A DNA stretch of 64,000 bases from Nigrospora sphaerica (Eukaryota; Ascomycota; Sordariomycetes; Amphisphaeriales; Apiosporaceae): assembly GCA_018287875.1 (NCBI GenBank), contig JAGVVL010000015.1:3658001-3722000 (forward strand), in the 5' to 3' direction. A model generated the notes under the pieces. The model did no database searches. It saw only the letters and a program-made list of their open reading frames with translations, and was not told the DNA's origin. Below, in pieces: positions 1 to 64,000 of this stretch. Numbering within the stretch: the stretch's first letter is position 1; the number at the start of each line of letters is the position of its first letter. Both the position numbers and the translations under genes were made by a program.

Positions 1-1448
1 TTGCGGAACGCTGTTGGATAGTATCCTATACGCCAGCATGCTTCCGCTAAGGAGGCTAAGGCCTGGAAGAGGGCTTTCCTAAGCGCTTAAGGAATCCGTT
101 CGGAAGCTGGTCTGGTCCGGGTGCTTTCCACTGGCCTGCCTTGCTTAAGACGTCTTGGACCTGCTCCGCTGTCACCTCGCCGTCGATGTCGAGAGGCGCT
201 GCGAGCCGGTTTGTTATACGGAAGCCGGTATGCATGGCCTTAGGGAGAGGGTAAAACCTCTCCCGGAAGGCCTCCGTTTTCTCCTTATGGGTCGTTGCTT
301 CGCCTCGCGGTGTATGAAGCGTGGGGACGGCTGGAGGTAGCGGCGGTGCGGCTCCTTCGGTTCTGGCCCATCTCGCGATGTTCCAGACACCAGCTGGCTG
401 GCTAGAGGCCTCGTGAAGCATGTTTCTCCAGGTCGCTGTCTTTGCAGTGCGGATCGTTTTCTTTTTCGTAAGGGATGCTTGCCGAAGAGCTCGCCAGGCT
501 GCGTCTGTCCTGTCGGATAGCCATGTTCGCTGGGCTCGTCTCTCCTCCTCTATAGCTTCTTTTATTTCGTGGTTCCACCATGCCTTGCCTCTCCTCTTAG
601 AGTGGCGGAGGGGGCAACTAGGTCGGCTATCCGAGTTAGCTCCTTAGTTAACGTTTCGGTGTATCTATCGATTTCCCCGGTGTCTCGAGTAGCCCTGGCT
701 GCGGAAGGTGTGTCGCCTCGGCCTTCGCTTGGTTATAGTCAGCTGTTTTCCAGCTGCGCCGTGGCTTATTCTGGGGGTCGTTTTGAGGTCCAGCCACGCG
801 TATCACCTGGGGAGGTGATCGGATCCAGCATATGGGGCGTACCCGTCGTAGGCAGCTCGGAGATCGTCCGTGGCCCACGCCAGGTCGATCGTGGAGTCCA
901 TGCACCCTCTTCGAGTCCATGTCGGTGTTCCAGGGGAGTGATAAGCTGGAGTCTCCAGGATTCTGCTAGCTGGAGTAGCTTATCGGCTGCCTTATGAGGT
1001 CGGACGTTGTGTCCTCCCCAGACAGGGTGGTGAACGTTAAAGTCTCCTACGAGGACTGTTCGTCTTAGCTGGGGACCGGTAAGGAGGGCTTCGATAGCTG
1101 GCAGGTCTGATCTGCTAATCGATCCAAGAGGAGGCGAGTATACGCAGATAACTGTTATAGGACCATCTGGTAGCTGGATCGTGATGTTGCACCTATCTGA
1201 TTGCGCCTTATAAGTCCACTGCGCTGGGGGTGCTTCTTATTAATGTAGATGCAAGCTCTGCCTCCCTCGGCGGCATAGAGAAGGTAGTACGGAGAGGATC
1301 TCGGGCAGTAGGTGGTCGGCATGTGTGGGTTTCGCCAGGGCTCTTGGATAGCCAGGATGTCGTACTCTTCGGAGATGGCATCGACTGCCGGGATCTATGC
1401 TTTCTTACTTTTCTGCGTGTTCCAGTGTAGGATCCTTAGCGCTGTCAT
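1..1448 (-). pseudogene. LINE (Tad-like) ORF2, endonuclease and start of RT, broken, runs off window
   Basis: This is the 5' part of a non-LTR retrotransposon pol. It starts 20 nt after the ORF1 stop with MTALRILHWNTQKSKKA followed by an in-frame TAG, then the apurinic-type endonuclease motif AIQEPW. A one-base frameshift lies near 1225, after IYINKKHPQ. The second half keeps the endonuclease signature STIDLAWATDDLRAAY and AGSDH (about 815-895). The pre-RT block WKAPGPDQLPNGFLK lies at about 75-130. The RT core itself is beyond position 1. The frameshift and stops show this copy cannot make a full ORF2 protein. Endonuclease nicking and target-primed reverse transcription are the known family functions. 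Confidence 0.85.
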
Positions 1449-1467
1449 GGTCGAGCGTGGATGCTGT

Positions 1468-2802
1468 TCAGTGTTGACTCCGGTGTTTCGACGTCCATGT
1501 TGTCTGTCTCTTCGTGGGTTCTGCTGCGGGCTCTGCCAGTGCTTCTAGTACGGCAGCTGGTTGCTCGACGCTTCCGCGGCTGTACTGTCTGCCAGTCCTC
1601 GGCTGTTGGCTTAGGGGTTCTTGCGAGGGCAGTGCGAATCCTTTCGGTCTCGTGATATAAGTAGCCTTGGCGATCTGGACCTGCTCCTGGCGGACTGGAC
1701 ACTCCTTGGACCACGCAGTGTGTGGTCCTCGGCATGCTGGACAGCAGTACCGACTCTTATCCTCGGCTTCTGGGCATTCTTTGTCGTCATGCTTTGTTGA
1801 AGAGCAGAGCCCGCACCTACGTGCGTGGCGGCAGACACGGGCGATATGTCCATAGCGGTAGCAGTGGTAGCACTGCTTAAGCTGGGCTCCTTCGGCGAAG
1901 GGCTCGCATGGATAGTAGCTATACTGCCAAATAAGGCCGTCTCGGCATAGCTGTTCCGCTTGTTGAACCGTGGGTACTGCAATATATAGGGCCGTGACCT
2001 TCCTAGACGAGGTCTTAGCGTTGCGAGGGAGCTTGGCCTCTAGGACGTCGATAGGGCCGCCGGGCTGGTTCCGGAGTTGGACTCCTAGCTGCCCTTGGTT
2101 CGTCTCTATAGCCTCTTTGTTGATACCATGGGCCACCACCAGGATCTTTCTCTTCTGGATAGAGGCGTTCTCTCCGAAGGCCTCGGTGGTCCAGGCCCGG
2201 TCGGTTTCCAGCTGTCGCTTCTCTTCTGCTGTCTTGCAGGTAATAGCATAGTCTCCGCTGGGAAGCTTCCGTGCAGCTATTGCTGTTTCTTTACCTGTTG
2301 CTGCGTTAACTTTACGCACGATCTCTTCGTAGGTGCGGCCTTCAGTTCCTGCGGCCTTGACCGTTACCTCCCGTTCGTGTCGAGGAGGCAGAGTCTTGGC
2401 TACCTGGGGGGCCCTGGGCGCTGGGGCTGCAGTAAGGGCTGTAGCGGCTACAGCGTACGTCTTAGGAGCTTTGATTTCCTTATAGATAGCTTGCAGCGTG
2501 TTCTCGATAGCATTGATACGTCTTTCGACGCTGGGCTGGTTGTCCGATTCCTTGGCCGCCGTCTCTAGGACCGGAATGGCGGCTTGAACCGCTGCGGCTA
2601 AGGCCGCAATGTTGACTTCACCAGCTAGGAAGCGTTTAAAGTCGTCTATAGTGCTGCGTATATCCTCTGGACTGCGTCCAGGTGTTGTAATGCTGTCTGG
2701 CGATGGTGTTCTTGAGTCCGGAGGTGACGGCTTGGGGGGTGGGGCGGGCCTATGGCGGCTCCCACCGCCCGCGCTTTGCCTCGAGGGTGGTGAATCGACC
2801 AT
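1468..2802 (-). CDS. LINE ORF1 (gag-like, zinc-knuckle protein), intact
   Basis: An open 444-codon frame encodes the nucleic-acid-binding ORF1 protein of a Tad-type LINE. The N-terminus is Pro/Ser-rich, the middle is Ala-rich with a probable helical segment, and the C-terminal third holds CCHC-type knuckles: CYHCYRYGHIARVC, CGLCSSTKHDDKEC and CCPACRGPHTAWSKEC. ORF1 proteins of this class coat the element RNA. The frame is uninterrupted while ORF2, starting 20 nt downstream, is broken, so the unit is non-autonomous. The ORF1 differs from that at 12730-14127, so the two LINEs belong to different families. Confidence 0.85.
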   Translation of the reverse strand: MVDSPPSRQSAGGGSRHRPAPPPKPSPPDSRTPSPDSITTPGRSPEDIRSTIDDFKRFLAGEVNIAALAAAVQAAIPVLETAAKESDNQPSVERRINAIENTLQAIYKEIKAPKTYAVAATALTAAPAPRAPQVAKTLPPRHEREVTVKAAGTEGRTYEEIVRKVNAATGKETAIAARKLPSGDYAITCKTAEEKRQLETDRAWTTEAFGENASIQKRKILVVAHGINKEAIETNQGQLGVQLRNQPGGPIDVLEAKLPRNAKTSSRKVTALYIAVPTVQQAEQLCRDGLIWQYSYYPCEPFAEGAQLKQCYHCYRYGHIARVCRHARRCGLCSSTKHDDKECPEAEDKSRYCCPACRGPHTAWSKECPVRQEQVQIAKATYITRPKGFALPSQEPLSQQPRTGRQYSRGSVEQPAAVLEALAEPAAEPTKRQTTWTSKHRSQH

Positions 2803-2929
2803 TTCTAGGCTAAATGAAGCCCTAGGAACAGTTTCCGGGCTATCCGGTAGCTTATAGAGTCGTGGTTGTGAAGTTATCGCTATGTGGGGTCGGTTTCGAA
2901 AAAGTTTTGGTTTGTTGGGATTAGGGCTT
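2803..2929. other. 5' end of the LINE and junction with the decayed gypsy element
   Basis: The stretch between the LINE ORF1 start and the end of the decayed protease domain should contain the LINE 5' untranslated end and the break in the older gypsy polyprotein. I cannot place the junction to the base because the opposite flank is outside the window. Confidence 0.4.
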
Positions 2930-5497
2930 CGTATTTACAGGAACGTTGTAGATAAGCGTAGCACGTGTCTTTGATAGGAAGGGCAAGCTAAGGATTATGT
3001 CGTGGCCTATTGTCTCTGCGCGCACCATTGCAAAGTTGTCCTTCACCTTATAGTCGGCGAGCTATATATAATCCTCTAATATGCTAACGGTGCTAGTGGG
3101 CTTGTCGGTCTCCGACTATCCTTTGATTAGCATTGTTCTGTCGACCACGTATAGCAAGTTCTGTTCGCAATAGCGCGACGAGATAATATTAAGCGCCGCC
3201 CCTGTATCGACTAAGGCCCAAAGGATGCTCTTATCTCCGGTTGGTCCGACTCTCACTGGGATCCTTCCTAAGGGCTTTATCCCGACTAACATGCTCGCAA
3301 TCCTCTCGATAAGCCGCGCGTCCTTCTAATCAAGGGCTCGGTCGAGTACCGCAGGTAAGCCCTCTATACTGGCTTCTGGTTATTTAGTGCTTGTCCGTAC
3401 TAAGTTGACTGTCCTGGGGTAAATACTTTCGTTATCCTTGGGTCTCGTCTTTATACTCCTGATAACGCGCTTAGTTGCTGTCTCGAGATTAACGACCTCC
3501 TCAATTCCTTATTGTCTTTCGACGCTCTCCTTTGCTAACTTGAGCAATCCGAGACCAGCGGCTGGGACTTCACTTATCAGGTCCAGCAGGCTAATCGCGA
3601 TGTTCTTATCGCCGACAGTTCGCTACAGTCGTTCCTTTTAGCGCTTGACATCTTAATCAGTGGTCTGCGCAGACAGTCTCATCTCTGGCCCCATCGACTA
3701 GCTGGGCTCAGCGTCCTTCATAACGTATGAACCATCGTTCTTACGTATACGCTTCTCGGTTGCGTTCACAGCCGTCTCTATGTCCGAGTCCTGGATCTCT
3801 TCGACTGTCGCGACTCGGGCGATCGGTTCCTGCTTAGCTTGTATAACCCGGAACCCATCGTTGTCATAGCCAGTGACTTCGTACTGGAAATCTTACCCAA
3901 GTGCGGTAGCGACTGTGAGGTTGTCGCAGAGTTCGATAGTGGTGACGGAGGGGGTCTTTACACCTTAATCAACGATGCGCCCATGCTGCTAGCTCTCTTC
4001 GGCTTTATATATAGCGATGTCCTCTTAGGTGATCTGGCTAGGCGTCGTGAGGAACAGCATATTCCTAGCAATTGCCTATTATCTGTACGTCCCCCTCCGA
4101 TTGACGAAAATATCCTTCAGCAACTCCTAGAGGCAAGGGATCCTTCGGTGTCTTGTCCAATCGTTCAGGTCTTCCTAGAGCTATTCGCCTGGTTCCAAAC
4201 AGGTGCCCATCCGCTATTGCTTAAGGTCCGGTATAAAGTGAACCACCTTCTCCTGTTCTAGGTAAGCCTTGTAAGGGCACCGCGGGCTCTTATAGTCAGG
4301 CTTACCGCAAACATAGCAGCTATTGAAATCATAGAACTAGATGAACTCTGGTTGGCTCTTAGGGATGATCCTGTCGAACGAGCCTCGTCCCCCTCGACCT
4401 CCTTAGCCAAAGCGAGAGTAACCGGAGGGTCCCATAGCGTTGATCTAGGGTGGGTCGCGTTAATTATCGCGTGCTCCCAGTGCCGTCATCATCTAGATCC
4501 TCATGTTTTCCATTATCGCTCGAACTTCATCCATTGGGTCTAGCTGGCTTGGCTTCTGCTGCTGCTAAGGCTGAAAAAGCTGGTACGGATTAACCAGCGG
4601 AGGTTGCTAAGCCTGGACTGGCGGGTTCAGTTGTCTTACGGTGCGCGCGGTCCTCTAATCGTGCATCGCTTGCTCTTCCGTATGGATCCTGGCGCTCTCA
4701 GGGTCTAGTCCGTTAGCGAAGGTGATTTCCTTAATTATCCACTTTAGCATGTGACTGCAAGTCTCCTGGTAGTCGGCTCTAGGGTTCCATTTGTACAGCT
4801 TGTGTTGGATGGACGGGTGGAATATCTTAATCAAACCTTCCTTCGTCGCCTTAGCATGCGATCCAGTGGATCCGGCTACGTTCTTGAGCTCCTGCGCGAG
4901 GCGCTGGTGTTCTTAAATGTAGCTGTGGATCTCCTTATAGTCGCTCAGCTTTAGTCCCGACTTAAGGTCGTTCAACTTCTACGTGACTGGAATTTGCTGT
5001 AGCAGATCCCCTATCTTGAACTCCGAGATTATGTTAGCCTTCATCTCTCTCTAAGTCTTACTTTTGTTAAGACAATTTTTAACATTGAACAGCGTCTGCT
5101 AACCCTCGCAATAGGCCAACACTTCGTCTATCAGGTCTTAATTAGAGAATCTGTACCTTCGTATATACAGGTTAAACATCTCGAGAAAGCTGGACACGTT
5201 GTTCTTATTAAAACGCAAGTGGGGGTATCTGCTGGGGTCTGGAGGGGGTCGCGACATCGCCTATACCCAGGGAGGAACTTCCATTGGATGCGCATGGCCT
5301 TGATCAGGATGAGGATAAGCAGGACCTGGCCTGTCTTGCGTTCCTTTTCCTTTCTTAGTTACTATTGCATTTAGTTGGTCAGGGTCTGCCTACAAATGTT
5401 GCTGGTGGACTTCGTCGTTCGGCGTCTTTTCAGGGGTATTGTTAATTGCAAGGCTTTTTAAGGCAAAGTTCTGATTAGAGTCGTCGGAGGTAGACAT
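2930..5497 (-). pseudogene. RIP-decayed Ty3/gypsy gag-protease
   Basis: Read on the minus strand, an ATG at 5497 opens MSTSDDSNQNFALKSL and a capsid-like stretch (FLEMFNLYIRRYRFS) broken by several stops. A zinc knuckle follows near 4318 as CYVCGKPDYKSPRC, where the expected His is Tyr. A retropepsin lies near 3208 with WALVDTGAALNIIS and, near 2960, GHDIILSLPFL. The gag start, the first knuckle Cys and the active-site Asp codon are all in one frame (differences of 1179 and 2289 nt), so decay is mainly by substitutions. RT, RNase H and integrase are absent here: the polyprotein is cut where the LINE begins. Capsid assembly and polyprotein cleavage are the known family roles. Confidence 0.75.
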
Positions 5498-6119
5498 AAT
5501 ACTTGCTTCGTGCTTAGTGTCCTGTCCATGATGTCCCCTTTCATTGTGACGATTATAAATAGTCACTCGACTTTGAGGTCGTAGCTATCTTAGCCGACGA
5601 CTCTAGTAACTTCGTCTCCTCTTCCCCGCACTTTGTTAATCAGAGCATCGCATTAACTGACCTTCCCACTTAGGATAGTCCGCAATTGTTAGTCTTATCT
5701 TTATAGCTGTCTAGAAGACCCTTATAAGGAGGTCTAAAGTGGACACTAGTCCACCTAGACTCCAGCATGCCATTCGCAGTACTATAATTAGTAGTATCCA
5801 TATCTTATCTTACAGCTTATATAGTGTATTACTGGCTTTAGCGTGCCACTTAACATGACTCGAATTGTCAGTATCGCGCTGTCCTTGCTAGAAACTTTTC
5901 CGTTTTACCCCAACATTAGGTCTCTGTGTATTTTGTAACTGGCGCTTTTCGCACTGATTAATAATTCCTACTATTATATGAGGTCTCGTCGGTAATCAAA
6001 AGAGGGGTAATACTTCCCGAAAGTCCGGTCTGTTGGGGTACTCAATCTTCCCTTAACAACAGATCCGCAACTCGGTATCTTCAGCACGTCTTCAATACTT
6101 CATCGTCTCTCTCTCTCTT

Positions 6120-6166
6120 CTGACTGTTAATCAAGAGGTTCACAGTTCGAGCCTGTGGGGGGGAGC
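6120..6166 (+). other. 3' half of a tRNA-Asn(GTT)-like sequence
   Basis: The sequence contains the anticodon-loop core gactgttaatc typical of tRNA-Asn(GTT). After a short variable region comes a perfect T-arm (cacag, loop ttcgagc, ctgtg) and then a G-rich acceptor-like strand ending gggagc. No D-arm or A-box precedes it, so it is not a functional tRNA gene. No CCA follows, which argues against a copied retrotransposon primer. A fragment of a tRNA gene or of a tRNA-derived short element are the alternatives. Confidence 0.45.
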
Positions 6167-6237
6167 TATAGAACAGACAAACACTAGGTGTAGTGCCTGG
6201 TGGAAAGACGCGGTCGTAAGGTCGATCCCTGATAATA

Positions 6238-6295
6238 TGATAGACATGCCCTCGATTTAGGACGTGCAAGTCCTTAATCAAGGGTATGTCTATCA
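6238..6295. repeat. Near-perfect 26-bp inverted repeat (hairpin)
   Basis: Arms at 6238-6263 and 6270-6295 pair at 23 of 26 positions around a 6-base loop (gtgcaa). Two of the three mismatches are transitions, compatible with RIP. Its function is unknown. It may belong to the LTR or leader of the decayed gypsy element. Confidence 0.6.
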
Positions 6296-6623
6296 CCCAA
6301 GTAAAAGTGAGGTCCAACTGGGACAATAACTGGGATAAAACGGTTACGAGTGATGGTCTCAAAAGATAAAAAGAAGTGAACATGTCTTGTTATTGTCTTA
6401 TCTCTACGGTGGAAGCTGGACGGCTACTTATAGGTGCAAGTCCTTGATCAGACCCCTGGCATTGGGTGCTTACGTACCCTAGCCCCGTCTCAATAGGATC
6501 TCTTTTAAGGTGTTAGTAAGAGTCTGTTTGAGTATGATTGCTTCGATTTTATTATATCGGGTGCTGTTTAATACGTATTTTAAACTAAATTCCAGGTTAA
6601 AAGCAGTTTAACTATATTTATTA

Positions 6624-7640
6624 GTTAGAGACCGGCTGTTTTGCACCTATTCCGGATATTCTAACTAGTAAGCCTGGCTAAACGAGCCTTCTAATAGCAG
6701 GCAAGGAAATTCCGCTTGCTAACTACTGTTAAGTCCATTAACTAAGTTAGAGATCCAAGCTCTTTCCGGTACGCCGATTTTAAAGTGCTGAAAACGGCTA
6801 AATCAAGAGGTTAGAGGATATAAGAGGTATAAAGAGGTAGAAAAAGAAGGTAAATATAATAAGAGAAGCACTGATATATAAAATCAGTTATTATATAGCT
6901 ACTATAACTATCTATAATAAGTAGGCGGTACTCGGAAGGGTTCTTGGGGGCGGTATTTGGGAAAAAGACTTTCTTAAGCCACTCGAGCGCTGTTTAATCT
7001 ATAATTTATCCGTTTTCAGTTGTATTAAACTGCCAGACTTTAAATTGGCTTAAATCGACCGGGAACCATTGCTATTAAACCGTCTTGCCCTTAAAAATGA
7101 CCAATAGGGGCAGGGCGCGGCCTTAAGCGGAGATGCATTCAACAAAGGACGTCTAAGCACGAGAACCAGGCTGTTCCTTTTATACAGAGTGTTTTTCCGA
7201 ACCTCCAAGTACTAGACCGTTCGATCTAGCACCTTCTAAGAGTCCTGCTCTATCTATGTTATGGCGGTTAGCCGGCTTCACCCTCTGGATCTCCAACAGC
7301 TGAAGATATCGGAACCATGAGCGAATTACCTCCACTGAGGCGCTATTGACATGCTGCGAGTCGATAGACCGGCTCTTCTAGACCCTTATAGCTAGGTTCT
7401 TATATAGGACGGCCTGCAGCCACCTCTTTCCGAGTGGCTCGCTATCGCCTTAAGCCCGGAGGATACGTTCCGTAAACTCCTTAACTTAGGCGTATAAAGG
7501 TGGAAGCCTTAAGGCAGCTTAAGTTTAAATCCAAATCGTAAGTAACTCTTCTTAAACTGGTCTAAGTCTCTGTTAGTCTACAAAGGCTTCGGGTTTAGGT
7601 TAGTGACCTTTAATTCGGCTCTATAGTGTTGACTTCGATA
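6624..7640 (-). pseudogene. RIP-decayed pogo/Fot1-type DDE transposase (copy A)
   Basis: Minus-strand reading gives the classic fungal DDE_1 transposase order: WFRYLQLLEIQRVKPANRHN followed by ID (first Asp), TSFVECISA, LPLLVIFKGKTV, QWFPVDL, ALEWLKKVFFPNTAPKNP, YRLLIIDSY (second Asp), LLFLPLYTSYIL and PLDLAVFSTLK (third Asp). All three catalytic Asp are kept, but many Gln and Trp codons are stops and the expected His in ID(G/S)H and PPH(T/S)SH are Tyr. This is the RIP signature. The family moves by cut-and-paste into TA sites. I could not find the terminal inverted repeats of this copy. Confidence 0.8.
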
Positions 7641-8136
7641 TACCGTAATCTCGAGAGGTTTACTTAATTTTACCCCCAGCTATAATAGCAGCTAAGGCTT
7701 ATCGAAGTTCGGCTTCTAAATACTGCTTCATTTTAAAGAAAAGAATATAGAAACTAAGTTTCGGATAGGTTCAAACAAATTTACGGATGTAAATATAAAA
7801 AGAAGTCAAGGGGCTGAAAATTTGGTGGCTGGTTTTTAGGGGGCCGAAATGTGGGGGGGCCGAAATGGGAGTCCTCTAACTTAGGCGTTCTTTTAGGTAT
7901 CGTTAAATGGTTTTACGATTCCATAAGGCTTTCCCTCTGTTTCTATGTTGCTACCCGCTTTCCCTTTCCTTTACGCCCTTTAGGAAATTTTATGATGCTT
8001 ACTTAAAAATAGCGTATTGCTAAGCTCGTGAAGTTATTTTTGACCATGTTGGTGATTGATAAGACAGTTGCATTCTACGAGAGGGTCTAGCTAATGGTCT
8101 GTCGGTATTTGCAGCCATAATAGTGGCGCCGCGCCA
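7641..8136. other. AT-rich degenerate DNA, no gene
   Basis: No credible coding frame. A tandem ggggggccgaaatg-like motif occurs at about 7848-7868 and may be near the lost end of the pogo element. A 17-base near-palindrome (agtggcg-ccg-cgccact) lies at about 8121-8137. Confidence 0.4.
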
Positions 8137-8154
8137 CTTCGCCCTGGGTGGTAT
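8137..8154. repeat. Target-site duplication of outer LINE (left copy)
   Basis: The 18-base sequence cttcgccctgggtggtat recurs exactly at 14967-14984, and bases on both sides differ. It directly abuts the T-rich (ttta)n run at 8155, which is the 3' tail of the minus-strand outer LINE. This is the geometry of target-primed insertion. Confidence 0.85.
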
Positions 8155-8519
8155 TTATTTATTTATTATTCTTACACCTAGCGACCTATCTAGGCCATGA
8201 GGACCCCCTGCGCATCTTAGCCTAGGAAAACCGTTCCGGGCTAACGTCCGGCCGGGTGAAAAACCTAGGTTCCGCTGCGTCGTACCGCTTCTATCTGCTC
8301 TTTGACCTGCCTTACCGAGATCGGGCTCAGCGTGCCCGCTTCCTAGCTCATGAGTTGATTCGCAAGCTGGAACATGTCCAGCCTGCCCGAGCGGAGTAGC
8401 CATCTCGCGATAATTCCTGCTTTTCCTGGGGTGTCGAGCATCCTGTCCGTGTCTATCGGTCCTCCTAGAGCTTGGACGAGGTGCTCTCGTCTTTCTCTTT
8501 CCCGTGGGCAGAAAACGAG
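8155..8519 (-). pseudogene. 3' end of outer LINE (ORF2 C-terminus, 3'UTR and A-rich tail)
   Basis: Minus-strand reading continues the zinc-knuckle tail of ORF2: LVFCPRERERREHLVQALGG, then DTDRMLDTPGKAGIIARWLL, ending near 8343. A short untranslated stretch and a TAAA/AATA-rich tail follow. The upstream part is at 14256-14966. The two halves join in frame within the conserved TIRHI segment when the inner LINE and one copy of its 15-bp duplication are removed. This fixes it as one element split by insertion. Confidence 0.8.
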
Positions 8520-8534
8520 GATATGCCGGATGGT
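8520..8534. repeat. Target-site duplication of inner LINE (left copy)
   Basis: gatatgccggatggt is repeated exactly at 14241-14255, with different bases on both sides of each copy. In the outer LINE it encodes TIRHI on the minus strand. Confidence 0.85.
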
Positions 8535-8558
8535 GTGTGTGTGTGTGTGTGTGTGTGT
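8535..8558. repeat. (GT)12 microsatellite forming the LINE 3' tail
   Basis: Twelve GT units on the plus strand, (CA)n on the element strand, sit exactly between the LINE 3'UTR and its target-site duplication. They therefore replace the usual poly(A) tail. Confidence 0.8.
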
Positions 8559-8741
8559 ATTATCGCCATACTGGGACAGTGTCCCGCCTCCCGAGGGGCA
8601 TCTGGCGTGCGAGAGTCTATCTACATGAACACGAGATATCTCGCATGTCAAGCCCAATGGCAACCCTTTGGTCAAACCGTCTCCGTGGCTCCTCCGTGCG
8701 AGCTCGTTCCCGGCTCTATCTCCGTCTGAATAGCTGCGACT

Positions 8742-11700
8742 TCACATAGAGTAACTTCTGCGGCCTACCGATGGTGGGCATATATCCTCGTAGTACTTCG
8801 TTAACGTTATAAAGAGCTGGAACCTCTCCGGGTCGTGTATTAGCCGTTGCCAGTATTCCTTTAAGGTTTTCGGTTCGGGGTCGAACTTCGGCTAACGGGC
8901 CTGTTGCCTTCTTGTTTTACGGCAGTAGACTAGATGCTCCGGTGTTCGTAACATTCGGCAGGTGCATCGGTCGTTTTGGGGATGTTGGAATTTCTTATGG
9001 TACCAGTCGAAGTCCCCGTGTCCTGATCGGAGCGCGAGAAAGTTGTGGAGTGTCCGTCTAGGGAGGTCCAGCTCCTTAGGCACCTTAAGGGTAGCGTCGG
9101 TGAATTCAAGCTCTCGGTAGCGCTTACAGCCTTGGGAGGCCTCCTCCCACCACTTCGTGAATTGTTCTCGTATAATTGTTTTTCGGAGTCGCTTCACGCC
9201 TGCGTACGTAGCTTGGGCTGACCGGCGTGCTGGGAGTGCGGCCTCTTCTTTCGCTAGCCTGTCGGCCTCTTCGTTCCCTTGAATCCCCTCATGACCTGGC
9301 ACCCATCGAATGCGGACGTCGGCTATAGTCGCTATCTCCTGAAAGGCGAGGAAAACTTCTTGCGAGCTTTTCGGTGCGGTTCCCGTGAGGCCTTGGATAA
9401 CCGAGGTGTTGTCTAGGCAAACGTGGATTGTCGCGCCTGGGTTGATCCGGTGGGCTTGGCGTAGACCTTGCCACGCTCCTACGGCCTCTCCGTCGAAGAC
9501 TTCCGCTAGGCCTAGTCGGCCTTTTCCTTGTCTTATTTTCCGACCGTTTTTGTAGATCACGAAACCCCAGCCGACTGCCTCGTCCGGTCCTTTTAACCCG
9601 TCCGAGAAGACGACGAGGTGCGTGTCGGGAAGCTTTGATTGCCACGCTATGAACTCCTTCGCTGCTGTTTTCTTGTCCTTCTGCGGGTCCGGTTTAAACG
9701 TGTAACGTTTTAGGAGGTACTGTGGCCTTGGGATGGTAGGTAGGAGTCTGGCCGCTCTCTGGAGCCTGGTTCGCGTAGGCTGGTAAGAGCCGTAGCCGCG
9801 ACCTGATAGATAGGGCCGCAGTGCCGTCCGCGCTGTTAGCATATGGCTGTTGTCCATTGACTGGAGCCGTTGTCCGAAGCGATAGAACGCCGCTTCCAGT
9901 GCGATTCGCGCCGTTGGGACACCTGCGTCCCTATATAGCGTGGCTATCGGTGTTGTCTTCCATATAGGCAGAACAGCTCGTATGGCCTCCCTTAGGACCC
10001 TATTTATTTCGTCTATTTGTGCCTCTTATCGTGTCGACACCTCCGTATTGTGTTGTCGGCTAGCGAACTTTCGTGTCTTCGTGCGTCCCTCGTACCATGC
10101 CTCGGCCCCGTATGTGAGGATAGGGAGAACGCAGGTAAAGATAGCCTTCCGGAGGGCTCTTGGCGGAGGGCCTTGCTGAGTGTTGGCTAGGCTCCGAAGG
10201 TGTCGTACGACGTTTCGCGCTTGTGCCGCTTTCCTCTTCACGTGCTCCGTGAACCGTAGCTTCGAGTCGAACCAGACGCCGAGCCATCGTATAGGCTGGA
10301 CCGAGGCGTGTATGGTCAGCCCGTGGTCCCGTGCCGTTACGCTAGGGAGTTCCCCTGGGTTCTTTATGCACGTGAAATGGAGCAGCTCGCTTTTGTCCGG
10401 GTCGATAGTGACTTTGTTTCCCTTGCCCCAGTTGAGGACATCGTTTAAGTCCTTTGCTAGCTGTCGTGCGTTATCGTGTAGGGACTTGCTAGCTCGGTAA
10501 AAGCATATATCGTCCGCATACCCAAACCGGTGTCTTATGTCCTCGAGTAGGATGTCTGCGATGTATAGAAGGAATAGGACGGGGGAGGCGGGGGACCCTT
10601 ATAGTAGGCCGCATTAGATTGCCTGTGGCTTTGTTATAACGTCGTCGAGTCGGATCCGTGCTTGTCTCTCTTCCATGAAGGAGCCGACAAACTTAATAAG
10701 CTGGGTTGCCCAACCCTGTTGCCTTATACGAAGCATGAGCCGCCTCTTAAGGGTAGCGTCGAATGCGCCCTTCACGTCCACGGTGAGAATCGAGGCTGTG
10801 CCTTTATTCTCTAGGGAATGCTCGATCTCGTGTGTTAAGCAGGCGAGGAGGTCTAAGGCTGCCCGTGTCGGCAAGGCGCCGGCCTGTTGTGGGCTGACCA
10901 CCTTATGTAAGAGCGTGGTGTTCGCTATTCGTCTAGCTACGAGTCTCTCGAGGCCTTTCCCGAGGCAGGAGAGAAGCGCGATTAGTCGCCAGGAGCGGGG
11001 GTTCGAGAGGTCTTTCTTGTTCGGCTTCCGAAGCATCACGACCTCGGCTATGTGGAACGGGCGTGGGTAGTGACCGATCCGTAGGCAGGCTTAGAAGAGG
11101 GACCGTACGGGTTCTTGGATAGCCTCCTAGCACGCTTTTAGCAGCCGTACCGAGATTCCATCGGTCCCGGGCGAAGTGCTCTTCACCGCGATTGTGGCGG
11201 CTGTCAGCTCCTCCTTAGATATGTGGGTGCTCCAGGGCAGGATGCGCCGCGGTACCGTTGGGATCTTGAGAGGGTTGTCCTCGAGGTCTTCGGCGTCCGT
11301 GAATCGCTCTAGAAGGGCCTTGCGTAGGGCATGTGCCTTCTCTTCCGTGTCTTCGATTGTCTTGTCCCCGATAACTAGAGGAGGTGCCTGTAAGGCGGGC
11401 TGCAGTTTATGCCATTGGACGACCCTGTATAGGTCTTGATCGGACTGGACAGAGTCGATTTTCCGTCGCCAATATTCCCGCTTTTCTCTCCGTATCACCG
11501 CGAGGAAGTGTCTTCGTTCTTCTAGGTGTCTCCAGTCCCCTTGGTGGTGTCGTCTTGCTCGTCGGAACGCGTCCCGGGCTGCCCGGCAGGCGTCGGTCCA
11601 CCATAGCGCATTGTGACCGTTCTTAATTGGCTGCTTCCCGATTGTTTCTAGCGCTCTGCGTAAGAGGGCTAGGATCTCCGTTGCCCGTTGGTCCAGTTGA

Positions 11701-12527
11701 TTCGCCGTCGGTATTAGGAGAAGTGGCGTGAGGCTTTGTACGCCGAGCGCGACTAGGCCGGCAAAAGCTTCGAGTTTATTATCTGGTATCGAGTACCGGA
11801 ACTGTGTCCCTAGTGTCTGGTCGCTTCAGGGAATTAAGATTCGGATTGTTTCGTGGTCTGCTCCTGTCCGAAGCCTTGGGTCCACCTCCGCTGCCGCAAA
11901 AGGAATGTTAGAGAAGGCTAAGTCGATGGTTCGTCCCGCTGCGTGTGTTAAGGTCCCTATCTCGCCAATGTAGCTGAGCCCGTTAGCGATGGCCCAGTCG
12001 TGGACCTCAATCCCCCCGTTCCGAGTTTAGGGCACGTCTGGGTCCCAAGCGCTGTACTATGCGTTGAAGTCCCCTGCGACCGTGCATTAGGTTGGTGGTC
12101 GCAGGCTTAAGAGGAGTCTTGTCGCCTGACTTAGCGGTTCTTGTGGGGGTCTGTAAATATTAATCAAAGTGAAGTAGTCGATCTCCAGCTATAGGAGGTC
12201 TCTAGACTTCCATGGCCGCTTTTGCCTTGTCTTCAGCCTGCTATCTTTCCGGACATAGGTTATGACCCGGGGCTGAGTAGCGATGCTGTCCCAGCTATCA
12301 ACCGGAACGTAAGCACTGTAGCCTGGGTGCGAGTTAAATCTGTTCCTGCCGTCGTTTATAACGGATGGCTCCTGCATAAGGATCACGTCCATATGATCCT
12401 CCCAGCATTGCTATAGTAAGGCCGTGTGTGCCGGCGGTGATTTGCCTACGTTAGCCTGCGCTACCTGTAGGACTTGTCGCCCTAGTCTAGTGCGTGTCGA
12501 GTGTGTTCGATCGCTTTCCCTATTCAT
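8742..12527 (-). pseudogene. Inner LINE ORF2: endonuclease, RT, RNase H, zinc knuckle (nonsense-broken)
   Basis: A 1262-codon frame begins MNRESDRTHSTRTRLG. Endonuclease: MDVILMQEPS near 12390. RT: WRLIALLS, VDVKGAFD (about 10990-10760) and the catalytic YADD near 10525. RNase H at 9560-9250: VVFSDG, FDGEAVGAWQGL, CLDNTSV and GNEEADRLAK, so D-E-D-D are all present. The C-terminal knuckle is CTCRMLRTPEHLVYC. Fragments starting at 12392, 11498, 11039, 10241 and 9857 are all in the same phase, so no indel has occurred. Premature stops lie near 12420, 12190, 11128, 10615 and 8893, and there are others. The true stop is at 8742. ORF2 normally nicks target DNA and copies the element RNA; this copy cannot be translated in full. 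Confidence 0.87.
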
Positions 12528-12729
12528 GATAGTTGATACGTGGGATGTTCCGTTGGCTGCGCTTCGTCTTGTTCTCTTAGGAGGGCTGAGGTTGTCTTCT
12601 TAGGGCTTCTATGGGCATATAAGTTGAGTCCTCTATGGCCGCATCGACGGTGCTCCTGTCGACATCAAGCGTGTCTAATCCCGGGCTGGCTTCCTCTAGT
12701 GTGTTGCCTCCCTGGCTTATTCCTTGCGG

Positions 12730-14127
12730 TTAGGCTGCCTTATAGAGCAAGCTACCCGTCTGGCGGATCTTCGCAAGCTCGCTTCGCGTTAGGCGTACTA
12801 GCTTTCCGTGTTTCACCACTGGCTTCGCCGGGCAGTTCTCGTGGCTCGCTGGAGCTGGCCCGTAGCAGTTCGCACATCGTGGGCGTTCCTGGCACGGCTG
12901 CGGGTGTTCATGTCCTGTCGGGAGCTGGGCGCTACAGTTCTCACACCTTTCGGTTCTTGTACACACCCGGCTCGGGTGGTATCCTTGGCATCCTGGGTTG
13001 TGGCGGCTGGGAGGCGTCCGTTTCTCAATCAGCCGGGCGGGCCCACTCGCCCCAAAGAGCCGGAACAGACGAACTTTCTGTAAGAACGAGACGATGCATG
13101 ATCTCTTATTCATCCCCGGAATCGGTTCCTGTCGCAACCAGCGTACGCTTACTGGCTCGATGCCTGTTTGGGCAAGAACTTCGTCTCGTAAGAGTGTGTC
13201 GGTCTCGAATGTCTCGCCAAAAATGTTAGAGAGTTGCGTCGGGCAGCCGGGAATTACGTAGTTCACCCACGTAACCGGGACCTCGACTGTGCTAGCTCGG
13301 AGGCTTCGTGCTAGTTTTTCTTTATTTCGGAGGAGAACCTCCCTCGTTTCTTTATTTCTCGGACGGACAGCAACGCCCGTCGCCGTATAGTGGACATCGG
13401 GAACGTCCACTAAAGATAAGTCGAGGGTGTTACATACGGCTTGTCGCAGGGCGAAGTTATATTGGGTATGTGCCCAGCTTCGATGTTCCTCTGGGATCCT
13501 CACAAGAACTCGAAGGTCCTCTTGTTAATTCGTTTCCTTAGTTCGCTTATCTGAACCGTCTTAGGGTGTTAGCTTCTGTCCAGCTCGGGCGACGTCAGCC
13601 CAGTTGCGTGTGGGGGTCCTAAGGGGCTCCGCTCGGGTCGGGCCGTTCGCCTGTAGGAGGTGTTCGTTCGGGTGGGGGCCAATCGTTTCCCTAGTCTTGG
13701 CCAGTAGGAACGCCGTGAAACCTTTCGTAATCTCCGCGGCTATTTCCTTATCTTCGTCGCGGTATTCTTCGATGATGTTGTCTAGAGCGCGGGCGATCTT
13801 CGTGAGTACCGATCGTCGGGTATTGTGTCGCTTATCCATATCGCCCAGGATCGGGGCCAGTGCGTCCGTGGCCAATTGGTGTCCTTCCTTTGCAGTCTGC
13901 AGCGCGGCTTCTTCCGTCGTCGAAGCTTCTCGAGTGTCGTCGACCTTCCTTCGGTTTCGCAGTGGACCGTTCGCAGGGGCCTCATTCTGCCCCGTTCGCT
14001 TCCTCTTGTGAGTATAAGTGGGGGAAGCTTCTGCCAGGTGGTCGGGAGGATCGTTTCCCGTCATCACCTCATCGGTGATGTCCTCACGAGGAGGTGAAGC
14101 CATCACGATGATGGTCCCAGAGTCCAT
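12730..14127 (-). pseudogene. Inner LINE ORF1 (gag-like), two premature stops
   Basis: A roughly 465-codon frame. The N-terminal half (14127-13564) is charged and starts MDSGTIIVMASPPRED. The C-terminal half (13503-12730) carries Cys/His knuckles: CTRTERCENC, CQERPRCANC and HENC. The halves are in the same frame (start codons 624 nt apart) and separated by two TAA codons within 60 nt at 13561-13504. Its expected role is RNA binding for the LINE at 8535-14240. The sequence is unlike the ORF1 at 1468-2802. Confidence 0.8.
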
Positions 14128-14240
14128 TTGGCCTCTGGGTTGGCGTTGAGGCGCCGTTAGAGGATTGTTAAGGATTTGGCAGTAAATAGCAGGCTGGCAC
14201 TAACAGTGGGTGCCAGAAAAGAATAAATAGGAAGGAAGGT

Positions 14241-14255
14241 GATATGCCGGATGGT
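14241..14255. repeat. Target-site duplication of inner LINE (right copy)
   Basis: Exact second copy of the 15-bp sequence at 8520-8534, abutting the 5' end of the inner LINE leader. Confidence 0.85.
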
Positions 14256-14966
14256 CTCTCTGCCCTGACCGCAGTCGCACCAGGGGCTGTCAAAGCCTGG
14301 GACCCTACGCTTAAAAAGGAAGTCTCGCAGCCCAATCTTGCCAGTCCTCGCTTGGACGAGGATGGAGCTCTCGGCCTTATGGAGTCCCTTATGGAGCTTG
14401 AGGACGTGCTTGTCTGGCGGCATCTTAGTTGCTGCCGGGGCTCGTGCTGTTCGATTTTGCTGCGTTTTTTGCCATCTCTGGAGCCAATCTCTCTCCTCAG
14501 CCTTGCTCGCCGAGTCTCCCGCTAGCCATTCGTCTAGCCACTTCTTGCGGTCGGGGACTTCCGGACCTTTTAGTCTGCGCCGTCGAGTCGGCCTTGTTAG
14601 GATCCATCTGGCCGCCTTGTCACAACTTGCTTGGATAAGTGACGCGATGCGCGGCTGTTGGAGCCTCTCTTCCGATGCCGCCACCCTTCTGTTGAGCCAC
14701 GTGTCTAAGGGGGACACGTAAGCTTCCGTTTCTAGTACTGCGGCAGCCGTGGCTTTAAAAGCTCCTGTGACCTTGCGGAGGCACTCTGTCTGGACGTCGT
14801 TGAGTGCCTTGGCTCTATTTTTCGAGACCTGGCGGTGCCACTCTGAAGCTCCATAGCCTATCGCAGACCGTACGACGGCTATATAGACTTGGCGGGCTCG
14901 CTGAAGAGACGCGCCCCATGTCGAGCCGGCTATCCGGTCTAAAGCATAGACCTGCGTCGCCATCTT
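14256..14966 (-). pseudogene. Outer LINE ORF2 fragment, 5'-truncated
   Basis: The minus-strand frame starts right at the insertion boundary with MATQVYALDRIAGSTWGA. It continues through the RT thumb/connection block (RQVYIAVVRSAIGYGASEWH) to LVQARTGKIGLRDFLFKRR and the knuckle CDCGQGRETIRH. Nothing upstream of 14967 looks like LINE, and the 18-bp duplication begins there. This is therefore a 5'-truncated LINE insertion of about 1.1 kb, later split by the inner LINE. Confidence 0.82.
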
Positions 14967-14984
14967 CTTCGCCCTGGGTGGTAT
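14967..14984. repeat. Target-site duplication of outer LINE (right copy)
   Basis: Exact copy of the 18 bases at 8137-8154, adjoining the 5'-truncated end of the outer LINE. Confidence 0.85.
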
Positions 14985-15049
14985 GATGCCTACTATTGCT
15001 CCTTTCCTAACTAAGCTTCTTCAAGTATGCCCTAAACTTTACACACTAT

Positions 15050-16768
15050 TCAATCCTGTATTCCTATGTAAAGAAGAGATAAGCATATTATTGTCGGGAC
15101 AGTGTAAAACAGCCTTGTGCCCCGCGGTTTCACCATGACCATGGAGCGGTTAAACTGTTCCAAATCCACTGATACGACAGGTTTTCCCAGAAGATAGTCA
15201 AAATTCGCTGTGGCTTGGAAAACAACCGACCGATTCTCCAGCCAATTTGGTATCCGATGGTCGCCTGGCGTTTCTATCAACTTTTTCATCGCTTCGGGTT
15301 TTGTGTCAGCCGATAAGATGCAACGTGGACCCTGAGCCACGACCAAAGCGAACTTGAACCTAAGTCTGGGATGCTCGAGAAGCAGTCCATCGGGAGCGTG
15401 CTTGAGCAAAACGCTGGGATACCTGTCGTTGGGCTCCGACCTCGCTTGGACTTGGTAGGGAAGCCATTGCGTGCCGGAAAACACGCCGCAAATTCGTACC
15501 GTGGGTGGACGGAAGCGAAGGAGTAAACTGTCCTTTTCGAGGGGCGCACGGTCAAGACCCCAGGACTGAACGTGACGAGCTTTCAGAAGAAGGTCGCGGG
15601 GCTGTTCCATATACCATTGACCGCGCTGGACTTTTCTCAACGGTGCGTATGATCTGCTGTACCGTTCTGAGACTCGATCGTATTGAATCGGTACTGCCAA
15701 GAGCCTTTCTGGATCGTGTCGCCAGCAGCAAGGTAAAATGACCAGAGGAGAGGAGAGGCTTGTCATCGGTAGGCAGAGGCGAATGCCTCTACTGGTGAGG
15801 TCCCAATTGAACGGGACATTGAGTGTCACGATATCTTCGCACCCAGCAAAGTACCGTGGAGACGGTGCCAGAAATGGGGTTGGAGGCTCGAGCTGCCTGG
15901 CGCCAGTGCTACTTGTTCTTATTGCCTGTAGTTGTGCTTGTTTGCCGCGAGCCACGTGCCACGCCAAACTCCCGCCAGAATAGTCCATTGTCTCTACCAG
16001 CGGGAGGGGTAGTTTTCCGCGTAGCACGTTCCAAGCAAGCAAGCTGGGGTCCGAGTATCTCCTTATGATTTGTTCCTGGAGTCGCATGAAGGCACCAGCC
16101 CCCTCGCCGTAGATCAAGGGCATATTGATGGCAAAAATCCCTAAGAGGCAGTATGCCATGTCTTCCTCTCTTGTTGTGCGTCTTTGTGCGGCCCAGGCCA
16201 TCCGCTCCGCCACACTCGCCTGCTGAAGAAATGCAGACCTGGCGATTGGCTGCAACCCACTGTGGAGGTAGATATCATTAATACCAGTGATGCGGGAAAT
16301 GCGACTGGAGAGCTTATCACGCGTGCCGATCTTGGACCAGTCCGAGGCGTAGAAGGTGACATGACGGGGTGCCAACAGTTCCTGCAGGGTCCACCCCCTC
16401 GTGAACCATCTGGCTGAGGACATTTCGACAGCACCGGCATTGGGAGTTACATCGGAGAGATAGGCCAGGCAGTCTTCTGCATCCTCGTAGTACCGAAACA
16501 TGGAATTGATGGCCTCCGAGAGTTCGGCGCTGCTCGTTTTGTCGATACAGCAAGTGTCGATCCAGAGGTACTTGTATCCAAGCTCCCTAGTCCTAGTGCA
16601 GGCTTCTCGGATCTTCGAAAACCCCTTTTTGTGCGTTGCTTCGGGATCGTGGAAATCTTGAAATGAGACCTCGTCATTTTCCCACGTATGGGACAGGATC
16701 AGGTACTTGGGCACTGCAGTCCGGGGGAATTTCTCCCGCCTGAACGTATCGACATTGATTAAATGCAT
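15050..16768 (-). CDS. HET-domain heterokaryon-incompatibility protein
   Basis: An intronless frame. I prefer the Met of MHLINVDTFRREKF, the usual HET start, over an upstream in-frame Met at 16873; this gives about 572 aa. The HET domain occupies the N-terminal half with its standard blocks: LILSHTWENDEVSFQDF, KYLWIDTCCIDKTSSAELSE, EDCLAYLSDV, RWFTRGWTLQELLAP and TREEDMAYCLLGIFAINMPL followed by IYGEGAGAFMRLQEQII. The rest is a long C-terminal region without WD, NACHT or ankyrin repeats and with a hydrophobic tail. Family knowledge: HET domains trigger cell death after fusion of incompatible hyphae. It stands alone between a nested LINE and the ankyrin gene. The trigger and partner are unknown. 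Confidence 0.88.
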   Translation of the reverse strand: MHLINVDTFRREKFPRTAVPKYLILSHTWENDEVSFQDFHDPEATHKKGFSKIREACTRTRELGYKYLWIDTCCIDKTSSAELSEAINSMFRYYEDAEDCLAYLSDVTPNAGAVEMSSARWFTRGWTLQELLAPRHVTFYASDWSKIGTRDKLSSRISRITGINDIYLHSGLQPIARSAFLQQASVAERMAWAAQRRTTREEDMAYCLLGIFAINMPLIYGEGAGAFMRLQEQIIRRYSDPSLLAWNVLRGKLPLPLVETMDYSGGSLAWHVARGKQAQLQAIRTSSTGARQLEPPTPFLAPSPRYFAGCEDIVTLNVPFNWDLTSRGIRLCLPMTSLSSPLVILPCCWRHDPERLLAVPIQYDRVSERYSRSYAPLRKVQRGQWYMEQPRDLLLKARHVQSWGLDRAPLEKDSLLLRFRPPTVRICGVFSGTQWLPYQVQARSEPNDRYPSVLLKHAPDGLLLEHPRLRFKFALVVAQGPRCILSADTKPEAMKKLIETPGDHRIPNWLENRSVVFQATANFDYLLGKPVVSVDLEQFNRSMVMVKPRGTRLFYTVPTIICLSLLYIGIQD

Positions 16769-17424
16769 TATCGCTCGGTAGGAATGTCCCGGACAGCAAT
16801 TTGGGCGGGTAACTGCTGATAGGCGGCGATGGATAGCCAAGGCGGCTATTGTTGTAAAACTTTCCATAATCAATTGAACGCCGAGGAGACATCAAGCTTT
16901 TAATACCCCAACTGCATTTGATTACCGGGGCGCTAACCGCCAAGGCGGAGTAAGAAGAACCCCTGTACATGCTTGACCACAACGCCACAATATAATAGTG
17001 GCTGGATAAGCAGTAAGCCGATCACCCGTGAATGTGGGGAGATATCGTCTGCAGCGGTCGTCCTTTATCAGCAGGCGATCGATTCACAAGCTACCTAACC
17101 TCGTCATACCTGGCTGGAATGGATGCGAGGAAACGAAGCGCGCGAACGAGGCGATCAAAAAATCGTTACATTAGCCGTCCTGGCCGCAATTGGCCGGGCA
17201 TGGTGGCAGTACATCTGACACCGGCGCCTTATTGTTCCTTGGGTGTACTCATTCTACCTACTAAAGCCCTGTTAGTGTCTGCTGTCAGATTTTAGCCTCA
17301 TTTCCCATAGTCATCCGGTGGATAGGAGGAGTCACTGCGTGACTTCGTCCCACCCTCGGATTTAAATCTCTTCGACCACCTGGCGGCTCGACGTTTCCCT
17401 CCAAATTCTCCCTATTTCCAGCCT
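16769..17424. other. Intergenic region between divergent HET and ankyrin genes
   Basis: No credible gene. It must carry the HET promoter and part of the ankyrin-gene promoter. I see no clear motif. Confidence 0.4.
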
Positions 17425-17631
17425 ATGTTTATTATGGTCGTTGTACTGCCCCCGTTCAAGCCAGAGATCCCGGAGCCATCGGCTGGCAGCGCCCTCGTGG
17501 TTGGACCATCTCCTCATCGTCTCTACGGAGAAGATCATGAGTACTATGATCAGCTGGGCCGGGATCCGCTGCAACGATCCCGAGTTTGGTTGATCGCCGA
17601 TGCCGCCGAACGTGTTGCGAAGCTCCAATAA
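17425..17631 (+). other. Short open frame in phase with the ankyrin gene, ended by one TAA
   Basis: A 68-codon frame (MFIMVVVLPPFKPEI to ADAAERVAKLQ) ends in TAA at 17629-17631. It is in the same phase as the ankyrin frame, which starts at 17671 with no other stop between. It could be a former N-terminus cut by a nonsense change, an upstream exon or chance. A normal-length intron does not fit the 39-nt gap. Confidence 0.35.
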
Positions 17632-17670
17632 GTACTCGATCGATATGGTAAACAAAGACACCGGCGCAAA

Positions 17671-19497
17671 ATGCTTGCGAGTGTTACCGAGCGCGGCGAT
17701 GAAGCCCTCGTCCGCTGTCTACTCGAGGCAGGAGTGAGGGTGCACCCAGTCGAACTGGAGACAAACGTCGCCAAGGAAACCCCTAGGAACGAAATCGTAC
17801 TAAGCGACGACGAGAGCGTGGCCGAAACAGATTATATCGGGGACAGCACCGATGGGGAAAGCGTGGCTACGGATATTACTGACGGCGACGATGACGACGA
17901 CGACGACGACATGTTTCTCGATGGAAACGGCGTGGGGGCCAACGATAACGGAATTCGCGACGAGATCGAGCTCTCCATTGCACCTATCCATATCGCAGCC
18001 AGGAAAGGCCACCTAGGCTGCTTAAAGCTTCTCACCAAAGATGGAAACGCCAACGTGGATGCCAGGGATGAATTTGGTCGTACGCCGTTTCTAGTCGCTG
18101 CCAGCTTTGGCCAAAAGGACACAATGTGTTACCTTCTAGACGAGGGTGCAGACCCGACTGTGACGGCCGACCCCGAGAATACTTTCATGCAAAGGCGCCT
18201 GGGCGATTATGCAGGAGCCAGTGCTCTTGAGTGGGCTGCAACTCATGGAGACGTCGAGATGCTATTGCTCTTACTAGACGATCCCATCTACAGCTCTGAG
18301 GCGATGCGAAGGCATAGAGCAGGTCAAGGCAAATCTGAACTCGTGACGCCGCTGACGATCCGCGGCGCCGCAGGTGCGGGACGAAACATAGAGGCGCTGA
18401 CGCTGCTTCTGGAACGGGGTGGCTATCCCATGGAGGATGGGGACGGGAAGACGAAAATCGAGCTGCTGACGCACAAGCAGCGACAAGCCATCGTGGACGC
18501 AACCTCAGATGCCATGGAATTTGGCGACCTCGGATCGCTGAAGCTAATCCTGAGCTACCAATTCCCAACCGACGCCCACGGCAACTTGCTGCCGTTCCAG
18601 ATCCCCTTCTACCTACAAAAGCCTTTCACTTACGGGACATACAACGCCGTCGGCATCCACAACTCACCCGAAAAGTTCGAATTCATGGCCAGCTTTGGTG
18701 TTGGTGAGCACGCCACAATGTCACTCGACGACGTGCCGGCGGGTCAGACACTCCATATCCAACACCTCATGGACCGCGCATCCGAGGCCGGGTCGCTCGA
18801 GTGCGTGGCTCTCCTAGTGGACAAATACGGCGCCCAACCCGACGGACACCGGCTGGGCCACGGACAAAAGCCGCTATTCGCGGCAGCGGCCCGGAATCAC
18901 ACGGCACTGGTGAGGCACCTACTCGAAGCCCGCGGTGTCGACGCGCACCACGGCAACGGCCGCTATGCGACGGGGCCGACAGCGCTGTGGATGGCTGTCT
19001 ACTTGGACGCGCTAGACAGCGTGGCGCTACTTCTTGAGCACGGAGGGCCCGTCGACCACGTTGACGCTGAGGTCCGCGACAAGGGGCGGAACGGGCCCCT
19101 GGATGCTGTGTTGGTGGCCGATCGGGACGATGGACAGCGCACGCGCACGCGTCTACTTGCCGGCGACGGTGCGCGGACCGTTATCAACCGCTGGCGCGCC
19201 GACTGGCAGACGCTCAACCCGCCGTATGTGCGGCTGCGACTAGACCCCAATGACCAGGCGTGGTTAGACCGGCTGCAGTTCCGGCGGCTGGACGATGAGC
19301 TATGGGAGGAGGGCGACGTGGCCCGGTGGCTGGATCGCGAGGATGAAGACAAGGACGACAAGGCGGACGTACCAGATGCGAAGCTTTTGATGGCCGACAT
19401 TCCGACCATCAGGGCACGGGAGGAAGAGCTGGAAACCTACGACGACTGCATCCCAAAGTGGGAACCGCAGTTGTTACTGTTTAGCGGTGCAAACTAG
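17671..19497 (+). CDS. Ankyrin-repeat protein
   Basis: 608 codons from the first Met after an in-frame TAA. There is an acidic linker with a run of Asp (about residues 70-80). Degenerate ankyrin repeats include IAPIHIAARKGHLGCLKLL, EFGRTPFLVAASFGQKDTMC, SALEWAATHGDVEMLLLLL, PLFAAAARNHTALVRHLLEA and ALWMAVYLDALDSVALLLEH. The C-terminus is acidic. Ankyrin arrays mediate protein binding, and many fungal genomes carry expanded, poorly characterised sets. The first recognisable repeat-like segment (TERGDEALVRCLLEAGV) lies at the very N-terminus, so the protein may be truncated at its start (see 17425-17631). No catalytic domain is seen. Confidence 0.8.
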   Translation: MLASVTERGDEALVRCLLEAGVRVHPVELETNVAKETPRNEIVLSDDESVAETDYIGDSTDGESVATDITDGDDDDDDDDMFLDGNGVGANDNGIRDEIELSIAPIHIAARKGHLGCLKLLTKDGNANVDARDEFGRTPFLVAASFGQKDTMCYLLDEGADPTVTADPENTFMQRRLGDYAGASALEWAATHGDVEMLLLLLDDPIYSSEAMRRHRAGQGKSELVTPLTIRGAAGAGRNIEALTLLLERGGYPMEDGDGKTKIELLTHKQRQAIVDATSDAMEFGDLGSLKLILSYQFPTDAHGNLLPFQIPFYLQKPFTYGTYNAVGIHNSPEKFEFMASFGVGEHATMSLDDVPAGQTLHIQHLMDRASEAGSLECVALLVDKYGAQPDGHRLGHGQKPLFAAAARNHTALVRHLLEARGVDAHHGNGRYATGPTALWMAVYLDALDSVALLLEHGGPVDHVDAEVRDKGRNGPLDAVLVADRDDGQRTRTRLLAGDGARTVINRWRADWQTLNPPYVRLRLDPNDQAWLDRLQFRRLDDELWEEGDVARWLDREDEDKDDKADVPDAKLLMADIPTIRAREEELETYDDCIPKWEPQLLLFSGAN

Positions 19498-19745
19498 GCC
19501 CAAGGCACCCGGCGTAGGTTGCCGTGACCCAGTAAGAGTCTTTATTGTCGGACCATCAATTACACTGCCATGGAAAGCCGGGTTGGCAACACCATTTTTT
19601 TGTTCGCCCGGGCTATAAGAGAGGCGGAATATTGATGGTCTTGAGGAGTTGGGCTATTACTTTGCTCTATTCATCCAATATCACATAATAGGCATTGTCT
19701 TTGTACGAAATAGTGTGGGATTGTCTCCTTAATGTAGCTTAGCTA
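19498..19745. other. Spacer between ankyrin gene and transposon end
   Basis: AT-rich, with no gene seen. A TA dinucleotide at 19744-19745 is the putative target-site copy of the transposon that follows. Confidence 0.5.
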
Positions 19746-19790
19746 AGCTAGGGGGTCGATTAAGAGACAGGCCTATCAAACCGCCACACG
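19746..19790. repeat. Terminal inverted repeat, left, pogo copy B
   Basis: Begins agctagggggtcgatt. It is the reverse complement of 32011-32055 with four transition mismatches. Confidence 0.8.
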
Positions 19791-19962
19791 TTTTAAGACA
19801 TCGCCATGTAACATTAAAGCAAACAAAACCAATTATCTTAACAACCATAATAGATACAAGCAAACCGATTAGCTTAAAGAGACTGTTATCTCCTCCTCTA
19901 TATTAGAAATGCTTTCTGCAACCAAACTTTCCAACGCGATCGATAGCGACTATATGATAACT

Positions 19963-20546
19963 TGTAACGAAGCGCTATACCTAAGTACTGCGTGACGTAG
20001 GGTTTGTACAATCAGGGACAGAGAGCGTCTGTCTGCTTGAACACTGGTTGCTGAGTAACTGGCTAGCTGAAGGTGCTTGACTGGGTAACTAGTTGACGAT
20101 GGTGTGGATACGTGTAACTAATCTCACAATAGGTCGTTAGGCGTTAGCCCATCTATAGGTAAGATAGATGCTTAGATTGATCACTGAGGTAATGACTGTC
20201 TATGTAGGAAATCCTTCTAACTTATATACCAAGTCATTCCCTTACTGATACCCTAGATCACCTTGGATCACTACTGATCCAACTGATCCCTTAGTGTTGG
20301 CTCACTAACACTGTTACTGATCCTATACTGAAGGCTCACTAGTGGCCCCACTGATCCATCCCGTGGATCAGTGCCAAGCCTAGTGATCCATCACGTGACC
20401 TAGCCTTGGCGTGGCTTGCCCTTGGGGCTGGTGTCTCTTGTCCGAGGCTGGTCTCCCTTACTTGGTGATGTAGTAGGCGAGGTCTTGGCTGCATGGGCGC
20501 TTACCCGCTTCCATAAGATGCTTGTTGGTTCGGGTCGTCCGTAACA
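19963..20546 (-). mobile_element. Solo LTR (584 bp), TSD TAACT
   Basis: Starts TGTAACG and ends CGTAACA, flanked on both sides by the 5-bp duplication TAACT (19958-19962 and 20547-20551). On the minus strand there is a TATA box (ggtatataag, 20221-20230) about 320 bp from the start, as expected for U3/R of an LTR. A cluster of ctgatcc-type repeats lies upstream of it at about 20253-20394. No internal region remains, which is consistent with LTR-LTR recombination. Family not recognised. Confidence 0.85.
20253..20394. repeat. Clustered (a)ctgatcc motifs inside the solo LTR
   Basis: Several direct and inverted copies of tgatcc/ggatca occur within about 140 bp, on the U3 side of the TATA box of the minus-oriented LTR. 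They could be promoter or enhancer elements. Confidence 0.45.
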
Positions 20547-20879
20547 TAACTGCACTAGCCTCACTATTAGATGTTGCTAAGTTCTTTTTAACTTTACAAA
20601 CGTTTAATATGGTTATAAATCGCTTTTAAGTAATTTTCTAAACCTTACGACATTTTAAGGCTTTTATAAATCTAGCGCAGCAACTAATTAGTTGCGTTTA
20701 TATTTAAGGCTAGAGATCTCCGCGCTTATAAGGTTTAAGGTCTTGCTAGTCTTCTTAAAGACGTAGCGTAAGGTAGCATTGCTATACACTAAGTTAACCA
20801 CACGTAATTCGCGATAAATATGCTATATCTACTTTAAAGACCTTAAGGTCTTAACGTCTATAGCGGACATCTCTAATAG

Positions 20880-21702
20880 TAGGGTTCTAAAGAGCTGTAG
20901 AACGCTTTAAGTTGATCCCTCCAGCCTGTCCTAGTCCCTTTACCTTGCTAGCCGGCTTTTAATGGCCTTAATAAGGTCTCTCAGATAAATACCGGTTGCT
21001 TTCCAGCCTATAGTAATGTGCTCTAGAGTTAAAGCTTCTTTCTAAGCCTTATTTCAGGCTTCTAAGAACTCTGGTTTTTTGACGTCATCGTTAGACTAGA
21101 CACATGTGAGAGGCTGAGCCTTGAAGCACTATCGAAGGGGCCAAATGCTGTTTATTTTCTAGATGAGAAAGAGAGAAGAGAACCGTCTTCAGGAGGCCGG
21201 GCGCAGCGTCTCGTTAAATCTTGCGAGACTGGACCGGAACGTTCGGATAGGAACGTTCGGACCGGAACGTTTGGATCGGAACGTTCGGATCGCTGCTCAG
21301 CTCCCCCCTCCTAGGTCTTGACCACTAGCCTGGCGTTCGAATGGAGAGACCTACTTGGAGCCTCATATGAGGGGTTCGTGAGACGCTCAGGGCAGTGCGC
21401 TGAGCCTATCTCCCGCGCCCCAACTCAGTAACAACACATAGGCCTAGCGAAGGTGTTTTTAATATATACGCTTTAACACCCAAAAAGAGCTAAGGTTAAG
21501 AGGCTAAAGAACTTGTAAGGTATGTGCTAAAAAGAAGTTCAGCTAGACCTTAGCCTTAAAATACTCTAATATAAACTCTTTACTATAATAACTAGTATAG
21601 CCGTCGAGTATAAGGTGGCGCCACTACTTAAGGTCGTCTAAAGTAGTTTATAGTAAGAACACCTATCTTAGCTAACGTAAGGTAATTAAATTAGAGGTCT
21701 AG
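20880..21702 (-). pseudogene. C-terminal part of pogo copy B transposase
   Basis: Minus-strand reading 21702-21439 gives TSNLITLR-LR-VFLL, W-RHLILDGYTS (second catalytic Asp), LNFFLAHTLQVL, then PLNLSSFWVLKR, in which the third acidic position reads Asn. After the solo LTR, 21050-20880 gives EHITIGWKATGIYLRDLIKA. Stops replace several Trp and Gln. The frame continues upstream in the right-hand part of the transposon at 31117-31900. Confidence 0.7.
21105..21433. mobile_element. Solo LTR (329 bp), TSD ACACA, same family as the 61214 LTR
   Basis: Starts TGTGAGAGG and ends GTAACA, flanked by ACACA at 21100-21104 and 21434-21438. It is nearly identical to the LTR at 61214-61571 but carries four instead of six copies of a 14-bp ggaacgttcggayc unit. 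It interrupts the pogo transposase C-terminus. Confidence 0.88.
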
Positions 21703-21707
21703 CTAGC

Positions 21708-21940
21708 TGTAAAGGGGCCGGGCGGGCGGATCGGCGGTGCGTCGGCGCGCCGGCGGGAAGCAAGCGCCAGGGCGGTCGCCGAAACGGCGGAGCGGCGCCA
21801 CGTTAATCCGGGGCGCCCTTATGCAGAATCTGGCCGCGCCCGCAAACGGAGGGACGGCCAGATTGAAGTCAATACAGCCAGCCAGTCATTGGAATTGCGT
21901 GCACATAGTCACCTCGTTCGATTCGTATCATTCCGTTACA
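21708..21940 (+). repeat. 5' LTR of the chromovirus
   Basis: 233 bp, TGTAAAGG to CCGTTACA. The base-for-base match to 30880-31112 was checked by eye. No obvious tRNA primer site follows (the next bases are attcttcaatctctac), so self-priming is possible but unproven. Confidence 0.9.
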
Positions 21941-21976
21941 ATTCTTCAATCTCTACACCACGAGAACGAGCCGGCT

Positions 21977-23326
21977 ATGGCACCCGCTACCCGATCGCGC
22001 CCCGACAGCTCGACGCCCGGTCAAGCAAGCTCTCACCCCAACTTAGGGTTAGGAGCCAACGAGCCAGCCGCGCCGAGCAACGCGGCGATCCCCGGCGCCC
22101 TGACTACCGGAGCGGGCACGGTGGAGGGGCGCCCGTTCCCAATGGACGAAGGGCCCACGGGCGCGGACGAACCGCGACCATCCGGCGAAACGGATCCAAG
22201 CCCAACGCCGGGACCCGACATGTCAACCCCTCGGAGTCCGATCTGTTCCGGGTCGCCACGCGGGAGAACGACCTTCTCCGCGCGCTGCTGAAGACACAGC
22301 AGAAGATGATCGAGATGATGACGGCGGACCGAGCCGACCGCCAACGGGGTCAAGGACTAACGCCGCCCAGTCGGAGCACGAGCGGAGAACCGCGCACGTA
22401 CGAGAAGCCACCGACTTACGCATGCAAGAAGCTAGAGGAGGCCTCGACCCACGTGGAGATCCGAAGCTGGATCGTGGCGGTGGAACAACAAAACGAGAGC
22501 CGACCCGACCAGACGGATGCTCGCTATATCGAATGGGCCCTCACCAACGTGGACTACGCCTTGCAAAGCGAGTGGCGCACCCACGCCGAAGATCTATACC
22601 CGCAAGGGAAATACAGCGAGCAGGCCAAGTGGGCAGACTTCTTAAAGTTCATTCGACGGGAACACATCGACCCGGCTCAGAATATGCAGAGGTCAATGGC
22701 GGCGCTACAACGGATCCGGCAAACGGCCGACCAATCGCCGACACAGTTCTATAACGAGTGGTCCGCGTGGCAGCGACGGGTTCGAGAGAGCATCGCAGGC
22801 CAGCCCCTCATCGCACACGAGTTCCTACTCAAGCTGCGACCGTGGCTACGGATGGACATCATTCGGGATAACGTTGCTATCACCGACGCCCAAGCGGTCG
22901 CCCACGAGGCGGAGCGTCGATGGCAGATCCTCTCCCCTTATCAGCGAAGGGATCGCGAAGGGACACGCGACGGGACTCCGGGAGGAAGGAAGCGACCCCG
23001 GGCCGAGCACGAGTTTAGCGGGACCCGACAGGGGTATGTGAACCAGGCGGTGGTGCAACCAGCGTCGAAGGTTCGTCGAGGGGGTTCGGCCCAGGCGCCA
23101 CCGAGAGGAGACCCCGCCCGAAGTACGTCCGTTGCTATAAATGCGGCGAGGGGGCCATATCCAGCGGGATTGTACGGCCAAGCCGCCGGGCAGGCAATCC
23201 CCGGCGGCGCACACCGGCGCTACACGAGCGGCCGGCGCGCGGATCCAGGCGGCAGAGGTGAAGCAAGAGACGCCCCAGTACCGATCCGACTCCGACTGGA
23301 GCGCGAGCGAGGCGGGAAATGTGTAG
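21977..23326 (+). pseudogene. Chromovirus gag (frameshifted)
   Basis: The likely start is MAPATRSRPDSSTPGQ at 21977. Coding shifts frame near 22230 (C-run), where SESDLFRVATRENDLLRALL begins. It continues through a capsid-like region (WADFLKFIRREHIDPAQN, ALQRIRQTADQSPTQFYNEW). The zinc knuckle near 23133-23180 is split: the first part reads CYKCGE in one frame and GHIQRDC in another, across a run of five G. Gag ends at a stop at 23324-23326, and pol continues in the -1 frame. The frameshifts would prevent a full Gag unless they are sequence errors. Confidence 0.7.
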
Positions 23327-26300
23327 CTGAGCCGGACGGAGCGCAAGACGACTCAGCGGACACACACCGCGCGACAGGGGTGCTAGGCGCGGCCATGCGC
23401 ACCACGGGCCAGTTATGCGACGAACTCGGCCGAGCGAAGAAGCCGATTCGGATCGACCTGGATTCGGGGGCCGAGGTCAACGTGATCGCAAAGCGGACGG
23501 CGGATCGAGCCGTCACGAGGGGTTGGGTTACGAAAGTCCCCATAACTCTGCCGCGACTTTTAGGGGTCGACGGGCAGCCGCTACGGTGCTATGGCGCCGT
23601 GGAAGCGGCGATAGAGATGCAAGACGTGCAAGGGCAGGTACGGAGGTTCACGCAGGTGTTCTTCGTCGTGCGCCGAGATAAGCACGCGGCCCAGGTGCTA
23701 CTGTCCCGCCCGGGCATGGGGCGGGAGGGAATTACCTTAGACACACGAAAGCCAGACACGTTCACGTTTAGAGTGATGCAGTTCGTGGGGCCAGAGGAGT
23801 TCGCCCGCGAAGCGACCGAAGGCGAACCGGTGCTAATCGCCCAGCTAGCGAGGCTAGAGTTAGGTGACGCGTCGGCGATACCGGGGCTTGACGACGAACC
23901 GCCCATAGGGACCGTCGCGCTACCAGCCTGTTTAAAGGAGTACGAGGTCGTGTTTAGTGAGTCCGCAGCCGCGGAGCCGCCTATTTTAGGAGAGACACCG
24001 CACACGATCGACCTCATCCCCGGCGCACAGCCTCCACACGGACCTATCTATCCCCTCTCAGAACCGCAACGAAAGGAGCTCGAGGAGTACCTCGCGAAGG
24101 CGTTGGAAACCGGTCGCATTAGGCACTCCACGAGCCCGGCGGGGGCACCCGTGCTATTCGTGCCAAAAAAGGACGGCAGTCTACGACTATGCGTCGATTA
24201 CCGGGGCCTAAATAAGGTCACGGTAAAGAACCGATATCCGCTTCCGCTAATTAGCGAGCTGATGGATCAGCTGGGGTCGGCGAAGGTGTTCTCGAAGATG
24301 GATTTACGAGACGCCTATTTTCGCCTCGCAATCGCAGAGGGCGACCGCTGGAAGACCGCGTTCCGAACGAAGTACGGCCACTTCGAGTATAACGTGATGG
24401 CCATGGGGCTCACGAACGCGCCCGCCACGTTTCAGGCCTATATGCAGAAGGCATTAGCAGGGCTCATTGACACCATTTGCGTGGTTTACCTCGACGACAT
24501 CGTCATCTACTCGCAGGACGCGAAGGAACACGCGACGCATCTCCGAATGGTGTGCGAACGGCTGAAGGAGCACGAGCTATTTGCGAAGATCTCGAAGTGC
24601 GAATTCTTTAAAGAGGAAATCGAGTTCCTAGGATTCGTGGTCGGCCGAGTAGGCTTAAAGATGGACCCGAAACGAGTGATAGCCGTGCAGGAATGGCAGC
24701 CTCCTGAGTCGTACCGGGACATCCAAGTGTTCCTAGGGTTCACCAACTTCTATAGGAAGTTCATTGCGAAGTACTCGCATATCACGGCACCGATTACGGC
24801 GCTACTGAAAGGCATGGAGGCCGGCCGGAAGAAGGGCCCGTTCCAGTGGCCCCTGGACGCACAGAAGGCGTTCGAAGAGCTAAAGCACGCGTTCACTTCG
24901 GCGACGGTGCTCCGACACTGGGACCCGGAGAAAACTAGCAGGGTCGAGACAGACGCGAGTGATAGGGCAGTCTCAGGCATCCTATCACAGAAACAAGGAG
25001 GTGGCGAGTGGAGGCCAGTCGCCTACTGGTCGCGGAAACTCACGGCGCCCGAGCTGAACTGGGCCACGGGCCAAAAGGAACTGCTAGCGATTGTCGAATC
25101 ACTCGAGCATTGGAGACACTACCTTGAGGGGCTGAGCGCCAAGTTCACGGTCTGGACCGACCACCAGGCACTGAAAGGGGTCGTGGAAGCACCGGCGAGA
25201 GACTTACGAGGCCGCCTCGCAAGATGGGTGTACAGGCTCTCGCATTTTGACTTCGATATGGAATATCGGAAGGGGCCACGAACCCGGCGGATCCGCTATC
25301 GCGGCGACCAGACTACATGGCTGGGGAGATCAGCTACCACGACGTGATTCCGTCACTAGCAATGAAACTGGCACTCGTCGACCAGCTGCCGGCCGAGGTC
25401 CGACACCAGGTGGCAAGGATCAGCACCACGAGAAACGTCGGGACCGCGACGTACGTGGGGGCGGTGCGGGCGATGGTGACGCACACAGACAAAAGGTCGG
25501 CGGGTGGCCAGGGGGGACGCGGTCCTTGCCCCGGTAACCCGGGCACAAGGCCAGGGAGGGCCACCCACGACGAGGCGCCGAGCAGTGATCGACGAGGCCG
25601 GTGGGGGGACAGGTGCTCCCGAGAGCAGTGGCTCGAAGCGTGGCAAGAAACGAGACCACTTGGGCGGATAAGCCCACTGAGGCGTTCTACCAGCTCATTC
25701 GGGGGCTACAACCCCAGGACCGGGACATCGCGGAACGAATGGAGAAGGCGCGGCAAGGCCAAGCTGCGGGGTACCACCTAGACGAGGAAGGAGCCCTCCG
25801 ATTTAAAGGAAGGCTAGTCATCCCTAATGAGGGAGCGTTAAGGGCCCAACTACTCCACCAACACCACGATGACCCCAGGGCGGGACACCTAGGCGCGAAT
25901 AAGACCTTAGAGCTGCTCACGAGGAAGTTCCACTGGCCCGCGATCGCCGAGGAGGTGCGACAGTACGCAGAGTCATGCCAGGAGTGCCAGGGAGCAAGGA
26001 GACCAAGGCACAAACCGTACGGCCTACTCCAATCCCTACCGCTACCCGAGGGACCCTGGCAAGAGATTAGCATGGACTTCATCACTGGGCTGCCGATCAG
26101 CTGCCGACCCGAGGGCGACGCCTGCGACGCCGTGTTAGTCATCGTGGACCGATTCACGAAGATGGCACTGTTCCTACCCACGAGGAAAACCCTAACTGCG
26201 GCAGAGTTAGCCCATATCCTGTATAAGGAAGTGGAATGCCGGTACGGGACGCCCCTCGGGATTGTGAGCGATAGGGACTCCCTACTCACGAGCCGGTTCT

Positions 26301-27183
26301 GGCAAGAGTGGTGCGAGGCAAGGGCAACGAAACGCCGGCTGAGCACGGCGTACCATCCCCAAACGGACGGGCAGACAGAGAGAACGCACCAAACACTAGA
26401 GAAGTGGTTACGCACGTGTTGCGACGAGGCGACATGGGCATCCGGGCTACACGAAGCCGAGTTCGCCTATAATAACCGCCGCCACGACTCCATCGGGGTG
26501 TCACCGTTTGAGGCGCTGTATGGATTTCACCCGAGGATGACGGAGTTCGCCCCCAAGCAGAACGCTTTCGGAGCGCGGGCGTGTTAGAACGGCTACAGAA
26601 GAGCCGAGAGGTCCGCGCGCGTATGAGAGAACACTGGGACGTCGCAGTGAAAGCCCAACAAAAGGGCTACGACCGAAGGCACCAGGACCAAGAGTTCCAA
26701 CCAGGTCAGTGGGTAGGCCTCTCGACGAAGCGGTTCCGATTTAAGTGCGGTGCGAAGCTCGCCCCGACGTACATTCGGGTAAAGGTCACGGAGAGGATTG
26801 GTAAGGTGGCCTACAGGGTCGCCCTGCCCTCGCAGTACGAACGGATACACGACGTGTTCCCAGTGTCATCGTTGGAGCCATGGACTGGCAAGGCCTCCGG
26901 GGACCATGAGGCACTCCCAGGACTGGTGGAGGACCAAGAGGAGTGGGAGGTCGAGGATATCCTCCGACACAGGACGACCGCCCGAGGGGCGGAGTACCTC
27001 GTGAAATGGATGGGCTGGCCGGTGGAATATAACACCTGGGAGCCAGAGGCGAACCTGGAGAACGCGCCGAAGATCGTGGCACGCTATCGTAAGCGGCGGT
27101 CCCACCGTAAATGGGACGACGATCGCCCTCCGAGCACAGGAAATCACGGAGTGGCGGGGCGCGAAGCGCAGCAGATCAATTAA
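23327..27183 (+). pseudogene. Chromovirus pol: protease, RT, RNase H, integrase, chromodomain (frameshifted)
   Basis: One frame from gag to 25347 carries protease IRIDLDSGAEVNVI (Asp at 23461), RT (LRLCVDYRGLNKVTVKN, FSKMDLRDAYFRL, VVYLDDIVIYS at 24481) and RNase H (ETDASDRAVSG, QKELLAIVESLEHW, VWTDHQALK). A shift near 25278 leads to PLSRRPDYMAGEISYHD. Another near 25500 leads to the integrase (25601-26587): HHDD-HLG, CQECQGARR, SMDFITGLP, SDRDSLLTSRFW and TDGQTERTHQ give zinc finger and D-D-E. A third near 26575 leads to GDKV-like and chromodomain sequence (EEWEVEDILRHR, YLVKWMGWPVEYNTWEP). Chromodomains target such elements to marked chromatin. Catalytic residues are intact. Confidence 0.82.
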
Positions 27184-27352
27184 CGAGGCCAGGGCCTAGA
27201 AGTACACGGAGCTAAGCCATGCAATTGCTGTGGAAGGTCGCACGCGGCATGCAGAGTAGGACGCAGGAGGTCCGCTAGGCGGCGTACGGGCGACGAGGAT
27301 CCGCCAAAGCGCAGGACGCAGCGGATGAGGGGACGGCAAACTAGGTGACGCG

Positions 27353-30300
27353 TCAGGGCGACCTAGCGGCGAGACGGGCGAAGGCGTCGCGAAGGAGGGG
27401 TCCAGCCGAGGGACCGTGAGCCGCGTCGTCGGCGGCAGAGCGGCGACGTTTGGCACCTCGGGTCGACGAGGACGGCGAGACGGCGGGCGGAGCGATGCCA
27501 CCGAGGACGTTGATCCGTCGCAAGCCGAGTGACGAGAAGGCGCTGTTGTAGTACTCCTCCATTGCGGCCGGGGACCAGTCCTTAAACGGCAGGGGGAGGA
27601 GCCGCCGCCGGAAGGCTAGTCACGATCTCGGAGACGTACCGGGGTGTGTACCCGGCTCCAATGGGATCGGGGCGGGTAGCGTCGATCGGGAAGCGGCGCA
27701 GGACATGCGATCGTCCGCCGGCCTGGGCAAGCCGAGCCAGAGAGAGATGGCCAGCTCGGGGAGCACAACCAAGGACGTCAGCCGTCGCCGAGAGCGTGAT
27801 GGTGGCCACGTCGAGGTTCTCAGTGTCTCGCGTGTGCTGAACACTAGGCGGCGCGGGATGGGAATCCCAGCGCATAGCCGTGTCTATCTCGCGGTTCGCC
27901 GAGTGGAGACTGAAGTGCCGGGCCCAAAGGACGTCCCGGAAGGCGGTAACGCTGACAGGGGAGCGGGGTCAGGATACAGCTCGAGGATGCGGTTCATGGC
28001 CCGTCGGCGGGCGAGCGCCCATTGCTCGGCAGTCCAGTGTGGGTCCACGGACGGGCCGGTCGGGGCAAGAGCTTGCGCGGGTGGCGGCATTTGCGCCGAC
28101 GCGTCAGTGCCCCCGAGACCATGTCAACATCGCCATCAGGGCTAGGGGAGCGGTCACCGCCGGTGTCGGAGCCAACGGACAGGGCGTTGCCGCCGTCGGA
28201 CGCATCTGGGTCGGCGACCGCGCTCAAGGGAGAGGAAGGGCCGCACGAGTCCAGACCGTCCACGACATCGGAACCAGAGCGGCTACTGTCCAGCGAGGAA
28301 ACGTCGCGACCGCCGTCGCCGGGCATGCTGAAGTTTACCCGCTTAGGCGAAGCGAACGGGTCGTACTCGCCTTGCCATAGCCCGGAGAGGCGCTGTAAGT
28401 ACGCTGGCCGTTCGCCGGCGACGAGAGGGGACGGCAGCGAGCCGCCGGACGAAGGCAAGGGGTGTAGACGTCGAAGCCAGGTCTCGAAACCGCGTCGGGC
28501 AGTATGGTAAACGTCGTACATTGCGACAGGATTATGGTGGCCTCCAACCTCGGAAGGGCGGGGGAACCAAATCGCGAAACTCAATGAGTTTCTGGTCACG
28601 AGCGGACGAATGAGGTGGCTCGGCGACGGTCGTGGGGACCTGGTCGAACTTATGCCACAGTTCCAAGCGCGCGGCGACGCAGTCGCGATACTCCTCCGCG
28701 GACCAAGGCTTCTCAGGCAGAGGACAGGTATTGGAGATCATCGTGAGATGGATCCGCCGCTCGGCCCGCCACTCCACCATCGAGGAGGCGCCGCTAGCGG
28801 AGGGAGCACCGCTAGCAGAGCGGACGCCGGAGGCAGGGTTGGAGGGCCAGGGTGTCGCAGCACGAGTGGAGCGCTGGACCCGAGAGGCCGGCGCAGAGGA
28901 CATCGGCGCGTCCGACAGGGACGCAGCAGAGGACAGCAGGTCGCGATCCTCTAGCGCAGGCGCGCCCGAGCCACCCCGGCCGGAGGGGCCAGGACGGGCA
29001 CTGGAGCCGGAAGGAGAGCTGCGACCGGACGGCGACTGGACGTACTCGCCATCGTCGTCAGTGTCCGCACCCAGGCTCGAGGCGTCGTCGTCAGAGTCCT
29101 CGTCGTCGGAAGGCGATTCATCGCCAGGCATCGCGGCGGGGACTGGCGTGAAGGGCGACGAAGGCCCGGCGGAGTCGACTCGTGCGTCGGAATGGGATCG
29201 GCGGACAGACGCCTTGCTACCCTACCGGAAGTGTTAACTAAGGACCGGTCGCGTCAAAACGAAGACGGGGAGGACTCACCGGGGTACGGCGACCAGGGGC
29301 GGCGGGACCTGCTCGAGCAACGCGGCTCTTACCATGTTTCTCCCGCCGGGCGTGGTTGACACCAAACCACGAATCAACCCTCGCAGCACCTTTTTCTGCG
29401 ATCGTTTGAACCGACGCTGCCAATCGATATCCGATGTGGCCTCGCCCGCGAGAAAATGGTATCCAGGCGCCCAGCGGTACAGCTTGTCGTCGTAGTTGTC
29501 GACGGTTAGGCGATAAAGTTCCTCGCAGTGCGCGATAAGGCGGGACAGGCTATCGGCACTGCGATCGCCGACAGGAAGGGCGAGGGTGTATCGCCGCTGG
29601 TACTCCTCAGCACTGACAGGCTCCCGTTGGCCATGGGCGCCCTACCGGAACACGATTAGAACCAGTACGCCGACGCGGCGGCGAAAGGAGGGGAAACTCA
29701 CGGCGAGGATGTCCGTTTGTAATTGGACGAACCGGCGCTGGCTCTGCGCCTCAACAACGGCGAGGGAGTTGGCGGCTTCGCGCTTTTTCTGTTCCTTGCG
29801 CTCCTGGAAGACGGCAATGTCCTCCTCATTGCAGCATAGGCGGAAAGCCATCGCCGCCTCGTGGTAGACCGTCTTGAGCGACCCATAGGCTTGGACGTAT
29901 CGCCAGTTCCAATTGGAACTGCCCACCTGGCCCATGTGGGTACCGCGGTATTGAAGGACGCGAAGATGGGCGATGCCAGCGGTGAGGACGCGGCCGGCAC
30001 CGACCAATTCCTCGGGAATCTAAACGCGTCAGCCATCGCAACACAGTCGCGGGCAAAGGGCAACACAAACGGCGACACATTTGCGATGATCAATGGCGCA
30101 GATCCCGCACTTGCCGGCACCCTCACAGTTCAGAGAGGGATCAACAGCGCCGGTCGTGACACTGTTGCAACAAAAGGCATTGGGGCTAGAGGGGAGGGTT
30201 AGCAACGCCCGAGGCAGCCGAGCGAGGCCCGATAGAGCGCCGACCAGGATGCGGGACGCACAAGGAAACGACAAGATCGTCGTCGGCGTTCCGGGACAAA

Positions 30301-30407
30301 GGGCCGCCGGAGTGTCCAAAACGAAAGACAGAGTGACAGGCGGGGAGGACCTCCCACTCGCGAATGCGGTTAAGCGCGTCCTCGCGCGAGTAGATCGGGT
30401 ACAGCAT
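27353..30407 (-). CDS. Antisense accessory gene of the chromovirus, about 900 codons, four introns, unknown function
   Basis: My exon model: 30407-30262, 30185-30071, 30019-29702, 29641-29333 and 29221 to about 27353. The introns are 76, 51, 60 and 111 nt, with donors GTGCGT, GTTTGT, GTGAGT and GTAAGA, acceptors ending in AG and branch-like GCTAAC, GCTGAC, CTAAT and TTAAC. The first four exons (888 nt) read through without a stop and all junction phases agree. The N-terminus has a Cys cluster (FCCNS, then NCEGAGKCGICAIDHRKC). Exon 3 has a charged helical stretch (EDIAVFQERKEQKKREAANS). Exon 5 is Ser/Asp-rich with repeated Trp-centred modules (PWSAEEYRDCVAARLELW, HWTAEQWALARRRAMNRIL, DWSPAAMEEYYNSAF). 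Exon 5 needs one-base corrections near 28560, 28112, 27958 and 27597, mostly in C/G runs. No known domain is recognised. Confidence 0.6.
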
Positions 30408-30879
30408 TGTCGGCGAACAGTCGAAGAACGAATGGATGAGGAACAGAGAGCGTCACGAAACACGAGACGTACGGGGAATGGAGAGGTCGCCTGCCACAAG
30501 GAACGGGAACAAAGGAAAGCTGCAACCAGGCGCCGACCCAGGAGTTGGTATGGAGTACGGAGCTACAAACAAAGCCGAGCCCTCGGCGCCCCAGGCAGCA
30601 ACACGGGCAGCGAGGCAGCGAGGCGGCGAGGCGGCGAGGCCGCCGCGACAGAGAGCGCGACTGGAGACAAACACGCAGCGCGGGGCAGCGCCGCCCAGGC
30701 AACGACCGGCCGCCGACGGGCGGGCCAGCAGACATAACGAGCGCATAGGACAACCCCACGAAGGGCGGCGACCACAAGGTGGCGGGCCAAGGACCCACGC
30801 GGCGCGGCGCACCCGAGACCGCTCCACCGATAGGAATTCCACGGGCGCCGGAGACCGGGCCCAGGAATTGGGGGGGCAT
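30408..30879. other. Leader/promoter side of the antisense gene, next to the 3' LTR
   Basis: About 470 bp of GC-rich DNA between the antisense ATG and the 3' LTR. It contains a short tandem gaggcggc-type repeat at about 30610-30645. Open frames on both strands are long only because stops are rare in such sequence. The bases before the 3' LTR (ggaattggggggcat) may serve as polypurine tract. Confidence 0.45.
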
Positions 30880-31112
30880 TGTAAAGGGGCCGGGCGGGCG
30901 GATCGGCGGTGCGTCGGCGCGCCGGCGGGAAGCAAGCGCCAGGGCGGTCGCCGAAACGGCGGAGCGGCGCCACGTTAATCCGGGGCGCCCTTATGCAGAA
31001 TCTGGCCGCGCCCGCAAACGGAGGGACGGCCAGATTGAAGTCAATACAGCCAGCCAGTCATTGGAATTGCGTGCACATAGTCACCTCGTTCGATTCGTAT
31101 CATTCCGTTACA
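30880..31112 (+). repeat. 3' LTR of the chromovirus
   Basis: 233 bp, apparently identical to the 5' LTR, followed by the target duplication CTAGC at 31113-31117. Confidence 0.9.
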
Positions 31113-31117
31113 CTAGC

Positions 31118-31950
31118 CTTTAAGGCTTTAAATTGCTAGTCTACAAAGTCATCGTCGTTTAATTATATAGTAAACCATTGCTTTTAAACCTGCTGTAAGG
31201 ATCCGAAGGAATCACAATGGCACCGTCAGGTATAGGATAGCGAAGGGCAGGCTCAATTCCACTGCAAGACTGATTCTTGCAGAATCCAAGTTCAGGTCGG
31301 GCGCCAGCAGTGCGCCCGCTCCTCGCTAGTAGGCTGCCGGTGGGTCTGTACCGCAGGTCAGGTGACCAGCCTGCGGATGCACCTCTCCAGCGCCTCCTCC
31401 TTTACACCTGCCTTCTTAAAGATAACTAGAAGAGACAGGGCTTGGCTAGCTGTAAAGACAGACTCTAAAGACGTCGTCCACTCGCCTCTTGTGATATCTA
31501 AAGTGAAGACCTTTGTAAAAACAGATAGTCCAATAATAAAGAGTAGTCTCTAAGGCTAATCTAAGCTCTAACCTTATTAAAGTTCTATATATGCTCCTTA
31601 AGGATATCGCGGATACGCTTTTTATTTAGCCTTAAGAAGAACTCTTTAATGTTTTTATATATAGCGCTATTAACATACTAAAGTAACATTCATTAGACTA
31701 GTTAGTGCTTTTAGGCCTCACTAAGGGCTTAACAATGCCTTTAAGCAGTGTATTTAAGAGGCTTACACTCGAAACGAGATGTAAGGTAGTGTTTAAAGGC
31801 CTATATTACTTAGCGATAGACCGGATAGAATCTCCTTAGCAGACTTAAAGAAGAACAGCAGCTAGCTATAGTTTATTTATAATAATAAGTATTGAACGAA
31901 AGCATAGAATGTGACAATTCGAATGGTATAACCTTTAAATAAATGTAACC
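31118..31950 (-). pseudogene. N-terminal and central part of pogo copy B transposase
   Basis: Minus-strand reading from about 31560 gives LFIIGLSVFTKVFTLDITRG and EWTTSLESVFTASQAL, then LLVIFKKA. It is then interrupted by the 31194-31406 solo LTR. It resumes at about 31190 with KQWFTI, LNDDDFVD and QFKA, which joins at the CTAGC duplication to the frame at 21702. An internal one-base shift is likely near the joint. The helix-turn-helix start could not be read. Confidence 0.6.
31194..31406. mobile_element. Solo LTR (213 bp), TSD CCTGC
   Basis: Starts TGTAAGGATCC and ends CTTTACA, flanked by CCTGC at 31189-31193 and 31407-31411. Removing it with one duplication restores the pogo transposase order VIFK-KA to KQWF. 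Not the same family as the other LTRs here. Confidence 0.78.
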
Positions 31951-32010
31951 GTAGGTGGTTAATATATTTGGTGTTGAAGCAAAAAAGAAACACCTTAAAC
32001 TGTCGCTAGA

Positions 32011-32055
32011 CGTGTGGCGGTTTGATGGGCCTGTCCCTTGGTCGACCCCCTAGCT
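32011..32055. repeat. Terminal inverted repeat, right, pogo copy B
   Basis: Reverse complement of 19746-19790 at 41/45 positions, followed by TA at 32056-32057. Confidence 0.8.
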
Positions 32056-32089
32056 TACAGCCATTTCCCTCCCGCCCCAGCTCACGTTT

Positions 32090-33535
32090 TCATTCGTAAC
32101 CCAGCATCCTAAGTCGACCGCGCAGCCATGCCTCGTAAGCGACTAACATTGCGACGTGAGGCCAGCGGGCACAAATCAGACTCAAGGCCTCGTAGCGCTC
32201 CTTCACGTACAGGGCGCGGACGGCATCGCTACTGTTCCTGTCGCCCCTCGCCTCCACGGCGGCGTGTGTGAGCTTGGCGAGGCATACAGGGCACAGGTAA
32301 GGTGGCTGGCGGTAGTCCTCGGCGAGGCCGGCCGTGGCTTGCATGAGGCATGCGTAGTAGACACAGTGAGCCAAACCAAGGCAGTGACCCAGTTCGTGCG
32401 CCACTGTGCGTGCCACGCGTCCGAACCAGAGACCCCTCCTGCTTTCATTACCATTCGCCTCGACGGCCGCCATAGACTTCACGGCCGCCTTGAGGGGCGA
32501 AGACGGCCCGGCCGGGAGCGCGCGGGTGCCTTTGGCGATGCCGTCGGCGCGGCACGCGGCGTCGACGTACGCCCGGCAGTGGGCAGCGGGCCAGGCGTGC
32601 GTGGCGTCGAGGCGCGGCACGCTGTTATCCAAGAATGGGTTGTAACGCGCAGTAGACACGATGCACACGCGGCTGCCCCCATACGCGCGCCCACAACAAA
32701 AGTCATCGTCCGGGTCTTCGTACAAATCGTGTGCCGTCAGGAGGATCATCGCGTACGCATCACGTGGGAGTTCTTCGATGGCCGTATCGAGTAGATCGTC
32801 TAGATTCAGCTGGGCCGGGAACGCGCCGTCCGGTGCCGCTCGAGCGTGGACTCGCCTGCGGGGGGCGATTCCCTTGGTGGTCAGGCCTATGAGCGCTGTT
32901 TCTGGCGCTACACGTCGTGCTCCGGCTTTGACGGTTCCGGCTTCAGTCTTTGGCCGCGACAAGGGCTTGGAAGATGCTCCGTGTGGCTTGAAGTGCAAAC
33001 GGTCCGGAAGCGTCTTCACACAAAATCCATGGTAATAAGCCGCCAGGTAGTCAACCAAGTCTTGCACTTGGCTAGGGCACAACACTTCGGAGTTCAAATC
33101 GACAGTTGCCCCCGTCTCGTCTGGATCACAGGGCCGTGCCCAATCCATGATGAAGCCGACTTCGTCATCGGCCTCGACTAACTCGGCCACGTAGATTGTC
33201 TTCCGGGCAGGCGTGGGCCAGTTTCGGTGCCCCCCTTGGCGCCACTCCCTGAAGCTCTGCTTTGTGCATTCCGGATCCCATCCCAGTTCGTCCCAGGGCA
33301 GGAAAAGGGGCCCGGGGAACGCGGTTCGCAGCACCTCGGCATCCTCAACAGCGTCGGCTTCTGCTAAAGCCGTGGCTCTCACCCGCGAGCGCTTGCGGCC
33401 GTCATTTTCTGAAGCGGCCGCTTGACGGCATGCTGGCGTTGCCCACTCAAAGCCAGCCTCGGCCGCGTAGGCGGATGGCTCCAGTTGCAGGCGAGCGTGT
33501 GCGCAGGGCTGAGACGTTTGTCGTCGGGGTGGCAT
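32090..33535 (-). CDS. Archaemetzincin-like zinc metallopeptidase (M54)
   Basis: 481 codons, no intron seen. The C-terminal catalytic core carries the full archaemetzincin signature: HELGHCLGLAHC at residues 380-391, then Cys396, Met398 and the CPVC pair at 415-418, matching HExxHxxGxxHC, CxM and CxxC. The zinc ligands are the three His and the catalytic base is Glu381. Upstream features match fungal archaemetzincins: LPWDELGWDPEC, DLYEDPDDDFCCGRAYGGSRVCIVS and an N-terminal variable tail. The biological substrate of this family is not established. No signal peptide is evident, so it is likely intracellular. The stop codon lies just outside the end of pogo copy B, so the transposon sits in its 3' flank without breaking it. 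Confidence 0.88.
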   Translation of the reverse strand: MPPRRQTSQPCAHARLQLEPSAYAAEAGFEWATPACRQAAASENDGRKRSRVRATALAEADAVEDAEVLRTAFPGPLFLPWDELGWDPECTKQSFREWRQGGHRNWPTPARKTIYVAELVEADDEVGFIMDWARPCDPDETGATVDLNSEVLCPSQVQDLVDYLAAYYHGFCVKTLPDRLHFKPHGASSKPLSRPKTEAGTVKAGARRVAPETALIGLTTKGIAPRRRVHARAAPDGAFPAQLNLDDLLDTAIEELPRDAYAMILLTAHDLYEDPDDDFCCGRAYGGSRVCIVSTARYNPFLDNSVPRLDATHAWPAAHCRAYVDAACRADGIAKGTRALPAGPSSPLKAAVKSMAAVEANGNESRRGLWFGRVARTVAHELGHCLGLAHCVYYACLMQATAGLAEDYRQPPYLCPVCLAKLTHAAVEARGDRNSSDAVRALYVKERYEALSLICARWPHVAMLVAYEAWLRGRLRMLGYE

Positions 33536-34577
33536 TATGAGTCTTCTCGGGTCGGCTGGCTCGTAAGTGAAGTTTTTCGGATGGATTGCGAGATATGTAT
33601 TCCAAAATCAGCAAGAAGCTGGAAAATCCCGCTTACTAAGCTAGATTGCTGCCTAAAACAAGGTCCACAGCCAGCGGAGCTGACCAAGTACAGATTCTCG
33701 TCGGCCATAGTAAAACAACCCGCGGTGGCCCGCTCGGTTTTTTTAGGGAGTAATACTACCATGGCCTATCCCTTTTTCTTTCTGCAACTTACGTGATCAG
33801 GGCATTGACATCTCAACATCTCCGACTGGGCGGTTTCGGCGGTACAAATCGCAAGCGGTAACCCGAGCAAGCATATCCACTTCGGTTCTTTCCAAGTCGG
33901 CGATGGTTTGAAGTAGTGAAACTCATCAGACGGCCACAAGACAAGTGACGGTCATTCTCGCTGCCTATTGTTGACAGCGTGGCTCGTGTCGCTACGTGCT
34001 TGCACAAGCTAACTGGCAACGGATCTTTTAGGGGTGTGGAGAAATGTTGTAGGTGAAAGCTTTGCATGTAGAGAAGTTCGGGATCATTGTGGCCAAGTGG
34101 TCTCTGCCGACTCCCAGGTGGTTTTGGGACGACATGACCGGGAACCTGCAGGGGAAGAAATTACATGTGCGGCACCGGAACTACTACAGGGGGGAAGCCC
34201 GATACGAACGACAGTTGGCTATTCCAAAAAGACTCGGGCCGTCGACGATACTGTGAATTTGCGGACTGGCGGAGAAAGGATCGGGTGATGGGTCGTTGAA
34301 ACGTGCAGGTGACAGCCGTGCATCTACATCACCGTCCTGCCGCATCACAGTGACGGGCGCCGTGATTTGTTCCTGGCATCAACTGTTGGCCCCCTTATGC
34401 GGCCACCCGTGGTCCAGAACCTGCCGGTTGGAATTCCAACAGAGGTCTCTCTTCGCCACCCCCCAACTATTAATTATTTTTTCCTTTCTCTATTCTTCGT
34501 GTATCGAGGTGTGCGTAGTCTCGCCTCAATCGTCTCAGCTGTGGTCTCCTAAGAGCCAAACGGGGCAACACATCATT
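33536..34577. other. Intergenic region, no gene
   Basis: About 1 kb between divergently placed units. Small open frames on both strands overlap one another and show no recognisable protein sequence. Confidence 0.4.
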
Positions 34578-35956
34578 ATGGATATTCAGGATGTTTCCAA
34601 CGACAACCAGTACTCTCACTTTTTCAAGCAGTTGAAACGAGCAGCGGAGCAAGTCGGGCGTCGGAAGGGTGAGAGGCCTCGAAACAACAAGCCCGCTCAA
34701 CAGATGATTGAGTCTTTGTTAGCCAACCTACACATGAACCGGAACACACTCGCCGGAACGCATTTGACCGCTACTACACAAGTCCCACCTCCATACCCAC
34801 CACCTTGTACACAACCGATAGAAAATTTGGATCCCATCTTGATCGCTGATATGCGGCTCGAGACGCACCACCGACGCAAGCGCGTCGCCCTCCGTGTGCT
34901 GACACTACCCCGATCGTATTACGGCTGTGATGGCGATGGTGGAAGACGAGAATGGTACGGCTGCACTTCTGCAGCTTTACCACCAGCCAGACGCATCTCT
35001 GGTTCCCACGGAAGACATTGTCCACCAAAACCATGTCTGTATCGTCAAGGAGCCTTTCTTCAAGGCCAGCACAAACGGCGACTTCAGTATCCAGGTTGAT
35101 CATGTACACGATATAGCTTGGCTGGAGAAATCTGACAAGCGCATCCCAAAGCACTGGGCCGTCTGGGATCGGTGTCTCGAGGACCGAGAGGGCAAAGACA
35201 GCAACAGCATCCGCCTCGAGGGAAACAAGGCCATTCAGAGTCAGAGATGGGTTAAAGCAGAGCGGCTGTGAGTCAAGGGTCGCTGTCCTCCTGAAATCAG
35301 TCGTCTTACGTACTCGTAGGTATTCCCTTGCTGCCAAAGTTGCTGCGACGGCTGAAGAGAAGCGCCTGGCGCATTTGAACCGTTCCTTGGCCAACCTGAA
35401 GCCGGGCCGCCTCCACGATTCTCTACATGACGCAGTGGCGGGAGGGGTAATCGAGGGTGGACCCAGGGCTCTGGCGGCCGAAAAGGCCATTTTCCGCGAG
35501 GCCCGGGCCTTCCATGAACTGGAAATTCCCACGAGTCAGCTCACAAGTTCGAGATGTTAGCTCGGCAGTACCCCCCCACAACAGTGCTGTCGTGCCCGAG
35601 CTCCAGCGCGCACAAGCTCGAATCCGTGAGCAAGAAATTGGACTGTACACGTTCTCCAACATGTACCAACAAGCTCGGGCTCCCATACCCATCGTTGACT
35701 CTGCGACTTTCGGACGCCGGTCGAGGTCCGCACAACTCCAGACAGAAGTCGTGGCCTTTTCACCACCCGCGATGTGAAGGCAGGCGATCTTCTCATTTGT
35801 GAGAAAGCGTTTGCCTACGTCTATGCCGGCAGCGACCAGGAACTGGGCCGCCAGGACACACTGATATTGATGTATGTGGGTTCCAAGAGGATTACGGTGG
35901 GCGGACAGGCCGGCGAGGATGATACGTTCAACGACATGTGGGCCAGGATAGTCTAG
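34578..35956 (+). pseudogene. Decayed SET-domain (SET/TPR-type) gene
   Basis: It starts MDIQDVSNDNQYSHFFKQ. An extra C in a run near 34908 breaks the frame between VALRVLTLP and TAVMAMVEDENGTAALLQLY. The frame then reads PTEDIVHQNHVCIVKEPFFK and HVHDIAWLEKSDKRIPKHW to a normal intron (gtgagt at about 35270 to gtag near 35320), then LYSLAAKVAATAEEKRLAHLN. Further shifts lie near 35545 and 35705, between LQRAQARIREQE, LYTFSNMYQQARAPIPIVD and RGLFTTRDVKAGDLLICEKA. That last stretch is the start of a SET domain, which then ends at WARIV-stop. The bulk of the SET domain is missing, so it is very unlikely to methylate proteins. Confidence 0.7.
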
Positions 35957-36210
35957 TCCCGTGTGTTGATGACTGAGTCAGCAGTCACAGGCAAGAGATG
36001 GCACGCAAGTTTTGAAATGGGTAAATCCATTGCCTGCAGCGATAGGTTCACCAATTGAAGGTTCCAATCGAAGTCCCGCAGAACTGTCGGGGGAAGGAGA
36101 GTGGCCGGGATTGTAACCATCGTGTTTAACGTCGATAACGGTATCTGCAGTAGCTGGTATTGCCCGCCCACATCACATCTTCACAAGGATTGACACAACA
36201 GCAATGGACT
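35957..36210. other. Short spacer, no gene
   Basis: Nothing recognisable. It separates the SET pseudogene from the convergent coiled-coil gene. Confidence 0.4.
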
Positions 36211-37695
36211 TCAATCAACTAGGGCGCTACGCATCTTGGCCTTGACATCGGCCATGTGGGCCCTGACTTGTTTTTCGATGTAGTCCTGGATAGTGTCAGA
36301 CAAGTTCTCGTATAACCATTCCTCTATACCATCTTTGACCCTGTCATCCATGTGCGTCATGAGCCAGTCCTCCATCTCGAAACCAACGTCGGGCAGCTGG
36401 TTCTTCAGCGCCTCGCACTCCTCTTCCAGCTCGTTAGCATGGACGAGGAGGGAGTCGACCTTGTCATCGGTTTCGCCATGGGACGCCTGCAGCTCATCCT
36501 GGGATAGCTCAAGCGCATCCTGGCGTCCCTCAAGCTGCTTGTTTCGCCTCTTCAGTACCTTGATCTCCTCTTGCAGCTGCTGGATTTGGTACCGTTGTCG
36601 TCCAAGCAGCCGCTGCACCCTGCATTCGAGCTTCACCAAGCCCGTCGTTTCCAATGGCGAACATGATGCAGAACTGGTATCTCTCCTCTTTGACGAGCGG
36701 GACAGATCTATATCCTCGCTGCCACAGTGCAGTAGGCGTTTGGTGGCACGTGGCGACGTATGTTGCCGCTGGCCGGTGTCGTACTTTGGCGGAGGGCCAC
36801 TGTCGGCGGCTGCGCTGGTGTCCGCAACATCCGCCAACGGGTTGGTATCTGGATCATCGCCTGCAAAGCTAGTGCTGGGGGCAGCGCCAGCTCCCTCATC
36901 GGGACTCTTCAATTCGTGTCGCTCGCTCGGGTGGTCGTACTGCGGCGGAGAATCCTCGTAGCCCGAAGGCGTGTCAACGGCAACCGTGGCAGAGTCCGTT
37001 TCGGTCCTAGCGGGAGTGCTAGGAGCGTCCTCACGGTCTTCGATGGGGACGACGATGCCACCTTTGCCGTTGTACCATCGGCGTAGATCCACCGTGCGCT
37101 CAAACGCTTGGCGCTGGGCCGCCGTCAGGGTGGGGAATTGCCGCACAGCCTCGTTGAACGTATTCAATTTGACTGTGGGAAGGGCGTTGTGCGGCATGTA
37201 GACGGACAATATCGAAGCGGTCGCTAGCCACGTGGCCAGGGCAAAGAGACGTCGCGCCGGGCTTTCTGAATCTTCATCGTCGAGGGTAAAACCCGCGGGC
37301 ACGACCAGCTGGGGACGGAGGCCACTATGCAGTCGGAACTGGAGCTGTCGGACAAGGCGAAGGCCGCGCAAGCGCTCACGAGCAATACGCAGCGAGGGTG
37401 TGCTTACAGTTGCCGTGTTGTCGGCAGCGTCCACAGCGCTCGTATCGCAGATGGTGGTGCGCAGCGAGGCGATGCGGTCGGGCGTAATAAGCAAAGTGAT
37501 AGTAGACTGGGTAGAAGTACGGTCGATGATGGGAACGTTTAAGCGGAAGAGGACCGAGGCGGTCGGCCTGTGTATTGCGTCGAGTGTGAAGGGCGCTTGG
37601 ATGTCGGCGAAGCTTCCATCATATTGCCCGTCCGCGTCATCGTCGCGCACGACCACAGCGGCATGGGTGAAACGCATCTCGCCGGCGGTCGGCAT
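36211..37695 (-). CDS. Hypothetical coiled-coil protein
   Basis: 494 codons from MPTAGEMRFTHAAVVVRDDD. The N-terminal half is a globular-looking region (TASVLFRLNVPIIDRTSTQS, FALATWLATASILSVYMPHN). The middle is Pro/Ser/Asp-rich with PPQYDHP and PPPKYDTG, PPxY-type sites that could bind WW-domain proteins such as HECT ubiquitin ligases (inference). The C-terminal third is a strong coiled coil (YQIQQLQEEIKVLKRRNKQL and following heptads), then an acidic helical tail (EEWLYENLSDTIQDYIEKQV). It has the length and quality of a real gene, but no family is recognised. Confidence 0.65.
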   Translation of the reverse strand: MPTAGEMRFTHAAVVVRDDDADGQYDGSFADIQAPFTLDAIHRPTASVLFRLNVPIIDRTSTQSTITLLITPDRIASLRTTICDTSAVDAADNTATVSTPSLRIARERLRGLRLVRQLQFRLHSGLRPQLVVPAGFTLDDEDSESPARRLFALATWLATASILSVYMPHNALPTVKLNTFNEAVRQFPTLTAAQRQAFERTVDLRRWYNGKGGIVVPIEDREDAPSTPARTETDSATVAVDTPSGYEDSPPQYDHPSERHELKSPDEGAGAAPSTSFAGDDPDTNPLADVADTSAAADSGPPPKYDTGQRQHTSPRATKRLLHCGSEDIDLSRSSKRRDTSSASCSPLETTGLVKLECRVQRLLGRQRYQIQQLQEEIKVLKRRNKQLEGRQDALELSQDELQASHGETDDKVDSLLVHANELEEECEALKNQLPDVGFEMEDWLMTHMDDRVKDGIEEWLYENLSDTIQDYIEKQVRAHMADVKAKMRSALVD

Positions 37696-39790
37696 GACGC
37701 CGCTCGTGGTTTGACTCCTATAGGTAGCAGGCGAGGCGGGAGGTCGGACACTTACCTATGCCGCCTTCATGGCTGGCAATCCTTCTTCCCTCTTCACCGT
37801 CCTCGCGCAACGTACGGCCAGCAACCGACACGGCGGGTTCCGGCGGATCCTGACCCTACTCGAGCGGCATTGGGGGGCTCTTGCGCGAGCAGTAGAATGA
37901 CCGGGGCGACGGGTGACGGGCCAAAACTTCACATGAAGCCTGGGCGGGTTCCGCCGGGGGCCCGATCCTACTCACGCGACGAGTCGGCCAAGCAGCTTGA
38001 GCAGTCGAATGGCCAGGGCGACGGGTGACGGACCGATCAGCGGGAGGCGTTCGTATGCGCGTGTAGGAGGCGATGAGACGAAAGGATTGGAGGAAGCAGC
38101 AACTTGACGAAGCGACGGACGAGCGAAGATGCGGCGTGCGGCGTGGCTAACGTACGGACGGCTTGTGAGGAGCTCGAGGTGGAGGTGTCGTCGAGGTTGA
38201 AGACCCAACGCGAATCTCGACGACATTGGAGATTGGGCTGGGAGGGAGATGAGTCATCAAATCGCATGGCTGGAAGCGTATTGTGGAGGCTGAGAAGTGG
38301 CTGGTCGGGGTAAAAAGATGGCTGATGATCTGTGGCTGGTAGCCGCCCGCCCGTGGCTTGCGCCCCAATAGGATATGTACAGATATGCCATATTTAGGCA
38401 CTTCTGTATTTATGCAGATTCACTGCACAAAAGTGCCAATGTCCGCCTTATCCAGGAATTTCAGAACGAGCTCGCTTCACCCATACAACATCGATATGTT
38501 CGATCTAAGTAGCCCATGTTCATGCAAAAGAATTTTCCCCTCTATTCACCGTATACCAATAGGGCTTCAGAATTACCTCCGGCAGAATATTGCCAATACG
38601 GCCTCAGTTGCATGTTCCTGGGACCTTCGTACTGACCAAGCGTAACATATCGAGAGAGACCTGGCCAGCAGCGGATTGCTTGCAAGTAATTGCAATCTTC
38701 AACCGCCATTACCATGCCACCTCTTAAATCAACGCACTGCAGATGCCGTGGTAGACAAATATGCCACAGATCGCAGTTTGGGAATTACTAACTGGATTGT
38801 TGCTGAATTGCACATCTCCTTTCTCTACCAACTCCATAAATGTCATGATCTCGCCGCTGCCATTGGGTGCTCGTATTCCACGGTTGGCAACACACAAATC
38901 GGATTTGTCGACTATCGTGTAATTTCCCTTCACCTATGGAAAGCGGCTGCAAGTGCTACCTAAAGTAGGCCCCAATAGTAACGTAGAAACTTATCACTGG
39001 AGCTGGTAGAGGCTTTATCTAGCTGTTCTGTGTCAGCGCCCAGCGCGTCACCAACGAAAAGCGACCACTGACGCTTGCCGCCTTCCCGGAAACCTTGCTT
39101 GACATGATCTGCCAGGACGACCGGTATCTTCCGGTTGGCTCGGGGTTCGTTGCATATTGCCACAGGTGCAGTGTGATTGCCGCGCGATGCCAATGTCTAC
39201 ACTGAGCCGAGTCTGTGCACCTCCCAGCCGGTTCCGTTAACTACCTCCCTAAATCAGTACACATCCCCGTTCCACTTGGTTTCCCAGGAGGGGGTGCCGA
39301 GAACGCCGAGAACGCCGGAGAGGGGTAGTGGGTCTCGTCATTTCTGTATCGGTGGCGGGCGTTTGCTCGTGTAACACCCTCTACCGCGTTCTAGATGCAG
39401 TATCTGAAAAGTGCTGGCTGCATTAAGTGCTGTAAAAAAATTTCAAGGACGAAAGATACAGCGGACGGTGATTGCAGGTAGGTTTATGCGGCGTTTAGTT
39501 TTCTATTGACTCCCTTCTGCTTTCGGGCCACTCTTGGCGCCATGTTAGCCAAGGAGCTCCTCTCCAGGACCTCAGCAAGCCAAGGACCTTCGGAGCTCGT
39601 CGCCATTCGCCAAGAGATAGCATTCAAGTCCTTTTGAAGGACATGGTTGATAAGCCGGTAGGTAGGTATGCAGAACGGCACACCAGTTCTATTTGTTTGC
39701 CATAAATCCCTCCTCCCTCCTTTTCCATTTGTACACGCAAACCGCTGTTACTGACCTTTGACGTCCACCACGAGTTCTCTTCACGTCAAA
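37696..39790. other. Intergenic region, about 2.1 kb
   Basis: No gene supported. It contains a 36-bp direct repeat (separate entry). Open frames such as 38358-38645 and 38676-38963 have no recognisable content. Confidence 0.4.
37887..38034. repeat. 36-bp direct repeat pair
   Basis: 37887-37922 and 37999-38034 (gagcagt-gaatg-cc-gggcgacgggtgacgg-cc) match at 32 of 36 positions, 112 bp apart. They lie upstream of the coiled-coil gene. Role unknown. Confidence 0.6.
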
Positions 39791-41680
39791 ATGTTTCCAG
39801 CAGTCCTTCTCGTTCAATCCATCGTTGCTTTGGCCGGTGTAATTCGAGCTGCCGGCCTTGGCACCGTAAGGGACTACGAATCGGGAGCTGTGCATGCTCG
39901 TTTAATGCACATGAAAAACGTATTTGAGCTTTGCGAGTCCTCCAACAAGACTCTAGTCGACTAACGAATCATCCTCTAGGCTCAATGGGACGCCGAGATT
40001 GCGGCTGGTCAGATGGACAGTGCACAATATCCCGAGCTAGGTTACACTACGTGTGTGAATGGCTTCGCCGCCGCTATCCCTGGTGATGCCAACAACACAT
40101 TCCGATGCAGTAACGTAGGTTCGAGTACCTTGGACATTTAGCTTGCGCTTATGGCTGACTTGCGATACCAGATTGACCTCTACCACTTCCTGTCTCATGC
40201 CGACCTCGGCAGTAAGGCTGTCGGACAGGGTTCCTCTTCGTGGGGATGGACGTCGGAGGACGGGCGGGAGTTCGTCGCCATTGGGCAGTTTGACGGCACT
40301 GCATTTGCCGAGATCAGCTCCGAGGGAAAGCTCATTTATCTGGGTCGACTGCCCCAATACGACGCCATCGGCTCGCGTTGGCGAGAGATCCGCGTTCTGC
40401 GCAACTACGTCGTTATTGGCTCCGAGGCCGTGAAGGCCGGCGTGCAAATCTTCGACATGCGCAAGCTGTTGAGCCTGGACCCCTCCAAACCCACCACGTT
40501 TAGCCAGGCTGACTTGACCGGGCACTGGGACGGCCTTCCCGTCGGCAGGACTCACAACATTGTCGTCAACGAGGAGATGAACTACGCCATAGCCACCGGC
40601 TCCGTCGCCGGCAACGAGACTATCCGCGTGCGGCCCGACTGGCTGCCCTGCCGTGGCGGCTTGATATTCATCAACATGACGGATCCAGCAAACCCCACGA
40701 GCCCGGGATGCGCGGCTGGAGACGGCTACGTACACGACGCGCAGTGCTTGGTGTACCGGGGACCCGACGCACGCTACTACGGCCGTGACATCTGCTACGG
40801 CTATAACGAAGACACACTGACCATTTACGACGTGACGGACAAGGTCGGCAATGTGACCAACATCATCTCGGTCACTACGTACCCGGGCGCCGAGTACGTC
40901 CACCAAGGTGTGGTCAACGACGAGATGAATCAGGAGTATTTGTTCCTTGACGATGAGTTCGACGAGCGCGACGCTGACGTGGGCCCCATGACCCGGGGCT
41001 TGCCGACGACGTACATTTTCGACATCCGCGATCTCGAGAATCCCGCCTACACGGGCTTGTACGAGGGCAAGCGCCGCGCCATCGACCATAACCAATACGT
41101 TGTTGACGGTTTGCTATACCAGTCCAACTATGGAGCGGGCCTGACGGTGCTTGACATTGCGTCGGTGCCGTCCGACCCCACGGGTGCTGGCGTCTGCGAG
41201 GCTGGCTTCTTCGATATCTACCCCGAGGACGATGAGGCCGAGGGCGGCGGTATCGTGCAGTTCGCTGGGAGCTGGTCGAGCTATGCCTATTTCAAATCGG
41301 GCTACATCTTCGTGCACACAATCGAGCGTGGCTCCTTCGTGGTCAAGATGACGAGTAAGACGTGTCCAGCAGCCCCAGTTTGCGGCCCCGACGCCTGTGC
41401 TGCCGCCCTGCGCGGCTCCAAGTGCCTTCCCAGCCGCCAGGAAGCGAGCCAGGCCTTTTGCGGAGACTTCTTAGTGCGCCAGCGCACCGACGAGGCCCTG
41501 ATCCCCGAATACGCCCGCGAGGCGTGCGCCGACATCGGCGAGGTCACGAGGGGGAGCCTCATCGCTCGTGTTAGTAGTGCCTGCTCCGCCTGTGTGGCTC
41601 CGACCATCGTGCCTGAGCTGCCGAGGACGACAAGCCGGTCGCCGGTCCCCACCGTGCTCCCACCTAAGAGACGAATATGA
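39791..41680 (+). CDS. Secreted LVIVD/choice-of-anchor-B-like protein
   Basis: Three exons: 39791-39919, 39980-40114 and 40172-41680, giving about 590 aa. Intron 1 has gtattt, gactaac and ctag; intron 2 has gtaggt, ggctgac and cag. Both are in phase 0. A signal peptide (MFPAVLLVQSIVALAGVIRA) is followed by repeated strand-turn units (GKLIYLGRLPQYDAIGSRWR, TYIFDIRDLENPAYTGLYEG, LTVLDIASVPSDPTGAGVCE) typical of the LVIVD beta-propeller-like secreted family. The C-terminus has a Cys-rich block and a Ser/Thr/Pro tail. The reading WREIRVLRNYVVIGSEA and HDAQCLVYRGPDARYYGRDI agree with that family. No enzymatic activity is assigned to it. Confidence 0.82.
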
Positions 41681-41795
41681 CCTGACAGTTGGAGGTGTTC
41701 AGGGTGCCTTTCTACGGATTTCTAGATTAACCACCCCGTAATGGTTTGGGGTCATTACATATCATCCTGTGGGAAAGAACGGGAATAGTGCCATA

Positions 41796-41837
41796 AGTTG
41801 GACCACCACTGCTCGGGCCACCCCCTTAATGGGCCAC
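41796..41837. repeat. Terminal inverted repeat, left, pogo copy C
   Basis: Starts agttggaccaccac after TA. Pairs with 43681-43722. Confidence 0.8.
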
Positions 41838-41961
41838 CTAAAAAGTATCACCAACCTCAACAACCCCAACAAAGTCACTAATAAATAGCACGGTAACCAG
41901 CGCTCGTAAAAATAAATAGAATATACCATTCTACTCCTCTTTCAATTGCGCATCTTATAAC

Positions 41962-43614
41962 ATGTTGTCCGACCACGAAAAGAAGCTGCGTGTAGCCGCT
42001 AAAGCCCACCGAAATGGCCTATCTATGCGAGCCGCGGCCATCAGATATAGAGTATCTAGAACCACCCTATAGCGCTATATAAACGGCGGTGTTTCGCGCC
42101 GTGAGGCCTCTCAGAAACGCTAGAACCTATCCCCAACTATTAAGCGCTTTTTAATACGCTAGGTCAAGTTACAGACCAAGCTAGGCTATACTCCTCCACA
42201 CTTAAGGTTCCGTTTGTTCGCTATGAGGCTATCCTAAGCTTCAGGGGGCCCTCAGACCCTCGGAACACACTAGGTCGGGAGATTCCTGCGGAGATATCCA
42301 GAGTTGAAGACTTTACGAAGCGTACAGTATAACTGGAGACGTGCTAACGCTGTATGTTCCGTTAATATCGTTGAGTTCTTAGACCGGCTAGATGACCCCC
42401 TTATATCGGCTATCCCTCTTGCTTACACTTATAACGCCGACGAGATAGGGACGATAGTCGGTATCGGAGACGCTCCTTTAATTATTGAACTTTTTAAGCT
42501 TAAGGAGGTCCTTATTAACGACCCCCTTAATAAAGATTAGGTGACTATTATGGAGTATATATTTAGTGATAACTAAGCCCTTTTCCCTTTAGTTATCTTT
42601 AGTAGCAAAAACGTTTAACAGCAGTGGTTTAGCGACGAGATGTTTAACGACGACGACCTTAAGCAGTGGAAGTTCGGCTTTAACAGCTCCGGCTAGTTAA
42701 GTAACGAGATAGTGCTACGTTAGCTACGTGAGGTGTTTCTTCTGTAGACGAAGCCCTAGTATTCTCGACAGTGGCGCCATCTAATTATCGACGGCTATAA
42801 CAGCCACATTAACGAGCCTTTCCTTTTAGAGTGCCTCCAATCGAAGGTCTGGTTGAATTTCCTTCCGGCGCACTGCTTATAGATTCTCTAACCACTTAAC
42901 GTCGGCCCTTTCTTAGTGCTAAAGCGGCGGTTCCGGTCTATCCTACATGCCACTTGCTATTCTATAATGGCCACAGTTGCCGGCAAACTAGAGTTCGTGG
43001 CGGCCTGGAAACGGGCTCGGAGTAAAGCCCTCACGAAGGAGAAAATCCTTCGGGGCTAGGAGTTAACTAGCATCTATTTAAGAGACCGATCTAAGGCGCT
43101 TAATAGCAGGCTAGCTATGTAGGCCGATGTTATAACCGCAGACGCACTAGACCGGCTAAAAACACTAGACAGATCCCTCTAAGCTTCAGAAAACCATCTC
43201 CAAACTCCTAAGAACAGCAAGGACCTAAGGGAATTGGAGACATCTGTGTTAGCAGAGGATGGTCTACTGTAGACTGCCGGGGTCCGCCGTATAAGCCGTC
43301 AGGTCTAGAAGGCCCTTAACACTTTTAACGCCACTATCGTGGGACTGCAGTATAGCCAGGAGTAATTAAAGGCTGCATTAAAGAGATAGAGACCTCGAAA
43401 ACAGCGCAGAGTTCTCCTTAGGGCCCAGCAAGCCTTCGTTAACATAGCAGACATCCAACAAGCTAAGGATCAGCTGCAGGACGAGGCTAAGTTTCAGCGC
43501 CCGCGGCGCTTTATACGCCGCCAGCCAAATAGACGGTCGGAATCGCCCCAAATTGAACCAGACCAAAACGAGGAGATAGAGCATGTCGAGGAAGAGATAC
43601 GCGTTCAGTTTTAG
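41962..43614 (+). pseudogene. RIP-decayed pogo transposase (copy C)
   Basis: A 551-codon frame starts MLSDHEKKLRVAAKAHRNGL and is kept in register to its stop with no indel, but holds many TAG/TAA codons. The Psq-type helix-turn-helix is RAAAIRYRVSRTTL-RYINGG. The DDE core is YNADEIGTIVGIGDAPLIIE (first Asp), LSPLVIFS followed by N at GKNV, WFSDEMFNDDDLK-WKFGFN, W-LLIIDGYNSH-like (second Asp) and LPAHCL-IL-PLNVGPFLVLKR, where the third acidic site reads Asn. The C-terminus is a basic coiled coil with an acidic end. The reading WELT-IYLRDRSKALNSRLA matches copy B. Confidence 0.8.
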
Positions 43615-43680
43615 CTATAGAGGCCTTATAGTGGCTGCAAAACACCATAGTGAATAGAGTGGTGTTGATATTCTAGTGAC

Positions 43681-43722
43681 GTGGCCCATACAAGGGGTGG
43701 CCCGTTCAGTGGGGTGCTAACT
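43681..43722. repeat. Terminal inverted repeat, right, pogo copy C
   Basis: Ends gtggggtgctaact before TA. Pairs with 41796-41837. Confidence 0.8.
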
Positions 43723-44272
43723 TACATGATCACAGAACAAAGAGGGCCGCTGTAGACCCCACCCCAGGTGCATATCCTTGCTCCTATATCCTTTAAGCAC
43801 TTCCTTGCTTTAACGTCAGCGAGCTCATTTTACTTTGTATGTCCCTTCGTCGTTGTAAAGAGACGACCAAACAAACGACTATACAAGCAAATCTAATAAC
43901 AAGCATCATCAGAAGAAAGCCTCCACCACTTGCCGGCCGCAGAAGCCAAATGTATGTCATCGGCAGGCATGATTGCACTCTAATCTCTGAGAAAGTGGGG
44001 TTGCGTATCACATGCCGCTTAGGGAACGGGCCCTTCCCTCGGGTTATACTGAATTTGGACGAACCAGGGGATACACCCCTGAAACAGGGTAGCATCGTGT
44101 GCCCACCCCTGTCGATGCCAACATCACATCACTGCCGGCCAAAAGCTAGGACTCCAGCAAGATAAATGGAGATGTTCTGCGCCAGGACAGCGTGCGACTC
44201 TGTCTTTGACGTGCCTACGGCGTTTTCCGGATACCTCCGATCAGCACCGCCTGTCGCGACTGGCAAGTCATC
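43723..44272. other. Intergenic region upstream of the mannanase gene
   Basis: No gene supported. It should contain the promoter of the GH5 gene; no clear element was recognised. Confidence 0.4.
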
Positions 44273-45578
44273 ATGAGATTCCTGTGGATATTCCTTCCCT
44301 TGGCCCTGGCCGCCGTCGCTGTCACGGTGGCACCAAGCCCGCCTGGTCGTCTTGTCCCCGCAGCAAAGCCCGGCGCCTCAGTTCCAGCCGGCTTCGCCAG
44401 CACCGACGGGACGCGGTTCGTTATCGACGGCCAGACGCAGTACCTGGTCGGCACTAACATCTACTGGCTCGCCTTCCAGATGAACGACACCGACATCGAC
44501 CTCGTGTTAGACCAGCTTGTCGACTCAGGCATCCGTGTCCTACGCGTGTGGGGGTTCAATGACGTGACCACGATACCAGAGGATCCGACGACCGTGTGGT
44601 TTCAACACCTGTCAGCCGCCGGGTCCGTCGTCAATACCGGCCCGAACGGGCTTCAGCGCCTCGACTACGTCGTCGCCGGCGCCGAGAAGCGGGGAATCAA
44701 ACTCATCGTGCCCTTCGTCAACAACTGGCAGGACTACGGCGGCATCCCCGCCTACACTGCCGCCTTCGGCTCAGGGAGTTCTACCTGGTTCAAGCACGCG
44801 GAGTCCCAGGCCCAGTATCAAACGTACATCCGAGCCGTCGTCGCTCGCTACGCCGACTCGCCTGCCATCTTTGCCTGGGAGCTGGCCAACGAGCCCCGGT
44901 GCATGCTCTGTAGCACCGACGATATCTTCAACTGGGCCGCAAACACGTCGGCATTCGTCAAGTCCCTGGACCCGCACCACCTTGTCACGCTTGGTGACGA
45001 AGGTATGGGCTTGACGGGGGGCCTATGGCACCCGTACTGGATCGTCTACGGCTTGGACTACTGGCGCAATTTGCAGATCGAAACCATCGACTTTGGTACA
45101 TTCCACATGTATCCCACCAACTGTGAGTAAACCATCGGAAGATTTTGTGGTTGAATCTAGGTATGTATGGACTGACACTGTTCGCCATGATTCAGGGGGT
45201 GTGCCCGTCAGCTTCGCTACTTCATGGATTACGTCGCACGCGTCTAAATGCGTAGCCGCCGGAAAGCCGTGCTTTTTAGAAGAATGTAAGTGTACCATCA
45301 CCGCCGCCAGTAATAGTCGCGAAAAAAAAGTGCTTACCTGTTCTCCTGTAACAGATGGTATACCATCCTCCAAAGGCCACTGCTCCACGGAGCGGCCTTG
45401 GCAGGAATTGGCGTTCGAGACGGAGGGTATTGCCGGGGATGCGTTTTGGCAGGCGGGCACGGTTCTGAGTACTGGAAAGACGCACGACGACACGTTTACC
45501 GTCTATCATGGCACAGATGACTGGAAATGCTTAGTGGAAGACCATGTGGCCAAAACGGCGAACGAGGTAACTGGGTAA
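44273..45578 (+). CDS. Secreted endo-beta-1,4-mannanase (GH5, subfamily 7 type)
   Basis: Three exons: 44273-45122, 45196-45285 and 45355-45578. The introns are gtgagt...cag (73 nt) and gtaagt...cag (69 nt), with phases consistent, giving 387 aa. A signal peptide (MRFLWIFLPLALAAVAVTVA) is followed by the GH5 barrel: YLVGTNIYWLAFQ, GIRVLRVWGFND, IKLIVPFVNNWQDYGG. The acid/base is in WELANEPRC (Glu207) and the nucleophile in CFLEEYG (Glu312/313). The C-terminal HCSTERPWQELAFET and WQAGTVLSTGKTHDDTFTVY fit fungal mannanases. It would hydrolyse internal mannan bonds of plant hemicellulose outside the cell. No cellulose-binding module is seen. It flanks the terpene genes but has no evident link to them. 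Confidence 0.9.
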
Positions 45579-45773
45579 ATGGCGTGGCAACGTGGTGACG
45601 GGAAAGGAGCAGCATTGGTACCAACTAGGACCATCCTCAGCACCTAGCTTTAGCTGAGTAACAAGTCATTCGCTGCTTGATCAGTTTGTTTTGTAATCTC
45701 ACACTGCCTATGGCAAGATTGGCGCCTTGAATCTAGTAACTACTACAATTGGCTATATACAAGAGCATGCCGT
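45579..45773. other. Spacer between convergent genes
   Basis: Tail-to-tail spacer of about 200 bp. It should hold both 3' ends; nothing else was seen. Confidence 0.5.
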
Positions 45774-47509
45774 TTAAGTAGGAAGGCCAGAAATTGATGG
45801 AAAACATGCCGCGATTACTGGCAGGTGGATCATCTCGAGTGTTGGTGCGCTGACATCCCGTTTCTCGGTGCTAGCAAACTCGATCTCAGAAAGCGGCGCC
45901 TTCCAAAGGCTTGGACGTAATGGTTCCCGCATGGCCTCGATCGCCTTAACGGCTAAAGCTGTCGTGAGGCCTCGGTGGCCCAATTTGATTCCCGTCTTGC
46001 CGTACTGGCACAACCAGCCAACTTCGAAGCTGCCATCGGCCTGCTGGGCCGCCAACAGCCGCGCTAGGTCCCCTTCAATCCGGGTGCCGAGACCCACGAA
46101 CTGACAGGCCAGCACCCGCATGGCTAGACCCATGGAGTCGGCTGCGACATTGATGCACTCACTGAGGCGCGTCGCGAGGAGCTGCAGTCCCGCACCTCCC
46201 TGGTGCAGATCCGAGTCTGGGTTCTCGGCGAGAAGCCTCGCGAAGAAGTATAGGAAAACGTCAGGTTGATGGTAGTACCGCGTCCCGTTCGCATACGCCC
46301 TGTGTTGGAGAACCTGCCATATCCACTTCTTGGTGGCCTTCAGACGGGGGTCGAGGCCGCGGCGGTAAGCGTAGAAAAACCGCACGACATTGACACATAC
46401 GGCAGGGTCGGTGCGTTCGCGCCCTTCGCCAAAGTAAACCTACAGCACGAACCGCTTGGTGTCAGTAATCGTTTTATTGCCTGCTGGCCATGTATGGAAG
46501 TTGAGCTGGGAATATCATACCTTGACGATGCCATCTGCTGTAGTCATAGCTGGCGACACCATCTCTTCCATCACAGATTCGGCTACTTCGGGACTCGATC
46601 CCAAAGTTTTGAGTCCATAGGCTGTCGTGTCCACATCATCCGGATAATTATGGCAGGTGCCAAACGGGGTCCCTAACTCCAGTTAGTTGACACCGTTTCA
46701 GAGGCAACAGGCACAGATGGACATGGCTTACCGATGAAGTAATTCCATGTCCGATCGAAGGGCCGAAGGTTTATAAGGCTATCATCGTTCATGAGTTCAT
46801 GAACCAGGAGCTGGCCGAAGTTGTCGGGCACAACGACGCCTGTGCTTGTCTCGGAGTATAGCTGGCCAGCGTGTGACCGGAGCCATGCCCTGCCCCTTTC
46901 GGCCGGGTCACACAGAAGGGCAAAGAGTCTTCTGCGTACCTCTTCGGAATTTTCGAATACGATGCCGTCCCTGAAGCCTACAGACTTGGCGGCTAACACA
47001 TTGTCGGCCTTGTCGTCGACGAACACGGCTTCGCTGGGGTTTAGGTTGGCCTGGGCGAGAACGTGATGATAGAAGCGAAGTTCGGGCTTGCACATGCCGC
47101 TTTCGCAGGACGTGAAGATGTAGTCGAAAATATCCCAGTTGAAGGGCTTTGCGCGCAAGATCTTCCAGTCGGGAGCGGAGATATTGGACATGGCATACAC
47201 CCGTAGGGCCGCGTGAGCGGCCTTCAGCTCCTGGATAAATGCTACAACTCCATCATTTTGGCCTTGCGATGCCCTCGCCAGTTCGAAAGCGGTAGTGATA
47301 GCATCAAAAGATACGCTGTATTGGACAGCAAGGCGCGAGTAGCACTCATTCTGATCAATGTGGCCGCAGTTGTATCCTTGCCAAATGGACGAGGTACGAA
47401 ATTCTTTGAGAAGCTTTGGTTGCACAGGTAGCTCTGGGGCGGGTTTCCAATTGCAAAGGACGTCGCCAATGTCCAGGATTATAGCCGTGACAGGTTTAAC
47501 GATAGCCAT
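45774..47509 (-). CDS. HAD-like class II terpene cyclase, AstC/drimane-synthase type
   Basis: Three exons: 47509-46732, 46672-46521 and 46439-45774. The introns are gtaagc...actaac...ttag (59 nt) and gtatga...actgac...gtag (81 nt), phases consistent, 531 aa. I start at MAIVKPVTAI (good Kozak); an upstream in-frame Met lies at 47581. HAD-like part: ILDIGDVLCNW (Asp13), YAMSNIS, CKPELRFYHH and VFVDDKADNVLAA. The cyclase part begins IGTPFGTCHNYPDDVDTTAY, with the class II acid motif DVDTT (272-276), then TDPAVCVNVVRFFYAYRRG, GTRYYHQPDVFLYFFARLL and GIKLGHRGLTTALAVKAIE. AstC protonates and cyclises farnesyl diphosphate to a drimanyl diphosphate; related enzymes also remove the diphosphate. A drimane-type product is inferred here. 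Confidence 0.88.
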
Positions 47510-49072
47510 TGTGATGGAGTAGCGAGTTCGGCTCGAGGTTATGCAGGAGATGGGAATTTTGTTGAGGTTGGAAAGGTTCACTCCTGGTTTGGATTCCGAC
47601 TAGCATTCTAGAGAGACTTATATAGTGATTTGGCTGAAGATGGCCTCTTGTCCCGTGCATACTCCTGTTTCACCGGGCTCGTGGTGATCACCAGCAGCAA
47701 TGGTAGTCCTCATTCCGATACTCTGCTTGCTACAGGTAAGCCTCTGGTTTCAGGATAGTTGCCAAGTTGGTCGTCTTGGCAGCCTGACTAAATCTTCAGG
47801 CACAATAGCGAATGCATAAACCACTCCATGCACGATAACACATCTGGGCTCCATTTCTTTTTGCCAGCCTTATATAGCACGATTTGCCTTGGTTAAGTCT
47901 TGGTGCTGAACGGGTAAGCTAGTGTGTCAATTAGAGGCTCTTTTTGAAGCTGTCTAATATTTCCCTCTGGGGCACTGTCGACAGCACCTCTACTGTAAGG
48001 GTGGCAGGACATAACCACTCACCCACAATGCCAAAAAGCCAGGTATATCCATTTGCTCCAGAAGGCCCTTACGTCTATCCACCCACTGATTTCCGTATCA
48101 TTTATTTGATAGATAAAGTTGTCTTACAACACGATTTTCACACTGATGAAACTTTAGAGCACGTTTTACGTAGTAGGTGTGCTATGTATTATATGGGCTG
48201 GGATTCATCCAGACGCAGTAGTTATCCAGGCTGCCCTGACCTAAAGTCTCGGGTGCGCATCTAGGCGAAACGAGCTGAGTGTCAGTTTGGAATAGAGCAA
48301 AGTCTAATTTTTCAAGTATCAAAGTCTAGCCTCCCAAAAACGCTAGACGAGTATCTGTGTGGGTTCTTGCGCTACCATAAGAGGGTAGTGTCGGAGGTTT
48401 CCGTCTCCCACCGCAGTAATCCAAGACTGCAGGTGAATCCTGGATAGAGGAGCTGGTATTAGCTCTAGGGCCATACCGAGCACTCTACTCAGTAAATACG
48501 GGCATGACGCATGTAACCGGCCTTCCACGCGCCACCGCTCTCGTCGAACAGATTCGAGAGCCTTGGTCCATGATTCGGCGCCTTGGTCGCCAACAAGCGT
48601 ACTTTTGACACAGAATTGATCACAATCTCATCTTCATCAGGTTTTTGACAGACAGACACCATCTTCTTTGTGGCGATATGAATTTGGCCCAACACGACTC
48701 GTGAGTGTCAGGGCCTGTTACTCAAATAACATGGGTCTTCTCTCCTGATATCCCTGGCGCTTTCAGCTGTGACACAACATAACAACGGCCGGCATCGGCG
48801 GTTTGTCATGACTCCGGTCAGTCTCAAATCATGTTCTGCGTAGATGACGAAATCCTAATCTTGAAGCAAGACTGACCGCGCAAATATTCGGTAAGCAAAA
48901 GTAGACCGCATGACTTTACTTCCATGGCCATGTTTTTCCAAAAGTCCATCATTTCAATGACAACATCGTTGAAAGTTAGTAATCCAACCTCTTTACCTAC
49001 TATTTAACCCCTCATCTACTACCCTCAACCAGCACCATTCGCTTTACTGATAGACCAGTGCTATATTTGATA
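47510..49072. promoter_or_regulatory. Shared upstream region of two divergent terpene cyclase genes
   Basis: About 1.56 kb between the HAD-type cyclase (minus) and the class I cyclase (plus). A TATATAAG box on the minus strand at 47617-47624 is about 110 bp before the first gene. A TATTTAA box at 49001-49007 is about 70 bp before the second. A shared region would allow co-regulation (inference). The open frame at 47944-48264 has no recognisable content. Confidence 0.5.
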
Positions 49073-50339
49073 ATGACAACCCAGTCGCTCCAGTTGAACA
49101 GGATTGCAACAGAAAAGGATCTGGAAGATGTGATCCCTGTGGCTTTTTCCTGGAATTATATCCCTCGACTCCCATCTTTCCTCGTCGCGAAAGACTGGGC
49201 ATTTGAGGTACCCATCGCCAACAGGGCAGCTGTGGACCCCTTTGTCGTCAACGCATTTCCCATCAACCCCAAAGCCGCCGGTCTGCCCTATCACACAGGC
49301 TTTACTTGTCTTCGTCACAATCGGCACTGGCGGGCGGCGCTAAAATACGCAGGGGAGATGTGTGAGTTGGTCGCAGCAGACCAGAGTTACAACAATGCCA
49401 AGTTGTCTCGCGGGGGGAACCTCGCAACGATTGGCCAGCGGGAACTTCGTGCTCCCCTGGGCGAGCGTTTTGTCACTTTTGCCATCAATCTCTTTCCCCT
49501 GGCGGACGAAGAGCGCATGAAGCTGATCGCCGTCGGAATCCTATTCGTGGTAATGTTCGATGGTGAGGCGCTTCTCTGCTTTTTGTTGACTTTATTACCA
49601 CGTTCCTTGTTGACCCTATTCCGCAGATTCTTGGGAAGAGGCCCCAAATGAGGACCTTAAGAACGTCCAGGACGATTTTGTTGCCCGCATGCGCGGCGAG
49701 AAGGCCCAGTCAACAGAGACGGAGGGCACACCACTACAGGCGCGCATTGACGAAATCGTCGCGATGTGCCGAGCCTGTGACAAGAGGACGGGCACCGATG
49801 CTTGCCACGACTTTATTAACAGGATGCTGGAGTGGGTGATGCATTCGCAACCCGAACAGCGGGGCTTCCAGTCCCCCCGCGAGTACCTCAACTACCGCTG
49901 GATGGACGCTGCCAACTGGTGGCTTGCTGCCGCCTGTAAGCTGAGCATTGCATCGTCCGTCTCCTTGACCGACTCCGTCATTGAAAAGGTTCTCCGACTC
50001 GCCGGCGACCATATCTCCATCGTTAACGACCTTGGCTCTTTCGACAAAGAGCTCGCCTCCTTCGAGTCGGGCCGCACCGTCGTTTTTATCAACCTGGTGC
50101 AGGTGCTGCGGAAGAGCTGCGGTCTCTCCGTCGCCGACGCCAAGGCGGCTGCTTTCCTTCTGCAGCTGTTGAATGAGAAGGAGATCCTGGCCGAGTGCGA
50201 ACGCCTACAGACGGACGAGCGCATGACACTGGAGCACTGGCGTTTCGTTGACACCCTGCTCCTGCTGTGTGCCGGCAACACATTCTACACCATGACGACG
50301 TCTCGATATGGCGGCGAGGCTGCCAGAGTCAAGCTATGA
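49073..50339 (+). CDS. Class I terpene cyclase (DDxxE, NSE)
   Basis: Two exons: 49073-49562 and 49627-50339, with an intron gtgagg...cgcag of 64 nt splitting the second Asp codon, giving 400 aa. I start at MTTQSLQLNRIAT; an in-frame Met five codons earlier is weaker. The metal-binding motif is MFDDSWEE (Asp163, Asp164, Glu167). The NSE triad is NDLGSFDKE (Asn297, Ser301, Glu305). Other helices: CLRHNRHWRAALKYAGEMCE, REYLNYRWMDAANWWLAAAC and HWRFVDTLLLLCAGNTFYTM. Such enzymes ionise farnesyl or longer diphosphates with three Mg ions in the cytosol. The product cannot be predicted from sequence by eye. Confidence 0.88.
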
Positions 50340-52929
50340 GGGCCAGGGAAAGGTCTATGAGCGTGTATGACTTGGGTTCAACAAATTTGGTCATTTGATT
50401 TAAGAATTCCATGCTTGTTATTCATTTCATACGCAGGAAGCTTTTGCAGTTATTCTTTGAATTCGCCGGACATCACAAGCAAGTGAGCGCAAGCAAAAAC
50501 CCTGTACCGACGCTTACCTCCCAGTTCGATAAAGCCCCAGAATTTGCCACTGAAGGGGAGGTTGGGAATTTTCGCATGTTGTCCTAACATATCTTGGCAA
50601 CACTTGAACTCTCGTCCGTCATCGGCTAGGCGTTCAATTACAACTGTCGACGGAAGATTTTCATCCTTTCCTATTTCCTTCCCACCACCCGCCTTTTTGA
50701 ACACGCACTGTAGCTGCTTGCCAGCTAGTAAGTGGGATTTGTATTAACGATATTATGACGACATCGAACTATTTGAACACGCAAACCCTTGATATCTCTG
50801 GAGTCGTTTAGAAGGCAGAGCCGCGAAGAGAGTGGCTCGCCTAGCTCCCACCTACTATATCGATTGCTATTGCTATTTAGTCTAATAAAATGCTGTATAT
50901 ACTTAGGCTTCACTTTGAACTCCCGCTTAGCTGTATAAAGAAACTCTTGAATTCTCTTTTGCACATAAGATTAGCCCGCGAGGCTTAAAGCACCATTCTT
51001 TCGCATCTCTACTGATAAAAGGGGGGGCTGAATAAACCGTTGATTACGACTAGACCCTCACGAGTTAAACTAGCATGGTCAGGCCCTAAAAGAATGTTTT
51101 TAATCAGTATTGAGGCTTTTAGTAGCTGGAGGGCCTGTAAAGGTAGAGGGATCATGGTATTACTAGGCTCCGTTAGTTGATTTGAGAGAAGGATAATCCC
51201 AGTCAGGTTACCGAGGCAAAGACAGCTTGGTGTTTCGACAGTAGCAGCAGAAAATATGCGCAGTGTTTTGCCGCCCTTTACGCTTTAGGCTTGGTATGAT
51301 CGGGGCAAGAACTTGATATTACAAGCAAGACGCGTGGCGATCTAAAGGTGTATCCTGATAGGCCTGATGGATCTATGAACAAAGGACTAAGGGTTTGAGC
51401 GTACTCTACACTGAACCCGGCCGATGGTGACATGTCAGCTTCCTGCCACAGGCTTTCCAAGAATAAAGGGGCCGGCAATCAGAGATTCTGATGACGATAC
51501 AAGTGCATGCTAAAGTTCTGGTGCAGCGGGGTATTTGGGCCGGCTGCCAACCTTCGAGATTTAGGAAAGTACGAGGGGACGTGTTTGACGCAGTGCCAGT
51601 GGGGTCGGTGATGTGGGAGAAGGAAAATCACACGAGTCTGCACTATGGGAGTGCTAACTTGGCCTTGTGCGCCACGGGAGGATGGGCTGTAAGAACGGTG
51701 GAGAAATTAGGTTCACTAGGCGCGGTCACTATCATGTGATTTTTTAGGGCAATTAGAAGCATAAGGAACCGTGAGACTAGATCGAATGGAGACGCCTGAG
51801 TGCTAAACCTGAGTGCTTCAGGAAATGAGAAGGCTGAAACCCTTATCTTGCCAAGTTTTGTTTACAGGCCTAATCGTACCTGTGGCCAATATGCACATCG
51901 AGCGATGCCGGTACTGGCCCCGCTACTTCGGCACATAAGCTAGCGAGGGGGAGCATCGACTATCATATGGGAGGATCGCACAAAATCCTACATGAGTGGC
52001 GTTTTCTTGAGGCGCGCTATTGCCGGCCGAGCGGAGGCTTCGATGATTCGCGTATACGTCAGCCAATCCGGCTTCAATAGTTTGCGCGGTGGGCAGCGTA
52101 TCACTTGCTACGCGAAGTACTGGCTTGGTTGAAGGGCGCCAATAATTCCCTTGCAGTGCACCAGGCTCATGCTGACGGACCCCCGAATGTGCGTCAGCGC
52201 GGCGTTATTGCTAAGTATGAGGCATATAGTGATTCATGCCGCAGAGGGTCCCAAGCGGCCAAGGCTACGAGTAATTCGTCACAAGATTATCTGGCAACCA
52301 GTGAAATCGCGGCAGCGGGTGGACAGGCCGGCTTTACCACAGGGTATCTTCAGGCCGGCATCTTGGCCACCTTGGCTACCGGACAGATGGAGAAAGGAGC
52401 CCGGTAGGTTTGCAAAGGGGGAAGTGACGAAAGCGGACTCCCCGTAGATTTCGGGGCTGCTCCGCTCATTTTCCTCGGGGGCGGAACCCTTCCCCGCAAG
52501 GTCCTAGTGTTGCCGCGCCGAGCTGACGGACGGCAAGCAGTGCTATCACAATGCCGCTTTTCCGTGCCAAGCCACAGCCTACCCCAATTCGCTACACCAA
52601 GACTGACCCCACAGCCGCCAAGGGGCCGATTCCATGTTACGCCGACCTTCCAAGACATGCCGCCACGGCGCGGCGTTGGGTGTACGTGAATTCCCAACGA
52701 TTTGGGTCCACGTCGCTCCGGAACAATAGGGGCGGGATGGCGGTCAGCATCAAAGGCGGTCATCTATATTAAAGGTAAAGGTATACGCGACTGATGATCA
52801 AACGGTACGAGATTGTTGGAAATCTGGAGTTGACAACCGCTAGATAACCTCGCAACGCCTTGTCTCGGCCTTGTCTCCACACTTTCTCCACGCGTTCGCC
52901 CGTTCTACCCCGGACCCCGTGGGCCCCCA
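50340..52929. other. Intergenic region, about 2.6 kb, no gene supported
   Basis: Several small open frames (for example 51491-51739, 52105-52407 and a 137-codon minus frame at 52350-52763) overlap each other on opposite strands and show no domain. A repeat remnant is possible but was not identified. Confidence 0.4.
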
Positions 52930-54600
52930 ATGAGGGACGCCTTGAGACCCGGTGACCGGGTCGACACGGACCCCGTGTTCAGCAACCCCAAGGCCGATGC
53001 CGGCGAGAAGTCGGTCGAGGTTGAGAATGGGGGCAACCACGCAGGACCCCGGCGCGTGGTGAGCGCTGAGGAGGAGAAGCGCCTGATGAGGAAGCTCGAC
53101 CGCCGCATCATCCCTATGGTGTGCTGGATCTACCTGATGAACTTCATGGACCGAGGTGAGTGTCTCTCTCTGCCCGGTCCCACAACTCGATGCCCGTGTG
53201 GTTGACTTTGCGATTTCGGCCAGTCGGTATTGGCAATGCGCGCCTGTACGGAATTGAAGCCGACCTCAACTTGCGGGGCGACCAATTTCAGATCGCTGTC
53301 TCGATCCTTTTCGTGACCTACTGTGTAAGTGGGGATGAACAACATAAGCGGCGAGAAAGGGGCACAGTACTGACAGTCGCCATGACGTGACCAGTTGTTT
53401 GAGACGCCGTCCAACCTAATTATCAAGCGACTCCAGCCGGCTCGCTATATCGCGGGGCTGGTATTCTTCTGGGGCATTGTTGCTATCTTCACCGGCTTCG
53501 CGAGCAGCTTTGGGTCCCTCGTCGCTTGCCGACTTCTCCTAGGCACCTTCGAAGCTGGCCTCTTTCCCGGAATCATGCTGTATCTGACCATGTTCTACAA
53601 CAAGCGGCACATCTCGCTCCGTAACGCCTACTTTTACTCCATCTCGGCCATCTCGGGCGCCGTCGGTGGCCTCGTCGCTTACGGCATCGGCTTTCTCGAC
53701 AACGGCGGAGAGGGCACGGCCGGTTGGCGTGGTTGGCGCTGGATCATCGCCATCAACGGCATCCCCACCGTCCTCACCGCGCTCGCCATCCCCTTTGTTT
53801 TGCCCAATAGCCCCGAGACGGCCAAATTCCTCACTGCAGAGGAGCGCGAGAGCCTTGTGTTTCTTCGCGAGGCCGAGGTCGGCCAGACCAAAAGTGGACA
53901 GCAGCTGCACAAGGCCGACGTCATTGCCGGCGTCAAAGACTGGACTATTTGGGCACTGGCCGTCGCTCAGTTTTGTTCGCACTCGGTCCTGTACAGCTTC
54001 AGCGTTTTTCTGCCCACCATCATCCTCCAAATGGGCGACTGGAACACCGCACAGGTACAGGGTCTCACTGTTCCCGTTTACATCGTCGGTTTCGCCACCT
54101 ACCTGACGGCTGCGTTGTATAGCGACAAGATCCAACAGCGAGGCCTGTTCTGCATGGGCGGCGGCGCCTTCATGATCGTTGGTTACTGTATGCTCATCGC
54201 CAACGGCGGTACGGGCCTCAGCTTCGCCGGCTGCTTCCTCGTCGCCACCGGACTCTGGACCGGTTCCGGCTCGGGTATGGCCTGGATCACGGTCAACCAG
54301 CCGCGCTACGGCAAGCGCGCTTTTGCGAGCGGTATCTTTATCACCATCGCAAACTCGGCCGGCGTCGCCTCTCCTTTCCTCTTTAGCAACGAGCACGCGC
54401 CCCATTACCGCCCCGGCTACGGCGCCACCATCGGCATGCTCGCCTTGGCCATTTGCATTCATACCGCTGTCTACCTGCACTTTCGCCGTAAGAACCAGCG
54501 CAAACTTGCAGGCAAGGAGGACTGGCGCATTCAGGGTATGACGGAGGAGGAGGCCGCCGAGCTCGGCGAGGACAACCCCCGGTACCTTTACACTTTGTAA
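52930..54600 (+). CDS. MFS transporter, allantoate-permease (Dal5/ACS) type
   Basis: Three exons: 52930-53155, 53224-53324 and 53395-54600. Introns are gtgagt...cag (68 nt) and gtaagt...cag (70 nt), phases consistent, 510 aa. The N-terminal cytosolic tail ends in KLDRRIIPMVCWIYLMNFMDR, then VGIGNARLYGIEADL, the family hallmark. About 12 membrane helices follow, with conserved CRLLLGTFEAGLFPGIMLYL, GWRGWRWIIAINGIPTVLTA and PNSPETAKFLTAEER. The central loop runs about residues 255-290. Relatives import small carboxylates, ureides or vitamins with protons. In this neighbourhood export or import of a terpenoid or precursor is only a guess. Confidence 0.9.
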
Positions 54601-55787
54601 CTGGACGTTTTGCTCGAAAGCTCCTCGTAAAAAGGGGCCCAGTGGATGTTCTGGGGTGGTGGCTCTATTGCTACCGCCTAGGATATATTGATGTAATTCC
54701 CAAAAACTGACATCTTAGCTTCTGGTTTCCGCAATCTCCAAACACTATAACGCACACTTTCAGGTCCACTACCAGAAACTACTAATAGAAGCACAGTAAG
54801 ATACTTGCGGATTGTAATCAGCTATATTGTCGCTCATCGAAATATTTGCTGCGGTATTCCCATGAATGCCAACATCAGACTTTTGACATAGCCCCACACA
54901 TTTCCATGTCAGAGGACGAGGTCATTTCAAGAGTTACCGATTTCTTTTAACAGGTGGACTACAGTCGGACAGAGCAGACCTAAATGCGGGAAGGCATTCG
55001 AGAAGGGAAACAGCGACGGTATACATACTCAAGGGCGAAAAGTCAGGGATCATAGTGCTGTACCCCATAACTTTCTACCCAGCGGCTCATAAGACTATTG
55101 GAAGTTGCTCGGTTGCTAGAAGAATAATATCTCATGAGTCAGTGGTCTTCCTAGAGCTTATTCAGCCACCATTTTCGGGTACCCTACTCGTTTATTCAGA
55201 GATATGAGAAGAAGATGTTAGTACTCACTATGTCAATGGTAGTTCCTATTACCATGCAACTGTAACTCGCTAAGTGCGCCCCGGCGTGCTGGCGTGCTGG
55301 CAGGCAAAAACCACGAGATGGAAATGCAGGGAATCACCACATCATAGACGCTGGCAAGTGCCGGAGAGTACAGATGTGGACTGACTTGGCCAAGGGCAGT
55401 TGGTATTCATCAATGCATCGTAGCTCTTTGCTCAGTCCGCTCGGGCGCTGATTTTCCTACCATCCTGTTTCCCTCTACGGCATGGCGAAACAGGCAATGC
55501 CCCACACCCCAAAAACACCCCTAACGGATCCCTTCGCGTTTCTGTCGACCACTATAGCTTCTACTAGCTTATATAAGGCGCCGCACTGAAGGAGGCGTGG
55601 CAAGCGAAAATTCAAAGGCTGTCCATTAAAAAGGACAAAATAGAGAGCTAAAGATGGCATTCTATATATTCGTAGCTGGGGATTGCTCCCCACATGCTCC
55701 ATAGAACATACAGCAGGTCCCTGTAGCTCCTCACGTGACCTAACAGGTGAATCTGGTGATAGCCTCCTATTGCCGCATAAGGGAAGG
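54601..55787. other. Intergenic region, about 1.2 kb, no gene
   Basis: AT-rich, with no open frame of interest; lies between the 3' ends of the transporter and phosphotransferase genes. Confidence 0.45.
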
Positions 55788-56936
55788 TCAGTTGGTCACA
55801 GTGCCCTCGAGCAGCTCAAAGACGGAATGGTCGAGGATGGCCGTGACGTAGCGTTTCACCATTGCCCAGATATTCGCTTGCGACTGCATGCCGGGCTGCG
55901 CTAGACATAGGACATAGCCATGGAATAACTGGCGCCTATACTCGGTCCAGGCATCCTCCCAGGCGACGATAGGGGCGCCGTAACGGCGTAGCCCGTCGAG
56001 GTAATGCTGTAAGACGCGGCGCTCGTGGCAGCGGCGGTCTTCGACGGTGAGGGCGCTAGTGACGAAGTAGGCGACGTCGTGGAAGGGGGTGCCAGTCGAG
56101 GCGGCCTGCCAGTCGAGAAAACCGGGCTCACCGGCGGCCGTCATGTAAGTGTTATCGATATGCGGGTCACCGTGGACGAAGCAGCGGAACGGGGCGGCCG
56201 ACTCGACCACCCAGAGGGCCTCGAAGGCGCGGACGACACGCTCCCGATCCGCTAGCGCCGCATGGCAGTCTTCGCTGGCGCCGCCGAGGACCTCGAGGTT
56301 CCGGGGCACGACACTACCGAAAGGGCCGGGCTTAGTAAGCTCGAGGATAATGTTACGCAGGCCGTTGTTATTAGCCCCGAGCCAGGCGTAGGCCGGGTCG
56401 GCGGCGCAGTCCCACGTCTTGGCGTGCAGGATGGCTAGCTGCTCGACGCCGGCCAGCACGCGGTTGACTGGCCATGTCTCGACGGGCGTGCCAAAGGTGC
56501 ACTGTGCGGCCGCAAGGTCCTCTAGAACCACAATTCCCTGGCCGCTAACGCTGTCGATGCCCGTGTAATAAGGCCTAGGTAGCCGCATGCCGGCCGCGGC
56601 TAGCTTAGGCTGTAGGTGATAATAGAACTCAGCCTCGCGGCGGTACGTGTCTAAGAGGGAAGGTGCCACAGCGATCATGTCGGGGTTAAAACCTCCTTTA
56701 AAAAAGATCCGCGAGGGCAAGTCGGTGCGTCGCGCCGCGGGGGCGTACGACAACTCGACGACAATGGAGGAGGAGGAGCCATGGCGGACGGACAGCACCC
56801 TAACGTCCGACACGTCAGCCCACAAGGTCCGGGAACACCAGACGGCCGTCAGCTCCTCCACTGTCATGGGCAGAGACGTGTCCGAAGGGACGACCAAGGA
56901 CGCGGGGGCGTCGGGCTGGGTTAGAAGGGTGGCCAT
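55788..56936 (-). CDS. APH/CHK-type small-molecule phosphotransferase
   Basis: Intronless. I start at MATLLTQPDAPASLVVPSDT (about 382 aa); an in-frame Met 30 codons upstream (57026) is possible. Kinase-like fold motifs: RIFFKGGF (ATP-binding Lys), RREAEFYYHL (pairing Glu), IVVLEDLA (hinge), CFVHGDPHIDNTYM (Brenner catalytic Asp) and GFLDWQAASTGTPFHDVAYF (metal-binding Asp). This is the aminoglycoside/choline-kinase-like superfamily (EcKL/CHK and DUF1679 relatives). Substrates include small alcohols, sugars and, in some members, ecdysteroids. Here it sits between two terpene cyclase regions, so phosphorylation of a terpenoid or isoprenoid alcohol is conceivable but unproven. Confidence 0.82.
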   Translation of the reverse strand: MATLLTQPDAPASLVVPSDTSLPMTVEELTAVWCSRTLWADVSDVRVLSVRHGSSSSIVVELSYAPAARRTDLPSRIFFKGGFNPDMIAVAPSLLDTYRREAEFYYHLQPKLAAAGMRLPRPYYTGIDSVSGQGIVVLEDLAAAQCTFGTPVETWPVNRVLAGVEQLAILHAKTWDCAADPAYAWLGANNNGLRNIILELTKPGPFGSVVPRNLEVLGGASEDCHAALADRERVVRAFEALWVVESAAPFRCFVHGDPHIDNTYMTAAGEPGFLDWQAASTGTPFHDVAYFVTSALTVEDRRCHERRVLQHYLDGLRRYGAPIVAWEDAWTEYRRQLFHGYVLCLAQPGMQSQANIWAMVKRYVTAILDHSVFELLEGTVTN

Positions 56937-58977
56937 GATGGACAGCGGGCTGCAGAAAAGACGAGGGCAAGGCGTGGCAGCGGCTGCGAGCATAGGACGA
57001 GACGGGCAGCAGGCGGGAACGGCCACGGGCTTCAGTCGAAGTATCAGGCTTTGGCTCGCCCAAGGTTAATGAGGCTCATGTCTGACGGGCAGTCGGACCA
57101 ACTGACGCACCGGGGTTGGCTGACCAAAAGGCTGACATGGAAGCAGACAACGAACAAGTGGGTCGCCTAGAATTAAGTTTTCTGTAGGCGTTGCCAAGAG
57201 GGGCGGTGTGTGTGCTGGTGCCCCGATCCCAATGTCTTGTGCTCCACACGACGAATGTCGTGCCACGGAGAATATACGCTCGGCCCATTCCACCCTTGGG
57301 AACGGCCAATAGGACCTCGGCGTCCGCCCGTCGGTCCCCGCGGCCATGGCGGCTTGCATACGAACTGCCGGGCGGATTCCGCTGTTATAGACACATGCAT
57401 CGCGTGCACCCTTGCCGGATCCGGATATTCACTAAACAGACCCCTACTATGCCAAGAGGTCCGCAGCATAAATGAGATTCTAGACTTGCTGCGTGTGGCC
57501 GGAAGGAAATTGGGTACCCGAGTTCCTCGTCTCTGCTGAGCTAGGGGAGCGGTTGGGGGAGCGATTGACTGGGTTGAGGCCTTTTGTCTCGTTGTTAAGA
57601 GCCGGTGTGCCCCAAAGTGGTTCCAGGCCTAGATGTATTAAGCCTAGCAAACCCAGAAGACCGGATGCTTTAGACGGTATTACACGATAGCCCAGACGCA
57701 TTCGATAGGGGCAAACTACGGTTTGTATGTATTGTGCTCCCGTTCACAGTTTCTTCTCCAGGCAGCTTTAACAGAGTTTCTAATTCCCGAGCCCACCGGG
57801 ATGTAGATATACCGCCCCACTCCCATGGGAAACAACCTCGGCGCCCGAGTCATTTTGTCAGCACGCGGAGTCCCCGCCAGCTCCATGACACGCTACGCGG
57901 TCGTTACGCCCGATACCGCCCTCGCCTCCGGTTTCATGCCTCACAATATATCCCAGACGCCGTATGGACTTGTTTCGCCCCCTTCTCGGCAGCACCGTTA
58001 TCTCGAGCCCGTGCGAATTCCTTGAAGTCAGAATGCTAGGGTCGTGTTCACTGCAGGGTTCCGGCGTTGTCTTATGCCCCAGTTATCGGTTGGTTACATA
58101 AACGCTAGATTTGTCGCAGATCCATTCGGCGCTCGACTGGATCCTTTTCAGTAGATATTCTCACAGGATTATAGATAACCTCAAAAAGATCTAATCAGAA
58201 ATGGAGGGCCAGCGTTTCACCACTAAAGCTGCGTTGGGCTTGTCGCTACTAGCGTTCTCGACCTAAATTAGCTCTCAACTCCGCAAGGCTTGAGAATAGC
58301 GCTACCGCGAGCCTCGACGGCGTGTGAAGGAGAGCGATGGAGGCTGCACATGGGACGGAGATCAAGGCCATACTAAGCCTCATTGGTGACGTTCCCACAA
58401 AACAACGTTCGGACGTGGCACCATGAGATTCTCGCCGGTATCCAACATGCACAGTGTCACGGTTCAAGGAACGAGGGATCTGTTAATGACCCAAGGGTTC
58501 TATTGAGGTGCGAAAAGTACAGATGAAGAGGAAAAGAAGAGGAACAGGCTCCTCGCAGTCACTGCTTGGCAGGAATATATCCAGCCAGCGGCGGTACGCA
58601 CCGCCGGCCAGTGGTAAGTTGTCCATGCGTTCCCATGCCCTTGTACCTATGCACCCATGCCGTAACACACAGCTTGTTTTCTTGACGTTCAGGTACGTAC
58701 ACCGAAAACCCTGGCGAAAAGCTGACGCGGATGAGCCGGCTTATAGTAGGGATGGCACGGTCCGGCAAACTGTCAAACGCTACAGCGAACATGTCCTAAG
58801 GCACGTGGAAACGGTGAAACAAGTTTTAGAACCGAAGCATGTGTCTACGATGCCGCACTCAGAGTCCCGTGTCTACTTAACTTACGCACGCCCGCCGTTG
58901 TTCTTTTAGGAGGCCGCTGATCACATATCATTTTCCAATCCTTCACGGCTCACCTGCTCTTTCTCCATCCCCCCGCT
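56937..58977. other. Intergenic region, about 2 kb, no gene supported
   Basis: Open frames on both strands (57066-57539, 57734-58039, 58508-58909) lack domains and overlap. It contains the promoters of the flanking divergent genes. Confidence 0.4.
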
Positions 58978-60368
58978 ATGGCACCCGACATCAGTACACT
59001 CACGCCAGCCGCGTCTCTGTGTCAGGCCGAAACTCCGGCTCTCATACTATCCTCGAAAGGTAGCGCGAAGCCGGCCAGCGACGGTGAATATGAACGTCAG
59101 AGGCTCGTCCAAAGGTGTAAGGGACGCGTGGTTCATGTGCAGAACCTCATGAGTCTGATGCCGGCATGGCCTAAAGGGATTCACAGTAAGGAGATCCTCG
59201 ACGAACTGAACAAAGAGGTTGACGAGTGGCTAAAGACGTACGCCCATCCCCGCCTTTCGGACCTCACATCCTCGTCTAAGGCTACTGACATATAAGCAGT
59301 GTCGACTTACCCGAGATGAAGAAGAGGAAATATCGCGAGAAGGGCAACTTTGCCATCTTAGCCAGTGTCTTCTATTCGGACTGCAAGAAGGAGAAGCTGC
59401 TAGCCTTAACAAAATACCAATACTGGGTAGGACTGCCCCCGTTCTTGACTCCGGCCCCCCGATCCCTGATGTACACATTCTAACTATGGCCACACGCACG
59501 TAAGATTTTCTGGTTCGACGATGAGATCGACACGGGTGGTGCCTACACCCATAACGCGACGGCGACACGCCTCATCTGTGACCAGACGCTGCGGTGTGTC
59601 GAGGAAGTACTACACCGTGACCCGGGGCAGGTTAACACAGTGCCGCCGGTGGACGCGCCTGGGACGGTACAGGTGCTCTACGAGACGCTAGCGGCGATGC
59701 GGCCGGCCATGGGGCCGACGTCGATCGAGCGTATGAGGCGCGAGCTACATGACTACGTCGAAGGCGTGGCGCGCCAGCAGGCCGTCCGCGAGGACGCTAG
59801 CTTACCGAGCCCCTGGTACCACTTCGATATCCGCTGCGACGACGTCGGCGTTATCCCCTCTATCACCCAGAACGAGTACGCCATGGACTTTGAGCTGCCC
59901 GACGCCATCCGCTACCACGAGGCCGTCGAGTGCATCGTGCTCCAGTGCACCCGCCTGGCCATCCTGATTAACGAAATCCTTAGCTGCCAGAAAGAATTCG
60001 TAAGCCGGCGCCCCCCCCTTAATTCTCCACATCTACCCTCTTCCCCCTTTACTAACTTAAATCCTAAGCGCGCTGGACAGCTCGAGAACCTCTGCCTACT
60101 ACTTGTTAATAACGATAACATCTCTATCAATGAGTCTGTGGCACAACTAATCGGCCTAATCCGGAAGCATTACGCTACATGCGAGGAGGCTGTGGCAAGG
60201 CTGCCATGGACTGACGACGAGGACATCAACGAGAACATCCGCGAGTACGTCCGTGGCTGCCGCCGTCTTGCGACGGGCACTGGCCACTGGGCATACCTAG
60301 TGACTCGTTACTTCGATCAGAGCCAGCTAAACGAAAAGTGGGAATTGACGTTTTCGTTAGATTGCTAA
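58978..60368 (+). CDS. Class I terpene cyclase (DDxxD, NSE)
   Basis: Exons 58978-59237, 59300-59426, 59505-59999 and 60081-60368 give 389 aa. Introns: gtacgc...ctgac...gcag (62 nt), gtagga...ctaac...taag (78), gtaagc...tactaac...acag (81). The metal motif is WFDDEIDTGG (Asp134, Asp135, Asp138). The NSE triad is NEILSCQKE (Asn285, Ser289, Glu293). Other matches: KKEKLLALTKYQYW, YHFDIRCDDVGVIPSITQNE, ELPDAIRYHEAVECIVLQC and GCRRLATGTGHWAYLVTRYF. Intron 3 is a multiple of three without a stop, so retention would insert 27 residues between the NSE motif and the next helix. The C-terminus is uncertain: a possible further intron (gtggga...gctaac...ccag) starts near 60330. Product unknown. Confidence 0.85.
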
Positions 60369-61213
60369 CCACTATGTTCCAGGAGCTGTACATCGCCGTC
60401 TGGGCTGCCAAAGACGGTTGCATAATGGAAACCCGGGCCGCCTTGATTTTAGTTTTCAGTGTGATTACAAACCTCTAACAGGTATGAGCTCATTAGCTAA
60501 TGAACCAAGACACATTTCAAATCACTTTGACAAGTGAGCTCTATCGGCACTAATACTTCCAGGCTTGGTCAGGTTCGCTCCAAAGTGCAAGGTAGATAAA
60601 GATGCCCGCTAGCACCTCGGCTAGTTGTGACAAATAATTCGCTGTTCATGTAGAAGTCAAAATTGAGTTGAAATTTGCAGTGTGACATGTGAGTATGCGG
60701 CAAAAGCACTGGCAGCACCTTAGGCATGTCATCCGGCGCGGTTTTACATGCAGAGCCTGTTCAACAACGACAACCGCCTGCTTCTTTACGCGAACCTGTA
60801 TGATGATATAATTTTTGATTGGAGACATTGCGTAAGCCAGGGTACCCCTTCGCGAGCCAGGTGCTTCGCGAGACACCGGTTTCAAAGACGTCTTAAGATG
60901 CCCCCTTCTAACAGAAAGACGAATATCTTAACAACTACATAAACTAAGATCTTCGTTTTTGTTTTTAAGAGACGATAATACACTTCTCTACATTGCTATG
61001 GCTTCTTTCTTTTAAATCTGACTGATCTACCTATCTTTCTCCGTTCGAATTTAGTTTTAACTTATTAAATAAGATTCCCGTCTCCTATTTAACTCCTTTA
61101 ACGTCCTAAATAATAACGAACCACTCTTACGTTATCGTATACACTTTACGCCGTTTTTAAGGCTTCTAGTGCTTTAACGCAGATACTAGCTAGTCTCGCT
61201 TATATGTAAGGCT
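60369..61213. other. Spacer between terpene cyclase and second chromovirus
   Basis: No gene. From about 60890 it becomes AT-rich and RIP-like. The last five bases (aggct) should be the target duplication of the chromovirus, whose other end is outside the window. Confidence 0.5.
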
Positions 61214-61571
61214 TGTGAGAGGCTGAGCCTTGAAGCACTATCGAAGGGGCCAAATGCTGTTTATTTTCTAGATGGGAAAGAGAGAAGAGAACCGTCTTCA
61301 GGAGGCCGGGCGCAGCGTCTCGTTAAATCTTGCGAGACTGGACCGGAACGTTCGGATAGGAACGTTCGGACCGGAACGTTCGGATCGGAACGTTCGGACC
61401 GGAACGTTCGGATCGGAACGTTCGGATCGCTGCTCAGCTCCCCCCTCCTAGGTCTTGACCACTAGCCTGGCGTTCGAGTGGAGAGACCTACTCGGAGCCT
61501 CATATGAGGGGTTCGTGAGACGCTCAGGCCAGGTGCGCCTGAGCCTATCTCCTAGGTCCCAACCTGTAACA
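61214..61571 (-). repeat. 3' LTR (358 bp) of second chromovirus
   Basis: Plus-strand ends are TGTGAGAGG and CTGTAACA. It contains six 14-bp ggaacgttcggayc units (about 61340-61425), each with the palindrome gaacgttc. The solo LTR at 21105 has four. Confidence 0.88.
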
Positions 61572-61603
61572 TCACCCCCCTTCTCCCCTCCCCTTTTTCT
61601 TTC
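61572..61603 (-). promoter_or_regulatory. Polypurine tract
   Basis: On the element strand, an almost pure A/G run of about 30 bases (aaagaaaaaggggaggggag and onward) ends directly at the 3' LTR. This is the position of the plus-strand primer for reverse transcription. Confidence 0.8.
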
Positions 61604-61673
61604 TGTAGCCCCCTATACGTCTCCTCTTATACGTCTCCTTCTGTATGTCTCCTCTTCCTAACCCTTCAGTTCC

Positions 61674-64000
61674 CTACTTATGCTCTTTCCGGCCTTCGGC
61701 TAGCCTAGTTCTTCTTTGGCTAGCGGGTTTTTCGCCATCGAAATCCGTTGCTGGTCCGTATTTTGCTTCGAATTCGTTTAGCGCTTGAGTATCTTTCAAG
61801 TTCTCTAGAGGCTCCCAAGTTGGTTCCGCGTAGCCTCTCCATTTAACTAGGACTTGTCGGTATAAGCTCCTTCCGCGTCTCTTCGTACGGGCTCTTGTGA
61901 TACTCTCGACTTCCCACTCGTTGTTATCTGGGTTATTGTTATCCGTAAAAGCTGGTGGCGGTTGATAGTCCGTTGTCTTCTGGGAAGGTAAAGGATCCTC
62001 GTACGCAGGTCTTATAAGGTCCACATGGAACCTTGGCCATACTCCTTGTGGGACGTCCAGTTCGTAAACGTGAGAGCTGATAACCTTTGTAACGGTGTAT
62101 TTCGCATGTAGCCAGGCTAGCTTTTTCGATGGGACGTCTAGGTTAAAGTTCTTAAGGGAAAGCCAAACCTTATCCCCTACTCGGTATTCGCGTGCGGCGG
62201 TCCTTTTTCGGTTCGCGAGGTCCTCCTGGGCTTGTTGGGCGGCTATCATAGCGGCTTGGGCGAAATCTCCAGCGTCTTTTAGTCTCTGGACGAAGTGTTC
62301 GGCTTTTATGCGTGGATCCCTCGAACTTTGTGGCGATCTCTCGATGACTTGGATTGGTTCGACGTGGTATCCGTGTAGGAGAAAGAACGGACTGACCCCA
62401 ATAGCTCTCGAGTCTCTATTGTTAATCGCTAGCTGAGCTCCTGGGAGTAGCTTAGCCCAGTCGTGCTGGGTTAGAGCTGTATAGGAGCGTAAGTACGCGA
62501 GAACCTCCTGATTAGCTCGTTCAGTTGCTCCGTCAGTCTCAGGGTGGAAGGCGGTGCTTAGCCTCTGATCCATTGATGTTAGCTGGCAAAGTCGCGTCCA
62601 GAATCGGCCAGTCCAGTTAGAGCCCCTATCACTCGTGATGGCTCTTGGGAATCCGTGGAACCGCCAGAAGGCTCTCACGAAGGTCTCGGCGCAGGCTTCC
62701 GCTTCCATCGTTGTCATGGCCTCTAAGGTCACCTCCTTAGATAACCTGTCGGTGATCACCATTAGGAAACTTGGGTCAGTCTCGCACATAGTCGGTAGGT
62801 CCGTCATGAAGTCGATCGAGATCTCTGCGTGGAATCTATCCGGGACCGGCAGCGGCTTGAGAAGCCCTTGCTTCGCGTCTCTCCAGACTCTCTTTTTGCC
62901 GCAGGTGTCGCAGTTCCTTAGGAATTGACGAACTGCCAGTGTAAGGCCAGGCCAAAAGAAGCTTCGGTTTAGGATGCCAATCGTTCCGTCCCTTCCTGGG
63001 TGTCCTGACGCGTGCGAGTCGTGTGCGTTCTGAATTAAGGCCGTCCTGAGAGGCTCGTAAGCTGGTATCCAGATCCTGTCGCGGAACCTGACCCTTCCTT
63101 CCGGGTCTAGCTTGCACTCCGATATCGATACGACTCCTTTTAGGCTTGGACTGAAGGACTGCTGCTTTGTGCGGAGGTCTGCCACCATAGTTCGATAATC
63201 GGGATCCTTCTTAATAGCTTGGTTCCAGAGTGTCTGAAGGTCTTCATGGGCGAAGCACTCGTCTCCTGATGGGAATTGCTGGCCATCGATGTTTAGGACT
63301 CCAACACCGAGGTCCTCACTCTCCTCATCCTCCGCTGGTTGCCTCTCGCGAGGATCTCCCTCGTCCTTAAGGAGCTGTTGGTAACGGCCTTTCGTTCTCT
63401 TGTCGTCGTACCCATCTGGTTCGTCTTGCTCTCTTCTAGATAACGCGTCGGGCCTGTCCGCTAGCTTTCCTGGTCGGTAGTGGAGTTTATAGGAGTACCT
63501 CTCGAGCTTGACTGCCCAGCGGGCTTGTCTCTCTGTGAGGTGTCTTGCCTTTCGGAAGTATTCGAGGTTCTTGTGGTCCGTTAGGATCTCGAAGGGCTCT
63601 CGCACGCTCCTTAGCATCCCGTCCCACGCGCTGAGGCAGTCCATCACCGCTAGGAGTTCTTTATCGTGGATCTCGTAGTTGAACTCTGCTGGGGAGAGCT
63701 TCCGGGAGTGGTATGCTATTGGGTGTAGCAGGCCGTCTTCGCCGTACTGCGATAGGCAGCCCCCGAGGCTGTGTCCTGAGCAGTCCGTCTCGACTACCGT
63801 TTGTCGGTCTGCGTCCCACTGGGCTAGGACTGGAGCTTCGGTAAACACTCTCTTAAGATGCTCGAAAGCGCCTTGTTGCTCCTGGTCCCACCGGAACGGG
63901 GTTCCTTTCTTCGTTAAGGCGGTTAGTGGCCGTGTGATCGCTGAATACTCGGGTATGAACGTCCGATAGAAGTTTGCGAATCCTAAGAAGCTGCGTACTC
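61674..64000 (-). CDS. Chromovirus pol, C-terminal part (RNase H, integrase, chromodomain), open to window edge
   Basis: The frame is open from position 64000 (SFLGFANFYRTFIPEYSAI, the RT thumb) to a stop at 61674. RNase H: VVETDCSGHSLGG, IHDKELLAVMDCL and EILTDHKNLEYF. Integrase: a HHCC finger (SHASGHPGRDGTIG to CDTCGKKR), SIDFMTDLPTMC, TSDRGSNWTGRFW and TDGATERANQEV, giving D-D-E. The GPY-like block is YRVGDKVWLSLKNFNL. The chromodomain is EWEVESITRARTKRRGR and LVKWRGYAEPTWEPLENL. Integrase inserts the cDNA, and the chromodomain directs it to marked chromatin. The first part of pol and gag lie outside the window. Confidence 0.92.
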   Translation of the reverse strand, partial: VRSFLGFANFYRTFIPEYSAITRPLTALTKKGTPFRWDQEQQGAFEHLKRVFTEAPVLAQWDADRQTVVETDCSGHSLGGCLSQYGEDGLLHPIAYHSRKLSPAEFNYEIHDKELLAVMDCLSAWDGMLRSVREPFEILTDHKNLEYFRKARHLTERQARWAVKLERYSYKLHYRPGKLADRPDALSRREQDEPDGYDDKRTKGRYQQLLKDEGDPRERQPAEDEESEDLGVGVLNIDGQQFPSGDECFAHEDLQTLWNQAIKKDPDYRTMVADLRTKQQSFSPSLKGVVSISECKLDPEGRVRFRDRIWIPAYEPLRTALIQNAHDSHASGHPGRDGTIGILNRSFFWPGLTLAVRQFLRNCDTCGKKRVWRDAKQGLLKPLPVPDRFHAEISIDFMTDLPTMCETDPSFLMVITDRLSKEVTLEAMTTMEAEACAETFVRAFWRFHGFPRAITSDRGSNWTGRFWTRLCQLTSMDQRLSTAFHPETDGATERANQEVLAYLRSYTALTQHDWAKLLPGAQLAINNRDSRAIGVSPFFLLHGYHVEPIQVIERSPQSSRDPRIKAEHFVQRLKDAGDFAQAAMIAAQQAQEDLANRKRTAAREYRVGDKVWLSLKNFNLDVPSKKLAWLHAKYTVTKVISSHVYELDVPQGVWPRFHVDLIRPAYEDPLPSQKTTDYQPPPAFTDNNNPDNNEWEVESITRARTKRRGRSLYRQVLVKWRGYAEPTWEPLENLKDTQALNEFEAKYGPATDFDGEKPASQRRTRLAEGRKEHK

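Follow-up and report, generated by a model that had tools for sequence, protein, structure and literature searches.

The chromovirus that occupies positions 21708-31112 of the stretch of Nigrospora sphaerica DNA analysed here, 64,000 nucleotides long and called the window in what follows, carries on the strand opposite to pol what its sequence indicates is a real gene. The explanation that we consider probable, taken as a whole, is that this accessory gene of a Ty3/gypsy chromovirus is genuine, is spliced and codes for a protein, which would be a nuclear regulator of the element.

The element has a 5-bp TSD, CTAGC, on the outer side of both LTRs, and its sense features are the following:

21708..21940, plus strand: 5' LTR, repeat unit of 233 nt, 100% identical to 30880-31112, with CTAGC before it
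21889..25347, plus strand: open frame with RT and RNase H (Pfam RVT_1 6.1e-37, RT_RNaseH 3e-33)
25601..26587, plus strand: integrase frame (Pfam Integrase_H2C2 7.9e-18, rve 1.3e-8)
26581..27183, plus strand: integrase C-terminus and chromodomain (Pfam Chromo 6.9e-19, SH3_Tf2-1 1.7e-12)
30880..31112, plus strand: 3' LTR, 100% identical to 21708-21940, with CTAGC after it

The order RT-RNase H-integrase, the C-terminal chromodomain, the LTRs and the 5-bp TSD identify a Ty3/gypsy chromovirus, and the identical LTRs and the TSD show that it is young, or recently active. Gag and protease are presumed, from their expected position, to lie within frame 21889..25347, in which no Pfam match to either was found. 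By eye, the insertion seems to sit in a repeated stretch (window 31113-32080), which also abuts a relic of the antisense gene at about 8440-9300 of another locus of the genome, L024.

Between the end of pol and its chromodomain, at 27183, and the 3' LTR, which starts near 30880, there are indeed 3.7 kb, as the original prediction had it. Its minus-strand ATG at 30407 and its four introns, separating exons of compatible phases, are confirmed, and the Cys cluster CX5CX2CX6C and the Trp-centred modules that it described are present in the translation. The antisense gene model reads, in the order of transcription:

30408..30879, minus strand: putative promoter and 5' leader, placed by position between the ATG and the 3' LTR
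30262..30407, minus strand: exon 1, ATG at 30407
30186..30261, minus strand: intron 1, 76 nt, donor GTGCGT, branch-like GCTAAC, acceptor CTCTAG
30071..30185, minus strand: exon 2, with the Cys cluster CX5CX2CX6C
30020..30070, minus strand: intron 2, 51 nt, donor GTTTGT; acceptor position kept in the relic L024
29702..30019, minus strand: exon 3, charged helix; dN/dS of about 0.03 against the relative L021 over 33 codons
29642..29701, minus strand: intron 3, 60 nt, GTGAGT...TTCTAAT...CGGTAG; present in L021, and matched in L024 in both place and phase
29280..29641, minus strand: exon 4; dN/dS against L021 of 0.067 (82 codons) and 0.39 (37 codons)
29222..29279, minus strand: intron 4, 58 nt, GTGAGT...CGGTAG; also present in L021
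27353..29221, minus strand: exon 5 region, with acidic and Ser/Pro-rich stretches and Trp modules, TGA at 27353-27355, and homopolymer frame breaks in the window copy

All four introns are GT-AG, the donor of intron 2 being a weaker one, and a scan lists branch-like motifs for introns 1 and 3. As to Cys patterns, the protein has the cluster and one CC pair only. The pol and antisense genes are convergent, and their ends are about 170 nt apart.

The survey for copies covered the genome from which the window is taken, 51.6 Mb in 33 contigs. It yields at least 23 matches to the 3.7-kb stretch, 20 of them full-length and three partial; the full-length copies are the window itself, 18 near-identical ones and one at 94%. 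The chromodomain of the family gives 20 hits (19 at 100% and one at 87%), which pair one-to-one with the 20 full-length copies of the antisense region, and no family copy devoid of that region is found among these 20 hits. The differences of the 94% copy, L020, are almost only C>T or G>A, which appears to be the mark of RIP, and locus L022 is likewise dominated by such changes; both were left out of the selection tests. L020 is also absent from the multiple alignment, where its anchor was not found, and from the per-copy reading of frames, which thus bears on 19 copies.

In these 19 near-identical copies, the four antisense introns are kept without exception (one base shorter in three copies, intron 1 measuring 75 nt in two), as expected if they lie on the strand that genomic RNA leaves unspliced. 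This is consistent with the prediction that antisense introns would survive retrotransposition. In each of the pairs L012/L013 and L011/L019, the two copies have identical 8 nt beyond the 3' LTR, and L016 has an LTR that runs into internal sequence of the element: these may be duplicated segments, assembly duplicates or tandem elements, and independent insertions may thus be fewer than 19.

The window copy is open for 403 codons from the ATG, the last part of these being in a shifted frame, and a single frame from 30407 to 27353, as first proposed, does not exist in this copy. The first 296 codons are free of stops, as had been noted, but the gene is larger than this figure implied, with up to 723 open codons in other copies. 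When copies are read as assembled, none mended, with introns removed before frame reading, the first stop falls at codon 723 in two of the 19, between codons 543 and 645 in six, at codon 403 in eight, at codon 237 in two and at codon 66 in one. The 32 variable columns among these copies consist of 24 length differences, nearly all in one-base runs, and 8 substitutions. The homopolymer length differences, which make the frames break at differing places, are likely long-read sequencing errors. The 723-codon sequence itself is far from what composition would give: none of 500 dinucleotide shuffles is stop-free, with a mean of 15.3 stops and a minimum of 6. The GC3 of the antisense frame is modestly raised, at 0.71 versus 0.67 and 0.56.

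With just 8 substitution columns, dN/dS is impossible to compute among the near-identical copies, and evidence of selection comes from a diverged relative. Locus L021 contains a 600-bp relative at 85% DNA identity, which runs from within exon 3 through intron 3, exon 4 and intron 4 into the start of exon 5; both introns have their splice ends kept, and the substitutions have no C>T/G>A bias. Over exons 3-4, 49 of 73 substitutions fall at the antisense third codon position, in an alignment that extends a few bases past the match, and 46 of 67 do so in the local dN/dS blocks alone. Among the six frames, the antisense one has the lowest ratio of those that could be computed, 0.03 in the block of exon 3 and 0.067 in the longer block of exon 4. 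The next lowest is the sense frame that shares its wobble positions (0.062 and 0.141), but this frame contains stops. Over the 37 codons at the end of exon 4, the antisense ratio is 0.39 and that of this sense frame 0.45.

Since L021 and L024 are relics in which stops occur, selection is established for the past only, in a test that covers part of exon 3 and exon 4. Within these bounds, the comparison shows a predicted antisense frame held under purifying selection in part of exon 3 and most of exon 4.

The L021 fragment lies inside an element, at 4092-5225 of that locus, with 60-nt inverted terminal repeats that are 98% complementary; truncated and with stops, it is a captured piece of the gene. 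The L024 relic is more distant, with about 30% protein identity: its exon-3 homologue has 324 nt versus 318 nt in the window, an acceptor stands at the end position of intron 2, and a phase-0 intron of 66 nt occupies the place of intron 3. L024 and L026, with their stops or isolated exons, are relics, and no obvious chromovirus surrounds either. Finally, L027 is a mutated relative with 35-47% amino acid identity over the matched pieces, whose antisense exons lie on the minus strand, upstream of a 68% LTR match; with this arrangement, the placement of the gene looks older than the present burst.

Antisense genes are also found in other chromoviruses of this genome. A sister family (L028, L031, L032, L033 and L034), at 49-50% to the window in the integrase C-terminus, has minus-strand open stretches with intron-like gaps between chromodomain and LTR. 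It carries a different, apparently spliced antisense gene, and the window antisense protein has no match in it. Between L028 and L034, the antisense dN/dS is 0.157 in exon D, 0.246 in exon C, and 0.155 and 0.68 in two blocks of exon B, a sense frame being slightly lower (0.65) in the latter block. The two longest antisense blocks have a dS of about 1.3-1.6, and the other two of 0.46 and 0.61, against 0.30 in pol. At the DNA level, 420 of 1198 aligned sites, or about 35%, differ in positions 450-1650, a span that takes in the extreme end of pol; elsewhere, the difference is about 3-7% in chromodomain windows and about 5% in LTR windows. This pattern suggests an exchange of the antisense segment between elements that are otherwise close, the alternative being faster evolution.

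Six other chromodomain loci, L035 to L040, were inspected. L035 and L037 have an intronless antisense ORF, beginning MSGR, that starts just 3' of the chromodomain and encodes a protein of about 200 aa with the pattern CX2CX6C-X8/9-CX2CX6-7C followed by a coiled coil. There are 25 merged loci of this MSGR type; 16 are opposite to and 3' of a chromodomain hit, 15 of these within 124 nt, and nine are without such a partner. The frame is present in five of the seven copies inspected and absent in two. Among the five, dN/dS is 0.3-0.6 in nine of the ten pairs, with dS high or saturated, and 1.8 in the tenth, a near-identical pair with 13 changes.

Proteins of the MSGR type have 73 relatives at E<=0.01 in the protein database, including Fusarium, Colletotrichum and Pyricularia, some of them named Zn(2)-C6 fungal-type. 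An alignment of 18 members, chosen from 75, has five invariant Cys. A true Zn2Cys6 domain has weak support: Pfam Zn_clus matches 3 of the 18 (best E 0.007), and the matches to PUT3 and Cep3 in PDB have E 0.37-0.74. No sequence similarity links these proteins to the window protein: searches with two of them list no locus of the window family, and the pattern CX2CX6C-X5-12-CX2CX6-8C is absent from the window protein.

Antisense genes are not universal in the chromoviruses of this genome, since L036, L038 and L039 have no minus-strand frame of at least 90 aa that was taken for one, and the long minus-strand frames of L040 look like a host gene and not like an antisense gene of the MSGR kind. On the minus strand of L040, at about 1000-4085, downstream of a chromodomain remnant, long near-perfect TPR-type repeats stand beside an NTPase-like frame, in what we take to be a fungal NLR-like gene. 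The window also contains part of a second chromovirus (61716-63998, minus strand), with a 774-aa open pol frame and no antisense gene beside it, the sole opposite-strand frame of at least 150 aa being terpene-synthase-like. We presume that the 294-aa plus-strand frame at 59484, with its motif NDxxSxxxE, is terpene-synthase-like, and that the 425-aa minus-strand frame at 57065, next to the terpene-synthase-like frame, is phosphotransferase-like.

To judge from database searches, the window antisense protein is without detected relatives outside its own genome. The spliced product was compared to about 5.8 billion proteins, with 7992 candidates scored and none at E<=0.001; its residues 1-335, in the same database, gave 5775 candidates and none at E<=1. 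The database is rich in fungal proteins, but candidates had to be 0.55-1.75 times the query length and to share exact words with it, limits that make this absence only mildly informative. With the antisense product of 685 aa, Pfam gives no family at E<=1, so that neither TRP28 (PF04195) nor bZIP is found in it. A scan of IMG/VR returned three stretches that fitted a pattern, none of them a relative.

Alternatively, a host gene with introns might have been captured in antisense recently and be a passenger without a role in the life cycle; capture of a host gene had also been envisaged by the original prediction. The retained introns, the relics L024 and L026 outside any obvious chromovirus, and the lack of relatives elsewhere all fit this scenario. 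However, among the matches listed in the own genome, where the best candidates were scored, there is no intact host homologue that could be the progenitor, L027 has the gene in the same arrangement, and the antisense genes at the same place in some other chromovirus families argue for a function in the element, and favour an old element gene. We thus regard capture as unlikely. The accessory gene that travels with its element, also part of the original prediction, is supported by the one-to-one pairing of chromodomains with full copies and by the past purifying selection.

It could also be the antisense RNA that matters, and not a protein: a transcript acting in cis would make double-stranded RNA and damp the element. 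This has been proposed for such loci, according to PMC7264820, and the convergent gene ends would lend themselves to it, but codon-level constraint and conserved intron positions point to a protein, and we find this account improbable. More improbable still is a gene brought by another transposon nested in the element and spread by hitchhiking: fragments of the gene do occur elsewhere, as within the inverted-terminal-repeat element of L021, but that piece is truncated and has stops, and there is no inverted pair of at least 60 nt in window 18000-40000. That the frames are mere chance openings in GC-rich DNA, as the broken window copy and the long chance frames of the sense strand (one has 307 codons) might hint, is scarcely credible in view of the shuffles, the conserved introns and, in the main, dN/dS.

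A genuine accessory gene of the element could work as follows. Its transcription by host Pol II would start at a promoter of its own that lies just inside the 3' LTR. In the sense genomic RNA, the antisense introns would be present as an unspliceable complement, and would thereby survive reverse transcription. The product, with its N-terminal Cys cluster, charged helix and acidic Ser/Pro-rich tail, would enter the nucleus and regulate the element, through transcription, copy number or escape from silencing, as has been proposed for Grande and Retand and is known for HBZ of HTLV-1. The cluster, helix and tail are compatible with a nuclear regulator, and no more than compatible; we infer that the product is most likely a nuclear regulator of the element, expressed from a promoter of its own, and a role in regulating transcription is plausible by analogy only.

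HBZ is the product of a spliced antisense gene that starts in or near the 3' LTR of HTLV-1, and is a nuclear regulator with a bZIP domain. The window gene is likewise antisense, spliced and situated at the 3' end of its retroelement, but its protein is without a Pfam domain. PMC11963269, which names HBZ, reports that for Retand, of a non-chromovirus lineage, a regulatory role and the DNA-binding TRP28 have been proposed. For Grande, PMC7264820 describes an antisense gene with its own promoter and a nuclear product. In Retand, Grande and RIRE2 (TRP28, gene23), as in the window element, antisense coding sequence separates pol from the 3' LTR, but those are plant elements, and TRP28 is not found in the window protein. 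The reviews consulted give the function of the antisense genes of LTR elements as not known.

The original prediction knew of no described fungal element with this arrangement, which is wrong. Besides the plant cases, there is a precedent in the antisense gene brtn of the fungal Boty elements of Botrytis cinerea (Zhao et al. 2011, Virology 417:248, as relayed in PMC8365987, PMC7264820, PMC4227169 and PMC5987419); according to PMC7264820, plants have antisense ORFs between pol and the 3' LTR relatively often, and Botrytis and Sclerotinia have them as well. The term "antisense" was not found in LTR Retrotransposons in Fungi (PMC3248453), and no spliced fungal case was recognised in the literature searched, most subscription papers being outside its reach.

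As described in PMC4227169 and PMC7264820, the fungal element Boty has, in addition to gag-pol and a chromodomain, a single antisense gene, and the window element likewise has an antisense coding gene, between pol and the 3' LTR. The window gene, for its part, is large and has four introns. The MSGR-type gene shares with the window gene its antisense orientation, its place directly 3' of the chromodomain in the own genome, and a Cys-rich N-terminus before a coiled coil, but is short and intronless, with Zn2Cys6-like Cys spacing. Genes of the MSGR type may be a nearer match to brtn than the window gene is, and their family is possibly the BRTN family.

The arrangement is thus already known; what was not found in print is a large antisense gene with four introns and a sequence of this type, or the presence of three antisense types in one genome. 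This single genome has a large four-intron gene, a second and apparently spliced one in the sister family, and a compact Zn2Cys6-like one, and one of these kinds sits in a family that has spread very recently. It is tempting to conjecture, although we rather doubt it at this stage, that an antisense "regulator cassette" is common in fungal chromoviruses and exchangeable, that several unrelated protein types fill this slot between pol and the 3' LTR, and that elements otherwise nearly identical swap their cassettes, of which the window gene would be a large, intron-bearing and undescribed type. Such swapping would be expected if the cassettes set self-recognition or copy-number specificity. In any case, a retroelement can keep spliceosomal introns by placing them in antisense, where the splicing of its genomic RNA does not reach them. 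Since the sister family hints at exchange within the slot, whether these proteins regulate elements, or discriminate between them, becomes testable.
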